Origin: Promethearchaeota archaeon
GTDB taxonomy: Archaea; Asgardarchaeota; Lokiarchaeia; Sigyniarchaeales; SOKP01
Direction of reading: 5' to 3'
Assembly (NCBI GenBank): GCA_030606485.1
Contig: JAUWGH010000004.1
Span: forward strand, 329,392 to 393,391
Length of the DNA stretch: 64,000 nucleotides
Below are positions 1 through 64,000 of this stretch, in pieces (the first letter of the stretch is position 1; each line of letters opens with the position of its first letter). The notes under the pieces were generated by a model. That model saw only the letters and a program-made list of their open reading frames with translations. It was not told the origin of the DNA and ran no database searches. Position numbers and translations under genes: made by a program.

Positions 1-277
1 GAGCGTGAAATTTTAATAAGTTTTTAAAAGCCTCAATAATATCCGGGATTACATCTTCAGGATTATTTTTTAACATCTCGGCTAATGCGGGATCAAATGC
101 ATTTAGATCTTCAAATAAAAATTCAAGAATGTTTTCTCCTTCTGCGTAAATTTTAGAGATTTTATCTCTGTATTTAAATTCAGTAGGTTTTTCTTGGAAT
201 AACCTGAAAAAATCTTCAAATCTTTTGATTTTATTAATTGGAATACTTGGCTGAGGCTGTTTATTGTTTATTGTCAT
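1..277 (-). CDS. mcm: MCM replicative helicase, N-terminal part (cut by window edge)
   Basis: The reading frame begins at an ATG (277-275, minus strand) and runs open off the left edge, so only about 92 residues are visible. They read as the start of an archaeal MCM: a helical segment with FEDFFRLF, then YRDKI, a stretch ending FEDLNAFDPALAEML, and NNPEDVIPDIIEAF, matching the conserved 'DP.LA..L..NP' pattern of the MCM N-terminal A subdomain. In the family this domain forms the DNA-binding tier of the hexameric helicase; the AAA+ motor would lie beyond the window. A GINS-like gene lies about 3.8 kb away on the other strand, which fits a replication neighbourhood. Identity comes from family pattern recall; no ATPase motif is visible here. 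Confidence 0.8.
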   Translation of the reverse strand, partial: MTINNKQPQPSIPINKIKRFEDFFRLFQEKPTEFKYRDKISKIYAEGENILEFLFEDLNAFDPALAEMLKNNPEDVIPDIIEAFKNLLKFHA

Positions 278-488
278 TATATTAATCCATTATTGTTTTT
301 TTATTTTAAATAAAATTTGTCGATAATTTTTAAGTACGGAATAATGGGTTATAAAAAATCTTATTACGACATTAATTCTGTTTTATTTATTATCAATGGA
401 TTGATATATCGAAAATAAAAAATAATTAGGGCATGTAAATTTAGAGATTTATAAAATACAAGAAGTAAAATTATTACTTGAAATTATT

Positions 489-3400
489 TTATTGAAGTTC
501 TTGTAGCACATTACAAATTATTGAGTCTTGAGACATCTCACATCTAATTTTTAAAAGGGCTATTATTCTCTTTTTAATATCTTCTTTTTCATATTTTGCC
601 GTTCTTAAAAAGATTTTTGCAACAGATCTTTGTGCATTTATTGGAGTATCAGAAGAAAGTAGCTTTAAAAGAGTAGATAATAAATTTTTAATTCCAATTT
701 TATTTATTAATTGAGAAACTGATATAACAGTTTTTTCTCGGACAGAATCTGATGGATCGTTAAGTAAGTCAACGATGTAAGGGAAAATTTCATCCAAATC
801 TTCTAAACTATAAATTTTTATCAATTTGATTGAAGATTCCCGAACTCTTTCATCATTATCTCTTAAGTTTTTTGAAATTTTATTAAACGGAATTAATTTT
901 GGGGATATATTCGGAATTTCAGTTAATATTTCCATTGAACTCCTGCGTACCCATTTTTGATCATCATCAAGCATTTTAATAAGTTGATTTAAAATGATAT
1001 CATAATTCTTGATATCTTTAATCAAATTTCCCAAACTTTTTATAACAGCATCTCTAACTACCCATTCATCATCAGATATTGAATCTATTAGTGCATTGGC
1101 TGCTTTATCGGGAACTTTATGTCCAATATAAAATAAAACATTAGCTGCTGATTCCCGTACGAATGGTTCCTTATCTTTTAATAAATTGATGATAGGGTCA
1201 ATAGGTATTATTTCGGGGGACTTTTTAGCAATATTGATAAGTGATTTAGATAAAGTTATTTTAACTGATTTTTCTTGTGCAATTATGGTGTTTAAAAAAA
1301 CAGAAATTAAAGGTTTAACGTAATTGGGCTTTCTAATCGCAATAATTGAGATAATCTTAGAAGCTTCTGTTTTAAATTGCTTATTTCCCTCAGTTTTTAA
1401 AATATTTATAAAGGGATCAATGCTTATTAAATCAATATAATCTTCTGCTAATTCAGATAATGAATTAATTGAAGTTAATTTAATATGTTCTAGATCTGAA
1501 TTCAAATTTACTAATAATTTTGGGATAAAAAGTTTAGGATTTTCTTTAACGATATTAATTATAGTTTTGGTTATTATACCTTTTGTGATAAATTTTGCTG
1601 AGTCAGGGATTGTTATCAATTTACTAAAAACCATCTCAGGATTTTGCTTTCCAATATTAATAATCATATTGGAAATGCTATTTTTTATCAGTTCATCATC
1701 TGATTTAATATATTTTAATAAAATATCTGTGATTTTTTCAGGATTTGTCTCCCAGATTTTTCCTAATAATCTAAGAATGCTATATTGAATTTCGAATTTT
1801 GATGAAGCCATCTTACTTAATAAATAATCCAAATTAAGAGCGGTTGGAACTTCATCATGGTATTTTTCTAATGCTTTTATTGCAGAATTCCTAACTGCTT
1901 CATTAGGATCTAAGAGACCATCTAAGAAAGGTTTTATTGGAATAAAATATTCTTTAAAATTCCCAATTTTAGCTATTGTAGTAAAAATTTCAGTCCTAAC
2001 CTCTTTATTTGGGTCATTCATTAGGGATATTAATTCATTAACTGTACTTGAATCTAAATCGTCAATACTAATTCCTTGGAGAGAAAATGCTGCTGCAGCT
2101 CTTACATTCTTATTTGGATGCTTCAATTTTTCAATAACTAAGGCTAAAGGAAATTTTTTAGGGGATTTTATTAAAAATTTAAGCGTTTCTTCTTGAACCT
2201 TATAATCAGAATCTTGTAATAAATGTTCAAACTCTGTTAGTGCAATATAGTTTAAACTTTTGCTAGGAATTCTTGATAAAACCATAATTGCATAATATTT
2301 TATATGCCATTCAGCATCTTTGATTAATGGTAAAAGAACATTGATTGGAATCTGACTTATTAAGTTTTCATTTGCTTTAATTAATGTTTCTAAGATGGGA
2401 ATTTTCTTATCATAATTTGGGCTTTTTAATCCTTCAATTATCCATGAAAGTATTGCATCTGGAGCATCATTTTCTAGTTGAACCAATATTTCAGTTGAAA
2501 TTCTTTTAGAATTAGAACTAGGATCACATATACCATCAAATAATGCATTTTTATATTTATTACTTGTAAGGTCGATATCACCCTTCCGAGGTATTCTTTC
2601 AAACATTAATTTTATTGTTTCCTCTGCATGATCCCGTATTCTTTTATCTGAATTTTTAATAAAATTGAATAAAGGGATAGGATCAAAAGTTTGCCCTGAT
2701 TTTGTTATCATTGAATATCTAAGATTTTGAGTAAATTCATTTTTTAAATTGATTATATAGAATAAAATAAAAGATAACAAAATAACCTCTTCAATAATTG
2801 CTGCTGGAACAAATTCTATAAACCTAGTATTTATTGGTTGCGTGAAAATCCAAGAATTAAAAATATTTTCTAATTTATTAGCATTTACTATTAAAAAATT
2901 GATTAAAACATTTAAACCAACAGCTGCAATTAAATACCCTGCAAAATACACATCAATTCCTCTGTATTTAATTTTTCGCCCCCAAAATCTGGTAAAATAA
3001 CCAATGATCCCAAAGATCAATACTATAATGACCATCCAAGCATAGGACATGGTTGATATTGCCATTGAACCCGAAAAGTAGTAATTTACAGTTTGTATAA
3101 ATGAGATCCATGTCCAAACAAATACAAATAACATAACTCCCAGAATAATTCTAGGGGCTGGATCTCTGCCAAATTCTTCCATAGAACGCTTACCATTTTC
3201 AAATCCTAGAAAGAAATATCTATTTAACTCAGGCAGATGATAATATACATTACTTATTCCAGCAACATACCCTTTTGCGCCGTAGAATGTTAAAATCATT
3301 AGGGGATAAATTAACATCCATGACATCCAAATAATAACAACAGGACCATTTGTGATTAACCATATCATAATAGGGGGAAATAAAAAAAACATAAAATATA

Positions 3401-3872
3401 AAAGAACTGCAACAAGGAGAGAATAGGGTTTTGGAAATCGATTTATGATTTTTTTTCCAATAAATTCATGAAAAGGAGTTAAACCTTCACTCTTTTTCTC
3501 AGTCCATGCAATAAATATAAAATCAAAGAGGGGATACCCTGAAATATAAAAGAGACTTGCAATCATAGGAAGAATTAATACATAAGGTGGGATCTCTGGG
3601 GGTGATACTCCTGATTGCCAAAATTCAGGAGTTTCGATAATAAAAATAACAATCATTGCAATAATAGTTATTGTTGCTAATCCAAAGATTAAACCGTAAA
3701 TAACACACACAAACCGATCCAAAATTGAAAATTCTCCTTTTTTAACAATAGAAACCTGTTTGTATATAAGTAAAAATCCGAAAATACTCGTGCCAATGTA
3801 AAAAATTAATAATAGAATGGAAATTTCATTCCATAAATTGAATAGATCTCCGAACACCCCCATATTAGACAC
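489..3872 (-). CDS. Large membrane-anchored HEAT-repeat protein
   Basis: A 1127-residue protein with two halves. Residues ~1-380 carry about nine to ten hydrophobic segments that look like membrane helices. Residues ~400-1127 are a long run of ~38-residue alpha-helical repeats of HEAT type, with recurring patterns such as 'D..VR..A...L..I' (for example DPNKEVRTEIF, DPNEAVRNSAI, DDDQKWVRRSSM, DPSDSVREKTV). HEAT solenoids are protein-binding scaffolds, so a membrane-tethered adaptor is the simplest inference; no catalytic motif is visible. The gene lies just upstream of mcm on the same strand (211-base gap) and diverges from the GINS-like gene. The ATG at 3872 gives an N-terminus that enters the first hydrophobic segment within a few residues. 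No specific family was recognised. Confidence 0.85.
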   Translation of the reverse strand: MSNMGVFGDLFNLWNEISILLLIFYIGTSIFGFLLIYKQVSIVKKGEFSILDRFVCVIYGLIFGLATITIIAMIVIFIIETPEFWQSGVSPPEIPPYVLILPMIASLFYISGYPLFDFIFIAWTEKKSEGLTPFHEFIGKKIINRFPKPYSLLVAVLLYFMFFLFPPIMIWLITNGPVVIIWMSWMLIYPLMILTFYGAKGYVAGISNVYYHLPELNRYFFLGFENGKRSMEEFGRDPAPRIILGVMLFVFVWTWISFIQTVNYYFSGSMAISTMSYAWMVIIVLIFGIIGYFTRFWGRKIKYRGIDVYFAGYLIAAVGLNVLINFLIVNANKLENIFNSWIFTQPINTRFIEFVPAAIIEEVILLSFILFYIINLKNEFTQNLRYSMITKSGQTFDPIPLFNFIKNSDKRIRDHAEETIKLMFERIPRKGDIDLTSNKYKNALFDGICDPSSNSKRISTEILVQLENDAPDAILSWIIEGLKSPNYDKKIPILETLIKANENLISQIPINVLLPLIKDAEWHIKYYAIMVLSRIPSKSLNYIALTEFEHLLQDSDYKVQEETLKFLIKSPKKFPLALVIEKLKHPNKNVRAAAAFSLQGISIDDLDSSTVNELISLMNDPNKEVRTEIFTTIAKIGNFKEYFIPIKPFLDGLLDPNEAVRNSAIKALEKYHDEVPTALNLDYLLSKMASSKFEIQYSILRLLGKIWETNPEKITDILLKYIKSDDELIKNSISNMIINIGKQNPEMVFSKLITIPDSAKFITKGIITKTIINIVKENPKLFIPKLLVNLNSDLEHIKLTSINSLSELAEDYIDLISIDPFINILKTEGNKQFKTEASKIISIIAIRKPNYVKPLISVFLNTIIAQEKSVKITLSKSLINIAKKSPEIIPIDPIINLLKDKEPFVRESAANVLFYIGHKVPDKAANALIDSISDDEWVVRDAVIKSLGNLIKDIKNYDIILNQLIKMLDDDQKWVRRSSMEILTEIPNISPKLIPFNKISKNLRDNDERVRESSIKLIKIYSLEDLDEIFPYIVDLLNDPSDSVREKTVISVSQLINKIGIKNLLSTLLKLLSSDTPINAQRSVAKIFLRTAKYEKEDIKKRIIALLKIRCEMSQDSIICNVLQELQ

Positions 3873-4045
3873 TTTAAATTTTAAAATAATTAATTAATTT
3901 TCTAATTAAATTTTATTTTATATTGATATTTTAATATTTAATTTTTAAAAAGTAATGAATCTTATTTTTTTAATATACGGCAAGTTATAATTTATTTGTG
4001 AAATTTTCTTAAGAATTGACAATCTTATTGAGTTAGTATATTAGA

Positions 4046-4597
4046 ATGCTAAAATTAGAAACAGAGATCAGCTTATATTTAGAGAGATTGAAAATTATTT
4101 TTTTAAATAAAATGATAGTTGTAGAATGTATTAAAGATTGTGACCGAATTAATTTATTTAGTGAAAATATTGGACCTTTCAAAAGAGGACGAACTTATAA
4201 ACTACCGTTTTGGAAAATTAAGCCCTTTTTTGAAAGAAATTATTTTAAAATTCAGTCAAAGAATGAGATTAATAGTTCTTTAATTCAACAATTTGCTGAA
4301 AATGAACGAGATAATACAAAATTAGTAAAAAGACAAAATGATTTCTTTATAGAGATTAAAGAACTTAAAAGATTGATTAAAAATAAAATTGAGAATAGAA
4401 TATATCCTAAAGAAGAATTAATTAAATATCAATTGCATTTAGAATTTTTACTGCATCAAAGAATCTCAAAAATTGAAAAGTTAGCTACTAGTACACCATC
4501 AATTGAAATAATGGGAAGATTAACTGATACAGAAGAGATATTATTTGAGGGATTTAGAAGCTTAATAAAAGATTTTAAAGAATTTTTATTAGATTAA
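4046..4597 (+). CDS. GINS complex subunit, GINS23-like
   Basis: A 183-residue protein whose N-terminal part (residues ~22-70) matches the small GINS B-domain: VVECIKDCDRINLF, then IGPFKRGRTYKLPFWKIKPF, the usual 'GPf..G....LP...a..L' pattern. A helical region follows (residues ~75-183), as expected for the A-domain. B-domain first and A-domain second is the order of the Psf2/Psf3-type archaeal subunit, GINS23. GINS binds MCM and stimulates it at replication forks. The gene diverges from the membrane-HEAT gene, with mcm beyond it; gins23 and mcm are neighbours in several archaea, which supports the call. The true start may be the internal ATG at residue 22 (position 4109), since the first 21 residues precede the recognisable domain. 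Confidence 0.7.
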   Translation: MLKLETEISLYLERLKIIFLNKMIVVECIKDCDRINLFSENIGPFKRGRTYKLPFWKIKPFFERNYFKIQSKNEINSSLIQQFAENERDNTKLVKRQNDFFIEIKELKRLIKNKIENRIYPKEELIKYQLHLEFLLHQRISKIEKLATSTPSIEIMGRLTDTEEILFEGFRSLIKDFKEFLLD

Positions 4598-4656
4598 ATC
4601 TAAAATTTTATTCTTTTTTTATTGCAATATTAATTTATATGTCCCTTTTTCTGTTC

Positions 4657-7344
4657 TTATTCAATGAAATCATAGTAGTCAATAATTTTAACAATTAATT
4701 TTAACAGCCACGTTGGAATCAAACTGCTTCCATAATCTAATAACATTAGATGATCACTTTCTTTTGAATGTAATCCATTTTCAAAGTCAGAAAAATACAA
4801 GCCTCCACTAGCTTTTGGTGGACGCCCAAAACTTTCACACAACTTCCAAGGTACGACAAGATCAGTTGTTATATTCCAATTCTCTAAATTTTTTCGTGTA
4901 GCAACCCAACTTGAATCGCTATAAATTTGTAATTTTTCCCCAGTTATTAAAAGGATCTCTCCGAATACATTAATTGGCCCAATACCTTTGATATAATCAA
5001 CATTTTTTATTCCAATTACATTTTTTCCAATCTTTAGAAATTTTCCAATATTTAATATTCGGATATTATTTTCTAGCATGTTATAATTAAATGATTGTCG
5101 AGAAATGACGTATCCAAGATATTCTCCATTAATATATACTTCGGAGAAACATCCAGCAATAACTTGCAAAAAGGCACTCTTAATTTCCTCTTTAATCTCA
5201 ATTATCTTTTTAAAATAAGTAGGACTACTTCTTGCCCTTTTTGCTTCTATTTTCTTTTTTTCTTTAAGTGACTTAACAAAATAGCTATTAAAACTTCTTG
5301 TTTTTCTAACTTTCAAGTAAATCCATTCACTTGGAATATTAGGATTTTCCCATTCAATACCTTTTTTTATTTGTTCAATTTTATCATCATAAAATCTTGC
5401 CAGCCAATAATAATTATTTTTTAAAGTTGTGAAACAATCAGATTTCGCACTTTTTAACCATAAATACTCATAATCTTTGAATAAACTAATAATATCATCT
5501 TTTAATTCCGCAATCTCTTTATGTATTTTAGTAATTTTCTCTTTTTTTGCTTTTTTAAGATTGAGTTTAACTAATTTTTTTGAATTTATTTGTTTCTTAC
5601 AGAAGAATTGTATTTGTTTCGCAACAAATCTTAAATTTTTAATATTTATTTTATTTTTCAATACAATATTCTCTAAATCAGAACAATATTCAATTATTTT
5701 ATCCATATCATTTATTATATCATTAAAGTCCTTTATCTTTCTAGTTCTCATATATTTTGATGAATTTTTTCCATAAGGATGGCTAAAAAATTTATTATAA
5801 AACCTTTTCCATCTAAAATGTAGTAATTTTTCATCTTGAATTCTTCGAAATATATCAATAATTTCTTTAATTCTATCATCATATAATCCAAAGAAATGAA
5901 GTATGAGTTTTTTCCAAAATTCTTCTAAAATAATTTCTTTTCCTGGGTTCCATGCAACTTCTGCAGAAAGGATAAATCCATACAATCGATTTTCTCTAAT
6001 TTCTTTATTTCGGTAATCACCCCATGCAGATGTGATTTCACCTAACATTCCTCCCAATTCATAACCATATTTTATGAGATTGATAATATTTTTTTCAAAA
6101 CTTGATATTGACGGGAATGGACGATTATAATCCCAAATTGAAGGACTTACAATAAATGGAAGATCAAAACTTTTTATCTTATCCAAAATTTTGTGCTTTT
6201 TTCTTTTATCATATTTCCAGTACATTATAATCATATCTTTGGGAAGATCTTCGAGTACTTCTGGATATTTATAGAGAATATCATGATAAATAATCACATA
6301 TTTATTCCCATATTTCTTCACAGTATCGTATATCTTGTTATAATGATTAAGATAAGCCTGAGCAATACCGATCTCTTCTACGTACTCAGAAGATGCCCCT
6401 TTTCCTACATCCCAACTCTCATCAGCAGCTATATGGAAATATTCTGTATCAAATACATCGCTTAACTCTCCGATCATGTCATCTAACAATGGATATATTT
6501 CTTCATTACTGATATTTAAACTATTAGAGCCGGGAAATTCCCCATATTTCCAATAATTTTTATTAATTAAGATATTTTCCCAATGACCAATTGTTTGAAA
6601 TATTGGAATTACTTCAACAAAATGTTTTTTTGCATATTGAGATACTTCTTTAATTTCTTCTTTAGAATAAGATCCACGATTTTTGCCAATTTCAGGGTGA
6701 TTTCGAAATTTAAACATATCTTGCATATATACGAGATAATATTGATTAATCTTAAAATGGCTTAATTCCAGAATAAAACGTTTAAGATTTTCAACAGTTG
6801 GGGCCTGACCTCGTGAAATATCATCTGAAATCCCCCTAATTAGCAGTAAAGGATAATCAATTATGCCAAACTCAGGAAAAATTAACTTATTTTCTCCACA
6901 ATTTAATAGTTGAATAAAGGTTTGAACTCCATAAAATATTCCTTGAGCACTTTCGGCTTGGATAATTAATTTATTATTTAATGTGTTTAGAGTATATCCT
7001 TGTTGTAAGAAATTATCTTGATTTATTATTTGATTAATATTTATATCTAAAAATGCTTCTTGAAGAAAAATTGAATTCTCATTATCATTTTTTAATTTTT
7101 GAACCTTAATTATTTCTAAATTTTCAGATAAACCAAATTCAATTAATTTATCTTGGAGCTGTGAAATGACGTGCTTAAACTCCTCTGGTAAATTAGTTTT
7201 AACCTGTGAATTAGAAGTAATTTTATTATATTTTTTAAAAATCTTTATGAATTGCGGTTCAGGTAATATTTTTATTTCATTTAAATTAAAATCTGAAGTT
7301 TTTTTAATTGAATCTATTATTAAGAACATTTCTTTCAGTTGCAA
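4657..7344 (-). CDS. Glycoside hydrolase family 20-like beta-N-acetylhexosaminidase
   Basis: An 895-residue protein. Residues ~40-160 resemble the alpha/beta domain that precedes GH20 barrels ([28 protein letters not shown]). From ~165 a TIM barrel begins ([21 protein letters not shown]). It carries [11 protein letters not shown] around residues 305-315, the position of the GH20 catalytic Asp-Glu pair normally written HxGxDE. GH20 enzymes remove terminal N-acetylhexosamine by substrate-assisted catalysis. Residues ~500-895 form a long C-terminal region, mostly helical and then beta-rich, of unknown role. No signal peptide is visible, so a cytoplasmic location is suggested. The 'HIAADE' variant of the usual 'HIGGDE' leaves substrate specificity uncertain. 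It is convergent with the GINS-like gene. Confidence 0.75.
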
Positions 7345-7384
7345 TTTTAAGTTGATCTATTAAACAAAATTTAAAACTTAATCC

Positions 7385-7558
7385 ATGGAAAAAAATTTTT
7401 CTAATATTAAATATTATATTACTTTAATGGAAGAAGTACTTATAGACATATTTTTAATTAAGGAAAAAGGTGCTTGGGGTGCATTTAAACCAACACAAAA
7501 TGAAATAGTTAATGAGACCGTAGAGAAAATTGAAAATATCTGTAAAATGATCGAATAA
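7385..7558 (+). CDS. Small hypothetical protein (57 aa)
   Basis: An open frame from ATG 7385 to TAA 7558, with a second in-frame ATG at 7427. The product is charged and begins MEKNFSNIKYYITLMEEV; a later segment reads KEKGAWGAFKPTQNEIVNETVEKI. It sits between the divergent GH20 gene and the convergent broken MazG-like gene. No family was recognised and no good ribosome binding site precedes either start. It may be a real small gene or the tail of a lost one. Confidence 0.3.
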   Translation: MEKNFSNIKYYITLMEEVLIDIFLIKEKGAWGAFKPTQNEIVNETVEKIENICKMIE

Positions 7559-7604
7559 ATTAATCAATTATTTTCTTATAATTTAATTAATCTATTTTTA
7601 TCTC

Positions 7605-7898
7605 TTATTTTAGTTTGATTAATTTTTCAGTTAAATCGATTTTATAATAATTAGCAGTACATATTATTGTAATAACTAGATCCGCTAATTCCATACCAAG
7701 ATCTCCCTTAACTTGATTAGATTTGGGTGTTTTATTTTTTTTTATAATATTAATTTCACGCTAAATCTCGCCCAATTCTTCAAGAATAGCAGCTAACATT
7801 GAAAGAGGTGGCCAATATCCGCCACCTTCATTGATAATCCAATCATCAATTTCTTTTTGAAGGTTTGAAATAGTAAAATCTTTAGAAAATGAGCTCAT
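7605..7898 (-). pseudogene. MazG-like nucleotide pyrophosphohydrolase with in-frame amber stop
   Basis: Read from ATG 7898, the frame codes for 45 residues including NEGGGYWPPLSMLAAILEEL and GEI, meets a TAG, and continues in the same frame for 51 more residues (REIN..., GDLGMELADLVITIICTAN, KIDLTEKL) to TAA at 7605. The joined product matches the all-alpha MazG/NTP-pyrophosphohydrolase fold: the metal-binding EELGE..REI pair and the downstream ELAD are all present. In homologues the stop position is usually a small residue in 'GEiaREI'. The frame is otherwise intact over 98 codons, so this is either a very young pseudogene, a base-call error or a readthrough gene. These enzymes hydrolyse (d)NTPs to monophosphates in house-cleaning. 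Confidence 0.75.
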
Positions 7899-8107
7899 AT
7901 TTAATTAAGTTATGGGAATTTTTAAAAAATTAACTAAGATTTTAAATTTTTCCTTAAAATTTTTGATAAAGAATTAGTTCATTAATCATCCAAATTCTCT
8001 GTATATTCCAAGATTAGTAAGAAAAATAATAAATTTAAGAATAATCTTCGAATTTTTTTCTTTAGAGTTTCTTTACGAAACTTTAAAGAATTTTTAATTT
8101 TAACGTT

Positions 8108-8470
8108 TTAAGGTTCTAAAGAGATCCAAGTAAATAAATTAAATATTACAACAGTAAAATTATTTTTCTGTGTTATTTGAGCTGTAAATCTCCCGGTGAT
8201 TATTTTCTTTGATAGTTTTAAATCCCATGCAGAGAAAGCTCCATGATAATAGCCCTCTTTGAGATTAATTAAAATTGATCCTGGTTTTATTAAAATTTGG
8301 TATAAACCATCTTCGAAGAAATATTTTCTTTTTTTCATCAGAGAATCGATGTTTTTCATAATAAGTTTATTTAAATCTTTATATTCTCCCTCTTCAAGTA
8401 TGTTATTTAATTCTAATTCAAAAATTTTTTGAACAGAAGTATTTAACATGAGACTAATTTTAATTTTCAC
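8108..8470 (-). CDS. Hypothetical protein (120 aa)
   Basis: A 120-residue product starting MKIKISLMLNTS. The N-terminal half is helical and charged (ILEEGEYKDLNKLIMKNI); the C-terminal half is beta-rich with alternating hydrophobic residues (GLYQILIKPGSILINL, FTAQITQKNNFTVVIFNLF). No family, signal peptide or membrane helix is recognised. It lies alone between the broken MazG-like gene and an empty 328-base stretch, and upstream of the accessory island. Codon use looks like that of its neighbours, so it is probably a real gene. Confidence 0.5.
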   Translation of the reverse strand: MKIKISLMLNTSVQKIFELELNNILEEGEYKDLNKLIMKNIDSLMKKRKYFFEDGLYQILIKPGSILINLKEGYYHGAFSAWDLKLSKKIITGRFTAQITQKNNFTVVIFNLFTWISLEP

Positions 8471-8798
8471 AAAAATATCTTAATAGACCCGACAAAATTA
8501 GTAGTAAATAATAAGAAAATTTAATGCTTTTAGTTAAATTCAAACTTTTTTTTTGTGTAATTTTAATCTCGAATTCAGAAAAAATAGAGATTTTTATATT
8601 TTGTTTTTAAAAAAATTAAGACACAAGATAAATAATTTTATGGAATTAATTAAATTCAAATTCTAACTAAATAAAAATGCGGAAAAAATTTGCAATCTGA
8701 ACAAAAATTAATCAGATAGAAAAAATTTTTAAGAATATAGAATATTGACAACTTCTAAATGCTAAAACGAGTGAAAGTTCCCTTAGCTTAATTAAAAA
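8471..8798. other. Intergenic region, 328 bases
   Basis: A very AT-rich spacer between divergent genes, containing many A- and T-tracts. No open frame with a credible start, no RNA gene and no clear hairpin is seen. It presumably holds the promoters for the two flanking genes, but no single TATA element stands out. Confidence 0.5.
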
Positions 8799-9872
8799 AT
8801 GGGATGGAGAGAAGATATGAAAACGTTCAATCCATTAAATTTACAATTTGATAAAATTAATGAAAAAAAAGGAACCTTAACGTTTAGAATTTCAAAAAGC
8901 AATCTAATGGATACTTTTTTACAAAATATATTGATACTTGATATTCAAGTTGGAGATTCGAGATTTTTTCTGCATCGAAATAAAAACTTTGATTTAATTT
9001 TTATCCACTGGAGCACAAGAAGGGGGATAAGAGTGGCAAGGGTGAATATTTGGGGATTAAATCTTAATAAGGGTCTATTTATTTCTTTAACTTGGTCGGA
9101 AGAAGAGAATAAACTATATGTTGGTGAACAAGGTGGGTTAAATTTAAAATACAATAAAGCAGAACAAAGAAAGGGAATAATAAGGAAAGGAATAAATGGT
9201 GAATTATACAAAATAGGAGATGAAGGTGTAGATGTGGCATGGTATCACATAAGGGAAGATTCTCGCGATATTCTAATACCAACTGCAAAGGAAATATGGG
9301 AGTTCAAAATTAAAAGAATTAATATCATTATCGAAGGTTGCAAGTCAAAAAATTTTCTTTTTGAATCGACACTTGTCCTACAGTGTCTAGTGATGTTAGT
9401 AACAGGCTTTGAAGTTTTCACACAAAAGAGATTCATAGAGATAGAAAAAGAAGGTAATATACCGAATATTAAGTCTTTAATGAACGATTTTGCTAGGGAC
9501 AAATATACAAAAGACAAAGTGAAAGATTATGCAGAATCAACTGGTAAATCCCTTTTGGAAAGTATGCTTGAATTACGGAATGGGAGAGGTTTAATAAATT
9601 TCCAGAATTGGAGAAACTGTAAAAGGGCGTATAACAGGGCATATGGAATAATATTTGGAGAATTATTTCCCTTAGAAAGTAAAATATTTGAAAATATAAA
9701 AAAATATTTTGAATGGAGGCATAAAATAATCCATTCGAAAGTGGATATGACAATATTAAATTTTGATAAAGTCCCTGAAGAAGAACCAATTTTTGCCAAA
9801 AAAGAGTTTATTAAACAAGTAAGAGATGATTTTATTAAGCTTATTAATAAATTACATGAATATATTGTTTAA
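8799..9872 (+). CDS. Candidate HEPN-domain ribonuclease-like protein
   Basis: A 357-residue protein. Residues ~1-185 form a beta-rich N-terminal region without a recognised family. Residues ~190-357 are helical and contain RHKIIH at residues 307-312. This fits the R-x4-6-H motif that HEPN nucleases use for metal-independent RNA cleavage, with a polar residue directly after the arginine as usual. The motif sits in the C-terminal part of the helical domain, as in HEPN proteins. HEPN proteins are common toxins or effectors in defence systems. It lies 309 bases upstream of the histone-SMC-like operon on the same strand, so it could be a neighbour effector with its own transcript. The assignment depends on one short motif plus fold character. 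Confidence 0.5.
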   Translation: MGWREDMKTFNPLNLQFDKINEKKGTLTFRISKSNLMDTFLQNILILDIQVGDSRFFLHRNKNFDLIFIHWSTRRGIRVARVNIWGLNLNKGLFISLTWSEEENKLYVGEQGGLNLKYNKAEQRKGIIRKGINGELYKIGDEGVDVAWYHIREDSRDILIPTAKEIWEFKIKRINIIIEGCKSKNFLFESTLVLQCLVMLVTGFEVFTQKRFIEIEKEGNIPNIKSLMNDFARDKYTKDKVKDYAESTGKSLLESMLELRNGRGLINFQNWRNCKRAYNRAYGIIFGELFPLESKIFENIKKYFEWRHKIIHSKVDMTILNFDKVPEEEPIFAKKEFIKQVRDDFIKLINKLHEYIV

Positions 9873-10097
9873 AAATAACTTATTCTTTGGAAAAATTTAT
9901 CTAACTTAGTATTTTGAGTTCTTCACGATTTTCTACATTTTATCCAAATTCTACTTTCTATAACCTGATCTGCTAAATTTTTTATTCTATTTTTTTTCCA
10001 AGTTCAAAAAATGAAAATTAGAAATTCAATTAGCCTAAAGATTTTAAATATTTTTGACCTTAAATTTTTTTTATTCATTCTACATTCTGGCAAAATC

Positions 10098-10106
10098 TTT
10101 TTATAT
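10098..10106 (+). promoter_or_regulatory. Putative TATA box of the histone-SMC-like operon
   Basis: TTTTTATAT lies about 75 bases ahead of the histone start codon and is preceded by an A-rich segment that could serve as a B-recognition element. Transcription would start near 10130, giving a leader of about 50 bases. The spacing is inferred from archaeal promoter rules; the high AT content makes chance matches common. Confidence 0.35.
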
Positions 10107-10113
10107 GAGAAAA

Positions 10114-10174
10114 AATATATATTTTATACTAATATATATTAAAAAGAAATTAATACAAAAAAAAAATATATATT
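10114..10174. repeat. Three phased copies of AATATATATT in the operon leader
   Basis: The self-complementary 10-mer AATATATATT occurs at 10114, 10131 and 10165. The start-to-start distances are 17 and 34 bases, i.e. one and two units of 17. They lie between the putative TATA box and the histone start codon, so they could be an operator or a preferred histone-wrapping site. A further copy lies at 16712, just upstream of the small convergent gene at the far end of the island. In AT-rich DNA such words arise easily, so the phasing is the main argument. Confidence 0.35.
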
Positions 10175-10181
10175 AATTAAA

Positions 10182-10652
10182 ATGTTATCAAATAATAAAC
10201 TAAAAAGAGTCCTTAAAAATAACGGTGCCGAAAATATTGCAGAAGAATCAATTAACTTAATTAACGAAATTGTTTCCAAAATTTCGGAAGAAATAACTTT
10301 AATTGCTGTTAAATTAACCCATTTCAAAGGTACAAAAACATTACAGAAGGATGCAATAAAAGTGAGTTTAAAAACCTTTCTGGGAAGAGATCCAAAAAAA
10401 TTGGAAGTCAAAACATTCAATATTTCAAATATTAGAAATATTTTAGCGAAAAGTGGTGCAAAAAGGGTTTCAAAAGAAGCTATTGATTATATGAATAAAG
10501 TAATCACATGGATTGCCGAAGAAATTGCACTAAACGCTGTTATTTTGACACATACAAACCAAAAAAAATTAGTAGAAGAGGACTCAATAAAATTCGGTTC
10601 TCAAAAGTTTCTAGGTAAAGATATAGAACAAAACAATGTGGAGAGTGTTTAA
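10182..10652 (+). CDS. Doublet archaeal histone (two fused histone folds)
   Basis: A 156-residue protein made of two histone folds in tandem. Fold 1 (residues ~5-66) reads LKRVLKNNGAENIAEESINL ... ISEEITLIAVKLTHFKG and TKTLQKDAIK. Fold 2 (~82-142) reads IRNILAKSGAKRVSKEAIDY ... IAEEIALNAVILTH and KKLVEEDSIKF. Both match the HMf pattern 'I.k.aGA.RVs..A...l...i..ia..i...A...a.h...K.v...DI'. Fold 2 keeps the Arg-Val-Ser of loop 1; fold 1 has AENIAEE instead, so the halves have diverged. Fused doublets form an intramolecular dimer in other archaea. It is the first gene of a tight operon; the next gene starts 3 bases after its stop. Being encoded with an SMC-like ATPase suggests a specialised rather than bulk chromatin role. 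Confidence 0.88.
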   Translation: MLSNNKLKRVLKNNGAENIAEESINLINEIVSKISEEITLIAVKLTHFKGTKTLQKDAIKVSLKTFLGRDPKKLEVKTFNISNIRNILAKSGAKRVSKEAIDYMNKVITWIAEEIALNAVILTHTNQKKLVEEDSIKFGSQKFLGKDIEQNNVESV

Positions 10653-10655
10653 AAA

Positions 10656-11477
10656 ATGGAAGATATGTTTATAGCGCATGAAAAAACAATTTGTCATGTA
10701 ATTTGTGAAGCTATGCGAAGTGAAGATTTCGAAATATTAAGGGGAATACAATCCTTTGATTTATCTCCATGGATGGGTCTAAGAGGTGTTGAAGTTATTG
10801 TAACAGTTTTAGTCGATTTAACAATAGCTTCGAATCCTTTTAGATTTAATCTAGATTCCGAAGCAGAAGAGATCTACAATGAATTTGGTATATATGATAT
10901 AATAAGGAAGAAATTTGAATTAGAAACAGAAGGCAAAATTCCTTATTCAATATTAAGATATCTATTAGGCGATTTGAAAAAAAAACAACAAAAATTAAGT
11001 AAATTAGCATCGTTTGGTTTAGTTAATATTGAGCCAGCTGATCAACCAATAGGTGATAACAGTTTAATATCCCTTACAGAAATTTGGGAATCACTATTAG
11101 AAATGATAATTAATGATGAATTAGAGTTAAAATTATTTGTTAGCTCTTTAGGAAAAATGCTTGCGATAGGTGTAGGAGAGAAAGGGATAAGATTCATAAA
11201 ACCAATTATTATAGCAATAAATCGAGCAGAAAGCAATGAAAATGAAATATCTCTAGAGGAATTTCTTAATATATATCTTGATATGGGATTACCTTACTAT
11301 TATTTTCCGATTTCAATAAGAACAGATGAGAAAAAGAGCGAAATAATTAGATTAATAGCGTATAAAAATAATGAGAAAGTAATTTTTAACTTACATTCAG
11401 TTAGAGCTTTGCAAATTTGGCGGACAGCTGCACAAAATTATTTAATTGAACAAAGAAGATTAAGAAGTGGTCTGTAA
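10656..11477 (+). CDS. Island protein A1, first of two tandem paralogues (273 aa)
   Basis: A 273-residue protein with no recognised family. It aligns along its whole length with the next gene. Shared landmarks in order: LRGIQSFDLS near residue 30, a G-[KE]-IP motif near 105 followed by a helical segment that looks like a winged helix (LGDLKKKQQKLSKLASFGLV), a helical block around SSLGKMLAIGV, and a C-terminal segment ending VIFNLHSVRALQIW. The alpha-helical character, with a possible winged-helix centre, suggests a DNA- or protein-binding adaptor. The start ATG lies 3 bases after the histone stop and its own stop is immediately followed by the next ATG, so translation is probably coupled. Confidence 0.75.
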   Translation: MEDMFIAHEKTICHVICEAMRSEDFEILRGIQSFDLSPWMGLRGVEVIVTVLVDLTIASNPFRFNLDSEAEEIYNEFGIYDIIRKKFELETEGKIPYSILRYLLGDLKKKQQKLSKLASFGLVNIEPADQPIGDNSLISLTEIWESLLEMIINDELELKLFVSSLGKMLAIGVGEKGIRFIKPIIIAINRAESNENEISLEEFLNIYLDMGLPYYYFPISIRTDEKKSEIIRLIAYKNNEKVIFNLHSVRALQIWRTAAQNYLIEQRRLRSGL

Positions 11478-12299
11478 ATGGTAATTGAAGGAATAGAGTA
11501 TAAATATTTGATTGAATCATTTGGAGATCTCATCTATGATGGATTAAACAGTAGTAATGATCGTCTTTTAAGAGGAATCCAAACCTTTGATGTATCAACT
11601 TTTTCACACCTTGAAGGAATTGAATCGGTTTTGTCTGTTATGTTTGCATTAACTGTTGATGGGAAAATTGAAGCGGATGATCTTGAAAGAAGGTTAAAAG
11701 ATGATAAAGATTATTACGAAAAAACAGGAACATTAGAAAAAATGAAAGAACGATTGAAGAGAAAGAAAAATGGAGAAATTCCTTTCTTTTTTATCAAAAA
11801 TGCATGTAGTGGATTGAAAAGTGTAGTCAAAAATTTATTTTTACTTAAAGAGCATGGCTACATTGAAATAATTGGGAAAGACATTGATAATTCTTTTCTT
11901 AAATTAACATCTAAATGGGAAAAATTTATTGAAGATACAATAAAACGCGGTTATGAAGCAGAGATATATGGCAGTTCTATTAGTAGAATGATAGCATCAG
12001 GCATATTGCAAAAAGGGTTTAGGTTAATATTTCCGATTGCTTCTGCATTAATGATTGCCGAAAAATCTAAGGGAGAATTGAAATTAGAGAAATTCAAGCA
12101 ATTATTTGAAGATAGTGAGTTAAAATACCGACATTTTACGAATGTAATAGAAAGAGATCAAAAAAAGCCCAAAGATATACAGTTAATACATCATTTAGGT
12201 GATAAAAAAGTGATTTTTAATACTGCTTCGATATACGCTATAAAACAATGGATAAACTTAGCAGAAAAATTAAAATTAAAAATAGGACGAACTATATAG
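11478..12299 (+). CDS. Island protein A2, second tandem paralogue (273 aa)
   Basis: It has exactly the same length as the preceding protein and matching landmarks: LRGIQTFDVS near residue 32, GEIPFFFIKNA near 100, a helical LKSVVKNLFLLKEHGYIEII that resembles a winged-helix unit, SSISRMIASGILQKGFRLIF, and a C-terminal VIFNTASIYAIKQW. Overall identity looks low but colinear, so this is an old duplication. Its ATG follows directly on the stop of its paralogue with no spacer. The two may form a heterodimer; that is inference from gene order. No enzyme motif is visible. Confidence 0.75.
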   Translation: MVIEGIEYKYLIESFGDLIYDGLNSSNDRLLRGIQTFDVSTFSHLEGIESVLSVMFALTVDGKIEADDLERRLKDDKDYYEKTGTLEKMKERLKRKKNGEIPFFFIKNACSGLKSVVKNLFLLKEHGYIEIIGKDIDNSFLKLTSKWEKFIEDTIKRGYEAEIYGSSISRMIASGILQKGFRLIFPIASALMIAEKSKGELKLEKFKQLFEDSELKYRHFTNVIERDQKKPKDIQLIHHLGDKKVIFNTASIYAIKQWINLAEKLKLKIGRTI

Positions 12300-12315
12300 A
12301 GAGGATTATGATTTA

Positions 12316-13035
12316 ATGTCAAGGCATACTGAAGAAACCTTTAAAATTTTTGCACCTAATGAGATAAATAAGGGTAGAAATGATGTCATTGGTGAAGAAT
12401 ATCAAAAAATATTAGAAGATGTTAGAAAGATAATACGGTTTCAGCAGAAATACCATATAGAAGATGGAATTCCTGGGTTTCTTTTCCATGGTGATGTTGG
12501 ATTAGGGAAAACTCTAATTGGAAAAATAATAGCTAAAGAACTTAATAGTCATATGATTTTTATTGATGGTACGGATATTGCTCGTTCATTATATGGACAG
12601 TCAGAACAACAAATTTCCATACTTTTTCAAAAAGCAGGCCAATTTAGACATTCTATTATCCTAATTGATGATTGTGAATCAATTTTTCCAAAAAGAGATT
12701 GGATTAAAGGTGAATCTTGGCATCTCGCTCAGAACAATGTGTTTTTTCATCGATTAGACGAATTGGATACTTCTAAAATATCAGTAATTTTAACCACTAA
12801 TAGATATGACTTAATAGATAAAGCAATTAAAGATAGATTGCATAATATAGAATTTCCTTTACCTAGTAAGGAAACTCTAATCGAAATCGCAAAAAAAATG
12901 TGTTTAAAATTAAATTTAGAATTTGACGATATTAGATCAAAAATTGAGTTTGAAAATATTAAATCTATGCGGACATTAGAGAAAACTGTTCTATCGCTTT
13001 ATATAGATAAAATTCTTAAGAGTGAAAGTATTTAA
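12316..13035 (+). CDS. Single-domain AAA+ ATPase
   Basis: A 239-residue protein consisting of little more than one AAA+ module. Walker A is GDVGLGKT (residues ~56-63). The Walker B strand is IILIDDCES, where the catalytic Glu of the usual DE pair is Asp. Sensor 1 is VILTTNRYD, and an arginine-finger-like segment is DRLHNIEFPLP. The layout resembles Cdc48/proteasome/FtsH-type AAA modules, with a short C-terminal helical lid and no N-terminal substrate domain. ATP-driven remodelling of a partner is the family role. It is the fourth gene of the histone operon, 16 bases after the paralogue pair. The Asp in Walker B may slow hydrolysis, but the protein otherwise looks intact. Confidence 0.85.
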   Translation: MSRHTEETFKIFAPNEINKGRNDVIGEEYQKILEDVRKIIRFQQKYHIEDGIPGFLFHGDVGLGKTLIGKIIAKELNSHMIFIDGTDIARSLYGQSEQQISILFQKAGQFRHSIILIDDCESIFPKRDWIKGESWHLAQNNVFFHRLDELDTSKISVILTTNRYDLIDKAIKDRLHNIEFPLPSKETLIEIAKKMCLKLNLEFDDIRSKIEFENIKSMRTLEKTVLSLYIDKILKSESI

Positions 13036-13048
13036 AAAAGATATAAAA

Positions 13049-13077
13049 AATAGTCCCGACGCAGCGTCGGGACTATT
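13049..13077. repeat. Perfect GC-rich inverted repeat inside the operon
   Basis: Two 14-base arms (left arm AATAGTCCCGACGC, 13049-13062; right arm 13064-13077) are exactly complementary around a single centre base at 13063. The core is far richer in G+C than the surrounding DNA. It occupies most of the 56-base gap between the AAA+ gene and the next small gene, ending just before that gene's ribosome binding site. No T-run follows, so it does not look like an intrinsic terminator. It may be an RNA hairpin tuning expression of the downstream half of the operon, or a palindromic protein site. Confidence 0.8.
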
Positions 13078-13091
13078 GAAAGGTGAAAAAA

Positions 13092-13442
13092 ATGACATTT
13101 ATATTAGTTCATTGTATGGAAAACAGCGTCCAAAAGATGATATGGGATTGGAAAAAAGGACGACACAGAAAAAATTTGCAATCCTATTTTATTGAAAAGC
13201 TTGACGCGAGAACTTTCCTGATGGAAGCAAATGGAGAATTATTAACTTTATTATGGTCCTTAAAAAAAAGATTTAATAATAAATTAGATATATTTATTAC
13301 AGAACCAATTTATGAAAGAGATTTGCCAAAAACTGTAAAAGAGGTTGTAAAATGTCTAGAAGAAAAACCAACAATGAGAAAAGAACTCGAGAAAGTAAAA
13401 AATTTGAAAATAAGATGCTCAGTGAATTTGAGCATGGAGTAA
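13092..13442 (+). CDS. Small island protein B1 (116 aa)
   Basis: The chosen start is the ATG at 13092. A Shine-Dalgarno-like AAAGGTG lies just ahead at 13079-13085, and the in-frame GTG at 13083 falls inside that site. The product (MTFILVHCMENSVQKMIW...) has a mixed N-terminal half and a helical, charged C-terminal half (VKEVVKCLEEKPTMRKELEK). No family was recognised. Its last 91 bases overlap the next gene in another frame. It lies between the AAA+ ATPase and the SMC-like ATPase, so it may be a small subunit of either. Confidence 0.6.
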   Translation: MTFILVHCMENSVQKMIWDWKKGRHRKNLQSYFIEKLDARTFLMEANGELLTLLWSLKKRFNNKLDIFITEPIYERDLPKTVKEVVKCLEEKPTMRKELEKVKNLKIRCSVNLSME

Positions 13443-13549
13443 AAGAATTAATAGATAAACACCAAATATTTAAAAAGAATCTATCAAAAAAAGTTGAGGA
13501 TGAATTAGAAAAATTAATTAATAATATTGTGGCGATTTATTATGAGTAG
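13352..13549 (+). CDS. Small island protein B2 (65 aa), overlapping gene
   Basis: A 65-residue, strongly charged helical protein (MSRRKTNNEKRTRESKKFEN..., then SKKVEDELEKLINNIV). It starts inside the preceding gene (91-base overlap, different frame), preceded by AGAGGTTGT as a possible ribosome binding site. Its final codons overlap the start of the SMC-like gene by 8 bases. The product could be a coiled-coil partner of the SMC-like ATPase, or the downstream half of a frameshifted product. No family was recognised. Confidence 0.5.
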   Translation: MSRRKTNNEKRTRESKKFENKMLSEFEHGVKELIDKHQIFKKNLSKKVEDELEKLINNIVAIYYE

Positions 13550-15398
13550 TAATATTATGAGAGTAAATTTTGAAAATGTTGGAGTCTTTAGAGGTCCACA
13601 TTCATTTGATTTTGAAAAAGGTTTAAATCTTCTAAGAGCTCCTAACGCAAAAGGAAAAACTAGTTTCACAAGGGGCCTGGAATTATTTTTAATTCCTTCT
13701 TCAGAATTAAAAGGGAAGGGCTATTACATGAACCTTTTCGCAACGGCTCCGGATGAAAAGCTTGAGGTAGAATTAACTATTAGTAATCAATCATGGATAC
13801 GTAGATTTAGAAGACCTCAAAATAGTAGAAATTTGCTAGGAGTTTCGGAAGAGCCATTCGGATTAAGAGGAATTAATTTGTCTCAAGTATGTTTTGCAAC
13901 TCCAGAAAACAAGTTAATGAATTCAATTCTATACGGTAAATCAATAAGAGGATACATGGAAGATATTTCAGGTAGTAATTCTTATGAGGTTATTATTAAA
14001 TCTCTAGTAAATTTTCAACGAAATTATAATCGACAATACCAAAAATACAAAGATGATTTAATACGATTGGATGAAACAAAAAGATCTTTAAAGAATGATT
14101 TTGAGGAAAAAGAAAAATATAGAAAAGAACTAAAACAACTTCCTGAGGTTGATGAAGAACAATTCTTAGAAAGTAAGGAAATTCGAGATCAATATTTCGC
14201 TAAAAAAAGCAAAAAGGAACAATTAGATAAAATAATTAGAGAGGAAAAAGGGCAACTTGAGAGCCTTGATGAACAGATTAAGGACTTAAAAATTGATATT
14301 AAAAGACAAACAGAATTAATCTCTGAAATTGAAGAGGACCATCCAAAAATCACACAAAAAATCGAAGATTTAAAAGATTTAATGGATAATCAGAATAAAT
14401 CAAAGAAAGAAATTCAACAGGAATTATCAAAAATTGATGATCAATTAAAATCAATAAATGATAACTGGGTTAAAAGAAAAAAATACGGAGAAGAGAAATG
14501 TTATGCTTGTGGTAAGCCATTAACTCTAAAAGAACTTCAAGATTTTGAAAAAAGTCTAGAAAATACTAAAAAAGATTATTCACAAGAATTAAAAAAAACA
14601 AAGAGACAAATTGAGGATTTAAAAGATGAAATCAACGAATTGCAAATTCAAGAGAGAGAATTGAGCATTCAACGAACTAATTTAGCTAAGAATGAAAAAA
14701 GTTTAGCGAGAAGAGAATTAGAACGTGATAAAATTAATAAAGATCTTGACTCTGATTTACTAGAACAGAAATCGCATCAGAAAGAAATCGATAAATTATT
14801 AGAAAATGTTAGTGAGGAAATTATTGAAATTAAAAAAAAAAGAGAGAAACTTGAAGATAGAATCCAAATTATTGAATCTAAAATAAAAGTCACACAAAAA
14901 AGAGTTAAAGAATTGGAAAAAGAAACAAAAGGCGCTGAAGTACTTACAAATAAGATTGAATTTATTGATGAGAGTATTTCTTATTTAAAGAAAAGGAAGG
15001 AGCAAATCACTGAGAAAGCAGCAGAAAAATTTAACGATAAAATCAACGAAATATATAATCAACTTGGTTTTACTGATTTTAAAGAAATTGGAATTAAAGA
15101 AGACTATAATATTTACATCTCTAGAGAAAAAGATGGTAAAATTTTATCAGATTGGCCATTGGAGGCATTATCTACTTCTGAGCGATATACAATTGGTGTT
15201 GTTCTATTAATTGCGGCTAAAGAAGAATATTTACCAGAATTTCCTTTATTCGTAATTGATGAAATTATTACGAGTTATGACCAAGATCGTATGCAAAAAT
15301 TAATAGAATATGTAGCGAATGTATCTGATTATGTTATAATCACTCAATTAGCTCCTGAAAGTTCTATAGATGAATTAACAGTAGAACATATTTCATAA
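13542..15398 (+). CDS. Compact SMC/Rad50-like ATPase with zinc hook
   Basis: A protein of ~618 residues. The N-terminal ABC half-head carries Walker A APNAKGKTS (residues ~33-41). Long coiled-coil arms (~170-480) surround a central CYACGKPL (C-x-x-C) at about residue 320, almost exactly mid-length, as in the Rad50 zinc hook. The C-terminal half-head has a signature-like LSTSERYTIGV and Walker B LFVIDEI followed by TSYD. It is far shorter than Rad50 or true SMC and resembles the archaea-specific SMC-related proteins; that link is from memory and not tested. Such ATPases dimerise by their heads and hooks to hold or process DNA. The ATG at 13542 overlaps the previous stop by 8 bases; a TTG at 13527 and an ATG at 13557 are alternatives. 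No Mre11-like nuclease gene is adjacent. Confidence 0.85.
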   Translation: MSSNIMRVNFENVGVFRGPHSFDFEKGLNLLRAPNAKGKTSFTRGLELFLIPSSELKGKGYYMNLFATAPDEKLEVELTISNQSWIRRFRRPQNSRNLLGVSEEPFGLRGINLSQVCFATPENKLMNSILYGKSIRGYMEDISGSNSYEVIIKSLVNFQRNYNRQYQKYKDDLIRLDETKRSLKNDFEEKEKYRKELKQLPEVDEEQFLESKEIRDQYFAKKSKKEQLDKIIREEKGQLESLDEQIKDLKIDIKRQTELISEIEEDHPKITQKIEDLKDLMDNQNKSKKEIQQELSKIDDQLKSINDNWVKRKKYGEEKCYACGKPLTLKELQDFEKSLENTKKDYSQELKKTKRQIEDLKDEINELQIQERELSIQRTNLAKNEKSLARRELERDKINKDLDSDLLEQKSHQKEIDKLLENVSEEIIEIKKKREKLEDRIQIIESKIKVTQKRVKELEKETKGAEVLTNKIEFIDESISYLKKRKEQITEKAAEKFNDKINEIYNQLGFTDFKEIGIKEDYNIYISREKDGKILSDWPLEALSTSERYTIGVVLLIAAKEEYLPEFPLFVIDEIITSYDQDRMQKLIEYVANVSDYVIITQLAPESSIDELTVEHIS

Positions 15399-15418
15399 TG
15401 TTTTGGAGGTTTTAATTC

Positions 15419-15580
15419 ATGTCTCAAAATATTAGTGTATCTAAAGTTGTTAAACTTGGTAATAGTTTGGCTATGGTTCTTCCGAAAGAGATGTGTGAAG
15501 AATTAAATATTAAAAAGGGAACTTATCTCGGTATTCAATTAGTAGGAGAGAATATAATAATTAAAAAGGTTTTGAAATAA
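15419..15580 (+). CDS. AbrB/MazE-type transcription regulator (53 aa)
   Basis: A small protein with the swapped-hairpin AbrB pattern: SVSKVVKLGNSLAMVLPKEM, then ELNIKKGTYLGIQLVGENII and a basic end. 'GNS.a..LPk......~.kGd' is typical of SpoVT/AbrB and MazE-like DNA-binding domains. A strong GGAGG lies about nine bases ahead of the ATG. It follows the SMC-like gene by 20 bases, so it is probably co-transcribed and may autoregulate the operon. A MazF-like toxin is not seen next door, which argues against a classical toxin-antitoxin pair, although the following gene is unknown. Confidence 0.8.
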   Translation: MSQNISVSKVVKLGNSLAMVLPKEMCEELNIKKGTYLGIQLVGENIIIKKVLK

Positions 15581-15613
15581 ATTAGTTGGTGTAAATAGAA
15601 GGAAAATTTAAAA

Positions 15614-16306
15614 TTGTGGGTTTGTTTATTGACTTTATTTAAAGATATACTACCAAATGATAATGTGTTTATATGGCTTGGTTCTTTTGATAATACACAA
15701 GTGAATAATGTTTTAGTTTTAGCGGGAGGCGAAGTATTAATTTTAAAAACAATCAGAAGATTTGATTTAAATCAAGAGCAAATTCGTAAAGATCTTTTAG
15801 AAATGTCTATAAAAGAATTCATAGATGCTTATGATTTGATTGAATTTGAATTAATAATAAATGATTTTGAAGGAGAGTTAAATAATAACAAAGAAGATTA
15901 TGAAAATAAAGTAATTGAAATTATAGAAGATATAAAGGAAGGAGTTATAAATAAAAAATATCCTCCTTATATGGCAGGATTTAATGAATATTACATAATA
16001 GAATTTAAAAATATGATAAATAAATATCTGCATAAATTATCTAATTTATCAAATTCTAAAGATGCAATTAATCATCTCGAGGATGTAATAGATGAATGTG
16101 AAGAAAGAATTCAAAAAATTAAGAAGGAACATTTGAAAAAAGAGGTTTCTATGTTAGAAAAAATAAAAAAAATAAGTAAATCCCCAGGATTTGATGAATT
16201 ACACAAAATTCAAAAAGAAATTGACGAGGAAGCAAATAATCTTAGGAATAAAATTCGTAGAGCGACAAAGAAGTTTGAGGAACTTAAAAAGCTATTTAGT
16301 AAATAA
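15614..16306 (+). CDS. Coiled-coil island protein (230 aa)
   Basis: The last gene of the operon, 33 bases after the AbrB-like gene. Residues ~1-60 form a mixed alpha/beta segment (NDNVFIWLGSFDNTQVNNVL, VLAGGEVLILKT). The remainder is helical and charged, with a long predicted coiled coil from ~145 to 230 (DECEERIQKIKKEHLKKEVS and onward). No family is recognised. The start is uncertain: TTG 15614 gives the longest product and has AGAAGGA about ten bases upstream. A role as an accessory or kleisin-like partner to the SMC-like ATPase is possible but unsupported by motif. Confidence 0.6.
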   Translation: MWVCLLTLFKDILPNDNVFIWLGSFDNTQVNNVLVLAGGEVLILKTIRRFDLNQEQIRKDLLEMSIKEFIDAYDLIEFELIINDFEGELNNNKEDYENKVIEIIEDIKEGVINKKYPPYMAGFNEYYIIEFKNMINKYLHKLSNLSNSKDAINHLEDVIDECEERIQKIKKEHLKKEVSMLEKIKKISKSPGFDELHKIQKEIDEEANNLRNKIRRATKKFEELKKLFSK

Positions 16307-16438
16307 TTTCTTCTTATAATTTCTAAATAAAGGTAAGAAATTCAATAAGAAATCAAAAGAATTTTAGAAAATTAATATTAATAACTATTAAGGAACTCAG
16401 AATATTTTTAGAAATTATTAAAAATTCTTTATATGACT

Positions 16439-16519
16439 GTTCAAGATTGGTTTGAAAAGGGATGAAAATATTTTGAAGAAAGAAATTTTGAAAAAATAAT
16501 GAATATACTTTTAAATTAA
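16439..16519 (+). pseudogene. Short remnant of a TPR-protein gene
   Basis: One frame reads VQDWFEKG, a TGA, then KYFEERNFEKIMN, which resembles the first helix pair of a tetratricopeptide repeat (W..KG...FEE.NFEKA). There is no start, and one internal stop. It appears to be a decayed scrap of a TPR gene. The segment is short, so chance resemblance remains possible. Confidence 0.35.
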
Positions 16520-16527
16520 ATCTTAAT

Positions 16528-16695
16528 TTAACTCTTCTTTTTTCTCTTATTAAAAAATACTTCAAGGGTTTTTAACGATTCTGGAGGAGTATAGAGATAG
16601 GTATTAGGGTATAAATCTTCAAATGTTAATTCCGTTGGTAAAATTTCTTTTCTCTTATTATTTAGTTCGTTTTTTTCAACTTTTTTTGTTTCCAT
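16528..16695 (-). CDS. Small protein convergent to the island operon (55 aa)
   Basis: An open frame from ATG 16695 to TAA 16528. The product begins METKKVEKNELNNKRKEILP and continues TELTFEDLYPNTYLYTPPES, ending in a basic tail (FFNKRKKKS). The central Pro/Tyr-rich segment does not look random and the basic tail suggests nucleic-acid binding, but no family is recognised. Upstream lies TATA-like DNA, including a copy of the AATATATATT word at 16712 that also occurs three times in the histone leader. Confidence 0.45.
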   Translation of the reverse strand: METKKVEKNELNNKRKEILPTELTFEDLYPNTYLYTPPESLKTLEVFFNKRKKKS

Positions 16696-16855
16696 ATATA
16701 TCACATATTTAAATATATATTTCTTATATTAAAAAAATAGGACTTAATATAATTAATAATTTATTTATTGATGAATTGTTCAAATAATTCTATTTAATAA
16801 AAAAATCCTAGTTTGATATAAGAATTTCTTTCATTTTAAATCAAAATATTATTAA

Positions 16856-18442
16856 TTATTTTTCATAAAAATAGTTCCAAAAGGAATTAGTCAAATCATC
16901 ATTTCGTGTTATTATACGATATATTGAATCTGTAGTAGTTTCATAAAGACCTGTATAACCATCTTCTCTCTTTATTTTGAAATTTAATTTATTTGTTAGA
17001 ATATCTATTAATATTTTAACACAAGTTTCGGGTTTTCTACATACAATCACACCGATTGCAACTCCTGTATTTATATCAACTTGCATCGCTAATGGATGAA
17101 ATTCTTTTAAAACTTTTGCTCTATGATCCCAATAAACTTTAGTTGCAATAGCTAATATTTTACAGATTTTTTCAAAATCATCTTTATTACTATCAATAAA
17201 ATGTTGCTCTTTTGTTTCCCAAAAGGTATAAGGCTGATTAATTCGATGTTTATCTAATTTTTCAACAAAACTTAACAAAAATTTTTGAAACTTTAAGAAT
17301 TTTTCTTTATCTCCTGAAGAGAGTTTATTTAATTGAGATATAAATTCTGGCTTTGAAAAGATTCCTTCAGCTTTAAAATTTAAAATTCTTTTCTTAATAT
17401 AATCAAGTGGATATTCTTTTATTTTATCTATTAATTTTTCTACGGGGTCATTTGGAATATATGCTATTACAGGTTTTTTTTGAGCTAATGTAGAAGCAAG
17501 TTCAGAATCTTTTCCAATAGAATCACTTTCCTGTACCATATAAATTGTACATTTTGCTCTTTTTAGCATTAATCCTTCAAGCAACCCCTTATCTCTTGAT
17601 TCTTTACAAAATGATTGAGTGGGATCAAAAAATCGTATATTTAGATTAGAGATTTGTTTATCGTCCCTTATTCTTTTTAAAAAATTAAATACCTCTTCAT
17701 ATTCACATTTATTTCTCATAGATGTTGCTACATATACATCTAAATAGCTGTAAATTAAATATGCAAAGGTATTTTCTAAACCCATTTGTTGAAATATTTG
17801 TATATCATCACTTTTACATTTTAATTCATTATAAAATTTTATATATTCATTATATTCCTCAGAATTTGTAAATCCTTTTTTTTTTGATAACTCTTCTATT
17901 TCTTTTTTTAAGAAATTTAATTCCCTCGCTAATTTTTGACCAGTTAAATAGCCCAAATAATATGTATTTTTCCCATCAATATCATATACTTCATGAATGG
18001 ATGTTTTTCTTTTTCTATATACCTTGTCTATGTCAATTTCTTTATAGATATCTAATTTTTTTTCAATTTTCTCTTTTGTCTTTTCAGAAAGGAATTTAAA
18101 TGTGAATCTAAAATTACCAAAGTGTAATAAACTGTATCCTCTAAATTTTTCTATACCAGATTTCAATTCTTTAAATTTTAATTCTTTTTTACCAAAAAAA
18201 TATTCAAAAAAACTTTCTTTTACCCTGTTTTGATTTAGCAGTAATAATATTTCATTGAATTGTACATAATTTAAACCGTATTTATTAATATCTTTAATTA
18301 TATTTTCTAAAATCTTCTTTTTTGCATTATTAATAATATCTTCTGAATATTCTTTATCACATAAAAATACAATAAAAGCTTTTAAAAAATTTTCAATTAT
18401 ATTTAGATCAAGAGGCCTTAAGTTAATATCTTCAAATTTCAA
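16856..18442 (-). CDS. Predicted effector with deoxyribosyltransferase/TIR-like domain (528 aa)
   Basis: Residues ~1-215 are helical and of unknown fold. Residues ~235-345 look like a Rossmann-type domain of the nucleoside 2-deoxyribosyltransferase/TIR/SLOG group: a strand DVYVATSMR, then NLNIRFFDPTQSFC, LLEGLMLKRAKCTIYMVQ, and GKDSELASTLAQKKPVIAYI. In these families the Glu in the 'xxSELA' position binds the ribose or acts in glycosidic bond cleavage. The C-terminal part (~400-528) carries HPLAMQVDINTGVAIGVIVC and is unrecognised. Nucleotide- or NAD-degrading proteins of this class often act as abortive defence effectors. It stands convergent to the histone-SMC-like operon with its own AT-rich promoter. 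The assignment is by pattern and the biochemical activity is inference. Confidence 0.55.
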   Translation of the reverse strand: MKFEDINLRPLDLNIIENFLKAFIVFLCDKEYSEDIINNAKKKILENIIKDINKYGLNYVQFNEILLLLNQNRVKESFFEYFFGKKELKFKELKSGIEKFRGYSLLHFGNFRFTFKFLSEKTKEKIEKKLDIYKEIDIDKVYRKRKTSIHEVYDIDGKNTYYLGYLTGQKLARELNFLKKEIEELSKKKGFTNSEEYNEYIKFYNELKCKSDDIQIFQQMGLENTFAYLIYSYLDVYVATSMRNKCEYEEVFNFLKRIRDDKQISNLNIRFFDPTQSFCKESRDKGLLEGLMLKRAKCTIYMVQESDSIGKDSELASTLAQKKPVIAYIPNDPVEKLIDKIKEYPLDYIKKRILNFKAEGIFSKPEFISQLNKLSSGDKEKFLKFQKFLLSFVEKLDKHRINQPYTFWETKEQHFIDSNKDDFEKICKILAIATKVYWDHRAKVLKEFHPLAMQVDINTGVAIGVIVCRKPETCVKILIDILTNKLNFKIKREDGYTGLYETTTDSIYRIITRNDDLTNSFWNYFYEK

Positions 18443-18656
18443 TATAATTCACTCGAAAAGAAAATTTCTATTTTCTATATATATTTAGAAATTCAATTAT
18501 TAATATCAAATAAAAAGTTAAAATTATTTCTATCTCGCTTAAAAAAAATTATTTATTTATGGAGTAGGATGAGTTTTTTATGGGAATTAAATTCAAATTT
18601 AATAGAAAAACTCCTTTAATTAGATTCAATAATGTTTTTATGAATTTATATTGATT

Positions 18657-19813
18657 CTAATTATTATTTGAATTTTTTTTCATTTTATCCAGAATTGGTA
18701 ATAATTCAGGAAATAAATAAGAAACCTGTTCATAAATAGATTCTGCTTTCTTATGGGATTTTCTTTTAAGATGTGCAAAATGAAGTTATTCAAGAATATT
18801 AGGATCAAATTTATTTTCTCTAGATGCATTTAAGCAAAAATCTTCTAATTCTTCCTATTCCTCTTGTTTTTTCAAAATATCAACAATGAATAGAAATATT
18901 TCAGGAGATCGCTCATTAAATTCAATCCAACACTTTAATGCATAAATTTTTGCACTATCAAAGTCATTTTGAAGAAAATATGTTTTAGCATTATATTCTA
19001 AAAAAAATGCTTTAAAATGAAAAAATTTCTATTTAATTCAATAATGCTCAAGGCTTTATCAATAAATACTTTTGCTTTTTTTAAATTCTGGTTAATATCT
19101 ATATAATATTTCAAAAGATTCATATGTGTAATTAAATCAGATTCATATAATTCAAGAATCTTTTCTGCGGTGCTGAGAAATTTTTGATACATCTGATAAC
19201 CAAAATATGAGAGTTGCATATTATGCAACATATCAATATCATTAGACCGAAATTTCAAATATTTCTCACCCCATTGAATTGATGCTTCACTTTTTTTTAA
19301 CCTCGCTGTGATCTTATAAAGCATTCGGAAAATTTCAAGTGCTTGGTCAGTATCTTCTTTAATTTTTTTTAGTTCAGAATTTAGCTCTTCCTCCATTTCT
19401 TTTAATGATGGTTCATCCATTGGTAGATCTTTCCAAGTAGTTGAAAAGCCTTTATCATATTCTAAAAATTTTCTCATGAAATAGTGTTCAAAATCGGTTA
19501 AATTTCGCATTTGGGTAAAATCTAACTTCAAATTGAATCCTTTTATGATATCAACAATAATTCTATAACCCTCATCGCTTAATTGAAAATTGAAATTCTC
19601 GAATATGAGTTCTTGTAGAACACCTCTCTGAGTTCTGAATTCAATTTCATAAAGAAGCATTTCATAAATCATATCATTTGGCATTAAAAACCAAGGTTCG
19701 TCCTTATTATCTCTTATTGGAAAGAAGCCACGTATCTCTCGCCATTTTTTTAATGCGTATTCCAGATTGACATTATCAATTTTAAATTTATTTCTAAAAT
19801 CCTTCTGGAGCAA
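18657..19813 (-). pseudogene. Decayed TPR-like protein gene
   Basis: Codons from 19813 to 18998 encode 271 residues with helical repeat character (GEKYLKFRSNDIDMLHN, KFLSTAEKILELYESDLITH, NLKKAKVFIDKALSI), typical of TPR proteins. The frame ends early near an eight-A run at about 19000. In another frame the coding sense resumes (KTYFLQNDFDSAKIYALKCW ...) down to 18657, broken by TAG at 18857-18855 and TAA at 18788-18786. One frameshift plus two stops make this a genuine pseudogene rather than a single sequencing error. The apparent start at 19813 is a TTG at a junction with an unrelated plus-strand fragment, so the original N-terminus is lost. Confidence 0.7.
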
Positions 19814-20031
19814 ACCGATATTTTCCAGATCCTACTCAATATGGTCTTGAAATAACTGATCTACAGGGAAATGAGAGAGATAAATTCATAAATATAATTA
19901 AATTGAATGAAGGAAACAAAATTGAGGCTTTACGAGAGATGTGGAAAAATAACAACCAGAAATTACATTTTACCAGAGGGGATCTTAAAGGGTTTCTGGA
20001 AAACAACACGAGCCTGGACTTTCGGACATAA
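19798..20031 (+). pseudogene. Truncated gene fragment (C-terminal remnant)
   Basis: An uninterrupted frame of 77 codons without a start codon at its beginning. It reads as plausible protein (RYFPDPTQYGLEITDLQGNE, LREMWKNNNQKLHFTRGDL) and ends at TAA 20029-20031. It abuts and slightly overlaps the TPR pseudogene on the other strand, which suggests a recombination breakpoint near 19800 that removed the 5' part. No family was recognised. Confidence 0.4.
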
Positions 20032-20106
20032 AATTTCAAATTTATAGCAAAATTAATGATAAGAAGAATAAAATAAGATATTACCCATCTTAAAGCAAAA
20101 AAAGAA

Positions 20107-20949
20107 TTATTTTTTTAGTCTCGCTAAAGAAATTATTTCTTTTATTTTATCTTTTTCTTGGAATTTTGAATAATCTTTAAAATAATCTCTAATAATCGAA
20201 TATTCTTGGGGGTCGAATTTATCTTCAAGCCAATGAAGTTTAGATTTAAATGGAATTAAGGAATAAAGATTATATCCTAATTCTTTAGCTTTTTCTTTAG
20301 CTCCTTGTTCTCGATCTATTAAAACCACTACATCATTACATATAACTTTTTTATTTCTTTGCTTAGCTTCATAAATCAATTGTTTTTTTACGAGATGTGC
20401 TGATTTAAATTTAGTTACTAAATCATCAACAAGTATAATTGTTTCACCATCCTCAAATTCACCCTCTATTAATCTATGTTCGCCATAAGTCTTAATAAAT
20501 TCCTCAAAATCCTTAATTTCTCTTCCATTAACAATTTTTCGGTTATATAACGAAGGAATTTTACTAAATAAGGTAATAACTGTTGCAATTTGTGTACCTG
20601 TTGTTGCTAAACCAAGAATTTTATCAAATTTGAATATTTCATTTATAATTAGTAGACTAAGAGCTTTTCCTATTGCTTCCAATATGGAAGCTCCTTTTTT
20701 TTTACTTGAAATATCTCTAAGAGAAATATAGACTGGGCTCCATAATCTACTATTTAATATCCACCCTTCTTTTTTATCCTGAAACCATGTTTTAATTGCT
20801 CCACAATCATATAATAGATCAAGTATATATCTACCTATTTGTTCTTTCTTTTCAAGCCAATTATCAATTTTCTTAAAGTTAAAGTTTAACAAACACTCTG
20901 GTATTAAGCTAAAACTCTCATTAGGTAGAATTATAATTTTTTCCACCAT
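20107..20949 (-). CDS. pyrE: Orotate phosphoribosyltransferase homologue
   Basis: A 280-residue protein with OPRTase order. An N-terminal segment LLYDCGAIKTWFQ leads to LWSPVYISLRDISS (the 'SP.Yidlr' motif), followed by GLATTGTQIATVI, an Arg-Lys pair in YNRKIVNGREIKD, and the 13-residue PRPP signature IILVDDLVTKFKS near residues 170-182. The end of the catalytic domain is VVVLIDREQGAKEKAKELGY. The enzyme makes orotidine monophosphate from orotate and PRPP in pyrimidine synthesis. It is longer than the usual ~200 residues, with an extra N-terminal segment of ~40 residues and an insertion after the RK pair. pyrI lies elsewhere in the window, so the pathway is present, but this copy is not clustered with other pyr genes. 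A salvage or specialised PRTase is the alternative. Confidence 0.7.
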   Translation of the reverse strand: MVEKIIILPNESFSLIPECLLNFNFKKIDNWLEKKEQIGRYILDLLYDCGAIKTWFQDKKEGWILNSRLWSPVYISLRDISSKKKGASILEAIGKALSLLIINEIFKFDKILGLATTGTQIATVITLFSKIPSLYNRKIVNGREIKDFEEFIKTYGEHRLIEGEFEDGETIILVDDLVTKFKSAHLVKKQLIYEAKQRNKKVICNDVVVLIDREQGAKEKAKELGYNLYSLIPFKSKLHWLEDKFDPQEYSIIRDYFKDYSKFQEKDKIKEIISLARLKK

Positions 20950-21338
20950 AATAATAACTTCATATTTTTTTTTTTATATAAATTCTTCAAAATTTTTTTG
21001 TTGCCTACTTAATAATGCCAGTAATTATAAAAACTCCACAATTATTTAAAGAGATTATTGTTTTTTATTTTTTCCATATTATTAGAATTATGTCGATATA
21101 TTCATATTTTCACTTAGATATTTAGCCAAATTTTTTTTAGGGTTCTTTAATATTAACTATTTCTTTCGAGATATATAAATTTAGTCTTAAAAAATAAAGA
21201 GACTCCTAAAAAATTTAATAAAATGTAATTATTTTTAATTTTTAGATTATTTAAAAATAATTCTGGGCTTTAACGACATAATTCTCTAAAAGTCCCAAAA
21301 AATGAAACATTTAAAAGATTTTAATATATTTAATATTT
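20950..21338. other. Intergenic region, 389 bases, between divergent genes
   Basis: AT-rich DNA without a credible open frame, RNA gene or strong hairpin. TTTTAATATATTTAAT just ahead of 21339 probably includes the TATA element of the winged-helix gene. The rest shows no recognisable structure. Confidence 0.5.
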
Positions 21339-21656
21339 ATGCAAAATTTTGAGTTCTCAGAAGACACTTCAATCAAGAACTTTTTAAATAGAAAGGCAAT
21401 AAATTTGTTATGTCTTTTAAATAGAGAATCTGAACTTTTAAGTGGAGATTTTTTGGATCTAGTGAAAAATCGTAAATTGATGTCAAAAAGTTCTTTTTTC
21501 AGATATGTTTCATGTCTTGAAAAATTTAATTTACTCAGTAAAAACCACTGGAAAGAAAGAAAAAAAGGATATTTTGTATATTATAAACTAACAGAAAGAG
21601 GAAAGGAACTACTTAATATGATGATAGAATATTTTTCAAAAAAATCGTTATTTTAA
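21339..21656 (+). CDS. Winged-helix DNA-binding regulator (105 aa)
   Basis: A small single-domain protein: a helix-rich start (SIKNFLNRKAINLLCLLNRE), a recognition-helix-like MSKSSFFRYVSCLEKFNLLS, then a basic wing (KERKKGYFVYYKLTERGKELL). 'Y.LT..G..ll' at the end is typical of ArsR/MarR/PadR-type archaeal regulators. No ligand cysteines or effector domain are visible. It diverges from the OPRT homologue and may regulate it, but nothing in the sequence proves that. Confidence 0.75.
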   Translation: MQNFEFSEDTSIKNFLNRKAINLLCLLNRESELLSGDFLDLVKNRKLMSKSSFFRYVSCLEKFNLLSKNHWKERKKGYFVYYKLTERGKELLNMMIEYFSKKSLF

Positions 21657-21773
21657 CGTGAAAAGAATGAATTTTATTATAGTTTTAATTATACAGAAAT
21701 TTTACAAATTAAGTTGTAATTTTATAATTAAGTGTTTCTGTTAGATTTATTCAAATAAATCTAAATTCTATTT

Positions 21774-22316
21774 TTATTCACCCATTTCTGCTTGTAATTT
21801 TAATAATTTTTTTCTTTCTGAGGCGTATTCTTCATTCGATACCTTTTCTTCTAGCCAATCTTTCTCAAGTAGTTCCATTTTTTTACGCATTTGCTCTAAT
21901 TGTTTTTTCTTTTTTGCCTTCTCAAAGTTATTTAACGCTTTTTGGGCTAATTTTTTAATTTTTTCATTTTCATTTTTAAGGAGTTTTTCTATATATGGTA
22001 TAATTGGCTTAGCTATTTCAGTTTTTTTCCTAGTAATTTCCTCTAAACGTGTTAATAACGTTAATTTTTCCTCGCTATTTTCTGTTTCTAAACCTTTAGC
22101 CATTAAAGGGATAGCAACATCTTTAACAAGTTCGTCTAAGTGTTTATTTATTTGAGATCTTAATTTATTATTAGTAAATCTTGATAAATTGTCTTTTCGA
22201 TATTTTTCAATAATTAAAATTGGAATTTCAGGAGGCCAACTCATCATTTTTTCTTTATCAATTAATTGAACAATGCCACCATCGATATTTTTATTATTTT
22301 TATAAAATATTTTCAT
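21774..22316 (-). CDS. Helical protein co-encoded with Topo VI (180 aa)
   Basis: It begins one base after the stop of top6A, so it is the third gene of the top6B-top6A transcript. Residues ~55-130 form HEAT-like helix pairs (LVKDVAIPLMAKGLE, EIAKPIIPYIEKLLKNENEK). Residues ~130-180 are a coiled coil with alternating charges ending KKLLKLQAEMGE. No enzyme motif or known family is visible. Tight coupling to the topoisomerase genes suggests a partner or regulator of the enzyme, which is inference from position only. Confidence 0.65.
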   Translation of the reverse strand: MKIFYKNNKNIDGGIVQLIDKEKMMSWPPEIPILIIEKYRKDNLSRFTNNKLRSQINKHLDELVKDVAIPLMAKGLETENSEEKLTLLTRLEEITRKKTEIAKPIIPYIEKLLKNENEKIKKLAQKALNNFEKAKKKKQLEQMRKKMELLEKDWLEEKVSNEEYASERKKLLKLQAEMGE

Positions 22317-22317
22317 C

Positions 22318-23502
22318 TTATATCCAATCCCCCGTAGTTAATTTTGTTGGTAAATACTTATCGCCTAAAAAGTCAAATCCATGAGAAGAAAAGGCTTGGA
22401 TTTCCGCCTTTATTTTTAATTTAAGGGCTAATTTGAGATCTGCTTCCCATTTTTTATTTTTTTTAACGAACTTTTCTTTTAACATATCCTTTATCCTCTT
22501 AATGTCATTTGAATTCATAGGAATTCTTGCTTCTTCAGGTATTTTATATTCATCAAGATCTTTAGTTAATACGCCGAGGAGTTTAATATTGGGAGTTGCG
22601 AGAAAAGGTGATTCGTAGCTTAACCTTTTAGAGCCTCTCAAATAAACGGAATGAATATAATGTCCATAAGGATCACTATCAACTAATGAAAATATTGGAA
22701 GATTCAATTCTTTACTAAGGCGCTTTAAAAACATTCTAACTGCAACGTTTCCAACGCCTTGAGCCGTTATCAGAATACTAGGATATTTTTCCCAGAATTT
22801 ATGCTTGTTAAGGCGCATCATAGCGGCGTCTTTTTCTATTACTAAAATAAATTCGGCATCTGATTCAATTATATCTATTTCATCTAACATAGTAGATACT
22901 TGCCAATATCCACTTCCTTGTCTTTCAAGGTCAATTATTTCAGCACCATCTCTAATTCTAAGCTTACCAACACACGCACCCCTTGGAGCAGCAATAATGT
23001 GAGTTGAATTTCTTGTAGTATATAACATAGTAGAAATATCTTCTATACTCTTATCACTATTCTTCTGATCTTTAAATAATCTCACAGCAGTATAGAAAAT
23101 TTCACGTTTAGTTGCGTAATCATTTGTCTTAAGGAGTTCATAGACATTTTCTAAAACTTTCATTAATCTAGTAATATCTTCAACACTAGCAAGACTGTGA
23201 AATTGTTTTTCCACTATCTGCTTTCCTAATAGCAATAAGTCGTTTTCTTCATCCCATATTATATTTGATCCTGACCTCGAGGGCAGTTCAATTGAAGGTC
23301 GGCCTGTATTGTAAATCATCTGGACTAATTTATCTATAAGTTCGTTAATTCTACTAATTGTATTTTTTACAGAGAGATCTTCAATTTTAATTGTATCTTC
23401 TGGGAATTTTATTTCCTTTTTGTATTGTCCTATTTCTAAATATTGTCTTAATAGATCCTTAGTAGCTTTTAAATCGTAGTTTTTTTTACTTTTTGATGCC
23501 AT
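22318..23502 (-). CDS. top6A: DNA topoisomerase VI subunit A
   Basis: A 394-residue Spo11-family catalytic subunit. The winged-helix/CAP region holds REIFYTAVRLF, with Tyr137 in the position of the catalytic tyrosine that attacks DNA. The Toprim domain shows FILVIEKDAAM (first Glu) and LVDSDPYG (the DxD pair that binds metal). GAEIIDLERQGSGY and LITAQGVGN are also family-typical. With subunit B it forms a type IIB topoisomerase that relaxes and decatenates DNA by ATP-dependent double-strand passage. The length is normal for archaea. The gene starts 14 bases after the top6B stop and is followed at once by a small helical protein. Confidence 0.95.
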   Translation of the reverse strand: MASKSKKNYDLKATKDLLRQYLEIGQYKKEIKFPEDTIKIEDLSVKNTISRINELIDKLVQMIYNTGRPSIELPSRSGSNIIWDEENDLLLLGKQIVEKQFHSLASVEDITRLMKVLENVYELLKTNDYATKREIFYTAVRLFKDQKNSDKSIEDISTMLYTTRNSTHIIAAPRGACVGKLRIRDGAEIIDLERQGSGYWQVSTMLDEIDIIESDAEFILVIEKDAAMMRLNKHKFWEKYPSILITAQGVGNVAVRMFLKRLSKELNLPIFSLVDSDPYGHYIHSVYLRGSKRLSYESPFLATPNIKLLGVLTKDLDEYKIPEEARIPMNSNDIKRIKDMLKEKFVKKNKKWEADLKLALKLKIKAEIQAFSSHGFDFLGDKYLPTKLTTGDWI

Positions 23503-23516
23503 TTTATTTGCCTATT

Positions 23517-26516
23517 TTATTTTTTTAACTTCCAATATTTTTTCCCACTTTGAATATTAACTAAGACTTTATTTTCCCGTTCAAGTTGTTTAAGTTTAAC
23601 CTGTAATAATCGGGCATCCATCATATCACTAATTCCTAATCTAAATATCAAGTGCTTAATTGATTGCCATTCATCATTTAAGATAGAGAAGGTTTTTTCT
23701 GTTGTTATTATAGGTAATGATGTTTGTAGAGTTTTTTTCAAAGGTTTTTTAATAGGTGTTATTTTTTGTGGAGTTCCGGGTTTTTTAGCCATTGGTATGG
23801 GTTGGTAGGTTTTAGGTTTTGAAATTAATGGTGTTGTAGTTAGTTTCTTAGGAGTGGAAGTTTTTTTAGGAATAGTGACAGGAATTTTTCCCATTAATGC
23901 AGGAATTTTAGTTTGTATGGACGGTGTAATTATTTTTTCTGGTTGAGGTTTAGGAGAGATTTGAGGAACCTTTATAGCAGGTTTCGGTAGTTTCGATATA
24001 ATTTTTGATGGAATTATAGGAGGTTTTTCAACTATAGGTACTTCTGGCAATAACACCTTCTCTGGCTTTTCACCAATAGCACTACGCAATAGATTTTCTA
24101 ATTCAACCTTTTTCAATTTATTTTTATATTTATCTTCATTTTTTGCAATATTATAAAGAGAATTAACAAAAATTGGAATATATTTCAAAATTTTTTTCTC
24201 TCTATCCATGCCTTTTCGTATTTTTTCTCTTCTGTTTAAATAACTCTTAATCTGGAGACCAATTTTCTGAAGAGTTAATTTTATTTCTGTCATTAAAATT
24301 TCATCTTCAGCCAATGCATTTTTTGACTGAGATTTGAACATAAGATGAACAAATGGACCAGAAACATTTATTATTAGTCTAAGAGGTCCTTTAGGCAAGC
24401 CGTTATCATAAACATCTAATTTGTAATTCTCCTTCCACTTGACGGACTGTGCTGCTTTCATTATAGCACAATCTGCACTATCTCGCAATTTCGATGTGCG
24501 ATTAACATATCTTAAAAGAGCCTCCCTAGGTAATTTTGGACTCTCTAATCCATCTTTATAAGCTAATGCAGCCTCAACCACAAATGCAAGGCCTTTTCCA
24601 CTCGTAGGTGATCTAGTTTCAGCTGCAACAAAATCTTTTGGCATCATTTCATTGATTTCTCTTTGAGTTTCATTTTCAGTAATACTTTGAAGATCTATTT
24701 TGGATTCATCAATATCTTCGAGATTAGTAGAAACGTTTAGATTATATTCGTCAATTAAAATGTTTTTTAATATAGTTGAGCCAATAGGTATTGCTGTATC
24801 GGTCGGGGGAGATAAGTATTTAATAGATTTAAAAGCTAGAAATAACTCATTAAATTGATCACTTGTTATTTCAACAGGTTTAGTTTTAGAAATTATAACT
24901 TTTTTAATTAATTCTAAATTCTTTTTTCGAACTTCAGGAGATTTAATTTCCGTAATTCCATCTTTTATATTTTTAAACTTCTCTTCTAATTTCTTTTTAA
25001 CTTCATCCTTTTCATTATCAATTTTTTTAATACTATTCTTAAAATTAGTTATAACCTTCTTTATATCTTTTTCTTGTCCCTTAGAAATCTTCTCTTTATC
25101 AAATTTTTTTCTCTGAGATTTAATTTTTTTCTGTATTTCTTCAATTTCTTTACATTTTTCATTGAATTGATTAATTAATTCCCAGTAATTTTTTTTTAAG
25201 TCTATATTTTCAATTTTATAGGTTATTAGATGGTCTCTTTTTTGTGTAGATTTTCCCCAGACTCTTGGTTCATAGCGCATTAAATATATTGGAGAAGTCA
25301 ATTTTGGGGCTCTATTAATATAAAATTTATCTACTACTAATAGATTTAATTTCTCCTCTAATTGCCGTTCAGCTTTATTAGTTATAGTTTTTGCAATTTT
25401 TGAGCTCATTCTAACAAAACTGTCCTGTAAGAAGGAAGATATTGTTTTATGTTCAGATTTTGTAATATAATCTTGAAAATCTCCAATATTTACAGAAGAG
25501 GGATGTGGTAATGCATATTTTGGTTCTGAAGGAAATATATTAACCCTTCTGGAATAATTAAAATTTTCATTATTTGGATCGATATATTTTATAGTAACAT
25601 GAGGGTTCATTAGTGCTGTTTTTTTAATATAATCATCAACATAACGTGATATATATTTAATATTCAAATAATTCAATTTTATATATGTTCCATGAAGAAA
25701 TGATGTTTCAATTTCTGTATGGGGTACAACATATTTCTTTTCATTTTTTGAAGTTGTAAAAAATTGAGAGGCTGTTGCATAAACATCAAATTGTGTTTTG
25801 GAAACAGCAATTATTGGTTCTCCTGTCGTATTTTGTGAATCACTAAATGCACTAGGAGCTCCAAACCCTTGACTACCTCTGGTTTGTTTTAATTTTACGC
25901 TTTTACTTGATGCTAAATAGATACCGAATTTTCTTAAATCAGAACGATTCATTCCAGTTCCGTTATCAAAAATCTCAAATGTATATCTCATTATATTTTT
26001 TTTCCCTAATTCATCTGTCAAAACAGAAGGAGCTTCAGATTCTGTTAATTTAATAATTACAATTGGCTCAATATCTACGATATTCTCAAATGGTTGGAGT
26101 AATTTCTCCATATCAAGAACTAAATTTTTTACTAACTTCTCTTTTTTCTTTTTATCTCTTTTTTCTGTAGGTTTTCCTTCAGTTAATATATATTTTTTTT
26201 GACTTATTTCTGTTTTTAATTCCATTTCTGAAGTTTTATAACCTTCTCCCTCAATTTCCTTAATTAGATCTTCATTTAATTTGTTTCCAAATTTTATAAC
26301 ATCAAAATCTTTATCTACAGAGAAAGCTGTCTTTGAACCTTTTTTCAATTGTTCCCATTGGAAAGATTCAACCGCATCAATAGCATTGTCCATGAATTCT
26401 GCTGCATATTGAACATGTTTCCAATGACCAAACTCAAATCCAACTAACTGAGTTCTCTTTCTCATAAACTCGGCAATCGTGCCTTCTTTTATTTTACCTT
26501 CTTGGTCGTCTGTCAC
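23517..26516 (-). CDS. top6B: DNA topoisomerase VI subunit B, enlarged
   Basis: A 999-residue GHKL ATPase subunit; archaeal homologues usually have about 530-620 residues. ATP-binding motifs: EFMDNAIDAV near residue 40 (N-box), EIFDNGTGMNRSDL near 190 (G1), RGSQGFGAPSAF near 215 (G2). The transducer part is recognised by PTDTAIPIGSTIL and ETRSPTSGKGLAFVVEAAL. Extra material: a charged insertion (~60-150) between the first two ATP motifs, a coiled-coil insertion (~460-560), and a C-terminal tail (~860-960) rich in Pro, Lys and Ile/Val repeats, followed by a small terminal domain. The added segments may carry partner or DNA contacts. It is the first gene of the top6B-top6A operon. Confidence 0.93.
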   Translation of the reverse strand: MTDDQEGKIKEGTIAEFMRKRTQLVGFEFGHWKHVQYAAEFMDNAIDAVESFQWEQLKKGSKTAFSVDKDFDVIKFGNKLNEDLIKEIEGEGYKTSEMELKTEISQKKYILTEGKPTEKRDKKKKEKLVKNLVLDMEKLLQPFENIVDIEPIVIIKLTESEAPSVLTDELGKKNIMRYTFEIFDNGTGMNRSDLRKFGIYLASSKSVKLKQTRGSQGFGAPSAFSDSQNTTGEPIIAVSKTQFDVYATASQFFTTSKNEKKYVVPHTEIETSFLHGTYIKLNYLNIKYISRYVDDYIKKTALMNPHVTIKYIDPNNENFNYSRRVNIFPSEPKYALPHPSSVNIGDFQDYITKSEHKTISSFLQDSFVRMSSKIAKTITNKAERQLEEKLNLLVVDKFYINRAPKLTSPIYLMRYEPRVWGKSTQKRDHLITYKIENIDLKKNYWELINQFNEKCKEIEEIQKKIKSQRKKFDKEKISKGQEKDIKKVITNFKNSIKKIDNEKDEVKKKLEEKFKNIKDGITEIKSPEVRKKNLELIKKVIISKTKPVEITSDQFNELFLAFKSIKYLSPPTDTAIPIGSTILKNILIDEYNLNVSTNLEDIDESKIDLQSITENETQREINEMMPKDFVAAETRSPTSGKGLAFVVEAALAYKDGLESPKLPREALLRYVNRTSKLRDSADCAIMKAAQSVKWKENYKLDVYDNGLPKGPLRLIINVSGPFVHLMFKSQSKNALAEDEILMTEIKLTLQKIGLQIKSYLNRREKIRKGMDREKKILKYIPIFVNSLYNIAKNEDKYKNKLKKVELENLLRSAIGEKPEKVLLPEVPIVEKPPIIPSKIISKLPKPAIKVPQISPKPQPEKIITPSIQTKIPALMGKIPVTIPKKTSTPKKLTTTPLISKPKTYQPIPMAKKPGTPQKITPIKKPLKKTLQTSLPIITTEKTFSILNDEWQSIKHLIFRLGISDMMDARLLQVKLKQLERENKVLVNIQSGKKYWKLKK

Positions 26517-26819
26517 TTTTTTTCTCGAACTATTTTTAACTCTACCACAGAATGGATGTTATTTTTATATATTTAAATTTGGTTGTATACTTGTGATATA
26601 TCTATATTATTAACTCTATAATTTGTTACTCATATTACCTAGTATATTTATCTCCTTTACTGCCTCTTTAATTTCTTTTTTACTTTTCAATTTAAATCAG
26701 AAATAATTCTAATATTTAAATTTTTTTCTTTAACCAAATTCAAATGAAAAAATGCAAATAACTATATTTAAAAATAAGGAGTTTATATGTTAATATCAAA
26801 AATAAGAGACATAAATTAT
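26517..26819. other. Intergenic region, 303 bases
   Basis: AT-rich DNA between top6B and coaBC, both on the minus strand. It presumably holds the top6B promoter near its right side of the gene start. No open frame, RNA gene or repeat is seen. Confidence 0.5.
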
Positions 26820-28130
26820 TTAATAATTTTTTAACCTAAAGATTTCTAAGGAAACATCTATTATTTTTGATGCTATATATCGTTTTGTATTTAATGGAAC
26901 ATGTATAATATTTTTATCTTTGTCAATAATAAAGACTTCATTTGTTTTAGTTCCGAACCCTCTTTCATCACGTCCTACATCATTGGCGACAATTAAGTCA
27001 ATATTTGATTTTATAAGGCGTTTATAGGCTCTTTCAATAAGCTCTTTTTCAGAAACCTTCGTTTCAGCCTTAAAACCTACAATAAAAACATTTTTATCCG
27101 TTTCTCTTGCTATATCAATAATTTTTGGAGTTAATCTTAATCCCAGACTTAATTCTTCATTTTTACTAGAGGAGATTTTTCCTTCTAAATATTCTTTTGG
27201 GGTGTAATCACTAATTGCTGCTGCAGAAATGAAAAAATCATATTTATTTTTTGTTAATTCTTCTTTAACTATGTTTAAAAATTCTTTTGTAGAAGTCGCC
27301 GGAACCATATCTATATATGCAGGAACCTTTTTGGTACCTTTTCCATATATTAATAAAACATCGCCTCCTCTAACCTTTACTTCCTTCGCTAGTTCAACAC
27401 CCATTCTTCCTGATGATTTGTTTGAAATAAATCTAATTTCATCTATATACTCTCTTGTGGGACCAGCTGTTATAAGAAATCGTTTTCCCTCTAAATCTTT
27501 TACAAGATGCACTAAATCAATTACTCTTTGGATGATATCATCAACTCTTGCAATTTTTGCTTTTCCTTCAGATATTCTTGGACCCAGGATATCAACCCCT
27601 AGTCGTTTTAATTTAAGAATATTTTCCTCCAAGATTGGGTGATTGAACATACTTTCATGCATTGCTGGAACAATAATTATAGGAATCTGAGTTCCAAAAG
27701 CTGTAGTAACGACTGTGGTTACTACTGTATCGTCGATTCCAGTAGCTATTTTTGAGATTGTATTTGCTGTCGCAGGACAGATTAAAATAAGATCGGCTTT
27801 TCCTAACCTTTTGGGTCGTTGTCCTGCTAAATAGACATGTTCAACATTGCCAGTTAATTTTGTTATTGTTGGATTTCCGGTAGCCCAGTGCATTAGATCG
27901 GGACCAAGTAATTTTGTGGCAGCTCTAGTCATAACACATACCACTTCAGCACCGAGTCGCATTAGCTCTCTAGATATAATTGGGGCTTGAATTATTGCCA
28001 CACTACCAGTGACGCACAAGCATATTGTTTTTCCTCTTAAAATAGTTCCCTTAGATTCTAAAATTTCCTTAGAGGGATGATCTTTATTCATATTAATCAA
28101 ACTCTGAAATATGTAATTTTTTAAATTCAA
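26820..28130 (-). CDS. coaBC: Bifunctional phosphopantothenoylcysteine decarboxylase/phosphopantothenate-cysteine ligase
   Basis: A 436-residue protein. The N-terminal flavoprotein decarboxylase domain (CoaC, ~30-210) shows CVTGSVAIIQAPIISREL, LILICPATANTISKIATG and the substrate clamp PAMHESMFNHP. The C-terminal ligase domain (CoaB, ~215-430) shows FLITAGPTREYIDEIRFISN, SSGRMGVELA and VANDVGRDERGFG. Together they convert 4'-phosphopantothenate and cysteine to 4'-phosphopantetheine in coenzyme A synthesis. Length and domain order are normal. About 29 residues precede the first domain, so an internal start is possible. It diverges from the geranylgeranyl reductase gene. Confidence 0.95.
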   Translation of the reverse strand: MNLKNYIFQSLINMNKDHPSKEILESKGTILRGKTICLCVTGSVAIIQAPIISRELMRLGAEVVCVMTRAATKLLGPDLMHWATGNPTITKLTGNVEHVYLAGQRPKRLGKADLILICPATANTISKIATGIDDTVVTTVVTTAFGTQIPIIIVPAMHESMFNHPILEENILKLKRLGVDILGPRISEGKAKIARVDDIIQRVIDLVHLVKDLEGKRFLITAGPTREYIDEIRFISNKSSGRMGVELAKEVKVRGGDVLLIYGKGTKKVPAYIDMVPATSTKEFLNIVKEELTKNKYDFFISAAAISDYTPKEYLEGKISSSKNEELSLGLRLTPKIIDIARETDKNVFIVGFKAETKVSEKELIERAYKRLIKSNIDLIVANDVGRDERGFGTKTNEVFIIDKDKNIIHVPLNTKRYIASKIIDVSLEIFRLKNY

Positions 28131-28192
28131 AATAAAAGTAATGATTATTTCATTAAAATTTTTTCAAAAATAAAACCATAATTATAAATTAA

Positions 28193-28357
28193 CTGATTTT
28201 TAATTTTATTTTCATAAAATTTGATAAAATTGAAGATAAAAAAGTTATTCTTGTAAAAGCGAAGGAGCCTCCGGATGAGGTATTAGAAATTTTTATAAAT
28301 AACAAATTACTTGGATCAAGCAATAAGAAAGATTTAGAAGAAGGTTTCATATTTTAA
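28193..28357 (+). CDS. Possible small protein or gene remnant
   Basis: An open stretch between TAA 28190 and TAA 28355 that reads like protein (KKVILVKAKEPPDEVLEIFI, NNKLLGSSNKKDLEE). No ATG, GTG or TTG start exists in frame, only CTG and ATT codons near 28193-28208. It is therefore either initiated at an unusual codon or a remnant of a longer gene. No family was recognised. Confidence 0.25.
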   Translation: MIFNFIFIKFDKIEDKKVILVKAKEPPDEVLEIFINNKLLGSSNKKDLEEGFIF

Positions 28358-28419
28358 TAAAATTTAAATAATTCGCCAATTAATTGTAATTTATTTCTAA
28401 TAATCATTAATGAATTTCT

Positions 28420-29601
28420 ATGTTTGATGTAATAATTTCTGGAGCTGGTCCATCTGGTTCTAAATGTGCAGAAATTTTAGCTAAAAATGGTTTTAAGGTT
28501 GCATTAATTGAAAAAGATACTAATTGGCGAAAACCTTGTGGAGGAGGTGTAAGTGCGAGGATTTTTAAATATTATCCTCAATTAAGAAAATTCAATATCC
28601 CAAAAAAGAAAAATATTGTAATGTTTTCCTCACAATATTATAAATTGGAAAATAGATGGGAAAAACTTAAAGATTACTCAATTGTAATGGATCGATTAGA
28701 ATTGGATAATATAATGAGAGATGTAGCGGTTGATGCGGGAGTAGAACTATTTGATAAGAATATTTCCTTTGATTATGTAATTAAAAATCAAAAAAAAATT
28801 GGAATCAGGACAAAAACACCTTCAGGTGTTAATGAATATTTAGGTAAAATAATTATTATAGCCGATGGAATGAGTTCTAAATTGGCAATAAAATCAGGAT
28901 TGAGAGAACGATGGAAAACTGAACAACTTGGTATAGCAAAATGTGCTATTTTAGAAGGGGAAAATTCTTTAGATTCAAGTTCTATTTATATTTTCTTTCG
29001 GCCTTATAAAGGATACGGATGGATATTTCCTATAGATGAACACCGTTTTAATATTGGTTGTGGGACATTTGAAGAAGATAATTTTAGCTATAATTTAAAT
29101 GAAATTTACAAGGAGTTTTTAAATAACCCAAATATTAAAGATCTTTTACCAAGATCGAATTACAAACAAATATGGATGGATTCTTATCCCTTACCAAGTG
29201 TAGGAGTATTAGAAAAAAGCTTATATGGAGAGAATTTAATGCTTATTGGAGATGCTGCAGGATTTGTATCCCCCATAAGTGGGGAAGGAATACATGCAAG
29301 TATAGTATCAGGAGATGTAGCTGCTGAAATTGCAATTAATGCTTTAGAAAAAGAAGATATCTCAGAAAATACGTTAAAAAAATATAAATTTCATCCAAAA
29401 ATTAAGAAAATAATTCGAAATTTTAAAATAAAACATTCAATGGCAGATTTCTTTTTTGAAAATAGGGGTCAAAATCTTAATACCGTATTTAAAATAGCTG
29501 AAAAAGATATAGCATTCAAACAAGAAGTTATAAATATATTTTTATACAATGCTACTCCTCCAAAGGAATTTTTTCAAAGAATAAAAAATACGATTTCTTA
29601 A
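28420..29601 (+). CDS. Geranylgeranyl reductase-family flavoprotein
   Basis: A 393-residue FAD-dependent oxidoreductase. The N-terminal dinucleotide motif is VIISGAGPSGSKCAEILA, followed by LIEKD and the family-typical RKPCGGGVSARI. The second FAD motif is LMLIGDAAGFVSPISGEGIH near residue 280. In archaea this family saturates the isoprenoid chains of membrane lipids (digeranylgeranylglycerophospholipid reductase), though some members act on other isoprenoids. Length and motif order are normal. The gene stands alone, followed by tRNA-Ala on the opposite strand. Confidence 0.85.
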   Translation: MFDVIISGAGPSGSKCAEILAKNGFKVALIEKDTNWRKPCGGGVSARIFKYYPQLRKFNIPKKKNIVMFSSQYYKLENRWEKLKDYSIVMDRLELDNIMRDVAVDAGVELFDKNISFDYVIKNQKKIGIRTKTPSGVNEYLGKIIIIADGMSSKLAIKSGLRERWKTEQLGIAKCAILEGENSLDSSSIYIFFRPYKGYGWIFPIDEHRFNIGCGTFEEDNFSYNLNEIYKEFLNNPNIKDLLPRSNYKQIWMDSYPLPSVGVLEKSLYGENLMLIGDAAGFVSPISGEGIHASIVSGDVAAEIAINALEKEDISENTLKKYKFHPKIKKIIRNFKIKHSMADFFFENRGQNLNTVFKIAEKDIAFKQEVINIFLYNATPPKEFFQRIKNTIS

Positions 29602-29637
29602 AATTTAATTATAAATTATTAATAAAAAGAATTTGAA

Positions 29638-29709
29638 TGGACCTGACGGGAATCGAACCCGTGACCTCTTGAATGCGAATCAAGCGATCTTCCTCTGATC
29701 TACAGGCCC
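29638..29709 (-). tRNA. tRNA-Ala (anticodon CGC)
   Basis: A 72-base cloverleaf. The acceptor stem is GGGCCTG/CAGGTCC with a G3-T70 pair, the universal alanine identity element. The anticodon stem CTTGA/TCAAG encloses the loop TTCGCAT (anticodon CGC), and the T-arm is ACGGG-TTCGAAT-CCCGT. Discriminator base A. No CCA is encoded and there is no intron. Confidence 0.95.
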
Positions 29710-29934
29710 TTATTTAAGATAATTACTATGAGGAAATTAATTTCTACTAACTCTTTTTAAACTACTAAATAATATTTTTAGATCTTCTTTATCGATAGCA
29801 ACTTTTAATTTATATTTAATATTTAGAATCATCAAAAATAAATAATTTTGATGTATTCTGATAATATACATTAATACATAAAAAAGAAAATTGCAAAACT
29901 TAACTAGTAATTGAATTAATTTGGCTAAAATATA

Positions 29935-32532
29935 ATGTCGGAGAAAAATAACTTCCCTAAGCGATATAATTTTTCAGAAATCGAAAAAAAATGGATAGAA
30001 TATTGGAAAAAAGAAAATATATACAAATTTGATTTAAATAAAGAAGGACAAATATTTACGATTGATACACCACCCGATTTTACAAGTGGGGATTTGCATA
30101 TGGGGCATATATTAAATCATTCATGGATTGATTTTGTCGCACGATTTCGAAGAATGCAGGGAATTAATGTTTACTTTCCTCAAGGTTATGATTGCCATGG
30201 TCTTCCAACAGAATTAGCTGTAGCAGAAGAATTTAAAATAGATAAATATGATAGAGAAAATTTTCTTAAAAAGTGCATTGAATGGACAGAAAATTGCATA
30301 AAACGAATGACCAGGCAATTTGATGAATTAGGATATTCTACAGATTGGAATTATATTTATAGAACAATGGATAACACGTATAAAAAGCAAGTTCAAGAAT
30401 CTCTTTTGGATTATTATGAGAAAGGTTGGCTATATCGCGCTAAACATCCTACACATTATTGCATGAACTGTCAAACTTCTGTCGCTAAAGCAGAAGTAGG
30501 ATATATGGATGAAGCGGCAAAAATTTGGGAAGTTAAATTACCTTTAGCAAATTATCCTGAAGAATACATTATTATTGCGACGACTAGACCAGAATATATT
30601 GAAGCATGTGTTGGCATCTTTGTTCATCCGAATGATGAAAGGCATTATGATTTAATAGGAACTCAGATAAGAATCCCATTTTCAGAAAGAATTGTTCGTG
30701 TTGAAGCTGATAAAGAAGTGGATATGAATTTTGGAACTGGAATTGTATATTTATGTACTTTTGGGGATGAGATGGATATACGATTGCAGAGGAGATATAA
30801 TCTCCCAGTTGTTCAAATTTTTACTAAAGATGGTCTCATGAATGAAAATTCAAAATTTCAGGGTTTGACAATTCTTAAAGCTCGTGAAAAAATTTTAGAA
30901 GAATTAGATAAAATGGGATTATTAATAAGCGAGAAAGAATATCAACATCGAATAATAGTTCATACAGAAAGATCTTCCTGCAAGCAACCAATTGAATATC
31001 TCCCAATTCCTCAATGGTTTATTAAAGTTAAGGATTTCACAAGAGAGATTATAGAATCTGGAGAAAAAATGAAATGGTTTCCGGAAAAACATAAACGACG
31101 TCTAATTGATTGGTGCAAAAGTCTAGATTGGGATTGGGTCATTTCTAGACAGAGAGTATTTGGAACACCTATACCATTTTGGTATTGTAATGATTGTGGG
31201 GAAATTTTTTCCGCAAAAAGAGAAGATTTGCCCGTTGATCCAGCAAAAGAAGAATCGCCTGTAAAAGAATGCACAAAATGTAAGAGTAAAGATATTATTG
31301 GTGAAAAGGACATTTTAGACTGTTGGATTGACTCAAGCATCACACCTCTGGTTATATCAAAATGGAAAATTGATAATGATTTCTTTGATAAGACATACAT
31401 GAAAGCCCGAGTTCATAGACCACAAGGCTATGAAATTATCAGAACATGGCTATTTTATACATTATTTCGCTGTAAAAAACTAACAGGAAAAGATCCATTT
31501 GATGAGGTTATGATTAATGGGATGGTGGCAGGTCCTGATGGTAGAAAAATGTCTAAAAGTTTTGGTAATGTCGTTTCTCCAGATGAAGTTTTACCCCTAT
31601 ATGGAGCGGATGCACTAAGACAGTGGGCTGCAATGGGTTCATTAGGTGATGATTATCCGTTTGAATATTCATGGATTGAGAAAAATACCAAACAACCTGT
31701 TAGTAAAGATAAAATCGATGAAGAAAAAAATAAATTGCCTGAAGATAAATTCAATAGAAAATATGAGAGAAGATACAACCAATTAATAGGGGCTTCTAAA
31801 TTTCTAACAAAAATATGGAATGCATATAGATTTTTATATTTAGCTAATAAAAGAATTGATTTAAAAGAGATTGACATTGAAATAAATGAATTATCCGCTA
31901 TTGATAGCTATTTTTATAAAGAATTTAATAAAGTTCTTGAATATATAACAAATTCATTCGAAGGATATAATTGGCATGAAGGATTTGCAGCATTTCGCTC
32001 ATTTTTCTGGTATGAAATATGTGATGATTACATTGAGGCAATAAAATATAAATTTTATTTAAAAGATGAAGCAATAAAACAAAATGCATTAAAAACCGTA
32101 TTAAATCTGATGCATAAAATACTAAAGATTTTAGCAATAATAAGTCCTTTTATTTCAGAGGATATTTATTCTATTCTCTTTAAAAATTATATAAAACAGA
32201 AATCAATCCATTTTGAAAAATGGCCAGTTCCTTATAAAGGAATTTCAGAAAAATTAGCTGAACAAGGTAAATTTGGTATAGAAATTATTAAAAATGTTAG
32301 AATGGTTAAATCTTCAAATAAAATTCCATTGAATCAAGAATTAAATAAAGTTATATTAATTTTAGACATTAATAAAGCAAAAATGTTGGAAGCGCTACAA
32401 ATCGATATTAAAAAAACAATTAGAATTAAAGAATTAATAGTAATTGATAAAGAGACACAGAGATCATTAACTACACCCGATATAGAAGAGAAGATAGAAG
32501 ATTTAGGTTTAAATATTTTAATTTATAAATAA
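29935..32532 (+). CDS. valS: Valyl-tRNA synthetase
   Basis: An 865-residue class I synthetase. The HIGH-type motif is GDLHMGHI after TIDTPPDFTS (residues ~45-60), with FPQGYDCHGLPTE following. The editing domain contains ATTRPEYIEACVGIFVHP. Zinc-type cysteine pairs occur in YCMNCQTS and WYCNDCGEIF ... CTKCKS. The KMSKS motif is GRKMSKSFGNVV near residue 540, followed by the anticodon-binding helical domain. It attaches valine to tRNA-Val in the cytoplasm. The C-terminal coiled coil of bacterial ValRS is absent, as usual in archaea. The start is the ATG at 29935, 5 bases after an AT-rich segment without a strong ribosome binding site. Confidence 0.9.
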   Translation: MSEKNNFPKRYNFSEIEKKWIEYWKKENIYKFDLNKEGQIFTIDTPPDFTSGDLHMGHILNHSWIDFVARFRRMQGINVYFPQGYDCHGLPTELAVAEEFKIDKYDRENFLKKCIEWTENCIKRMTRQFDELGYSTDWNYIYRTMDNTYKKQVQESLLDYYEKGWLYRAKHPTHYCMNCQTSVAKAEVGYMDEAAKIWEVKLPLANYPEEYIIIATTRPEYIEACVGIFVHPNDERHYDLIGTQIRIPFSERIVRVEADKEVDMNFGTGIVYLCTFGDEMDIRLQRRYNLPVVQIFTKDGLMNENSKFQGLTILKAREKILEELDKMGLLISEKEYQHRIIVHTERSSCKQPIEYLPIPQWFIKVKDFTREIIESGEKMKWFPEKHKRRLIDWCKSLDWDWVISRQRVFGTPIPFWYCNDCGEIFSAKREDLPVDPAKEESPVKECTKCKSKDIIGEKDILDCWIDSSITPLVISKWKIDNDFFDKTYMKARVHRPQGYEIIRTWLFYTLFRCKKLTGKDPFDEVMINGMVAGPDGRKMSKSFGNVVSPDEVLPLYGADALRQWAAMGSLGDDYPFEYSWIEKNTKQPVSKDKIDEEKNKLPEDKFNRKYERRYNQLIGASKFLTKIWNAYRFLYLANKRIDLKEIDIEINELSAIDSYFYKEFNKVLEYITNSFEGYNWHEGFAAFRSFFWYEICDDYIEAIKYKFYLKDEAIKQNALKTVLNLMHKILKILAIISPFISEDIYSILFKNYIKQKSIHFEKWPVPYKGISEKLAEQGKFGIEIIKNVRMVKSSNKIPLNQELNKVILILDINKAKMLEALQIDIKKTIRIKELIVIDKETQRSLTTPDIEEKIEDLGLNILIYK

Positions 32533-32570
32533 CTTTCAACCTATTGGAGCAATAAATACTTTCTATTAAA

Positions 32571-33497
32571 TTATTGTTCGCCTTCAAGTTGAGAAATTAT
32601 TTGTTTTTTCATTTCTTCAACGTTTGTTGAGAAACCGAAAGTTTCAGCGAATTTTTGGTTTGTAGTTAACTCGTGAGATCTTCCTTTTTTAATGGCGTTA
32701 ATAAATTCATTATCTAATAACCATTTAACATGTTCATAAGCGCCAGAACCACGTATTTTAACAAGTTTTGATTTCAGAATTGGTTGTTTTAGGGCAATAA
32801 TAGTTAATGTTCGCATTATTCTTTGGGGAATAAGGCCTCCAGCAGCAAACCTTGCAACTTTTTCGGAATATTCGGGTTTAATTTGCATACTATATTTATC
32901 TCCAATTTGAACGATTTCAATTGCAGTGGTTCTATCCAGAAATTCAAATGCGAGTTCATTGATTATATTTTTTATTAAATCTTGTTTAATCTCTAATTTT
33001 GAAGAAAGTTCTTCAAGCCCAAGTGGACGACCTGCGACAAATAAGGCGGCTTCAATTTGATTTTTGTGAAAATCTAAATCAAGTCTTTCTTTTCTTTCTT
33101 CATCCGATAATTCTTGAATTTCTGGTTCAACTCTATTAATTTCTTCTTTTATCAAGAATTCATCTATTGGTTTAACTTCTTCTTCTGTAGATTCATCTGT
33201 TGATTCAACTTCATCTGCTCCTATAGATTCATCTATTAATTCAATTTTATCTTCTGCTGTAGATTCATCTATTGATTCAATTTTATCTTCTTCTATAGAT
33301 TCATCTATTAATTCAACTTCATCTTCTTCTATAGATTCGTCTATTAATTCAGCTTCATCTTCTGCTGTAGATTCATCTATTAATTCAACTTCTTCTTCTG
33401 TAGATTCATCTATTAATTCAATTTCATCTTCTTCTAAAGATTCATCACTAGATTTATCTTGCTCTAATTCATTATTTTTATTATTTTCTTCTTCCAT
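32571..33497 (-). CDS. scpB: Segregation and condensation protein B with acidic repeat N-terminus
   Basis: From the internal ATG at 33497 the product has 308 residues; a longer frame reaches ATG 33569 but would overlap scpA by 29 bases and adds a basic segment outside the domain. The C-terminal ~175 residues are the paired winged helices of ScpB: IEAALFVAGRPLGLEELSSK, YSMQIKPEYSEKVARF, TLTIIALKQPILKSKLVKIR and a final LTTNQKFAETFGF. The N-terminal part consists of about eight imperfect acidic repeats of the type ELIDEST/SIEED. ScpB binds the kleisin ScpA in the SMC condensin complex. It is the third gene of smc-scpA-scpB. The acidic tail is unusual for the family. Confidence 0.88.
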   Translation of the reverse strand: MEEENNKNNELEQDKSSDESLEEDEIELIDESTEEEVELIDESTAEDEAELIDESIEEDEVELIDESIEEDKIESIDESTAEDKIELIDESIGADEVESTDESTEEEVKPIDEFLIKEEINRVEPEIQELSDEERKERLDLDFHKNQIEAALFVAGRPLGLEELSSKLEIKQDLIKNIINELAFEFLDRTTAIEIVQIGDKYSMQIKPEYSEKVARFAAGGLIPQRIMRTLTIIALKQPILKSKLVKIRGSGAYEHVKWLLDNEFINAIKKGRSHELTTNQKFAETFGFSTNVEEMKKQIISQLEGEQ

Positions 33498-33540
33498 GCA
33501 TATCAAAAATTTTTTTTTTATTCTAATAATTCTTTGTTTG

Positions 33541-34530
33541 TCATTTAATTGTAATTGAAATATCTTCAAAATCTTCTGCTTGAAATATATTTATTTTATT
33601 GGAAGTTCCTAAGAACATTAATGAAAGGAACATCCTAACAAGAGCAAACTTACGGGAAATTGTATCCTCTTGTTCATTTTTTATTAAATTTAAAAGTTCA
33701 AAAAATGAGATATAATCAGTATCATTAAGATCTAGGGAAGCTTTAATTTTGTTATACCATCCATCGATCAATTCTTCAATCGTTTGTTCTTTTCCTGTAA
33801 TATGTTTTAATAACTCTTTGGGTAATCTTGCTTTTGATTTTTTAAATTGTACCAATTGTTTTGCTTCTTCTCTTCGTTCACGTGCGCGTCTTAATTTTTC
33901 TCGTTTTTGCATTGTTTCTAAAATTGCAGATCTCATTGCAGAAAAGAGTTCTTCCCTAGTAGCGACTTTCTTTTTTGGTTGAATTGGTTGAGAAAATGCT
34001 TTTGGAATTGAACGTCTAGTTCGTTCCCTTAATTCTTGTATTTCTTGTTCTTGCTGTATTTTTTGTTCATGTTCAATGACATCCTTTATTTTTGTATGAT
34101 GAATAGTTGCTGCACCTAAAATTGCCATTCCAGAAATTCTAAAATTAATAAAATCTTCTTTAAGCATCTTTTCAAAGAATTTATGAATTATGGGTGTGAA
34201 ATCTTGATTTAAAAATGTTGAATCCTTTAATAACTCCGGATCCAATAGTGAATTATATGGAGGTTTTTGCCAGAATTTTTTATCACCTTCAATTTTTTTT
34301 TTCATTTCTTCTGTTATTTCTTCTGATAATTCACTATCTTCTTCAAATTCTGCGATTAATTCTTCTTTAACTTCAATTTCCTTTTGGATTTCAGGCAATG
34401 GTTTTTCAATTGAATTTATTTGATCATTAGTTGATTTCGAAATGTTTGGGGTTTCATCTTTAGGCTTTTTAGGGCATTTATGTTGAGATAGCCTTTGAAA
34501 GATTTTTCCACAATAAGGGCATTTTGGCAT
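33541..34530 (-). CDS. scpA: Kleisin ScpA with N-terminal zinc finger
   Basis: A 329-residue protein. Residues 1-25 form a C2H2/C2HC-like knuckle (CPYCGKIFQRLSQHKC), then an acidic linker (~30-85). The kleisin follows: NSLLDPELLKDSTF and DFINFRISGMAILGAATIHH near the N-terminal SMC-binding helices, a charged middle with many Arg/Lys/Glu, and a C-terminal winged helix ending SRKFALVRMFLSLMFLGTSN and EDFEDISITI, the typical ScpA ending. ScpA bridges the two SMC heads. Its start is 22 bases after the smc stop. The zinc-finger fusion at the N-terminus is not part of ordinary ScpA. Confidence 0.85.
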   Translation of the reverse strand: MPKCPYCGKIFQRLSQHKCPKKPKDETPNISKSTNDQINSIEKPLPEIQKEIEVKEELIAEFEEDSELSEEITEEMKKKIEGDKKFWQKPPYNSLLDPELLKDSTFLNQDFTPIIHKFFEKMLKEDFINFRISGMAILGAATIHHTKIKDVIEHEQKIQQEQEIQELRERTRRSIPKAFSQPIQPKKKVATREELFSAMRSAILETMQKREKLRRARERREEAKQLVQFKKSKARLPKELLKHITGKEQTIEELIDGWYNKIKASLDLNDTDYISFFELLNLIKNEQEDTISRKFALVRMFLSLMFLGTSNKINIFQAEDFEDISITIK

Positions 34531-34552
34531 ATTTACATTCTCCTTCTTTTTT

Positions 34553-37500
34553 TTAAGTTTCCTCCAATTCCAATATTTGTTTAGCTTCTTTTTCTAAATC
34601 CACACTAAAAACATCTGTAATTCCACCTTGCATTGAAACACCGTATATTCTATCTGCGTTTATAATATTTTCCTCACGGTGACTAATAACTAAAAATTGA
34701 GCTTGTTTAGCGAATTCCTTAATAACAATCGAGACACGATGAACATTAGGCCCATCAAGTGCAGCATCTATCTCATCCATAATATAAAATGGTGCAGGAT
34801 AAAATTCTTGGACGGCAAAAATGAAAGATAATGCAACTAAAGCCTTTTCTCCGCCACTTAAAATTTCAAGTGAACTAATTTTTTTACCTCTTGGGCGAGC
34901 TTCTATGTCAATTCCTCCTTCAAAAGGTTTATCTGGCCGTTCTAATATCATTTTAGCCGAACCACCCGGTGATAATTTTTGAAACACACTTGAAAATTGT
35001 CTATTAATCTCATGGTAAGCTTTCATAAAATTTCTAGTTTTTTCTAATTCAATTTTATCAATAGAGTCAAGAATCGCCTTTCTTTCTCTTTGAATGGTTT
35101 GTCTTCTCATATCTATTTCATCAAATCGCTCTTTAACGTCATCATATTGATCAATAGCTTTAAGATTTACTGGTTCAAGTTTCTTCTTAGCATTTTGCGT
35201 TTCGATAATATCAGTTTGAAGTCCTTGTTCTGTAAGTTCTTCAGTTACTGGTGGAAGAGCCCCATAATCTTTACCTCTTTCATAAAGAGTTTCAATCTGA
35301 TCAGTTGTAATGATTTTTTTTGATTCAAGATTATTCAATTTGGAATGTTCCATCGATAAATCTGCTTTTAGGGAGGAAATAACATTTTGCATTTCTTTTT
35401 GTTTTTTCCAGGATTCATCTTTTTTAATCACTATCTCATCGATTTCTTTTTGTTTTTCTATTTTTTCATTATTTACTTCGGTAAGAGTTTCATTAATTTT
35501 TTCGATATCTTTTTTAATTTGTTCAATGAGTTGATTAGAATTTTCAATTTCTTCTGCTAAAGTTTTAATTTGTTGTTCTCGTTCTTTATTTTTAGATAAT
35601 TCATTAAAGTCTTTTTGTTGTTTCTGTAAATTTTTATTCATATCTTTCAAGTGTTTTTGAATTTCCTTCTGCTTATTGAATTCCTCATCTTTATGGTTTT
35701 TTAATTCATTAATTGTAATTTGTTCCTCATCGATTTGCTTTTGAATTTCTGCTTGAGAAATAGTTTGTTCCTCAATTTTTTTATTATTATCATCGATTTT
35801 ATTATTCGAGTCAACATTTTCAGTTTTTAATTCTTCAATAGAATCTATGAGTCGCTGAATATTTTGTAGAGCTCTCAAATCATCAGTTATTAATTCTAGA
35901 TTTTGATTTTCTGAATCAATTTGTTTTTGTAATTGTGCTGTTTTTCCCCAGAATTTTTCTTTCTCTAATTTTAAATCGTCAATTTTGTTTTGATGTGCTT
36001 CTAATTCTTTTTTCCTTGTTTCAATGCTTTTATTTGTTGCAATAATTTCATTATTCTTTTCTACAATTTCTTTTTCAATAGATTTAATATTTTCCTCAAT
36101 TTCAGTTATATTTTCCAATAAATTTTGTATCCCTTTGAGATCTTGTAAATTCTCTAGAACATTATCAAGTGCTTTTTGACTATTATCAATTTTATCTTGA
36201 ATCTCTTTCTTTATAGTCCAAAACTGTTTTTTCAACTCTTTAATATTTTCTTGTTCTTTATTTAATTGTTCTTTCTCTTTGTTTTTCTCATCAATAAACT
36301 TATTTTTTTCAGTGATCTCGTTTTCAAATTGTATAATTTTATTTTTTATTTCTTCTGATTGAGAAGAGAAGTCATCTAATTTTCTTTTATCCTCTGATAA
36401 TTTTTGTTCGAATGATTCCTTTTTTGAATTAAAAACAGTTAGTTTTTGTTTATGATCATTCAATTCATTTAATTGGGAATTAATACTTTCAGAAATTTCT
36501 TCTAACTCTTTATATAAATCTTGACTTTTTGATAATGTTAATTTTCTTAAAGCAAGATAAACATTTTCTAATATTTCCATTAAATCTTGGACGAAATCGT
36601 CAATATTGGAGGTTGATTCTTGGACAGCAATGTCTGTAGATTCTTTTACGGATGTAAGTAATTGAGAAATTGAAGAGTCTGCATTTTCAATATATAAATT
36701 CAAAGTTTGAGTGAAAGAATTCAATGAACCACGAATATTCTTATCAGATAATTCCTCCTTATTAATTTCTTCTATAATTTTCATCATTTCAACAATATCA
36801 TAGATATATGTTTTAAAATCTTCAGCAGATGTTGAAATTGCTTCAAAATTTGATTCTTGAATTGCAGCTTTTATAGATTCAACAGAAATATGTATATTTT
36901 GGGTTAATATATTTAAAATTTGTAAAATTCCTGTTAAATTTTCTTTATTTTGATCATAATCTTCTTCAGAGACCATAATTCGGTCTAAAAGGGCTTCTTT
37001 CTCCTTATTCAATTCATTTATTCTTTTGTTAATATTTTCTTTCTTTTTAGAGAGATTAATAACATTAGAATTTGTTTCATTCAAGTCCTCGGAAAGTGAC
37101 TTTATTTCTAAGTTAAGATTTTTAATTTCTCGCTTAAAATTTTTTTGATTCTTTTGGAGAATTCTTAATTCAGTTTTATTATTAGAGATCCTGGTATTAT
37201 ATTCATTAATTTCAGATTCTAATGTATTTTTTTTCATTTGAATTAATTCATAACTCTGTTCATTTTTTTTAAAAGTATTTTCTTCTTGCAAAAGTTGTTT
37301 CTTAATATCTGCTATATTCTTAATAAAATCATCTTTCTCTTTCATCAATTCTATTATCCTTACTTGAACTTCCTTTCCTTCACTCAATCTTTTGAATTCT
37401 TCTTCAATTTCAGTTTTCTTTTTATTGAGTGTATTGATTTGGTTTTTATTCATTTTTATCTCTGTATTTAAAGACGAAAAAGATGAATGTAAATCAGAGA

Positions 37501-38983
37501 TAATTTTATTTATATTACTTTTTTGGTTCTCGATTTCAGTTATTTGCGATTCCAAATCTTTTTGAACTTTATTTTCATTTTTAATCTGGTTTTTAATTTC
37601 TGCTATTTTTTCTCGAATTTGCTGCTGTTTTTGTTTAGTTTCATCAACGACTTTATCAATGTCTTCTTCTTCCCCCTTTAGTTTTTCTAGTTCGGTTTCA
37701 AGTTCAACTTTTTTATTCTTATTTCGTTTAATATTATTTTTCAATACCCCAATTTCAGCTTTGAGTGAAGAGACATTTTGTTTTATTGTAGAGATTTCAC
37801 CTTTAAAACCTGCAACAATTTTTGTATGTTCATTAATATCTCCTTCAATTTCTTTATGCTTTGATTGACTAATTTCAAATGAGTTTCTAGAATTTTCTAT
37901 TTCTTTTTCAATATTAGATATATCTTTCTGGACATCTTCAATCAAATCATCAAATGTTTGACCCTCTTCCAAAACCTTTAGCTGTTTTTCAAGGTTCTCC
38001 TTTTTTATTTTTGATTTTTCGAGGGATTGTTTTTCTATTTCCATTGTTGTTTTATTAGAACTAAGTTCTGTTTTAATTTTAGTGATTTTTTCAGAGATAT
38101 CTTCTCGTTCCTTTTCTTTCTCACTTATCGCTTGTTGAAGATTTTCCATTATAAGAGCTTCTTGTTTATAAATATCCTCTTGTCTATCAATTTTTCCTTT
38201 AAATTCTTCAATGATTTCTTGGGTTTTTTCCATATCTTTTTCTAATTGTTCCTCTTCCGCTTGTAATTTGGATATTTTTAAAGCAATTAATTGCGAATTA
38301 TAATGGTTAATTTTTTCATCTAATTCCTTCCATTTTAACGCATCATTTTTTTCTCTCTCAACCTTTTTCAATTGAGAAGATACTTCTGAGAAAATTGCTT
38401 CAAATTTTCCTAAATCACGTTCTGCTTTATCTAATTTTTTAAGAGTAGCATCTCTCATTTCATCATATTTTTCTAAACCGATAAGCGTTTCAATGAATAC
38501 GCGTCTATCAGCAGAATTCATATGAGTTAATTCCACTATTTTTCCTTGTAAAACAAATTGATTTGAGCCATCAGGGTCAATATTTGCTTGTGCTAAAGCA
38601 TTTAGTAATGCTGACCGGGTTGTAGTCTTTCCATTAATTAAATATTTACTTCCTATTGTTTTTCTTACTTCTCTTGCTATTTCAAATGTATCTCCACCAC
38701 CAGGAAATATTCCCTCTGAATTATCAAATGTAATAGCTACCCTTGCAGTTGAGGCAGGCTTTTCTTTTTGGGTTCCAGCAAAAATTAAATCCTTTAGTGA
38801 TTCAGCCCTCATAGTTTTTTTCGATAAACGTCCAAGACAAAAACATAATGCATCGATAACATTCGATTTTCCAGCACCATTTGGACCCACAATACATGTA
38901 AAACCTGGAGAGAGCTTAATCGTAACCGTTCTATCTCCAAAGGATTTGAAACCAGTCATACTGATTTTCTTTATAATAGTCAT
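34553..38983 (-). CDS. smc: Chromosome segregation SMC ATPase lacking a canonical hinge
   Basis: A 1476-residue protein; prokaryotic SMCs are usually ~1150-1200. N-terminal head: MTGFKSFGDRTVTIKLSPGF, Walker A GPNGAGKSN (residues ~33-41). C-terminal head: signature ILSGGEKALVALSFIFA and Walker B FYIMDEIDAALDGPN, with the final VISHREENI. Between them lie about 1130 residues of coiled coil. At mid-length (~680-825), where the globular hinge with conserved glycines should be, there is instead a glycine-poor, helical, Ser/Glu/Ile-rich segment (ESIKAAIQESNFEAISTSAE and following). It is the first gene of smc-scpA-scpB, so it acts with them in condensing and segregating chromosomes. Confidence 0.93.
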   Translation of the reverse strand: MTIIKKISMTGFKSFGDRTVTIKLSPGFTCIVGPNGAGKSNVIDALCFCLGRLSKKTMRAESLKDLIFAGTQKEKPASTARVAITFDNSEGIFPGGGDTFEIAREVRKTIGSKYLINGKTTTRSALLNALAQANIDPDGSNQFVLQGKIVELTHMNSADRRVFIETLIGLEKYDEMRDATLKKLDKAERDLGKFEAIFSEVSSQLKKVEREKNDALKWKELDEKINHYNSQLIALKISKLQAEEEQLEKDMEKTQEIIEEFKGKIDRQEDIYKQEALIMENLQQAISEKEKEREDISEKITKIKTELSSNKTTMEIEKQSLEKSKIKKENLEKQLKVLEEGQTFDDLIEDVQKDISNIEKEIENSRNSFEISQSKHKEIEGDINEHTKIVAGFKGEISTIKQNVSSLKAEIGVLKNNIKRNKNKKVELETELEKLKGEEEDIDKVVDETKQKQQQIREKIAEIKNQIKNENKVQKDLESQITEIENQKSNINKIISDLHSSFSSLNTEIKMNKNQINTLNKKKTEIEEEFKRLSEGKEVQVRIIELMKEKDDFIKNIADIKKQLLQEENTFKKNEQSYELIQMKKNTLESEINEYNTRISNNKTELRILQKNQKNFKREIKNLNLEIKSLSEDLNETNSNVINLSKKKENINKRINELNKEKEALLDRIMVSEEDYDQNKENLTGILQILNILTQNIHISVESIKAAIQESNFEAISTSAEDFKTYIYDIVEMMKIIEEINKEELSDKNIRGSLNSFTQTLNLYIENADSSISQLLTSVKESTDIAVQESTSNIDDFVQDLMEILENVYLALRKLTLSKSQDLYKELEEISESINSQLNELNDHKQKLTVFNSKKESFEQKLSEDKRKLDDFSSQSEEIKNKIIQFENEITEKNKFIDEKNKEKEQLNKEQENIKELKKQFWTIKKEIQDKIDNSQKALDNVLENLQDLKGIQNLLENITEIEENIKSIEKEIVEKNNEIIATNKSIETRKKELEAHQNKIDDLKLEKEKFWGKTAQLQKQIDSENQNLELITDDLRALQNIQRLIDSIEELKTENVDSNNKIDDNNKKIEEQTISQAEIQKQIDEEQITINELKNHKDEEFNKQKEIQKHLKDMNKNLQKQQKDFNELSKNKEREQQIKTLAEEIENSNQLIEQIKKDIEKINETLTEVNNEKIEKQKEIDEIVIKKDESWKKQKEMQNVISSLKADLSMEHSKLNNLESKKIITTDQIETLYERGKDYGALPPVTEELTEQGLQTDIIETQNAKKKLEPVNLKAIDQYDDVKERFDEIDMRRQTIQRERKAILDSIDKIELEKTRNFMKAYHEINRQFSSVFQKLSPGGSAKMILERPDKPFEGGIDIEARPRGKKISSLEILSGGEKALVALSFIFAVQEFYPAPFYIMDEIDAALDGPNVHRVSIVIKEFAKQAQFLVISHREENIINADRIYGVSMQGGITDVFSVDLEKEAKQILELEET

Positions 38984-39102
38984 AAGATGAAAAACCTTTT
39001 GATCTAATATCTTACTTTAATTTAAATAAACACATTTATTTATAATTATTTTCAATTTCTTATAATTTATTTATTGGATTTTATGACACAGAATTTTATT
39101 TT

Positions 39103-39528
39103 TTATGAAATTTTCTCGCATTCTTTATTAATTTCACGCATTACTTTTGCAAAAGAAGCCCATAACTGTTGAGAGAATTGACTTACTAATATGGTATCTG
39201 TTCGTCTTGAATCTAAACATTTTAATTCTTCTTTATGAGATTTAATTTTTGTTTTCCAAATTTCCGAAAAGATTTCCTGTAGATTTATCTTTACTTTTTT
39301 TGCAATTTGTTCATATGTTTCATCGATATCTGCCTCCTTTTGCAATTTTTGAAGTTGTTCATATCTTCTTTTTTCTTTTGCATGCGTTAAATCTTTACAA
39401 TCAATAATAATTTGAAATGGATTTTTTTTACCATATTCGCACCCTTTTAGATCGCACTCATTACATATTTCTTCAAATGAGATTGTATACTGAGAAAGAC
39501 CAGTTATTGAATATTTTAGAGTCGCCAT
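39103..39528 (-). CDS. Hypothetical cysteine-containing helical protein (141 aa)
   Basis: The protein begins MATLKYSITGLSQYTISFEE, then has a cysteine cluster CNECDLKGCEYG (C-x2-C-x4-C) around residues 22-30 and a further Cys near 44, possibly a metal site. The rest is helical and charged. It lies 119 bases upstream of smc on the same strand and may share its regulation. No family was recognised. Confidence 0.55.
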   Translation of the reverse strand: MATLKYSITGLSQYTISFEEICNECDLKGCEYGKKNPFQIIIDCKDLTHAKEKRRYEQLQKLQKEADIDETYEQIAKKVKINLQEIFSEIWKTKIKSHKEELKCLDSRRTDTILVSQFSQQLWASFAKVMREINKECEKIS

Positions 39529-39639
39529 TATCTTATATTTTTTTTTTCTCTTTAATAAATTAAGTGCTTATATCATATTTTAACTTTAATTAACAAGTAA
39601 ATCAATAAGGTTAAAAAATAATTTGATAAGTTATAATAG

Positions 39640-39734
39640 TGCGCCCGGGGGGATTTGGACCCCCGACTTCACGGTTATATCGGCAGTAATTTTTACTTCA
39701 GCCGTGCGCTCTAACCAAGCTAAGCCACGGGCGC
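39640..39734 (-). tRNA. Intron-containing tRNA, best read as tRNA-Ile (GAT); alternative tRNA-Phe (GAA)
   Basis: The gene spans 95 bases: acceptor GCGCCCG/CGGGCGC, D-arm with GGTTAGAGC, anticodon stem CACGG/CCGTG, T-arm GGGGG-TCCAAAT-CCCCC, discriminator A. A 27-base loop replaces the 7-base anticodon loop, so there is a 20-base intron. A bulge-helix structure is visible: helix CGGC/GCCG, 3-base bulges TGA and ATA, and an inner helix AGTAA/TTACT. Cutting after the second bulge base (intron 39698-39679) gives the loop CTGATAA, anticodon GAT, the standard isoleucine loop. A canonical 37/38 intron would give CTGAAGA, a phenylalanine loop, but no bulge-helix-bulge forms there. The D-arm and T-arm sequences also look like archaeal tRNA-Ile. 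Confidence 0.85.
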
Positions 39735-39834
39735 AAAATCTCAAGAAATATATTAATAAGTTTAATAATCTTGGATTTAAATAAAAAATTTACTTTTTTA
39801 ATATATCATAAGAAAAATTTTTATCATTTCTATT

Positions 39835-40437
39835 TTGAAAGCTAAAGTTTGTATTATTTCTGGAACACCCGGAACGGGGAAAACTTTTTTGACAAAACTA
39901 ATTAGTAGAAAAATAAACACATTTTGTGTTTTTTTAAATGAATTAATTATTAATGAAAGACACACATTGAATTATGATAATGCAAGAGAAACATGGGTAG
40001 TAAATGAAAAAACATTGATTCCGCGATTAAAAGAAATCATAAAACTAGAGAAAAGAAGTAAAAATTATGAATTAATTATCATTGAAGGTCATTTATCCGA
40101 TTTAGTTCCTAGTAAATTAATTGATTATGGAATTGTTCTTAGATGCCATCCCAATGTATTAAATAGTAGATTGGAAAAAAGGAATTATAAAGAGGGAAAA
40201 ATTAAGGAAAATGTACAAGCCGAAATTTTAGGTGATTGTGTTTCTTTCCTATTAGAAAAAAAGATAATAAAAACGATTATGGAAATTGATACAACAAATG
40301 AAAATTTTGAAGAAATTGCTGAAGATATGGTTTCAATAATTAAAAATGATAAAGGTTTTGAAAAATATGCGTTAGGAAAGGTAGACTGGCTAGAAGAGTT
40401 ATTTACAAGTAATCGTATGAATGAATTTTTTGAATAA
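39835..40437 (+). CDS. AK6/Fap7-type adenylate kinase-like NTPase
   Basis: A 200-residue P-loop protein. Walker A is GTPGTGKT at residues ~10-17, followed by the family-specific pattern after the second strand: FLNELIINERHTLNYDNARE TWVV (note split), IIIEGHLSDLV (the conserved 'EGH' of AK6), and RLEKRNYKEGKIKENVQAEI, the lid with the 'R.Y...Ki.EN..aE' motif. Fap7/hCINAP proteins have adenylate kinase and ATPase activity and assist 40S/small-subunit ribosome maturation. The start is a TTG at 39835. It is followed 63 bases later by tgtA, so the two may share a transcript in an RNA-biogenesis cluster. Confidence 0.85.
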   Translation: MKAKVCIISGTPGTGKTFLTKLISRKINTFCVFLNELIINERHTLNYDNARETWVVNEKTLIPRLKEIIKLEKRSKNYELIIIEGHLSDLVPSKLIDYGIVLRCHPNVLNSRLEKRNYKEGKIKENVQAEILGDCVSFLLEKKIIKTIMEIDTTNENFEEIAEDMVSIIKNDKGFEKYALGKVDWLEELFTSNRMNEFFE

Positions 40438-40500
40438 AAATAAAATTTTGGGTGCTTTTATTTATTATGAAAAGAAGAAAAATTAAAGGCTAACTATTAA

Positions 40501-42141
40501 TTGCATTTCGAGATTTTAGAAACGGATGGACTCGCAAGAATTGCGAAAATTGAAGTGAACGGTAAAAATCTAATAACACCTAATTTATTTGCTGTAGTTA
40601 AACCTTCAGGGAATTTAATTACCCCGTATGAGCTTAAAAGATTAGGGGTCGATTGTATATTTACAAATGCATATATATTATATCAAAATGAAATTTTAAA
40701 AGAGAGAGCATTAAGGAATGGCATTCACAAATTACTAGATTATGATGGTATTATTGCAACAGATTCCGGAGCTTTTCAGCAATATATGTATAATGACAAA
40801 ATAGATATTAATCCAGAGGACATTGAGCTTTTCCAAGAGAATATTGGTTCAGATTTTCCTGTGATTTTAGATATCCCAGTGCAACCAAATGATACTTACG
40901 AAGTTGCAAAAAATAAAGTTTTAAAAACTATTGAAAGAGCAAAAGAAAACATAAAAAGAAGGAAATATACTAAATCTGAATGGATGGGACCAATTCATGG
41001 CGGAAAATATAAAGATTTGCTCGAAATGAGTGCTAAAGAAATGAGTAAATTAGATTTTGGTATATATGCTATTGGAGGGTTAGTTAAATTTTTTATCGAT
41101 TATCGTTTTGATTTAGTAGTTGATATTTTATTAACTGTTAAGAATAATATTATTCCAAATAGACCATTACATATGTTTGGTTTAGGACTCCCTCAATTTT
41201 TTTCTTTAGCTATTGCTTGTGGATGTGATTTCATGGATTCGGCAGCTTTTATGTTATACGCTAAAGACGAGCGATATTTTACCCTATCCACCGGAACTAA
41301 AAAATTAGGTGAATTGGAAGAGTTTCCGTGCGACTGTCCAGTTTGTTTTAACTTCACTCCCAAAGAACTGATGACTTTCAACAAAAAATTAAGAACAGAA
41401 TTATTGGCAAAACACAATTTACAAGTATCTTATTCAGAATTAAAGACAATTAGACAAGCTATAAGGGAGGGGAAATTATGGGAATTAGTAGAAATAAGAA
41501 CTCGTTCCCATCCAAGTTTAATTAGAGGTTTAAACATATTAAAGAAATATTCTGGTTTTATTGAAAAATATGAAAAAAGATATAAAAAAGGAGGTTTATT
41601 TTACATTTCTTCAGAAACACTTAATCGTCCAATAATTACACGCCTAATAAAGTATATAAAAAACACTTACATTGTTCCTGAATCAGTTAAATACGTTATA
41701 ATATTACCAGAATTAGATGTTAATAGAGAGACTTCTCCAATAATAAAAAAATGGCTTAATTTTATAGAGAATTTTAAGGGAATAAATAGAAAATTGATCC
41801 ATGTGATTTTTATGACAACACTCTTTGGAACAGTACCTTTAGAATTGAGTGATTCTTATCCATTTGGTCAGAATGAATCAATTGCATTTCCAGATCAATC
41901 TAGTGAGCTATATAAAAAATCTGTAAGGGATTCGGTAGATTTTTTCAAAAATTATGCCAAATTTTATCAAAAATGCGGAATTTTGGTTCCAAAAAGCTAT
42001 TATAATCAATTTAATGAAAAAAAAGAATTTATTTCCCATCCAATAGAAGACTTAAAGCCTTATTTAGAAAATAACTTTCATAACAATCTGATTGAAAGCG
42101 ATTCACTAGAAGAAATTTTAATTTTTTTTATTGAAAATTAA
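40501..42141 (+). CDS. tgtA: Archaeosine tRNA-guanine(15) transglycosylase
   Basis: A 546-residue protein. The TIM-barrel transglycosylase domain (~30-330) has the nucleophile region ATDSGAFQQYM, PVILDIPVQPNDT, GPIHGGKYKDLLE, GGLVKFFIDYRFD, and zinc-ligand cysteines CDCPVC around residue 277. Residues ~340-546 form a second domain (GLFYISSETLNRPI, VIILPELDVNRET, LFGTVPLELSDSYPF) like the C1 part of archaeal TGT and archaeosine synthase. No PUA domain is evident. It swaps guanine-15 in the tRNA D-loop for preQ0, the first step to archaeosine. The start is TTG 40501. The trm5 fusion follows after 13 bases. Confidence 0.92.
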   Translation: MHFEILETDGLARIAKIEVNGKNLITPNLFAVVKPSGNLITPYELKRLGVDCIFTNAYILYQNEILKERALRNGIHKLLDYDGIIATDSGAFQQYMYNDKIDINPEDIELFQENIGSDFPVILDIPVQPNDTYEVAKNKVLKTIERAKENIKRRKYTKSEWMGPIHGGKYKDLLEMSAKEMSKLDFGIYAIGGLVKFFIDYRFDLVVDILLTVKNNIIPNRPLHMFGLGLPQFFSLAIACGCDFMDSAAFMLYAKDERYFTLSTGTKKLGELEEFPCDCPVCFNFTPKELMTFNKKLRTELLAKHNLQVSYSELKTIRQAIREGKLWELVEIRTRSHPSLIRGLNILKKYSGFIEKYEKRYKKGGLFYISSETLNRPIITRLIKYIKNTYIVPESVKYVIILPELDVNRETSPIIKKWLNFIENFKGINRKLIHVIFMTTLFGTVPLELSDSYPFGQNESIAFPDQSSELYKKSVRDSVDFFKNYAKFYQKCGILVPKSYYNQFNEKKEFISHPIEDLKPYLENNFHNNLIESDSLEEILIFFIEN

Positions 42142-42154
42142 TTTTTAATAAAAT

Positions 42155-43717
42155 TTGTGGTTTAAGGTGGAGTCTTTAGAAATTATAAAAGCATTCGGCC
42201 ATGCAAATATCCTAGGGGCACATAAAACAACTATTGAGATTACAAAAGATAAAGATTTAACTTTAAGAGGAGAGTGCATAATTGGAATTAAAGCAGATAA
42301 AGCATGTTCTGATTTAAATATTAAATTAAAACAAGAAATTAGGAAAGAAAGTAAATTTAAAGTTGTAATAAAATTAAATGATATAAGTGAAACTTTTTAT
42401 GGATGGGGTCATAAAGATTTAAAATTAATAAATTCTAGAGATATCGTTTTTAGAAAGAGTAATTTCATTTGTGACCGAACAATTTTAATAAATTGCACCA
42501 AATCAAGTCAAGATTTAAGCCGCATCTTGATTGAGAAATTAAAAAATGAAAATCAACTAATTGAAATGACTATTGAATTATCAGATGAAGAAGAAAATAT
42601 TCATTATTTAAAGATTGAGAGAGAAAAATCAAACTCCATTAAAAAATTATTTTCAAAAAAAAAAATTATCGAAAAAAAATATCGCATTTTAAGGAACCAA
42701 GATTATGTTTTATTTCCTTTAAAAGAGGACATTTACACTCAAGAAAAAATTATAAAAATAATTGAACAAAAATCATTTATGGAGATAATTGTTAGCAAAC
42801 CAATAATTAATGAGAAATATAAATTTAAAGATATAATCGGGGAATTAAAAAATAAATTAGATAGCAACTATTTGTATTTAATTCCAAGATCTTTTGACAT
42901 AATTGGGTCAAAAAAATCAAAAAGATTTGCAATTATTGAATTTCCAGAAAGTACAGATATCGAAATAGAAAAATTAGACCAAATTAAAAAGACAATAGCC
43001 GTTGCGTTACTGAATGTAAATAAAAGTATTAATTCAGTTTTTGAGAAAAAAAGTGAAAGAGAAGGAACATATAGAACTAGAAGATTAAAACTTTTAGCAG
43101 GTGAGGAAAGATCAGAAACAATACACAAGGAAAATAACTGTTTTTTTAAATTGGACATTAAAAAAGTATTTTTTTCTCCCAGACTAGTTCATGAAAGGCA
43201 GAGAATAACGCATTCAGGTATTAATGAGAATAATATCGTTTTGGATTTATTTGCTGGGGTAGGTTCGTTTTCAATTCAGATAGCAAAAAAGTGCAATTCG
43301 AGAATTTTTGCTATGGATATAAATCCTGATGCAATTAAATACTTGGAGGAAAACATTAAAATTAATAAAGTTGAGGATAAAATTACTTGTTTTCTCATGG
43401 ATGTTAAAAATCTTCTGAATAAAAATAATGATCTAGGAAAAAGACTCAAAAATAAAATGGATAGAATAATTATGAATTTGCCTAAAAATTCAATAGATTA
43501 TTTAGAAGTAGCATGTAATATGATAAAAAAGAAAGAAGGGATTATTCATTTTTATAGTATATCTGGAGAACCTTATCCTTTAAAAAATATCAATACAAAA
43601 TTTAAATTAAAATTAGAAGAATTGAATTTTAATATTGAGAAAGTCTTAACAACAAAAATTGTTAAAACATATAGTCCCTATAAATATCTAACTGTGATGG
43701 ATGTAAAAATCAAATAA
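42155..43717 (+). CDS. DUF371 domain fused to Trm5-type tRNA m1G37 methyltransferase
   Basis: A 520-residue protein. Residues ~5-145 match DUF371: IIKAFGHANILGAHKTTIEI, LRGECIIGIKADKACSDL and VFRKSNFICDRTILI. Residues ~190-520 match Trm5: RTRRLKLLAGEERSETIHKE, KKVFFSPRLVHERQRI, the SAM-binding VLDLFAGVGSFSIQIAKKC, AMDINPDAIKYLEENIKINK and the catalytic-loop IMNLPKNSIDYL, ending IVKTYSPYKYLTVMDV. Trm5 methylates N1 of G37 next to the anticodon and starts wyosine synthesis. DUF371 is normally a stand-alone archaeal protein of unknown function. The start could be TTG 42155 or GTG 42167. It lies 13 bases after tgtA, so two tRNA modification genes are likely co-transcribed. Confidence 0.88.
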   Translation: MWFKVESLEIIKAFGHANILGAHKTTIEITKDKDLTLRGECIIGIKADKACSDLNIKLKQEIRKESKFKVVIKLNDISETFYGWGHKDLKLINSRDIVFRKSNFICDRTILINCTKSSQDLSRILIEKLKNENQLIEMTIELSDEEENIHYLKIEREKSNSIKKLFSKKKIIEKKYRILRNQDYVLFPLKEDIYTQEKIIKIIEQKSFMEIIVSKPIINEKYKFKDIIGELKNKLDSNYLYLIPRSFDIIGSKKSKRFAIIEFPESTDIEIEKLDQIKKTIAVALLNVNKSINSVFEKKSEREGTYRTRRLKLLAGEERSETIHKENNCFFKLDIKKVFFSPRLVHERQRITHSGINENNIVLDLFAGVGSFSIQIAKKCNSRIFAMDINPDAIKYLEENIKINKVEDKITCFLMDVKNLLNKNNDLGKRLKNKMDRIIMNLPKNSIDYLEVACNMIKKKEGIIHFYSISGEPYPLKNINTKFKLKLEELNFNIEKVLTTKIVKTYSPYKYLTVMDVKIK

Positions 43718-43730
43718 GTAAATATGGTAA

Positions 43731-44777
43731 TTATGATACCTTTCTACCTCTTATGAACGGTTCCATAATTGTTGGTTTAAATAAATTAATTAAATCGATT
43801 GAATCAGTAAAAATTCCAATAGTTTTTTTATGCCTTGTTATTCCGATAGAAATAGTAGCGGAATCTATATTTAAAGCAAAAATACCTTCATTAGAATAAT
43901 TAATAATTTGATATCTTTTTCTTATTTCTTGAATAAATTCATTATCGGCTTGTTCATCAATTTTTCCTGCAACCCAAACATTTACATTTTCATGTAAATT
44001 ATTTAGAATTTCTAATAAACCATATCTTTCGAGATCCCGAATATTTGGTAAAACTAATCGAATATTTCGCTTAGTGTTTTCTATATGGTTTTTGAAATAA
44101 TTTTCCATAGCAGAAATATCTGAAATTATTCCTGTTCCTTGAAAGTTAATATCTTGTTTAAATTCTACTATTTGAGTTTCTTCGTGATCTTTCCGAATTA
44201 TTTTTTGAAGTTCTGCCACTTTTTGCTTATAATTCACCAATTCTTCAAAAATTAACGTTCTGGTTTCTTCCAACTCTTTCTGATTATTAAGATTTTTTTC
44301 AAAATCCATTTGTTTTATTAAAATTTGACTTAAAGCCTTGTTAAATTTGGCTTTTAAATCAGCAATTTTTACCTCTCTCTCTTGCATTTTAAGTTTTAAA
44401 TTAGCATATTCTTGAAGACTTTCATTCTTTACTTCTAAGATTTGTGCTTTTGCATTCAAAAGATCTTCTCGATCTTTTAATAAATATTCATTCTTTTGTC
44501 TATATTCATATAATTGTTGTTTGAGTTTCATTTGCTCTAAAGATAAAATTTTAACCTTTTCTTCCATTTCTTCTGTGTTTTTTATTTTAATCTCCATTAA
44601 TTTCATTTCTGAATTTATTGCTTTCAAATCTCCTTCAAATTTAACTTTTGCAATTTTGGTTTCATTTAATTCTGACTTCAATTGTGATATTTTTTCATTT
44701 AAATGGATAATAAAACCTTCTTTTTCTTTTAATTCTTTCTGGAGGTTTTTTATTTCAAGTTCATTTTCTAAACTCAT
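43731..44777 (-). CDS. Coiled-coil protein with C-terminal sensor-like domain (348 aa)
   Basis: Residues ~1-205 are an uninterrupted coiled coil. Residues ~215-348 form a compact alpha/beta domain (ISDISAMENYFKNHIENTKR, NIRLVLPNIRDLERYGLLEI, NVNVWVAGKIDEQAD, ATISIGITRHKKTIGIFTDS). That pattern resembles the PLD-like/TrmB-type effector domain found in archaeal regulators, in which 'a...I....P......l...L' precedes a ligand loop; the HKD catalytic motif is not present. It is convergent with the trm5 fusion gene. The function is unknown. Confidence 0.65.
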   Translation of the reverse strand: MSLENELEIKNLQKELKEKEGFIIHLNEKISQLKSELNETKIAKVKFEGDLKAINSEMKLMEIKIKNTEEMEEKVKILSLEQMKLKQQLYEYRQKNEYLLKDREDLLNAKAQILEVKNESLQEYANLKLKMQEREVKIADLKAKFNKALSQILIKQMDFEKNLNNQKELEETRTLIFEELVNYKQKVAELQKIIRKDHEETQIVEFKQDINFQGTGIISDISAMENYFKNHIENTKRNIRLVLPNIRDLERYGLLEILNNLHENVNVWVAGKIDEQADNEFIQEIRKRYQIINYSNEGIFALNIDSATISIGITRHKKTIGIFTDSIDLINLFKPTIMEPFIRGRKVS

Positions 44778-45142
44778 TTATTTCTTCACAAATAAAAGAT
44801 GATTATTATTATAAGTTTAGAGAAGCGATTATTAAAACTCTTTTGAATAATAAAAAATTTTTTATATTATTAATTATCATCGAGAAATTTATCTTTTAAG
44901 TTTATTAATTTAATTAAAATTGGCCAAAAAACCATTTCGTATTATTTAGACACTGGGTTTAATAGGATTGAATGTTTTAAAATTAACTTAATGATTTTAC
45001 CTTTTATTGTTTTTTTTATGTTTTAAAACACCAAAATTATTTTTACAATGAAATCATATCATCTTTTTAATTTAAAAGAAAAATTTAACTTAAATGACCT
45101 TTTCTTTAAAAATAGATTTAGATTAAAAATAATTCTATCAAT
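44778..45142. other. Intergenic region, 365 bases
   Basis: AT-rich spacer between the divergent coiled-coil gene and tRNA-Arg. No credible gene or hairpin is seen; short frames near 45050 run into the tRNA and are not convincing. Confidence 0.5.
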
Positions 45143-45251
45143 GGACCTATAGCCTAGCCTGGATTTAAAGATTTATTAAGACCTTCAAATGGGCACATAG
45201 GGTATCGGACTTCTAATCCGAGGGTCGGCGGTTCAAATCCGCCTAGGTCCG
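45143..45251 (+). tRNA. tRNA-Arg (anticodon TCT) with D-loop intron
   Basis: The acceptor GGACCTA/TAGGTCC, anticodon stem TCGGA/TCCGA with loop CTTCTAA (anticodon TCT) and T-arm GGCGG-TTCAAAT-CCGCC form a normal tRNA, with discriminator G and no encoded CCA. The D-arm is interrupted by a 34-base intron at 45163-45196. A bulge-helix-bulge is visible: outer helix CCTA/TAGG, central helix GCCT/GGGC, bulges around GG^A and AC^A, and an inner helix ATTTAAAG/CTTCAAAT with one mismatch. Splicing at the bulges restores a 75-base tRNA with the D-loop AGCCTGGATA and D-stem GCCT/GGGT. The intron lies far from the usual 37/38 site. Confidence 0.93.
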
Positions 45252-45278
45252 CTAATTTAAGGATTCCTAAAATTCTTG

Positions 45279-45332
45279 AAGTAATTGAACTATTAATATA
45301 ATATTGAGTTATCTAATCCCCTTCAATTACTT
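45279..45332. repeat. 11-bp inverted repeat downstream of tRNA-Arg
   Basis: AAGTAATTGAA (45279-45289) and its exact complement TTCAATTACTT (45322-45332) flank a 32-base loop. It sits between tRNA-Arg and a strong Shine-Dalgarno-like GGAGGTG. It could form a transcript hairpin. Confidence 0.5.
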
Positions 45333-45345
45333 CTTGGAGGTGTTA

Positions 45346-45399
45346 ATGATTCTATATGTTCAAATCGTTATAATTATTCTATTTTTAGAATTAGAGTAA
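45346..45399 (+). CDS. Possible 17-residue hydrophobic mini-protein
   Basis: An ATG lies 3 bases after GGAGGTG, the best ribosome binding site match in this part of the window. The frame encodes MILYVQIVIIILFLELE and then stops. The hydrophobic character would suit a membrane peptide or a leader, but the frame is so short that only the ribosome site argues for it. Confidence 0.25.
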   Translation: MILYVQIVIIILFLELE

Positions 45400-45546
45400 G
45401 GTTTTTTTGATATTGTCGGTAATATACTCAAATAAAATCGTGTAAAATTAATAATTCATTAATATCTTAATTTTATTAAGAATAATTAGTTATTTCTTTT
45501 TATAAATCTAATATTAAATTGAATTAATAATTTTAAAGTTATTTTT

Positions 45547-46263
45547 TTGATAAAAAGAAAGAATTTTCATCATAAGGGATTAGTTTATTCCTTTAATTGG
45601 AATTTGGAAAATCATAAAAAATTAAAAGAGATTTCAAATAACCCAGATATTATTAAACTTTGGAATTTCTTTGAAAGAATTGGAAAAGGAGATATACCGA
45701 ATCAACTATTTAATGATTATAATCTTCCAAGAATATCACAATTTAAATTATCAGGAATTAGTCCTAAATTACTTGGATCCTTTAAAACAAAATTGATAAG
45801 ACAAGGAAAAATAAAACGATTAGATGAAACCTCTAAATATGCTAAAATGGTTCAAAGCGTATTTAGAAATTTTAGACAGAACGGTTTAAAAGAAAAACCC
45901 AATCATGAAGCCGTATTAAAAAATATTCTCATAAAAGATGAGGAATCCCTTGCTATAGAAATTCCAGTTTGGAAAAGAGGTCAAAATGGATCTTTAACTG
46001 GACATATTGATTTAATTCAAGCAAATGAAAATTTAATTAAAATTATTGACTATAAACCAGAGGGAAGGTTCCTGTGGAGCCTACCACAAGTAGCAACATA
46101 TGGAAATTTAATAAAAAATCTTTTAAAAATCAAGAAATTACGTTGCATTTCATTTAGTTTGAGGGAAGTTTGGGAATATGATCCAGAGATATTATTATCA
46201 GACATCAAGGATTTCTTAGTTAATCATGGTTATGGAGATAGAAAGTGGGAGAAATATTTTTAA
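45547..46263 (+). CDS. PD-(D/E)XK superfamily nuclease
   Basis: A 238-residue protein. Residues ~1-125 are helical and basic, without a recognised fold. Residues ~125-215 form a restriction-endonuclease-like core: NHEAVLKNIL with an active-site Glu candidate, SLTGHIDLIQANENLIKIID YKPEG (split), giving the G-x-I-D ... D-Y-K motif, then LPQVATYGNLIKNLL, a helix often seen after the RecB/Cas4-type core. Such enzymes cut DNA using Mg2+ held by the Asp and Glu residues. No cas or restriction partner genes are adjacent. The start is a TTG at 45547; the ATGs inside come too late to be preferred. Confidence 0.75.
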   Translation: MIKRKNFHHKGLVYSFNWNLENHKKLKEISNNPDIIKLWNFFERIGKGDIPNQLFNDYNLPRISQFKLSGISPKLLGSFKTKLIRQGKIKRLDETSKYAKMVQSVFRNFRQNGLKEKPNHEAVLKNILIKDEESLAIEIPVWKRGQNGSLTGHIDLIQANENLIKIIDYKPEGRFLWSLPQVATYGNLIKNLLKIKKLRCISFSLREVWEYDPEILLSDIKDFLVNHGYGDRKWEKYF

Positions 46264-46287
46264 AAAAATAATTTTAAAGTAATTATA

Positions 46288-46566
46288 TTATAAATTATTT
46301 AATTTTCCTTTTTTAATTGGCTTTTTCTGTTCTTCTGATATTAAAAAACCTTTTAGAATAAAATAAAGGAGTGAAATACAAATTAATTCAATAATTATTG
46401 AACAAAATAAAATAATTAATCCGTCAAATTCAAGAAATCTCAAAATTGCGGCAACAGCAACTCCACTAACCGCCAAACTAAAAACCAACATAGCCATAAT
46501 AATTTCTGATTTTGATATAATGAGATGTTTGAACTGGTTTTTTAGCCAGATAGTGAAGGTCCCCAA
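46288..46566 (-). CDS. Small membrane protein, two helices (92 aa)
   Basis: Two hydrophobic segments (around residues 22-45, IIMAMLVFSLAVSGVAVAAI, and 50-75, LIILFCSIIIELICISLLYF) with a basic cytoplasmic tail (KKPIKKGKLNNL). No family was recognised. It is convergent with the nuclease gene, with a 24-base gap. Confidence 0.5.
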   Translation of the reverse strand: MGTFTIWLKNQFKHLIISKSEIIMAMLVFSLAVSGVAVAAILRFLEFDGLIILFCSIIIELICISLLYFILKGFLISEEQKKPIKKGKLNNL

Positions 46567-46739
46567 TTTTTTGCACTTATTATGTTTAAAAGATATTTAA
46601 TTAAGAAAAATTAATTTATTAAAATAATTTAAGATTTATTTAAATCCTTAGGTTTTTTTAAATTTCTTTAATTTTCATTCAGAAATTTGTTTTAATAGGA
46701 GAATTAATAATTAAGAATTAAATACTTACTTTTATTATA

Positions 46740-49145
46740 TTATTTTTTTCGATGCGTTTTGAATTTTTCATATAATGCTTTATCCAAAAATTTTCCGATT
46801 TTTTTTGATATACTACTAGCAATTCCCCAACGTTCTCCTTCAATCATTACTTTAAAATCTTCAGAAGTTGGCTCACGATTCAGTCTTGTTTGTAAAATTG
46901 GAGTTGCAATTTTAATTACTATTTCTTTTATGTCTTCATACGCCGGAATTCGGATAGGATCCCAGCGTTCTTTTATTTTCTGTAATGCAAAATAATAATA
47001 TTGAGAGAATAATTCAATAGGATCTCCTTTTAATTCACTATGAAGTTTTAAATTTTCAGCTGCTGTTTTAGTATCTTTTTCATTCCAATATAATTGATTA
47101 GGATTTATTCCTGGACTGGTAATTCTCATTAATGATGAGGTTATTTTTCTCTCTATCCAATTTAACGTGCTAATTTCTTGTTTCTCTCTTATTTCTTTTT
47201 TCTTCTCTTCTTCTTTTTGTTTCTTTTGTTCATAGATTTCTTCAACTCTGAGTTTTCTAAGCTGTTCATATGTTTTTAGTCTTTGAATTAAATCATATGC
47301 AATTACATAAGAAACTGGAGAAATATATTCTTCTTTTAATGTTAATGAAACAAAATCCTCAAAAATTGGACTAACTTCAGTTTTTAATTCATTAATACCT
47401 TCTTTTAATGATTTATCTGTAAGTCTTGCCAAAATGAAACCATTTACTAAGAAAGGATTGTTCTGTGCGTTAAACATCTTACTTAGCTCTTTTTGTCTTC
47501 TTAACATTCTCTCAATCATTAGCTCTTCAATTTTAACACTAACCCATCCTTCAGTACTTGTTGTACCGAATATTCTTTCTAATCCTTTTAAAAATAATGA
47601 TTTATCATCGCTGATTTTAATATAAGCTTCAAGAATTCGACCCAGGTGTCGAATAATTTGTGAAAAAATATTAAAATATATTTCTCTTGCGAGATTTGTT
47701 ATTATTTCTTTGTATTCTAATATTTTTAATAATTGAGAATAATTTTGAAGATTATATTTTTTTATAATTCGATTATTAATAATTTGGTGCTTAAGATTAT
47801 ATGTTTTTAATTCTTTTGGTGAGGTTCCAATATCATTACAAATTCTTTCAATTATTTTTTGATTTTTATCATCTGAGAATAATTCCTTTAAATCCATATA
47901 TTTTAATCCATTTTCATTTTCCAAGGCAGTTAGTTCTTGAGGATGAGTCTCTTTTAAATGATTATAAGAAAGTTTTGCAAGAATTATTGGATTCTTTTGA
48001 GGGTCTCGCAATTTATTAATATCTGATTTATCAATATTAAAATTCTTCATTGTTTCTATAACATTTTCTACAACTTCAATTGAAATTTTATTAAGATGGT
48101 TAAGGTTAAAAACACCAAACTTATTTAGAACAAAAATGGTATCGGAAAAAGAATAATTCATTAAACTTTGAAAGTAATAGACAAAATCATTAACATTTTT
48201 ACTATTTATTTGAGCAAGATCATTAAATATGAATCCAATTATTTCTTTCTCAAAATCTTCATAATTTTTTTCTTGTTGAAGACCTTCTTCAATTTTATTT
48301 ACAAGTTCTTGTTTAGTTTGATTTGCATTTAAAAATAAATTTAAAGCACGTTTTGAAATAGGAAAAGTATCAAAATTAAATTCTAAAGCTTTTCTTAAAA
48401 TCATTCTAATAGACATTGTTTGCATTTGGAGATCTTTAAATGACTTGAATTCAAATTTATTTTTTAACGTTTCTTCTAAGCGTGAAATTAAGGATAATTC
48501 AATATATTTATCTTCTTTTTCTTTTAAGGCTAGTTCCTTCTCAATCTCAATAGAAATGCTTTTTAATTCTGATCCTTCTTCAATAATATCGCCTTTAATT
48601 TGATGGGTAAACCCTAAAAGATCTCCAATAAAATCATAGAAATGATATTCAGGATAATTTTGTATTAGTAGGACAAGAAAATCTTCCATTTCTTGTTTAA
48701 TTTTCTGTTCTTCTTGTTCTTTTTGAAACCCAGCCAACTTATCATAATTTAGTAAATAGCTTATTATGTTCTTTCTCAGATTTAACTTCTTATTATTTAG
48801 TTTTACCTCATAATCAAATGAATCTTTTGCAAATGATTTTATTTCTTTAAATAAAGTATCTTTTTCCATTTTTTCAATTTTATATGTAGATTCCACAGAG
48901 ATTTGAGCTAAATTAGATGAATCTTGTATTCTTATACCTAAATTATGATATGCATGGATTGCAGCAGCCGCTATAAGCACATTATGAAGTTTATTTTTAG
49001 TCCCAATTAATTCGAAAATTTTCTGTTTATCTGCCTCACGTTTCAAGTGTGAAATTAGTAAATATATAGTTTGAAAATATTTTTGAGTGCTCTCAGCTGC
49101 TGTAGTTTTTCTTTTTATTCCAGAAATGCTCAATATGACATCCAC
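46740..49145 (-). CDS. Large helical protein of unknown function (801 aa)
   Basis: An almost entirely helical, soluble 801-residue protein. Residues ~45-90 (KLHNVLIAAAAIHAYHNLGI, QISVESTYKIEKMEK) faintly resemble a cyclin/TFB-like helical repeat, but the match is too weak to name. A charged Lys/Glu coiled coil lies near 640-665 (EQKKQKEEEKKKEIREKQE). It overlaps the end of the upstream 771-residue gene by 16 bases, so the two are almost certainly co-translated and probably form one complex. No catalytic motif was found. Confidence 0.7.
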   Translation of the reverse strand: MDVILSISGIKRKTTAAESTQKYFQTIYLLISHLKREADKQKIFELIGTKNKLHNVLIAAAAIHAYHNLGIRIQDSSNLAQISVESTYKIEKMEKDTLFKEIKSFAKDSFDYEVKLNNKKLNLRKNIISYLLNYDKLAGFQKEQEEQKIKQEMEDFLVLLIQNYPEYHFYDFIGDLLGFTHQIKGDIIEEGSELKSISIEIEKELALKEKEDKYIELSLISRLEETLKNKFEFKSFKDLQMQTMSIRMILRKALEFNFDTFPISKRALNLFLNANQTKQELVNKIEEGLQQEKNYEDFEKEIIGFIFNDLAQINSKNVNDFVYYFQSLMNYSFSDTIFVLNKFGVFNLNHLNKISIEVVENVIETMKNFNIDKSDINKLRDPQKNPIILAKLSYNHLKETHPQELTALENENGLKYMDLKELFSDDKNQKIIERICNDIGTSPKELKTYNLKHQIINNRIIKKYNLQNYSQLLKILEYKEIITNLAREIYFNIFSQIIRHLGRILEAYIKISDDKSLFLKGLERIFGTTSTEGWVSVKIEELMIERMLRRQKELSKMFNAQNNPFLVNGFILARLTDKSLKEGINELKTEVSPIFEDFVSLTLKEEYISPVSYVIAYDLIQRLKTYEQLRKLRVEEIYEQKKQKEEEKKKEIREKQEISTLNWIERKITSSLMRITSPGINPNQLYWNEKDTKTAAENLKLHSELKGDPIELFSQYYYFALQKIKERWDPIRIPAYEDIKEIVIKIATPILQTRLNREPTSEDFKVMIEGERWGIASSISKKIGKFLDKALYEKFKTHRKK

Positions 49146-51445
49146 TCTTTATATATATCATTCCAATTATTTTTTAAACGAATTTTAAGATTATTATGCC
49201 AATATTGAAAATCAAAGACATGATATAATTCCTCTTTAACCCGGTCTTTTTCATTCTCATCTAAAATATGCTTTAGAGTTATAGTCATAGGTCGTGCGAT
49301 TAATTTCGAGAAATATTTTAATTCTGTTCTTTCTAAAAATTCAAATAATGATTCTTGAGAATCATCTGGAAAAATAAATTTAATGGGAATTTGAGGGTTT
49401 GGTTCAAATTTAATTTTTTTTAGATCCTCAATTATAATGTTTTCTATATATTTAGGAAAATTTTGTTTAATTTCTAATGAAGCTTGATAATGTTTAGAGA
49501 AATTCAAGAGAATACTTTTTTCTTCTTGATTAATAATGGTTTCAATGTATCTATTCAAAATTACGCTAAAATTTTTTGGGTCTTGATCTTGTTTTTCAAT
49601 TTTTTCCAAGAAATCAATAAATTCATTAACAATTTCATAAATTTGCCAATCTTTCTTTTCTATTATGTTCAAGTATTGTTTAACATATAATTTTATCCAA
49701 TTTAGACAATGCTCGCTCCATTTTAAATCAATCCCTCCCACTCTTTTTTGTAAGAATCTATGAAAAAAATTTCCAAATGTAACTGGATCTTGAATTTCAT
49801 CTATAGATATTCCTCTAAGGAATCGGTTTATTGTAGAATATCGTAAAATAAGATTTAATAGAAATTTTATTTCTTGAGGAAAAACTTTAAGCTTATCTAA
49901 ATGTATTCGAATTCGGCTTGGGTCTTCATCCATCATTATCTCTGAAAAAGAAATAAGATCGGATATATTGAAATCTAGTTTTTCAAAAAATTCCATTATA
50001 CTGGAATTAATTATTTCTTTAATTTCTTCAATTGGTTGTGTCTCATCATATTTTTTTATTCTTTCAATAATCAATCTTTTTTCTATTAAATTACTAATGT
50101 AATCATCCAATTTATCAATAAATTTATTTCCGAGGATATTTGAGAGTTTTGGCTTATTTTCCATCAAGATTCTGAGACTTTGTATATAGTTCTTTAAATA
50201 GAATTTTAATTGATATCCAAAAAAGTATTTTGGAAGCGCGATAATGAATATTTTTAAGGTTTTTTTAAATAATTCATTCAAATAGTTTAATGTTGATTCG
50301 AGCTCAGCAGCGTGAATATAATTATATTCTTTTAACAATTGTTTCAGAGTAAATTCAACTATATAATTATATTCTTTGTAATTCTCTTCGGTTATTTCTA
50401 TTTTGTGAGAAATATATTTGACTAATTTTTCAATAATTTCCTCTAAATTGCCAGTTTCGCCCGTTTTAATGAATTTAGAAACGAAATCGAAATATTTACT
50501 AAAAGATAAAGAACAATTCATTAATATTGTATTTATCTTATCAATTAACCATTGATCATTTTTAGGCTCTTTTATTGGTTGAATTTTTTGAGCAATAATT
50601 TCAATTAAGTAAGTAACAATCTTTTCTTGAATTTCGTCAATTGTACCAGTATTTGCAATTTTCAATAAATTTGCCCCCAATTTCAATGTATTTAATGTAA
50701 TGAAATATGCGCTTGGTGATGAGATAAAATACTTGGTATGTTCATTGATAACAGTTTCTTTAAAATTTAAAGGAATTTTTACAAATATGGGGTTCTCAAC
50801 TCGTATTTCAGGGGGGGATTCTCCATATAAAAATACATTATCACCCTTAATTGTGCTATATACATTCATTGATTCATCTTCAGTAGGTGTCGAAGATTTT
50901 ATTCCAACTAATTTTTTATTCCATTTACCCTCCAATAAATCTCCTTGTAGTTTAAACGTGAAATGAGTGGCAAATTTCGCTAGAACCGCTTCTTTATGAA
51001 ATTTATTTAAATCAGGACGTCTGGTAAATTCCTCAACTTCAAAAAATAATTTACTGATTTTATTTAGAGATTCTCGGGAATTATGAATTTCTAAAACTTT
51101 TTTTTCAGGTTTTAATGCAAGTAGAAGAGACTCACAATCCTTAAAAGAACCAGGAATAAAAATCATAGAATTTGGATACAATTTAGTTTTTGCATCTTTC
51201 TCATCAATATTAAATAATTCAAATTCAATGAAATAAATTTCTGAGCCAGCATAATCTTTCAACATTGCATTATATTGAGTTTGAAATATCAATAATTCAC
51301 TAACTAAGTTTTTTATTTTTTCTTGTGTTAATTTTCCTGGTCCAATAACTTCTCCAACTTTTATATCTCGATCTGGAGAGGAATATCCAAAGATTATGGT
51401 ATAAATATTCTCAATATATTCACGTGTAGTAATCAAATAAATCAA
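49130..51445 (-). CDS. Large helical protein of unknown function (771 aa)
   Basis: Residues ~1-150 are mixed alpha/beta (MIYLITTREYIENIYTIIFG, EIYFIEFELFNIDEKDAKTK, NSMIFIPGSFKDCESLLLAL), consistent with a small sensor or longin-like domain, though that is only a guess. The rest is helical. It is the first gene of a two-gene unit with the overlapping 801-residue protein, and it diverges from a Roadblock/LC7 gene 210 bases away. Longin/Roadblock proteins regulate small GTPases, which is the only functional hint. No enzyme motif was seen. Confidence 0.7.
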   Translation of the reverse strand: MIYLITTREYIENIYTIIFGYSSPDRDIKVGEVIGPGKLTQEKIKNLVSELLIFQTQYNAMLKDYAGSEIYFIEFELFNIDEKDAKTKLYPNSMIFIPGSFKDCESLLLALKPEKKVLEIHNSRESLNKISKLFFEVEEFTRRPDLNKFHKEAVLAKFATHFTFKLQGDLLEGKWNKKLVGIKSSTPTEDESMNVYSTIKGDNVFLYGESPPEIRVENPIFVKIPLNFKETVINEHTKYFISSPSAYFITLNTLKLGANLLKIANTGTIDEIQEKIVTYLIEIIAQKIQPIKEPKNDQWLIDKINTILMNCSLSFSKYFDFVSKFIKTGETGNLEEIIEKLVKYISHKIEITEENYKEYNYIVEFTLKQLLKEYNYIHAAELESTLNYLNELFKKTLKIFIIALPKYFFGYQLKFYLKNYIQSLRILMENKPKLSNILGNKFIDKLDDYISNLIEKRLIIERIKKYDETQPIEEIKEIINSSIMEFFEKLDFNISDLISFSEIMMDEDPSRIRIHLDKLKVFPQEIKFLLNLILRYSTINRFLRGISIDEIQDPVTFGNFFHRFLQKRVGGIDLKWSEHCLNWIKLYVKQYLNIIEKKDWQIYEIVNEFIDFLEKIEKQDQDPKNFSVILNRYIETIINQEEKSILLNFSKHYQASLEIKQNFPKYIENIIIEDLKKIKFEPNPQIPIKFIFPDDSQESLFEFLERTELKYFSKLIARPMTITLKHILDENEKDRVKEELYHVFDFQYWHNNLKIRLKNNWNDIYKEWMSY

Positions 51446-51655
51446 AAAAATTTTTTTATTATCTATATTTATCTTAAAATCTTATATAAATAATTATATC
51501 GTTATTTTTAATTTAATCCATCCTAAATTTATCTGAAATCATACTTACATTTTTTAATTAAAAATAATCTTAAAAGAAAAAAAAATAAATAACCATTTCC
51601 TTATTAGAACTATATTAGTCATAAAAAAAGTTTAAATTTGTGGAAGTGAGAATAA

Positions 51656-52060
51656 ACGCAATTTGGTTCTGACCTAGGATTAGACCAGCGAGTTATTGAT
51701 GAAATTGCCCCTCAAATAACTTTTATCACATCAAATTGTGAAATTGAGGCACTAGCGCTTGTAAGCCAAGAAGGATATGTCATAGCTTTCAGTTGTCTCC
51801 CACAATATAAAATGGATGGAGATAGATTTGGAGGTCTAAGTTCGGCAATTCTAATGACAGCTAGAAGCGCAATGAACTCACTTTTTGGAGAAAATATTAA
51901 TGAAATAATTGTAAGAGGAGAAACAGGTTATTTTATTGTATCAAATGCTGGTCGTTTCGTTTTAGTTGGAGCAGGAACTATTATTCAAACAATGATGAAA
52001 ACAGTGAAGGTATTTAGAATCGCCGCAAATAAAATCAGAGAAATTCTAAGCAGAGTCTAA
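51656..52060 (+). CDS. Roadblock/LC7-domain protein (134 aa if started at ACG)
   Basis: The domain is complete: GLDQRVIDEIAPQI, EIEALALVSQEGYVIAF, KMDGDRFGGLSSAILMTARS, ALNSLFGE-type (here AMNSLFGENINEII), GETGYFIVSNAGRFVLVGAG and a C-terminal helix VFRIAANKIREIL. Roadblock proteins dimerise and act on small GTPases; they are abundant in Asgard archaea. The first ATG in frame (51812) would delete the first third of the domain. The frame is open only from 51656, right after a TAA at 51653, and its first codon there is ACG, at the place where homologues have their ATG. A GGAAGTGAG ribosome-site-like segment lies about 7 bases ahead. ACG initiation or an ATG-to-ACG mutation or base error are the options. 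Confidence 0.8.
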   Translation, partial: TQFGSDLGLDQRVIDEIAPQITFITSNCEIEALALVSQEGYVIAFSCLPQYKMDGDRFGGLSSAILMTARSAMNSLFGENINEIIVRGETGYFIVSNAGRFVLVGAGTIIQTMMKTVKVFRIAANKIREILSRV

Positions 52061-52189
52061 TATTCTAATTTTGGTTTTAAAAAAAAAAGATTTTTATATT
52101 TTAAAGAATATCACATTTTAATATAAGGAAATTAAAAAAAAATTAGTTAAAAAAGCTTGAAAATTAAGGAAGTTAATTGTAATCTTTTT

Positions 52190-52262
52190 AATTGCTCATG
52201 GCGTTGGCAGTGGGCTTGGCGTTGGTGTCGATAAGCCTATTGGCATTGATCTTTCCTTAGTA
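52190..52262 (+). other. GC-rich patch between Roadblock and trpB
   Basis: A short G-rich segment with repeated GGCGTTGG-like words (around 52200-52240) stands out from its AT-rich surroundings. One frame reads LIAHGVGSGLGVGVDKPIGI without a start codon; another encodes a 22-residue hydrophobic peptide from ATG 52199. It may be a gene remnant or the core of a structured RNA. It is not assigned. Confidence 0.3.
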
Positions 52263-52361
52263 TAATCTTGCAACTTTATTAACTATTACTTAAATAGTTT
52301 AAAATAACTATTTCGCATCCTAAAACTGCATTATTCTTATTAAGATCTAATAAGAGATGAA

Positions 52362-52378
52362 TCACATCTTAGATGTGA
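52362..52378. promoter_or_regulatory. Palindrome upstream of trpB, putative operator
   Basis: TCACATCT and AGATGTGA are exact complements around one centre base (17 bases in all), 36 bases ahead of the trpB ATG. The position, between the likely promoter and the start codon, suits a repressor site for a dimeric regulator. The regulator is not identified. Confidence 0.45.
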
Positions 52379-52414
52379 ATAAATTGTAATATTAAAAAAA
52401 ATATTGAAGGAGAA

Positions 52415-53818
52415 TTGAATATGGATTTATTTAATAGCAGAATATTATTGCCAACTAGTGAAATACCAAAAGAATGGATAAATATACTTCCAGATTTACC
52501 AACTCCAATGACACCATTAGTCAATCCTGCCGATGGTAAACCGGCACCTCCCGAATTAGCAATGAGGATTTTCGCAAAAGAATGTGTTTTACAAGAGGTA
52601 TCACAAGAAAACTCAATTCCAATCCCAAATGATTTAAGAGCAATGTATGCATCTATAGGAAGACCTACACCACTTCATAGAGCATACAGATTGGAAAAAG
52701 AACTTGGAATAGAAGGAGATAATATAAAGATTTTTTATAAAAATGAATCAGTAAGCCCAACTGGTAGCCACAAATTGAATACTGCACTTGCACAAGCATA
52801 TTTTTGCAAGAAACAAGGTATTAATGAGATGGTAACGGAAACAGGTGCAGGCCAATGGGGTAGTGCTTTAGCTTTAGCGTGTAATTTATCTGGGATAAAA
52901 TGTACAGTGTATATGGTTCGAATAAGTTTTTTACAAAAACCAGGAAGAAAAATTTTAATGAAAATTTTCAATGCCAAAGTACATGCTAGTCCATCAGAAT
53001 TCACAGAATCTGGAAGGAGATATTGGGAAAAAGATAATAATCATAATGGAAGTTTAGGACTTGCAATATCTGAAGCGATAGAACATTGTTTAAGGGATGA
53101 ATCTATTAGATATTCTTTAGGAAGTGTTGTAAATCACGTGCTTTTACATCAAACAGTAATCGGTCAGGAGGCAAAATCCCAGCTTTCTAAAATAGGAGAA
53201 TATCCTGACATTGTGATTGGTTGTGCTGGAGGTGGATCAAATTTTGCTGGAACCGCCATTCCTTTTATAAGAGAAAAGATAAGGGGTGTATACCCCGAAA
53301 CGGAAATGATCGCTGTTGAGCCTAGAGCATGTCCAAGTATGTGTAAAGGAAAGTATATGTGGGATTATGGAGATACGGCAAAGATGGCACCTATTGTGAA
53401 AATGTATACTTTAGGTCATAACTTTATTCCCTCTCCAATTCATGCGGGAGGATTAAGATATCATGGAATGGCACCAATCCTCTCTATTTTATTGAAGAAT
53501 AAAGTCATAAAAACAGTTATGCACCATCAAACAGATGTTATTCAAGCGGGACTTTTATTTGCAAAAACAGAATATATATTACCTGCACCAGAAACATGTC
53601 ATGCGATAAAGGAAGCAATAGATCAGGCATTAAAAGCTAAGGAAAATAAAGAAAAAAAAACAATTCTATTTAATTTTAGTGGTCATGGATTTTTTGATTT
53701 GTTAGCTTATAAGGAATATATGGATGGTGCCTTAAAAGATTATGAGATGCCAACGGAAGAAATAGAAAAGGCGTTATCTGCAGAGGATATGCCAAAAATA
53801 AACGAAGCCTTTTTTTAA
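52415..53818 (+). CDS. trpB: Tryptophan synthase beta chain, TrpB2 type
   Basis: A 467-residue PLP enzyme. The PLP lysine lies in SPTGSHKLNTALAQA near residue 118; ETGAGQWGSALALACNL and the phosphate-binding GCAGGGSNFAGTA follow, and the C-terminal NFSGHGFFDL is typical. The long length, the N-terminal ILLPTSEIPKEWINILPDLP and the PKPG-like LQKPGRKILM mark the TrpB2 subfamily, which often acts without a TrpA partner. It makes tryptophan from indole and serine. No trpA or other trp genes are adjacent. The ATG is preceded by GAAGGAGAATT, a good ribosome binding site. Confidence 0.93.
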   Translation: MNMDLFNSRILLPTSEIPKEWINILPDLPTPMTPLVNPADGKPAPPELAMRIFAKECVLQEVSQENSIPIPNDLRAMYASIGRPTPLHRAYRLEKELGIEGDNIKIFYKNESVSPTGSHKLNTALAQAYFCKKQGINEMVTETGAGQWGSALALACNLSGIKCTVYMVRISFLQKPGRKILMKIFNAKVHASPSEFTESGRRYWEKDNNHNGSLGLAISEAIEHCLRDESIRYSLGSVVNHVLLHQTVIGQEAKSQLSKIGEYPDIVIGCAGGGSNFAGTAIPFIREKIRGVYPETEMIAVEPRACPSMCKGKYMWDYGDTAKMAPIVKMYTLGHNFIPSPIHAGGLRYHGMAPILSILLKNKVIKTVMHHQTDVIQAGLLFAKTEYILPAPETCHAIKEAIDQALKAKENKEKKTILFNFSGHGFFDLLAYKEYMDGALKDYEMPTEEIEKALSAEDMPKINEAFF

Positions 53819-53827
53819 TTTTAATAA

Positions 53828-53842
53828 TTTTTTTTTTTTTTT
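53828..53842 (+). terminator. Poly-T transcription terminator after trpB
   Basis: An uninterrupted run of 15 T residues starts 10 bases after the trpB stop codon. Archaeal RNA polymerases stop at such runs without a hairpin, so this is a likely terminator. Confidence 0.6.
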
Positions 53843-53893
53843 AGTTAAGTTAAAATTTTTTTTAATATTTTACTTAATAATAAAAATTGGTAA

Positions 53894-54985
53894 TTGTGCA
53901 TTTTTTTGATAGTTACGTACGTAATATATTTATTTTTACTATTCTTGACATGTGGTACGTTATTTAAACTTTCATTTCTTTCATATAAGTATAATGAGAT
54001 GAGTGCTTTTATTAATAATATTATTACTACTTCAACATTATTATTCGCAATTATTGCAAGTATGTTAAGACCTATTATTAACCCAAATGTTAATCCAATT
54101 TTAATATATCCATTTGATTTCTTTGCTATTTTATTTATATTCCCCTTTTTTCTTGTGTTCCATTTATTAATATATAGAGAAAGAAAAAGAATGAAAAAAG
54201 GCGCGAATAATTTAACTGAATTACGTGTTGATGCTGAAGGATTGAGAGTATTACCTCTTAAATATGAGATGTACAGAAAATTAGCTCATTTAATAGTTAT
54301 TTGCATTTGTTTTTTCTATTTCATATTTGGAGTATTTGCAAAATTCCTTTTAGATAATTTTATTTCCATTCTTCCCGATTTTATTAAAAATTTTTTTTCT
54401 GGGGAAAATTTAATATTTTTAAATAATGCAGATTTTACTCAATATTTAGTTGTTTTTTTAACCAGTATTTCATTAATGGGACTTTTAACAGCAGACTATG
54501 TGAGAATAATTGCTCCTGAAGATTATCCTTTGAAATCAATTAATCGACTTTTACGACAAAGAGAATTAAAAACTAGAATAGGACCTCATATTACAATGGC
54601 AGTGGGAACTATTTCAATAATCCTAATTTTTGGACCTCTATCAAACACTGGTCCGTTAATAGTTAGTCTTTCAATATTTATATCTTCCGTAGGTGACAGT
54701 TCAGCAAATTTAATAGGAATTACATTAGGACGTCATAAAATAAGAGGAGGGAAAAAGAGTTATGAAGGATTAATTGGTGGGATATTATTTTCTTTTTTAT
54801 CTGGAATTTTATTTTTATTTTTAATTTTTCAATTCTTTCCGAACCTTATAAGCCCTCAGAAAATACTTTTTATCTCATTAACAGTTGCTTTAATAATTGG
54901 GATAATAGATTATCTTGATTTGCCAATAGATGATAATCTTAGTTTCCTAATAATATCTTCAATTATTATATATTTATTATTGTAA
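53894..54985 (+). CDS. Dolichol/phytol kinase-like polytopic membrane protein
   Basis: A 363-residue protein with about nine hydrophobic helices. A central cytoplasmic stretch has EMYRKLAHLIVI near residue 132. The C-terminal half has SVGDSSANLIGITLGRHKIR followed by GKKSYEGLIGG (residues ~266-300), the nucleotide-binding pattern of the CTP-dependent dolichol kinase/phytol kinase/diacylglycerol kinase family related to CdsA. A polyprenol or isoprenoid alcohol kinase in lipid or glycan-carrier metabolism is the best guess. The start is TTG 53894, which puts the first helix immediately at the N-terminus. Confidence 0.7.
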   Translation: MCIFLIVTYVIYLFLLFLTCGTLFKLSFLSYKYNEMSAFINNIITTSTLLFAIIASMLRPIINPNVNPILIYPFDFFAILFIFPFFLVFHLLIYRERKRMKKGANNLTELRVDAEGLRVLPLKYEMYRKLAHLIVICICFFYFIFGVFAKFLLDNFISILPDFIKNFFSGENLIFLNNADFTQYLVVFLTSISLMGLLTADYVRIIAPEDYPLKSINRLLRQRELKTRIGPHITMAVGTISIILIFGPLSNTGPLIVSLSIFISSVGDSSANLIGITLGRHKIRGGKKSYEGLIGGILFSFLSGILFLFLIFQFFPNLISPQKILFISLTVALIIGIIDYLDLPIDDNLSFLIISSIIIYLLL

Positions 54986-55061
54986 AGTTTTTAATTATGG
55001 ATAATTTCTTAAAAGATAAATAAAGAATAATTTTAGGTTTCATCATTAAAGAGAGAGAGAT

Positions 55062-55568
55062 ATGGGAGAATCAAATAAATTAAAAATACCAAAAATTAAA
55101 AAAGGGACAGTAATTGATCATATAGACGCAGGATATGCATTATCTATCATGGATATTATTGGATTAGGAGAAACACAGAATCTAATGACAATTGGTGTTA
55201 ATATTGAATCAAAAAAATATGGAAAAAAAGATATTATTAAAGTTGAAAATGTATTTCTAACAGAAACTCAAATTCAACAAATTTCAATAATCACGCCAAA
55301 TGTATCAATATCGTTAATAGAAGATTTTAATGTAATTGAAAAATTAAGATTAAAGTTACCGAAAATGATTAAAAAATTAATAAAATGCCCTAATAGTACT
55401 TGCATTTCTAATTCTGAAAAAGAACCAATAGGTTCTGAATTTAATGTATTAAATGAAAAACCTTTAAAAATTCAATGTATTTATTGTGATCGAATTTTAA
55501 ATTTAGATGAATTAGTTTTTATTGAAAAAAAGCGAGAAAAGAGAATAAAACAGAGAATACAATTATAA
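55062..55568 (+). CDS. pyrI: Aspartate carbamoyltransferase regulatory chain
   Basis: A 168-residue protein with the complete PyrI layout. The nucleotide-binding domain shows KIKKGTVIDHIDAGYALSIM, IGVNIESKKYGKKDIIKVEN and IITPNVSISLIEDFNVIEKL. The zinc domain has four cysteines in CPNSTC (C-x4-C, near 109-114) and CIYC (C-x2-C, near 138-141). PyrI binds CTP/ATP and regulates PyrB, the catalytic chain, in pyrimidine synthesis. pyrB is not in the window and must lie elsewhere, which is unusual because pyrB-pyrI normally form an operon. The last 6 bases overlap the convergent membrane-protein gene. Confidence 0.93.
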   Translation: MGESNKLKIPKIKKGTVIDHIDAGYALSIMDIIGLGETQNLMTIGVNIESKKYGKKDIIKVENVFLTETQIQQISIITPNVSISLIEDFNVIEKLRLKLPKMIKKLIKCPNSTCISNSEKEPIGSEFNVLNEKPLKIQCIYCDRILNLDELVFIEKKREKRIKQRIQL

Positions 55569-55883
55569 AAATTTTAAAATCGTATGGGTTAAAGTCCCAA
55601 CTACCATGAAAGTAAAGAAGAAAATTCCAATACCAGTTTTTAATATTATTTTCCAATTCCATTCTTCCTTATCATAAGGAGAAATCAAAAAACTAATTAT
55701 GAAAGGAAAGCCGAACAAAAAAGAGAGCATCCAAATAAACATAGGCCAACCAATTAGACCAATAAATAATCTTCCAACAAATGCGCTTATGGCACCTGTT
55801 ATTGCCTTAATCCAATAAAGTTTAGTTTCTTTCTTCAATCGTATTTCCATTAGATCAGTTTCTTCCTCATTTTTGTTGGGCAT
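55563..55883 (-). CDS. Small membrane protein, three helices (106 aa)
   Basis: It starts with a charged segment (NKNEEETDLMEIRLKKETKL), then has three hydrophobic segments (around 28-52, WIKAITGAISAFVGRLFIGL; 53-70; 80-105). No family was recognised. It is convergent with pyrI and the stop codons overlap by a few bases. Confidence 0.55.
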   Translation of the reverse strand: MPNKNEEETDLMEIRLKKETKLYWIKAITGAISAFVGRLFIGLIGWPMFIWMLSFLFGFPFIISFLISPYDKEEWNWKIILKTGIGIFFFTFMVVGTLTHTILKFL

Positions 55884-56161
55884 AAAATCTAATAATTTAT
55901 TTTATTATTATTATTTTATTGTTATGAAAAAAATAGGGAAAACCAAAAAAAATCGATCAGCAAAACTTTTTTGAGTTCGACTTCGATAATTTTTTATCTA
56001 ATCTATGAAAAATTGTTAGAATAAATTTCTAATTTATATATAATCTTAATCATGATCATGAAATTATAAGGAATATGCTTTAAAATTACATTTATATCAA
56101 TAACATTCATTACACACCTGTACACCAAAACCCTATATTTTTTTTTTCCATTCCTTTCAAA

Positions 56162-56419
56162 TTAAATTATATTAAAGTAATGCAGACCGTAATCTGGACC
56201 ACATACTATCAAAAGAATACCTGCAAAGATAAGAAATTTTGCTCCATTCATTTTAAAATAATTTTTACCTAATAAACAAACTATTCCGAAAACTCCCAGT
56301 ATTAAACCTAACATGGAGCCAAATGCACGCACAAAATTCAACAGATCTCCAAATATATTGGGCAATTCATTAAAAAAAACTTCTAATAAATCAGGGACTA
56401 GTAAAATTTGACAATCCAT
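56162..56419 (-). CDS. Small membrane protein, two helices (85 aa)
   Basis: Hydrophobic segments at ~28-50 (AFGSMLGLILGVFGIVCLLG) and ~58-76 (AKFLIFAGILLIVCG) are joined by a short polar loop. The N-terminal 25 residues look like an amphipathic or signal-like helix (LEVFFNELPNIFGDLLNFVR). No family was recognised. It is isolated in an AT-rich region. Confidence 0.5.
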   Translation of the reverse strand: MDCQILLVPDLLEVFFNELPNIFGDLLNFVRAFGSMLGLILGVFGIVCLLGKNYFKMNGAKFLIFAGILLIVCGPDYGLHYFNII

Positions 56420-56644
56420 ATTTTTTTTACATCCTTATCTTAATTTTTCGATTTTAATAATCACGGATGCAACAATCTCTGATATTTTAATAATAAAGAT
56501 TCAATATTATACATTTTATCTTTAGGATTCAATAAAACCGTGAAATATTTAACTTTTTATGAATAATAAAAAATTTTAATCTAGGTTTTTCCTTTAAATA
56601 GAATTGTTTTATTGAGATACTAAAAATAGGAAAGTTGATAGAAA

Positions 56645-56791
56645 ATGTTTAATAATATTTCTGAAATGCATAAAAACTTTATAAGCGGGGAAGGAGTAAA
56701 AGAAAAGTTATTTTTTATTCAAAAGGTTTTTGATGAGACTTTTAAAAAAATTTGTCGAGTGTTAAATTCGTATTCAATTAAAGAAAATTAA
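56645..56791 (+). CDS. Small helical protein upstream of the repeat protein (48 aa)
   Basis: An open frame from ATG 56645 to TAA 56791, ending 5 bases before the ATG of the large repeat protein, which suggests co-transcription. The product reads MFNNISEMHKNFISGEGVKE and then a helical FIQKVFDETFKKICRVL. No family was recognised. GATAGAAA is the only weak upstream ribosome-site candidate. Confidence 0.4.
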   Translation: MFNNISEMHKNFISGEGVKEKLFFIQKVFDETFKKICRVLNSYSIKEN

Positions 56792-56796
56792 GAGAC

Positions 56797-59700
56797 ATGT
56801 CCCAATTAAGAGAACAAACTCAAGATAATGAGTCAGAAGAAGATACAAAAGAAGATTTAAGGGAGGATTCTAAAGAAGATTTAAATGAGGATTCTAAAGA
56901 AGATTTAAATGAGGATTCTAAAGAAGATTTAGATGAGGATTCTAAAGAAGATTTAGATGAGGATTCTAAAGAAGATTTAGATGAGGAATTAAAAGAGGAT
57001 TCAAATGAAGATTTAGATGAGGAATTAAAAGAGGATTCAAATGAAGATTTAGATGAAGTCCAGCCATTTGAACCTGATCACAGTGATGTAAGAGTTTTTG
57101 ACCCTAATCTCGGTGATGTAAGAGTAAATATTGAACCGAGCCTTTCAGATTTAGGCAGCTTGGATCCCGATACAAGCGAGGGTAAGGAGTTAATTAACCT
57201 TGATCTCAGTGATGTAAGAGTAAATATTGAGCCAAGCCTTTCAGATTTAGGCAGTTTGGATCCCGATACCAAAGAGGGAATATCAACGGAGCCAATTGAC
57301 CTTGATCTCGGTGATGCAAGATTAAATATTGATCCGAGCCTTTCAGATTTGGGTAGTTTGGATCCTGATACCAAAGAGGGAATATCAATAGAGCAAATTG
57401 ACCTTGATCTCTGTGATGCAAGATTAAATATTGATATAAGCCTTTCAGATTTGGGTAGTTTGGATCCTGATACCAAAGAGGGAATATCAACAGAGCCAAT
57501 TGACCTTGATCTCAGTGATGCAAGATTAAATATTGATCCAAGCCTTTCAGATTTAGGCAGCTTAGATCCCGAAACTAATGAGGGTAAGGAGTTAATTGAC
57601 CTTGATCTCGGTGATGCAAGAGTAAATATTGAGCCGAACCTTTCAGATTTAGGCAGTTTGGATCCCGAAACCAAAGAGGGAATATCAACAGAGCCAATTG
57701 AACTTGATCATTCAGATATAAATCCATATATTGATGACAATGAAGGAACGACTACCTCTCTTCTAATCGAACGGGATGAAGAAAGTAATCACATGTCAGA
57801 ACTGAATGTTAGATTCTCGGATATGGATAGTGAATTAGCAAGCGAACTTCAAGGAGATTCAGATGTTCAAGATATAGCAAGAGATGAGTTATCTGGATTA
57901 GATGCAGAGTTACTGGAAATGGATGACATATCTTCAAGTGAATTTCGAGAAGTCCCAGTTATTCAAGACATGTTGGAAGATGAATTATCAGAAATAGATG
58001 GAGAATTATCGTTAATAAAAGATATATCCTCAAGCGATTTTCAAGATAGTAAAATTACTCAAAATATAGTAAGAGAAGAAATAAAAGATGAATTAATGAA
58101 ATTAGATAATGAGTCATGGGATCTTAAAGATATGTTCTTAAATGAATTTATAGATCTCTCAGATACTCAATATAGCTTAGAAGAGGACTCTTTGGAAATT
58201 TCAAATGCTATAGAACCTATGGCGACAGACATCACAAATGTGCATACAAGAACTCTTGGACAGGACTATATTGGAGAACCCCAGACAGAAAACTTATATG
58301 AAGAAGGGGATGAAGATGAGATTAACTATGATTTAAGTATGGATAAAAGTAATCAAGAGGCATCAGAACAAGAATTATCGCTAATAGGAAAGGAAACTGG
58401 AGAAGAAAGTAAAGAAATAACGGCTATCACATCTTCTGCAACTTCCACAACCTCCACAGAGCAGAAAGAAAGCCAAGAAGATGCTAAAGAAGAGGAACAA
58501 GCATCGGAGCAAAAGGAAGAGAACGAAATGGAAATGGACTATAATAGAACTGGTTTTACTGACCAAACACTCAATTTAAAGCAGAGGTTGAATAGAGAAT
58601 TTAGGAATTATATTGATCAAAGAAAGAATTTGGATGAAAGGTTGAGGAGGGAATTTGGGAGTCAGGTTGAGGATAAAGAACAAGATATCCAAAAAGATGA
58701 ACCAGAACAAGAACCATCGTTAAAAGGAAAGCAAAACGAAGAAGAAAGTAAAGAGATTACGGCTACCACATCTTCCACAACTTCCACAGAGCAGAAAGAT
58801 AATCAAGAAGATGATAAAGAATCGGAACTGACTTCAGAGCGGAATGAAGAAAGCCGTAACAACACTGATATTAAAGATTCAGAAAAAGATTCGGAGAATT
58901 TAAATAAAGAAACAGAAGAAGAGGTAAAAATAGATGGAGAAGAATCAGAAGATTTGGAAGATCTTATTGATAAAGCTAAAGAAGAATTTAAGATTTTAAA
59001 AGATCCAAAATTGAAAGAATTATTAAAAAAATATGATGGTATTGCCTATAGGGGCACGCAATTTACTAAGAAATTTATTAAATTTATTAAAGATCAAGAT
59101 AATGATGCACTAACTAAAGAAGAGAAGGATGATTTGGTTAAAATAATAAATAAATTTAATGAAAATAGAAATATAAATAATCTTGTTAAATATTACATCA
59201 AATACACTAATCTTTCACAGCGGAAAATATTTAAAAAATTAAAAAATATGAATTTAAGAATAAAGAAAGGTGGATTAGCAAAGATGTGTCATAAGGTTTT
59301 AACACAGAAGGAATATGAAGAGAGGTTTACGGCAAATAAAGATTTGGTATCCGATGAACAACGAGAAGGCATAATAAAAGACGGTCGCTCCAAAAACCCT
59401 GACTCAATTCCAAAGATTGCAGAAAAATGGGGAGTAGCAAAATCTACTGCTAATAAAATAATAAAAGATGACTTGGGAGAAGAAGAATTTCACAAGAAAT
59501 TTCCGTATTCTGAGTTATCCGATGAGCAACGAGAGGGCATAATAAAAGCCGGTCGTTCCGAGGACCCTGGCTCTTTTGACGATATTGCAGAAGAATTTGG
59601 AGTATCATTTTCTACTGCTAGAGATATAATAAAAAATGATTTGGAAAAAAAAGAATATAATAAGAAATTTTCGAAGCCTGAAGTATCCGATGAGCAACGA

Positions 59701-60657
59701 GAGGGCATAATAAAAGCTGGTCGTTCCGAGGACCCCGGCTCTTTTGACGATATTGCAGAAGAATTTGGAGTATCATTTTCTACTGCTAGAGATATAATTA
59801 AAAATGATTTGGAAAAAAAAGAATATAATAAGAAATTTTCGAAGCCTAGGATATCCGATGAGCAACGAGAGGGCATAATAAAGGACGGTCGTTCCAAAGA
59901 ATTTGATTCTATAAATAAGATTGCAGAAAAATGGGGAGTAGGATGGGGTACTGTTAAAGATATATTAGAAAATGATTTGGGAAAAAAAGAATTCGATAAA
60001 AAATTTCGTAATGATTTAGCACAATTAATAGGGTTTGAGAATCATAAATTAATTGAAAAAATAGCCACGCAAGATTTTGATGAGAAAAGAAAAAAGTCTC
60101 CAGATGTTCCAATACTCGTTTCAGAGCCCCCAATTTATACTAATAGTAATAAACGTTGCGATAATGTATTTAAAAATGATAAAAAATATCTACAAAAACT
60201 TCTTAAAGATAAAATCGCAAAAGAGTTAAATATTGATCCTAAAGAATTAGACCACATTGAAGTTGTGCTTTTTGATTATACCGGTTGGTTACACAAAAGA
60301 AATATCATAGATAAGATTGAGAAATATCAGCATTCCAAAATTATGTTATTCATTGTCGGGACATATTTGCTTCCAAATTGGATTGCTCGAGTTAAGAAAC
60401 TCCCTAAAGATAAGAGGATTAAATATCCCGAAAACATCCGTATTATTAGTTTGGATCTTTTTGCCGATTTGTTAAATCTGAGTGATGATAATCGGAAGCA
60501 GCTTGAGGAAGTTATTAAATTAACTAGATTAAGAGATTTAGAAACCTTGAGAAGACTTAACGAACGAAATAATTATAAATTGCACCGCTTAAAAAAATCA
60601 AAAAATAGAAAAAAAGGAACCAAAAATGATTTAGATGCATTTTTGAAGAAAATTTAA
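56797..60657 (+). CDS. Giant acidic repeat protein with four helix-turn-helix repeats (1286 aa)
   Basis: Layout: residues ~15-85, repeats of the 8-residue unit EDSKEDLN/D; ~115-300, six copies of a 32- or 34-residue unit with the core [11 protein letters not shown]; ~310-690, a low-complexity acidic region; ~700-850, a lysine-rich helical segment. Residues ~852-1075 hold four 56-residue repeats, each with DEQREGIIK-[DA]-[11 protein letters not shown] or DIAEEFGV, and a recognition-helix-like [12 protein letters not shown]. These look like homeodomain-type HTH units. Residues ~1100-1286 form a separate domain ([47 protein letters not shown]) of unknown family. DNA binding by multiple HTHs with an acidic tail is the inferred design; the cellular role is unknown. 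Confidence 0.75.
56860..57058 (+). repeat. 24-bp tandem repeats encoding the acidic octapeptide
   Basis: Near-identical 24-base units of the type GAGGATTCTAAAGAAGATTT plus four bases repeat in tandem within the first part of the giant repeat gene, then pass into a longer variant with GAATTAAAAGAGGATTC. They encode the EDSKEDLN/D octapeptides. Such repeats expand and contract by slippage. Confidence 0.8.
57141..57700 (+). repeat. Six 96/102-bp tandem repeats
   Basis: The core CCTTTCAGATTT recurs at 57141, 57237, 57339, 57441, 57543 and 57639, i.e. with periods of 96, 102, 102, 102 and 96 bases. Each unit encodes 32 or 34 residues including [12 protein letters not shown]-level similarity is very high, so the array is young or homogenised. 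Confidence 0.9.
59351..60022 (+). repeat. Four 168-bp tandem repeats encoding HTH units
   Basis: Units start at CCGATGA (59351, 59519, 59687, 59855), each exactly 168 bases (56 codons). Units 2 and 3 differ at only about six positions, while units 1 and 4 are more diverged. The array codes for the HTH block of the giant repeat protein. Confidence 0.92.
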
Positions 60658-60667
60658 AATCATCTCT

Positions 60668-60874
60668 ACCGATAATTTTATTGATCTTAAAACCCAACTT
60701 AAAATAAATGAATTAATTTTAGGAATAAGTAGAGATCCTTCTTTTGGACCGATGATCATGGTGGGCAGAGGTGGAATTTATGTAAATTTTATTAAAGATG
60801 TTGCATTTTCATTAACTTATAAGTTTTCAAGAGAAGATGTGAGAAAAAATGGTAAAAACAATATACTAAGCTAA
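60668..60874 (+). pseudogene. Remnant of an ADP-forming acyl-CoA synthetase (ATP-grasp part)
   Basis: An open frame of ~68 codons without a start reads [20 protein letters not shown] and [17 protein letters not shown], matching the 'E.i.G..rDp.FGP..m.G.GGi.ve...Dv..r..P' block of the ATP-grasp subunit of acetyl/acyl-CoA synthetase (ADP-forming). It then degenerates and ends at TAA 60872-60874. The rest of the ~700-residue enzyme is missing on both sides, so this is a deletion remnant trapped between the repeat protein and the NEMF gene. Confidence 0.75.
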
Positions 60875-60908
60875 ATTAATAAACAAGCATCCAAAAAAAA
60901 TTATTGTT

Positions 60909-62954
60909 ATGAAAACACAACTTTCTAATATAGACGTTTATGCCCTAGCAAAGGAATTAAATGATAAGTTAAGTGATGGTTTTATTGACAATATATACGA
61001 GGTAAAAGATTTATTAATAATAAAAATTAGAACTAGAGAAGTAAATAGAAATCTAGTTATTGAACGAGATTCAAGAGTAAATCTTACCAATTATAATTAT
61101 CCAGTACCAAAATATCCAAGTCAATATTGTAGTTCTTTGAGAAAATTTTTAAAAAATCGTCGAATTTTAAGCGTCTATCAGCATAATTTGGATAGAATAT
61201 TGATAATAGAGTTGAGTAATCAAAACACAGCTTCATGGAAATTTATTATTGAACTTTTTGCTAAAGGCAACTATATTCTCATAAATGAAGAAAATTTAGT
61301 TATGGTGGCAAAGAAATATAAAAAATATAAAGATCGAGATTTATTAGCTAAAAGAGAATATAAATTTCCTCCATCCAGAGGTTTAGATTTATTTTCATTG
61401 GATAAAGATTCCTTCTCTAAAATTATTTATACCTCCAATGATGAATTAGTGAGAATAATCGCAAGAAACGTTAATATCGCAGGATTATATAGTGAAGAAA
61501 TTTGTAAAATGTCCCAATTTGATAAGAAAGTTAAATCAAATACATTAAACGAAGAACAAATTAGCACATTATTTAATGTATTAAAGGATTTTGCTCAAAA
61601 ATTAAAAACTGAAAAATTAAAACCTCAATTTATTTTAGATGATAAGAATAAAGCGATTGATGTAGTACCATTTGATCTATCTATATATGAAGGTTATCAG
61701 AAACAATATATTGAATCTTTTAATGAGGGTCTTGATCTTTATTTTTCAAAATTAGATTCTGCGAAAATTATACCTCAACCAGTTGAAAAATATAATCGAG
61801 AGATGGAGAAATTAGAGAAAAGATTACAAACACAAATAGAATATATAACAGAACAAGAAAATAAAAAAGAAAAATATTACAATATTGGAGAGAATATATA
61901 TAAACATTTCAAAGAATTAGAAAAACTATTAAAAACAATTTTGGACGCTAAAAAAAAAGGATATCAATGGAATGAAATTGAAGATAAATTAAATTCTGGA
62001 AAAGAACAAGGAATAAAAGAGACAATTCCATTCAGAAAAATCATACCTTCTAAAAAGCAAATTATTATTCAATTAGATGGGAAAGAATTTATCATAGATT
62101 TAAATAAAAGTATTGGAGAAAATGCAAATTTAATTTTTTCTAAAGGTAAAAAAGCTCAAAAAAAAATTGAAGGAACTTATTTTGCCATTGAGGAAACAAA
62201 AAAAAAGATTGAAAAACTTATAATTGAGAAAGATAGTGAACAAGTTATTGTTGATCATTTGGTACGAAAACCAAAGAAAAAATGGTATGAAAAATATAGA
62301 TGGTTCATTTCCAGTAATGAATTTTTAGTAATTGGAGGAAGAGATATTAGTTCGAATGAAGCAATCTATAGAAAATATATTGAGCCCAATGATTTAGTTT
62401 TACATTCAGAAATTAGAGGATCACCATTAACAGTTATAAAAAATCCAGAAAATAAGGAAATCCCTCTAGATACTATTAATGAAGCTAGTATTTTTGTTGG
62501 TTGTTATTCTCGAGCATGGAAAGAAGGTTATAAATTAACTGACATTTTTTATGTTCTACCTAAACAAGTGAGTAAAACGCCCCCCTCGGGAGAATTTTTA
62601 CCAAAAGGTTCATTTATAATCTCGGGAAAAAAGAATTTTATTCAAAAAGTAAAATTAATTTTAACAATTGGAATTATATTTGAAAAAATTAAGGATGATT
62701 TGAATCCCGAATTAATACATTTTTACCCAAAGGTAATTTCAGGACCGGAATCATCTATTAAAAAACAAACGGAGATTTATGAACTATTGACTCCTGAGAA
62801 GTTTGGAAAATCTTCAGGGAATATTGCTAAAAAATTAAAAAATCTTTTTTTAAAAAAAGTTGATGATGATTTGAAAAAGTGGGTGAATATTTTGTCCTTA
62901 GATGATATTATACTACTGATCCCAGCTGGAAATTCGGAAATATTAGCTATTTAA
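60909..62954 (+). CDS. NEMF/Rqc2/FbpA-family ribosome quality-control protein
   Basis: A 681-residue NFACT protein. The NFACT-N domain starts at the N-terminus (MKTQLSNIDVYALAKELNDK, NYNYPVPKYPSQYCSSLRKF, ELFAKGNYILINEENLVMVA). A helix-hairpin-helix region and a long coiled coil follow (~290-440). The C-terminal NFACT-R domain has KKWYEKYRWFISSNEFLVIG, GRDISSNEAIYRKYIEPNDL, VLHSEIRGSP and PPSGEFLPKGSFIISGKKNF. In the family it binds 50S/60S subunits with stalled nascent chains and can recruit tRNA-Ala to add C-terminal tails. Length and domain order are as in other archaea. The ATG at 60909 directly starts the first domain. Confidence 0.93.
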   Translation: MKTQLSNIDVYALAKELNDKLSDGFIDNIYEVKDLLIIKIRTREVNRNLVIERDSRVNLTNYNYPVPKYPSQYCSSLRKFLKNRRILSVYQHNLDRILIIELSNQNTASWKFIIELFAKGNYILINEENLVMVAKKYKKYKDRDLLAKREYKFPPSRGLDLFSLDKDSFSKIIYTSNDELVRIIARNVNIAGLYSEEICKMSQFDKKVKSNTLNEEQISTLFNVLKDFAQKLKTEKLKPQFILDDKNKAIDVVPFDLSIYEGYQKQYIESFNEGLDLYFSKLDSAKIIPQPVEKYNREMEKLEKRLQTQIEYITEQENKKEKYYNIGENIYKHFKELEKLLKTILDAKKKGYQWNEIEDKLNSGKEQGIKETIPFRKIIPSKKQIIIQLDGKEFIIDLNKSIGENANLIFSKGKKAQKKIEGTYFAIEETKKKIEKLIIEKDSEQVIVDHLVRKPKKKWYEKYRWFISSNEFLVIGGRDISSNEAIYRKYIEPNDLVLHSEIRGSPLTVIKNPENKEIPLDTINEASIFVGCYSRAWKEGYKLTDIFYVLPKQVSKTPPSGEFLPKGSFIISGKKNFIQKVKLILTIGIIFEKIKDDLNPELIHFYPKVISGPESSIKKQTEIYELLTPEKFGKSSGNIAKKLKNLFLKKVDDDLKKWVNILSLDDIILLIPAGNSEILAI

Positions 62955-62961
62955 TTTATGT

Positions 62962-63702
62962 TTATTTTATTAATTCATTTCTGATAATTTTTAAATTAGT
63001 TAATGAATCAAAGAGAATTCCATCAATATCTAATTTTAATAATTCTCTGATCTTTAAAATGGAATTCTTGAGATTAATAAAATCCCAAGCCAAAGCGATA
63101 ATATTATTAGAGTGACAAACGCTAACAAAATGTTTTGAAACCAATATAGAACGGAGGGAAATCATATCAAATTTCATGGATTGAATCTTTAAAGAATTGT
63201 TTTTTAAGAATTCATTTAACGTAAATTCTTTTCCTTTCGTTATATTATAGCAAATTCTACAATTTGGTAAAAAAGATTTGATCCTTTTTAATTTCCAAAG
63301 ATTTTTTGAACTAATCACACAATTTGAAATAATATTATATTTTTCAATTATTTTTGCGGCATGTTCTACTACATCATCTCCCTTTAATTCTATTATAAAT
63401 TTAGTTTTATTTTTAAATGCAGAAATTACTTCGGTAAACAGTGGCATTTTCTGACCATCCTTTCTAGTTCTAAACTTACAAATTTCTGCATAAGTCATAT
63501 TGGAAATGATACCATTTCCATTATAAGTTCTTTGTAAAGTATTATCATGATTAATGACTAATTTGTGATCTTTTGTTCTATGAAGATCAAATTCAATAAA
63601 ATCTACTCCGTTTTCTATTGCTTTAGAAAATGAAATTATAGTATTTTCATCATACTCTAATTTAGTTCCGCGATGAGCAATTAAGATAATCTTTTTTGTC
63701 AT
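62962..63702 (-). CDS. Glycerophosphodiester phosphodiesterase
   Basis: A 246-residue GDPD-family TIM barrel. The first motif is IILIAHRGTK (catalytic His-Arg, residues ~8-11), then ENTIISFSKAIENGVDFIEF with D-L-H after it (metal Glu/Asp), LVINHDNTLQRT (second His), FIIELKGDD, and a C-terminal DIDGILFDSL. It hydrolyses glycerophosphodiesters to glycerol phosphate and an alcohol. No signal peptide is present, so it is cytoplasmic. The length is normal for the short form of the family. It is convergent with the NEMF gene. Confidence 0.92.
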   Translation of the reverse strand: MTKKIILIAHRGTKLEYDENTIISFSKAIENGVDFIEFDLHRTKDHKLVINHDNTLQRTYNGNGIISNMTYAEICKFRTRKDGQKMPLFTEVISAFKNKTKFIIELKGDDVVEHAAKIIEKYNIISNCVISSKNLWKLKRIKSFLPNCRICYNITKGKEFTLNEFLKNNSLKIQSMKFDMISLRSILVSKHFVSVCHSNNIIALAWDFINLKNSILKIRELLKLDIDGILFDSLTNLKIIRNELIK

Positions 63703-63789
63703 ATGATTTAAAAAAAGCTTTTTTTATTTCAATTTTATAATACAGAAATAATATACGCAAATATATTTTTGATTTCTTATTTAAATTTC

Positions 63790-63936
63790 ATGAAATTAAT
63801 TACAATTCATCTACCTGAAAAATATATAGATAAATTGGAAGAATTAGTAACGCGAGATCTATATCCAAATAGAAGTGAAGCAATTCGCATGGCTGTAAGG
63901 GACCTCTTAAAAGAAGAACTAGGCAGGCTAACTTAA
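63790..63936 (+). CDS. Ribbon-helix-helix DNA-binding protein (48 aa)
   Basis: A complete small protein (MKLITIHLPEKYIDKLEELV, then YPNRSEAIRMAVRDLLKEEL). The initial beta strand 'itihLPe...~~l~~L', the 'yPnRSEaIR.avr.ll' helix pair and the length are typical of CopG/Arc-type RHH repressors. An N-terminal strand dimer would contact DNA. It diverges from the phosphodiesterase gene. No toxin partner is seen before the window ends. Confidence 0.88.
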   Translation: MKLITIHLPEKYIDKLEELVTRDLYPNRSEAIRMAVRDLLKEELGRLT

Positions 63937-64000
63937 TTTATAAACTTATTCTTTCTTTTTTATCTACTTTCTTGGAGTAACCATAGATAAAGGATTAGTA

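Follow-up and report, generated by a model that had tools for sequence, protein, structure and literature searches.

We found that a specialised histone, a protein that we call A, an AAA+ ATPase, a small protein and an SMC-like ATPase of the archaeal ASRP family form one set in two archaea that are very distant from each other, one of them being the source of the 64,000-nucleotide stretch of Promethearchaeota DNA analysed here (the window). Histones and SMC-type ATPases are the two great DNA organisers, and their genes normally lie apart. A small, testable case of direct cooperation between the two, in Asgard archaea, would be given by a conserved operon uniting a specialised histone with an SMC-related clamp. 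The operon also extends the picture of ASRPs from lone proteins to multi-subunit cassettes, several of which lie near defence-type or DNA-modification-type genes. From these data we infer, as a leading but tentative reading that falls short of an even chance, that the operon encodes an accessory, ATP-driven and nuclease-free ASRP machine that compacts DNA with a private histone, probably packing or silencing foreign DNA.

The first-pass annotation, made from the sequence alone, had described a co-directional operon with tight gaps and overlaps, and the ORF listing of the window returned the same spacing: nine ORFs on the + strand fill positions 10182 to 16306, separated in order by 3, 0, 16 and about 56 bases, two overlaps, and 20 and 33 bases. 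One genome from a different genus (G018) carries the first eight genes in unchanged order. The ninth (15614..16306, +, 230 aa), a coiled-coil gene that had been counted as an operon member, had no match in the G018 copy, and thus the conserved unit stops at 15580. The dN/dS values relative to G018 ranged from 0.08 to 0.38 across the eight genes, indicating purifying selection and that these are not chance ORFs; the histone (0.17) and the ASRP (0.16) gave similar values. The last gene of the unit, also conserved in G018, encodes an AbrB/MazE-type DNA-binding protein of 53 aa (15419..15580, +; PF04014, 7.1e-12).

The anticipated SMC/Rad50-like ATPase of about 618 aa with a central CxxC (13542..15398, +; 618 aa from the ATG at 13542 or 623 aa from the TTG at 13527) proved to be an ASRP, a family already described in archaea (PMC9389158), matching NF045487 with 306.9 bits (cut-off 300, 2.9e-91). 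It retains an N-terminal Walker A, a zinc-hook CxxC at C320/C323, which is invariant in the seven ASRPs compared, and a C-terminal Walker B with its glutamate (VIDEI). The same model gave 310.5 bits for the G018 ASRP and 281.4 bits, below the cut-off, for that of the distant locus L069. Because the SMC-like protein belongs to a known family, the candidate new system of the first-pass annotation is new as an assembly, built on an ATPase of a kind already known; that interpretation as a whole was partly supported.

The first gene (10182..10652, +) encodes a basic protein of 156 aa (pI 9.55) that matched NF043032 in two stretches (75.7 bits, cut-off 50) and PF00808 (52 bits, cut-off 21.4), that is, a doublet with the archaeal histone fold above curated cut-offs, as previously annotated. 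Cassette histones branched apart from 18 chromosomal histones, with weak support (79/79). In the alignment, read by eye, two positions that we take to be the dimer-dimer contact of chromatin-stacking archaeal histones carried His in 15 and Asp in all 18 of the chromosomal proteins, whereas both residues were absent from all five cassette folds, so that an assignment as a chromatin-stacking histone was rejected. We also considered whether the two halves of the doublet preserve complementary halves of a canonical DNA-binding site; checking weakened this, since the chromosomal Loki histones depart from the canonical residues there as well. Other histone doublets (M. kandleri type, Halobacteria) likewise carry two folds per chain and Asgard archaea also have doublets (PMC13088155); the window protein is set apart by being basic and operonic, the median pI reported for the acidic-doublet cluster being 4.7 (PMC13260811).

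The presence of the same set in a very distant archaeon makes the histone look like a real part of the machine. A contig binned as Nitrosotalea (L069) carries a version with a singlet histone, followed by A, AAA+, a 132-aa protein and the ASRP, and the histone is the first gene of the operon both there and in G018. In a tree of ASRP-like proteins only, the three histone-bearing ASRPs formed one clade (100/99), and the AAA+ proteins of these loci did the same (90/87). The adjacency of histone and SMC-like genes is hence not confined to the window, which speaks against a chance arrangement, and the proposal of a histone dedicated to the system is strengthened: that the histone is a genuine component of the unit is well supported. 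The expectation that the gene set would stay together across distant genomes held for G018 and, with a single A, for L069, but a histone was present in just 3 of 26 ASRP loci, which argues against a general rule. AAA+ profile searches of 222, 392, 389, 58 and 11 genomes (overlapping draws) revealed no histone cassette beyond these three among the stronger matches, whose neighbourhoods were opened, about 14 matches of 90-105 bits in the 392-genome search and one in the 389-genome search lying outside that set. The AAA+ relatives at L103, L104 and L136 had no ASRP in the fetched stretch.

The remaining partners were also largely as annotated. A1 (10656..11477, +) and A2 (11478..12299, +), the two 273-aa proteins, are paralogues with about 30% identity. 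Judged by the succession of its helices and strands, the A1 model (pLDDT 83.9) is predicted to have two winged-helix-like units, with a long helix at the C-terminal end. In a comparison with KITE proteins, the tandem winged-helix SMC subunits such as ScpB, Nse1, Nse3 and JetB, the model had no Foldseek match at E up to 0.001, and its structural matches to an Nse entry (7dg2, Z 6.9) and a Jet entry (8dk1, Z 6.6) were two of many tied rows, all scoring below Z 8. A sequence search for solved relatives of A gave one match (E 0.97), treated as noise. RdfA showed no profile similarity to A (probability 0.1), and the similarity to a cysteine-bearing protein that takes the place of A in eight other cassettes was too weak (hhalign P 0.014, probability 3.1) to claim kinship. 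The single-domain AAA+ ATPase (12316..13035, +, 239 aa) matched PF00004 (3e-23). Both small overlapping ORFs are present, although the first, listed from 13083 (119 aa), most likely starts at the ATG at 13092 (13092..13442, +, 116 aa), where its homologues begin to align. This protein is homologous to small proteins adjoining other ASRPs. Cas2 entries filled much of its Foldseek list, in which the best row of any kind had E 0.013; given the poor model (pLDDT 62.8), a Cas2-like fold was not inferred. The 65-aa protein (13352..13549, +) overlaps both adjoining genes; ORFs of 45-56 aa occupy its place in several other cassettes, while L069 has no ORF of at least 45 aa there.

Comparison with described systems placed the ATPase and its hook motif with the ASRP family (ClsN/coalescin, Sph, Sph3-RdfA). 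Haloarchaeal ASRPs are described as paired with RdfA (PMC10869688), whereas the window ASRP is accompanied by AAA+, A1/A2, the histone and small proteins. Lamassu likewise has small partner proteins beside an SMC-like ATPase that carries a zinc hook and measures about 620-650 aa, but the window operon adds a histone and an AAA+ protein. LmuB models matched the window ASRP at 3.9e-16, far behind the ASRP model, neither the nine genes nor the gene upstream of them gave an LmuA effector match (E up to 1), and the Walker B glutamate is kept while LmuB is reported generally to have glutamine (PMC10586767), so membership was rejected. In PbeABCD with DndCDEA, an SMC-like protein with partners of 66 and 152 aa is reported to block virus replication without cutting DNA (PMC6459918). 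The PbeC model matched weakly (5.8e-8), and the absence of PbeA (helicase), PbeB, PbeD or dnd matches among ten proteins and four window neighbours excluded membership there. Wadjet/MksBEF shares an SMC-family ATPase with winged-helix partners, the A1 alignments to Jet and Nse being only general winged-helix matches, but the window ASRP has a zinc hook and a short coiled coil, and neither the kleisin JetA, the Toprim nuclease JetD nor any other Toprim match was found in the cassette, so that membership was rejected here as well. IetAS was likewise discarded: the protease IetS had no match and, despite hits of the AAA+ protein to IetA models (1.4e-13), NF042959 scored far below its cut-off (37.7 against 510 bits). 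The AAA+ of another locus, L018, matched IetA at 2.7e-60. Variant histones also occur in RdgC-histone and IHF-histone operons, for RdgC as the first gene of a conserved multi-gene operon (PMC11390915), but their partners are RdgC-like or IHF-like and none is SMC-related. No description of a histone-ASRP-AAA+ operon was found in the literature searched, which left out preprints and most subscription journals.

In the compacting machine that we favour, two ASRPs would join through their zinc hooks and clamp DNA, with the 116-aa and 65-aa proteins as putative subunits, A1 and A2 may form a paired winged-helix adaptor at the ASRP heads or on DNA, and the AAA+ ring could load, unload or remodel the clamp. 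The histone, being a self-contained pseudo-dimer, would be expected not to form the stacks of chromatin histones and may bind or bend DNA for the machine; AbrB would act as regulator. The most likely use would be to recognise foreign DNA and pack it away without cutting. This reading is favoured by the purifying selection on a conserved unit, the leading histone in two distant lineages, the histone-bearing ASRP and AAA+ clades and the separation of cassette histones from those of their hosts. It is also favoured by the Pbe precedent, by patchy occurrence (A2 was matched in 2 of 97 relatives and 2 of 61 family genomes, with no match in the other 59) and by conflict-type neighbours at some copies: an LmuB-like gene (1.4e-31) adjoins the G018 copy, a SIR2 gene lies 2 kb from the G103 copy, and related cassettes are adjoined by PAPS reductase (BrxP 1.9e-46) or TGT and DUF5591 genes. 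Counting against this reading, the four scanned neighbours of the window copy match no PADLOC family, histones are as scarce among ASRP loci as described above and missing from three of the six A-bearing cassettes, the viral contigs had no cassette, apart from two weak AAA+ matches, and the phages searched no ASRP, and, according to PMC9389158 and PMC10869688, the ASRPs whose function is known, such as ClsN and Sph3, serve the folding of the chromosome and its domains or the shape of the cell. A stronger version would make the histone indispensable to an SMC-family machine as one of its subunits: the ASRP clamp, served by a dedicated AAA+ ring, would use or deposit this private histone, which does not stack, and so silence DNA that invades the cell. 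This version is possible but doubtful; if true, archaea related to the eukaryotic host lineage would possess an equivalent of the SMC-driven silencing of episomes.

The known roles of ClsN and Sph3 would suit an ASRP complex that, with its histone, folds or segregates the host chromosome in the manner of Sulfolobus ClsN. In six genomes of one Asgard family (f25) an ASRP is retained together with the small protein but with neither AAA+ nor A, a pattern that looks like a host-serving gene, and the G018 copy lies by a broken smc. We nevertheless consider this role unlikely, given the patchy occurrence, the conflict-type neighbours and the SMC and ScpB already present in the window genome. Of the annotated smc-scpA-scpB, SMC (34556-38983, PF02463) and ScpB (32574-33569, PF04079) were recovered, while the putative ScpA (33544-34530) had no Pfam match; the operon accordingly stands beside smc-scpB as a second SMC-type system, as had been proposed. 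The smc gene that is cut beside the G018 island (its remainder was absent from the 1.57 Mb searched, which comprised the starts and ends of contigs and left out most interiors) also bears on a module that maintains or partitions an integrated element, in which clamp and histone would pack and segregate element DNA. Patchiness, dispersed repeats next to the G018 copy that were matched in several other contigs, and the winged-helix matches of A, which include centromere-binding proteins (AspA at Z 6.3, level with many others), point the same way. Such a module is less probable still, as the part of the flanking genes that was scanned showed no recognisable integrase, relaxase or replication protein, and the ASRPs of 52 plasmid records were just 22-24% identical among the rows listed, the three neighbourhoods opened showing RdfA and neither AAA+ nor A. 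Least probable in our judgement is a histone that merely controls the operon, or rides along with it, outside the machine. The histone-less A-bearing cassettes agree with this, as does L132, where a different small ORF of 65 residues precedes A (ribbon-helix-helix-like by eye, with no such Pfam match), but the histone was kept while the ASRP diverged to 37% identity, its dN/dS is close to that of the ASRP, and AbrB is already available as a regulator.

Finally, the interval between the AAA+ and small-protein genes contains a perfect hairpin (13049..13077, +); by eye, G018 conserves it, with compensating changes at two of the pairs.

The genes for a histone doublet, the paralogous 273-aa proteins A1 and A2, an AAA+ ATPase, a 116-aa and a 65-aa protein, an archaeal SMC-like ATPase (ASRP) and an AbrB protein lay co-directionally and in tight order at 10182-15580 of the window, within a 3.75-Mb genome. 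An AT-rich stretch of 309 bases separated this cassette from the next gene upstream. The first-pass annotation had proposed an operon of eight or nine genes. All eight were kept in the same order, with 65-86% identity, in G018, a relative from another genus of the same family, whereas the ninth (15614-16306) had no match in the G018 copy, and only the eight-gene version was upheld. Between both genomes, dN/dS values of the eight genes ranged from 0.08 to 0.38 and the compared frames contained no stops. For the 116-aa small protein (ORF from 13092), the comparison was taken from position 13119, and its start codon, ATG in the window, would be ATT in G018. A 13-pair hairpin (13049-13077; z -6.3) was located between the AAA+ and small protein genes, its core occurring once within the window, and an 11-pair hairpin occupied the same place in the G018 locus L015 (about 12659-12683; z -3.1, with 2 of 200 shuffles as good); two compensating pair changes between them were identified by eye. 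A single-protein search detected A2 in 2 out of 97 relatives, 61 of the same family and many with incomplete genomes, a patchy pattern that says the cassette would be accessory.

The SMC-like protein scored 306.9 bits against the curated ASRP model, above its cut-off of 300, and, judged by sequence, is a member of this already named family, described in 2022 as a zinc-hook family including ClsN and Sph in the account of PMC9389158. When a seven-row ASRP alignment was searched against 227 genomes of the phylum, matches above 100 bits appeared at 17 places in 15 genomes; matches at E 0.001 occurred in 154, many of them weak and in long frames of SMC/Rad50 size. We then compared 26 distinct loci above 100 bits, excluding two duplicates and five weaker loci. 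In 18 of the 26, some of which had been found via AAA+, a co-directional AAA+ gene preceded the ASRP, as it did in 9 out of 17 loci found by the ASRP search alone. The ASRP loci of six genomes from one Asgard family (L057-L062) had a small-protein homologue of 125-131 aa but no AAA+, A or histone gene. Since these homologues adjoin ASRPs that lack an AAA+ partner, the 116-aa protein is probably an ASRP subunit.

Scanning the AAA+ alignment against the genome collection yielded 21 loci. One of them, L069, came from a MAG titled Candidatus Nitrosotalea; this contig of 4.8 kb encodes an 84-aa histone whose ORF overlaps that of A (the counterpart of A1 and A2), followed, as in the window's gene order, by AAA+, a 132-aa ORF and ASRP. 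A CdhD fragment at the contig end means that this binning may be wrong; the L069 source is not close kin of the window genome, as their ASRPs are 37% identical. The three histone-bearing loci formed one clade in both the ASRP (100/99) and AAA+ (90/87) trees. In the histone tree, from which the chromosomal matches L150 and L159 were left out, a branch parted the cassette histones from 18 chromosomal ones (79/79; the L069 branch was long), while the doublet halves alone grouped at 96/87. The histone, AAA+ and SMC-like genes stayed together in G018 and L069, but a histone was present in only 3 of the 26 ASRP loci. Six cassettes encoded an A protein (the window genome G000, G018, G103, G227/L069, G228/L070 and G281/L132) and the histone was missing from three of these (G103, G228 and G281). 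No PF00808 match was found anywhere in the G103 or G228 genome sequences; G281 had two histones elsewhere in the genome and another small ORF preceding its A. Altogether, it is well supported that the cassette is a real unit in which the histone has a place.

In HMfB, a His and an Asp join histone dimers to each other. Alignments read by eye showed this His in 15 and the Asp in all 18 of the chromosomal histones, and both were missing from the five cassette histone folds. From their absence we infer that the cassette histone would bind DNA as a pseudo-dimer and not stack into fibres. The doublet is basic (pI 9.55), unlike the acidic doublet cluster as outlined in PMC13260811.

The predicted A1 model, of good confidence (pLDDT 83.9), reads, from the order of helices and strands, as two putative winged-helix-like units plus a long helix. 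Structure searches returned general winged-helix matches only, with Nse (Z 6.9) and Jet (Z 6.6) among tied rows, all below 8. Among solved chains, VCP/CDC48 was closest to the AAA+ protein. Its match to the Zot family (22.2 bits, cut-off 20.3; AAA score 83.2) was read as the common P-loop.

Because the window ASRP keeps its catalytic glutamate and profile matches recognised no nuclease among the cassette proteins, we favour a mechanism in which the cassette would compact or silence foreign DNA rather than cut it. According to the account in PMC6459918, Pbe stops virus replication without cutting, and the cassette would act in a similar way. The neighbours of several copies point to genome conflict. 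An LmuB-like gene adjoined the G018 copy (1.4e-31), a SIR2 gene lay 2 kb from that of G103, PAPS reductases adjoined related AAA+-ASRP cassettes (BrxP, 1.9e-46 in L018 and 1.8e-11 in L137), possibly reflecting DNA sulfur modification, and TGT-like (PF01702) and DUF5591 genes followed the ASRP cassette of L017 (8127-9787), possibly for DNA base modification. Against genome conflict, the scanned neighbours of the window copy gave no PADLOC family match and the nearest ones no Pfam match, scanned viral contigs yielded nothing but two weak AAA+ matches, and the ASRPs among the plasmid matches listed were all of haloarchaeal type or from Methanohalobium, with 22-24% identity. Phages gave no match.

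Past the LmuB-like gene of G018, beside scpB, only the final 68 residues of smc were present (L015 5109-5336; 79% identical), and the remainder was not found in the 1.57 Mb of contig ends searched, indicating either a broken smc or a misassembly.

Other features of these loci were also recorded. The sequence next to the G018 cassette (L015 15600-17599) has further copies, 88-98% identical, on several more G018 contigs, and the cassette contig ends in a tandem repeat found too at the start of contig 23. PAPS-reductase genes stood beside AAA+-ASRP or ASRP cassettes in L018 and L137 (Pfam) and in L134, L019 and L056 (by eye), and L054 11742-13405 resembled by eye the TGT/DUF5591 arrangement. Within the window, the product of 489-3872 (1127 aa) has numerous HEAT repeats, Cnd1-like matches (PF02985, PF12717) and, by eye, membrane-like helices at its start, and 18998-19813 encodes a 271-aa product without Pfam or PADLOC match, present in one of five genomes of the genus, its own. 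On a Haladaptatus plasmid (L169), a gene annotated as DUF1931, a histone-fold family, lies at 530-697, about 2.7 kb from an RdfA-ASRP.
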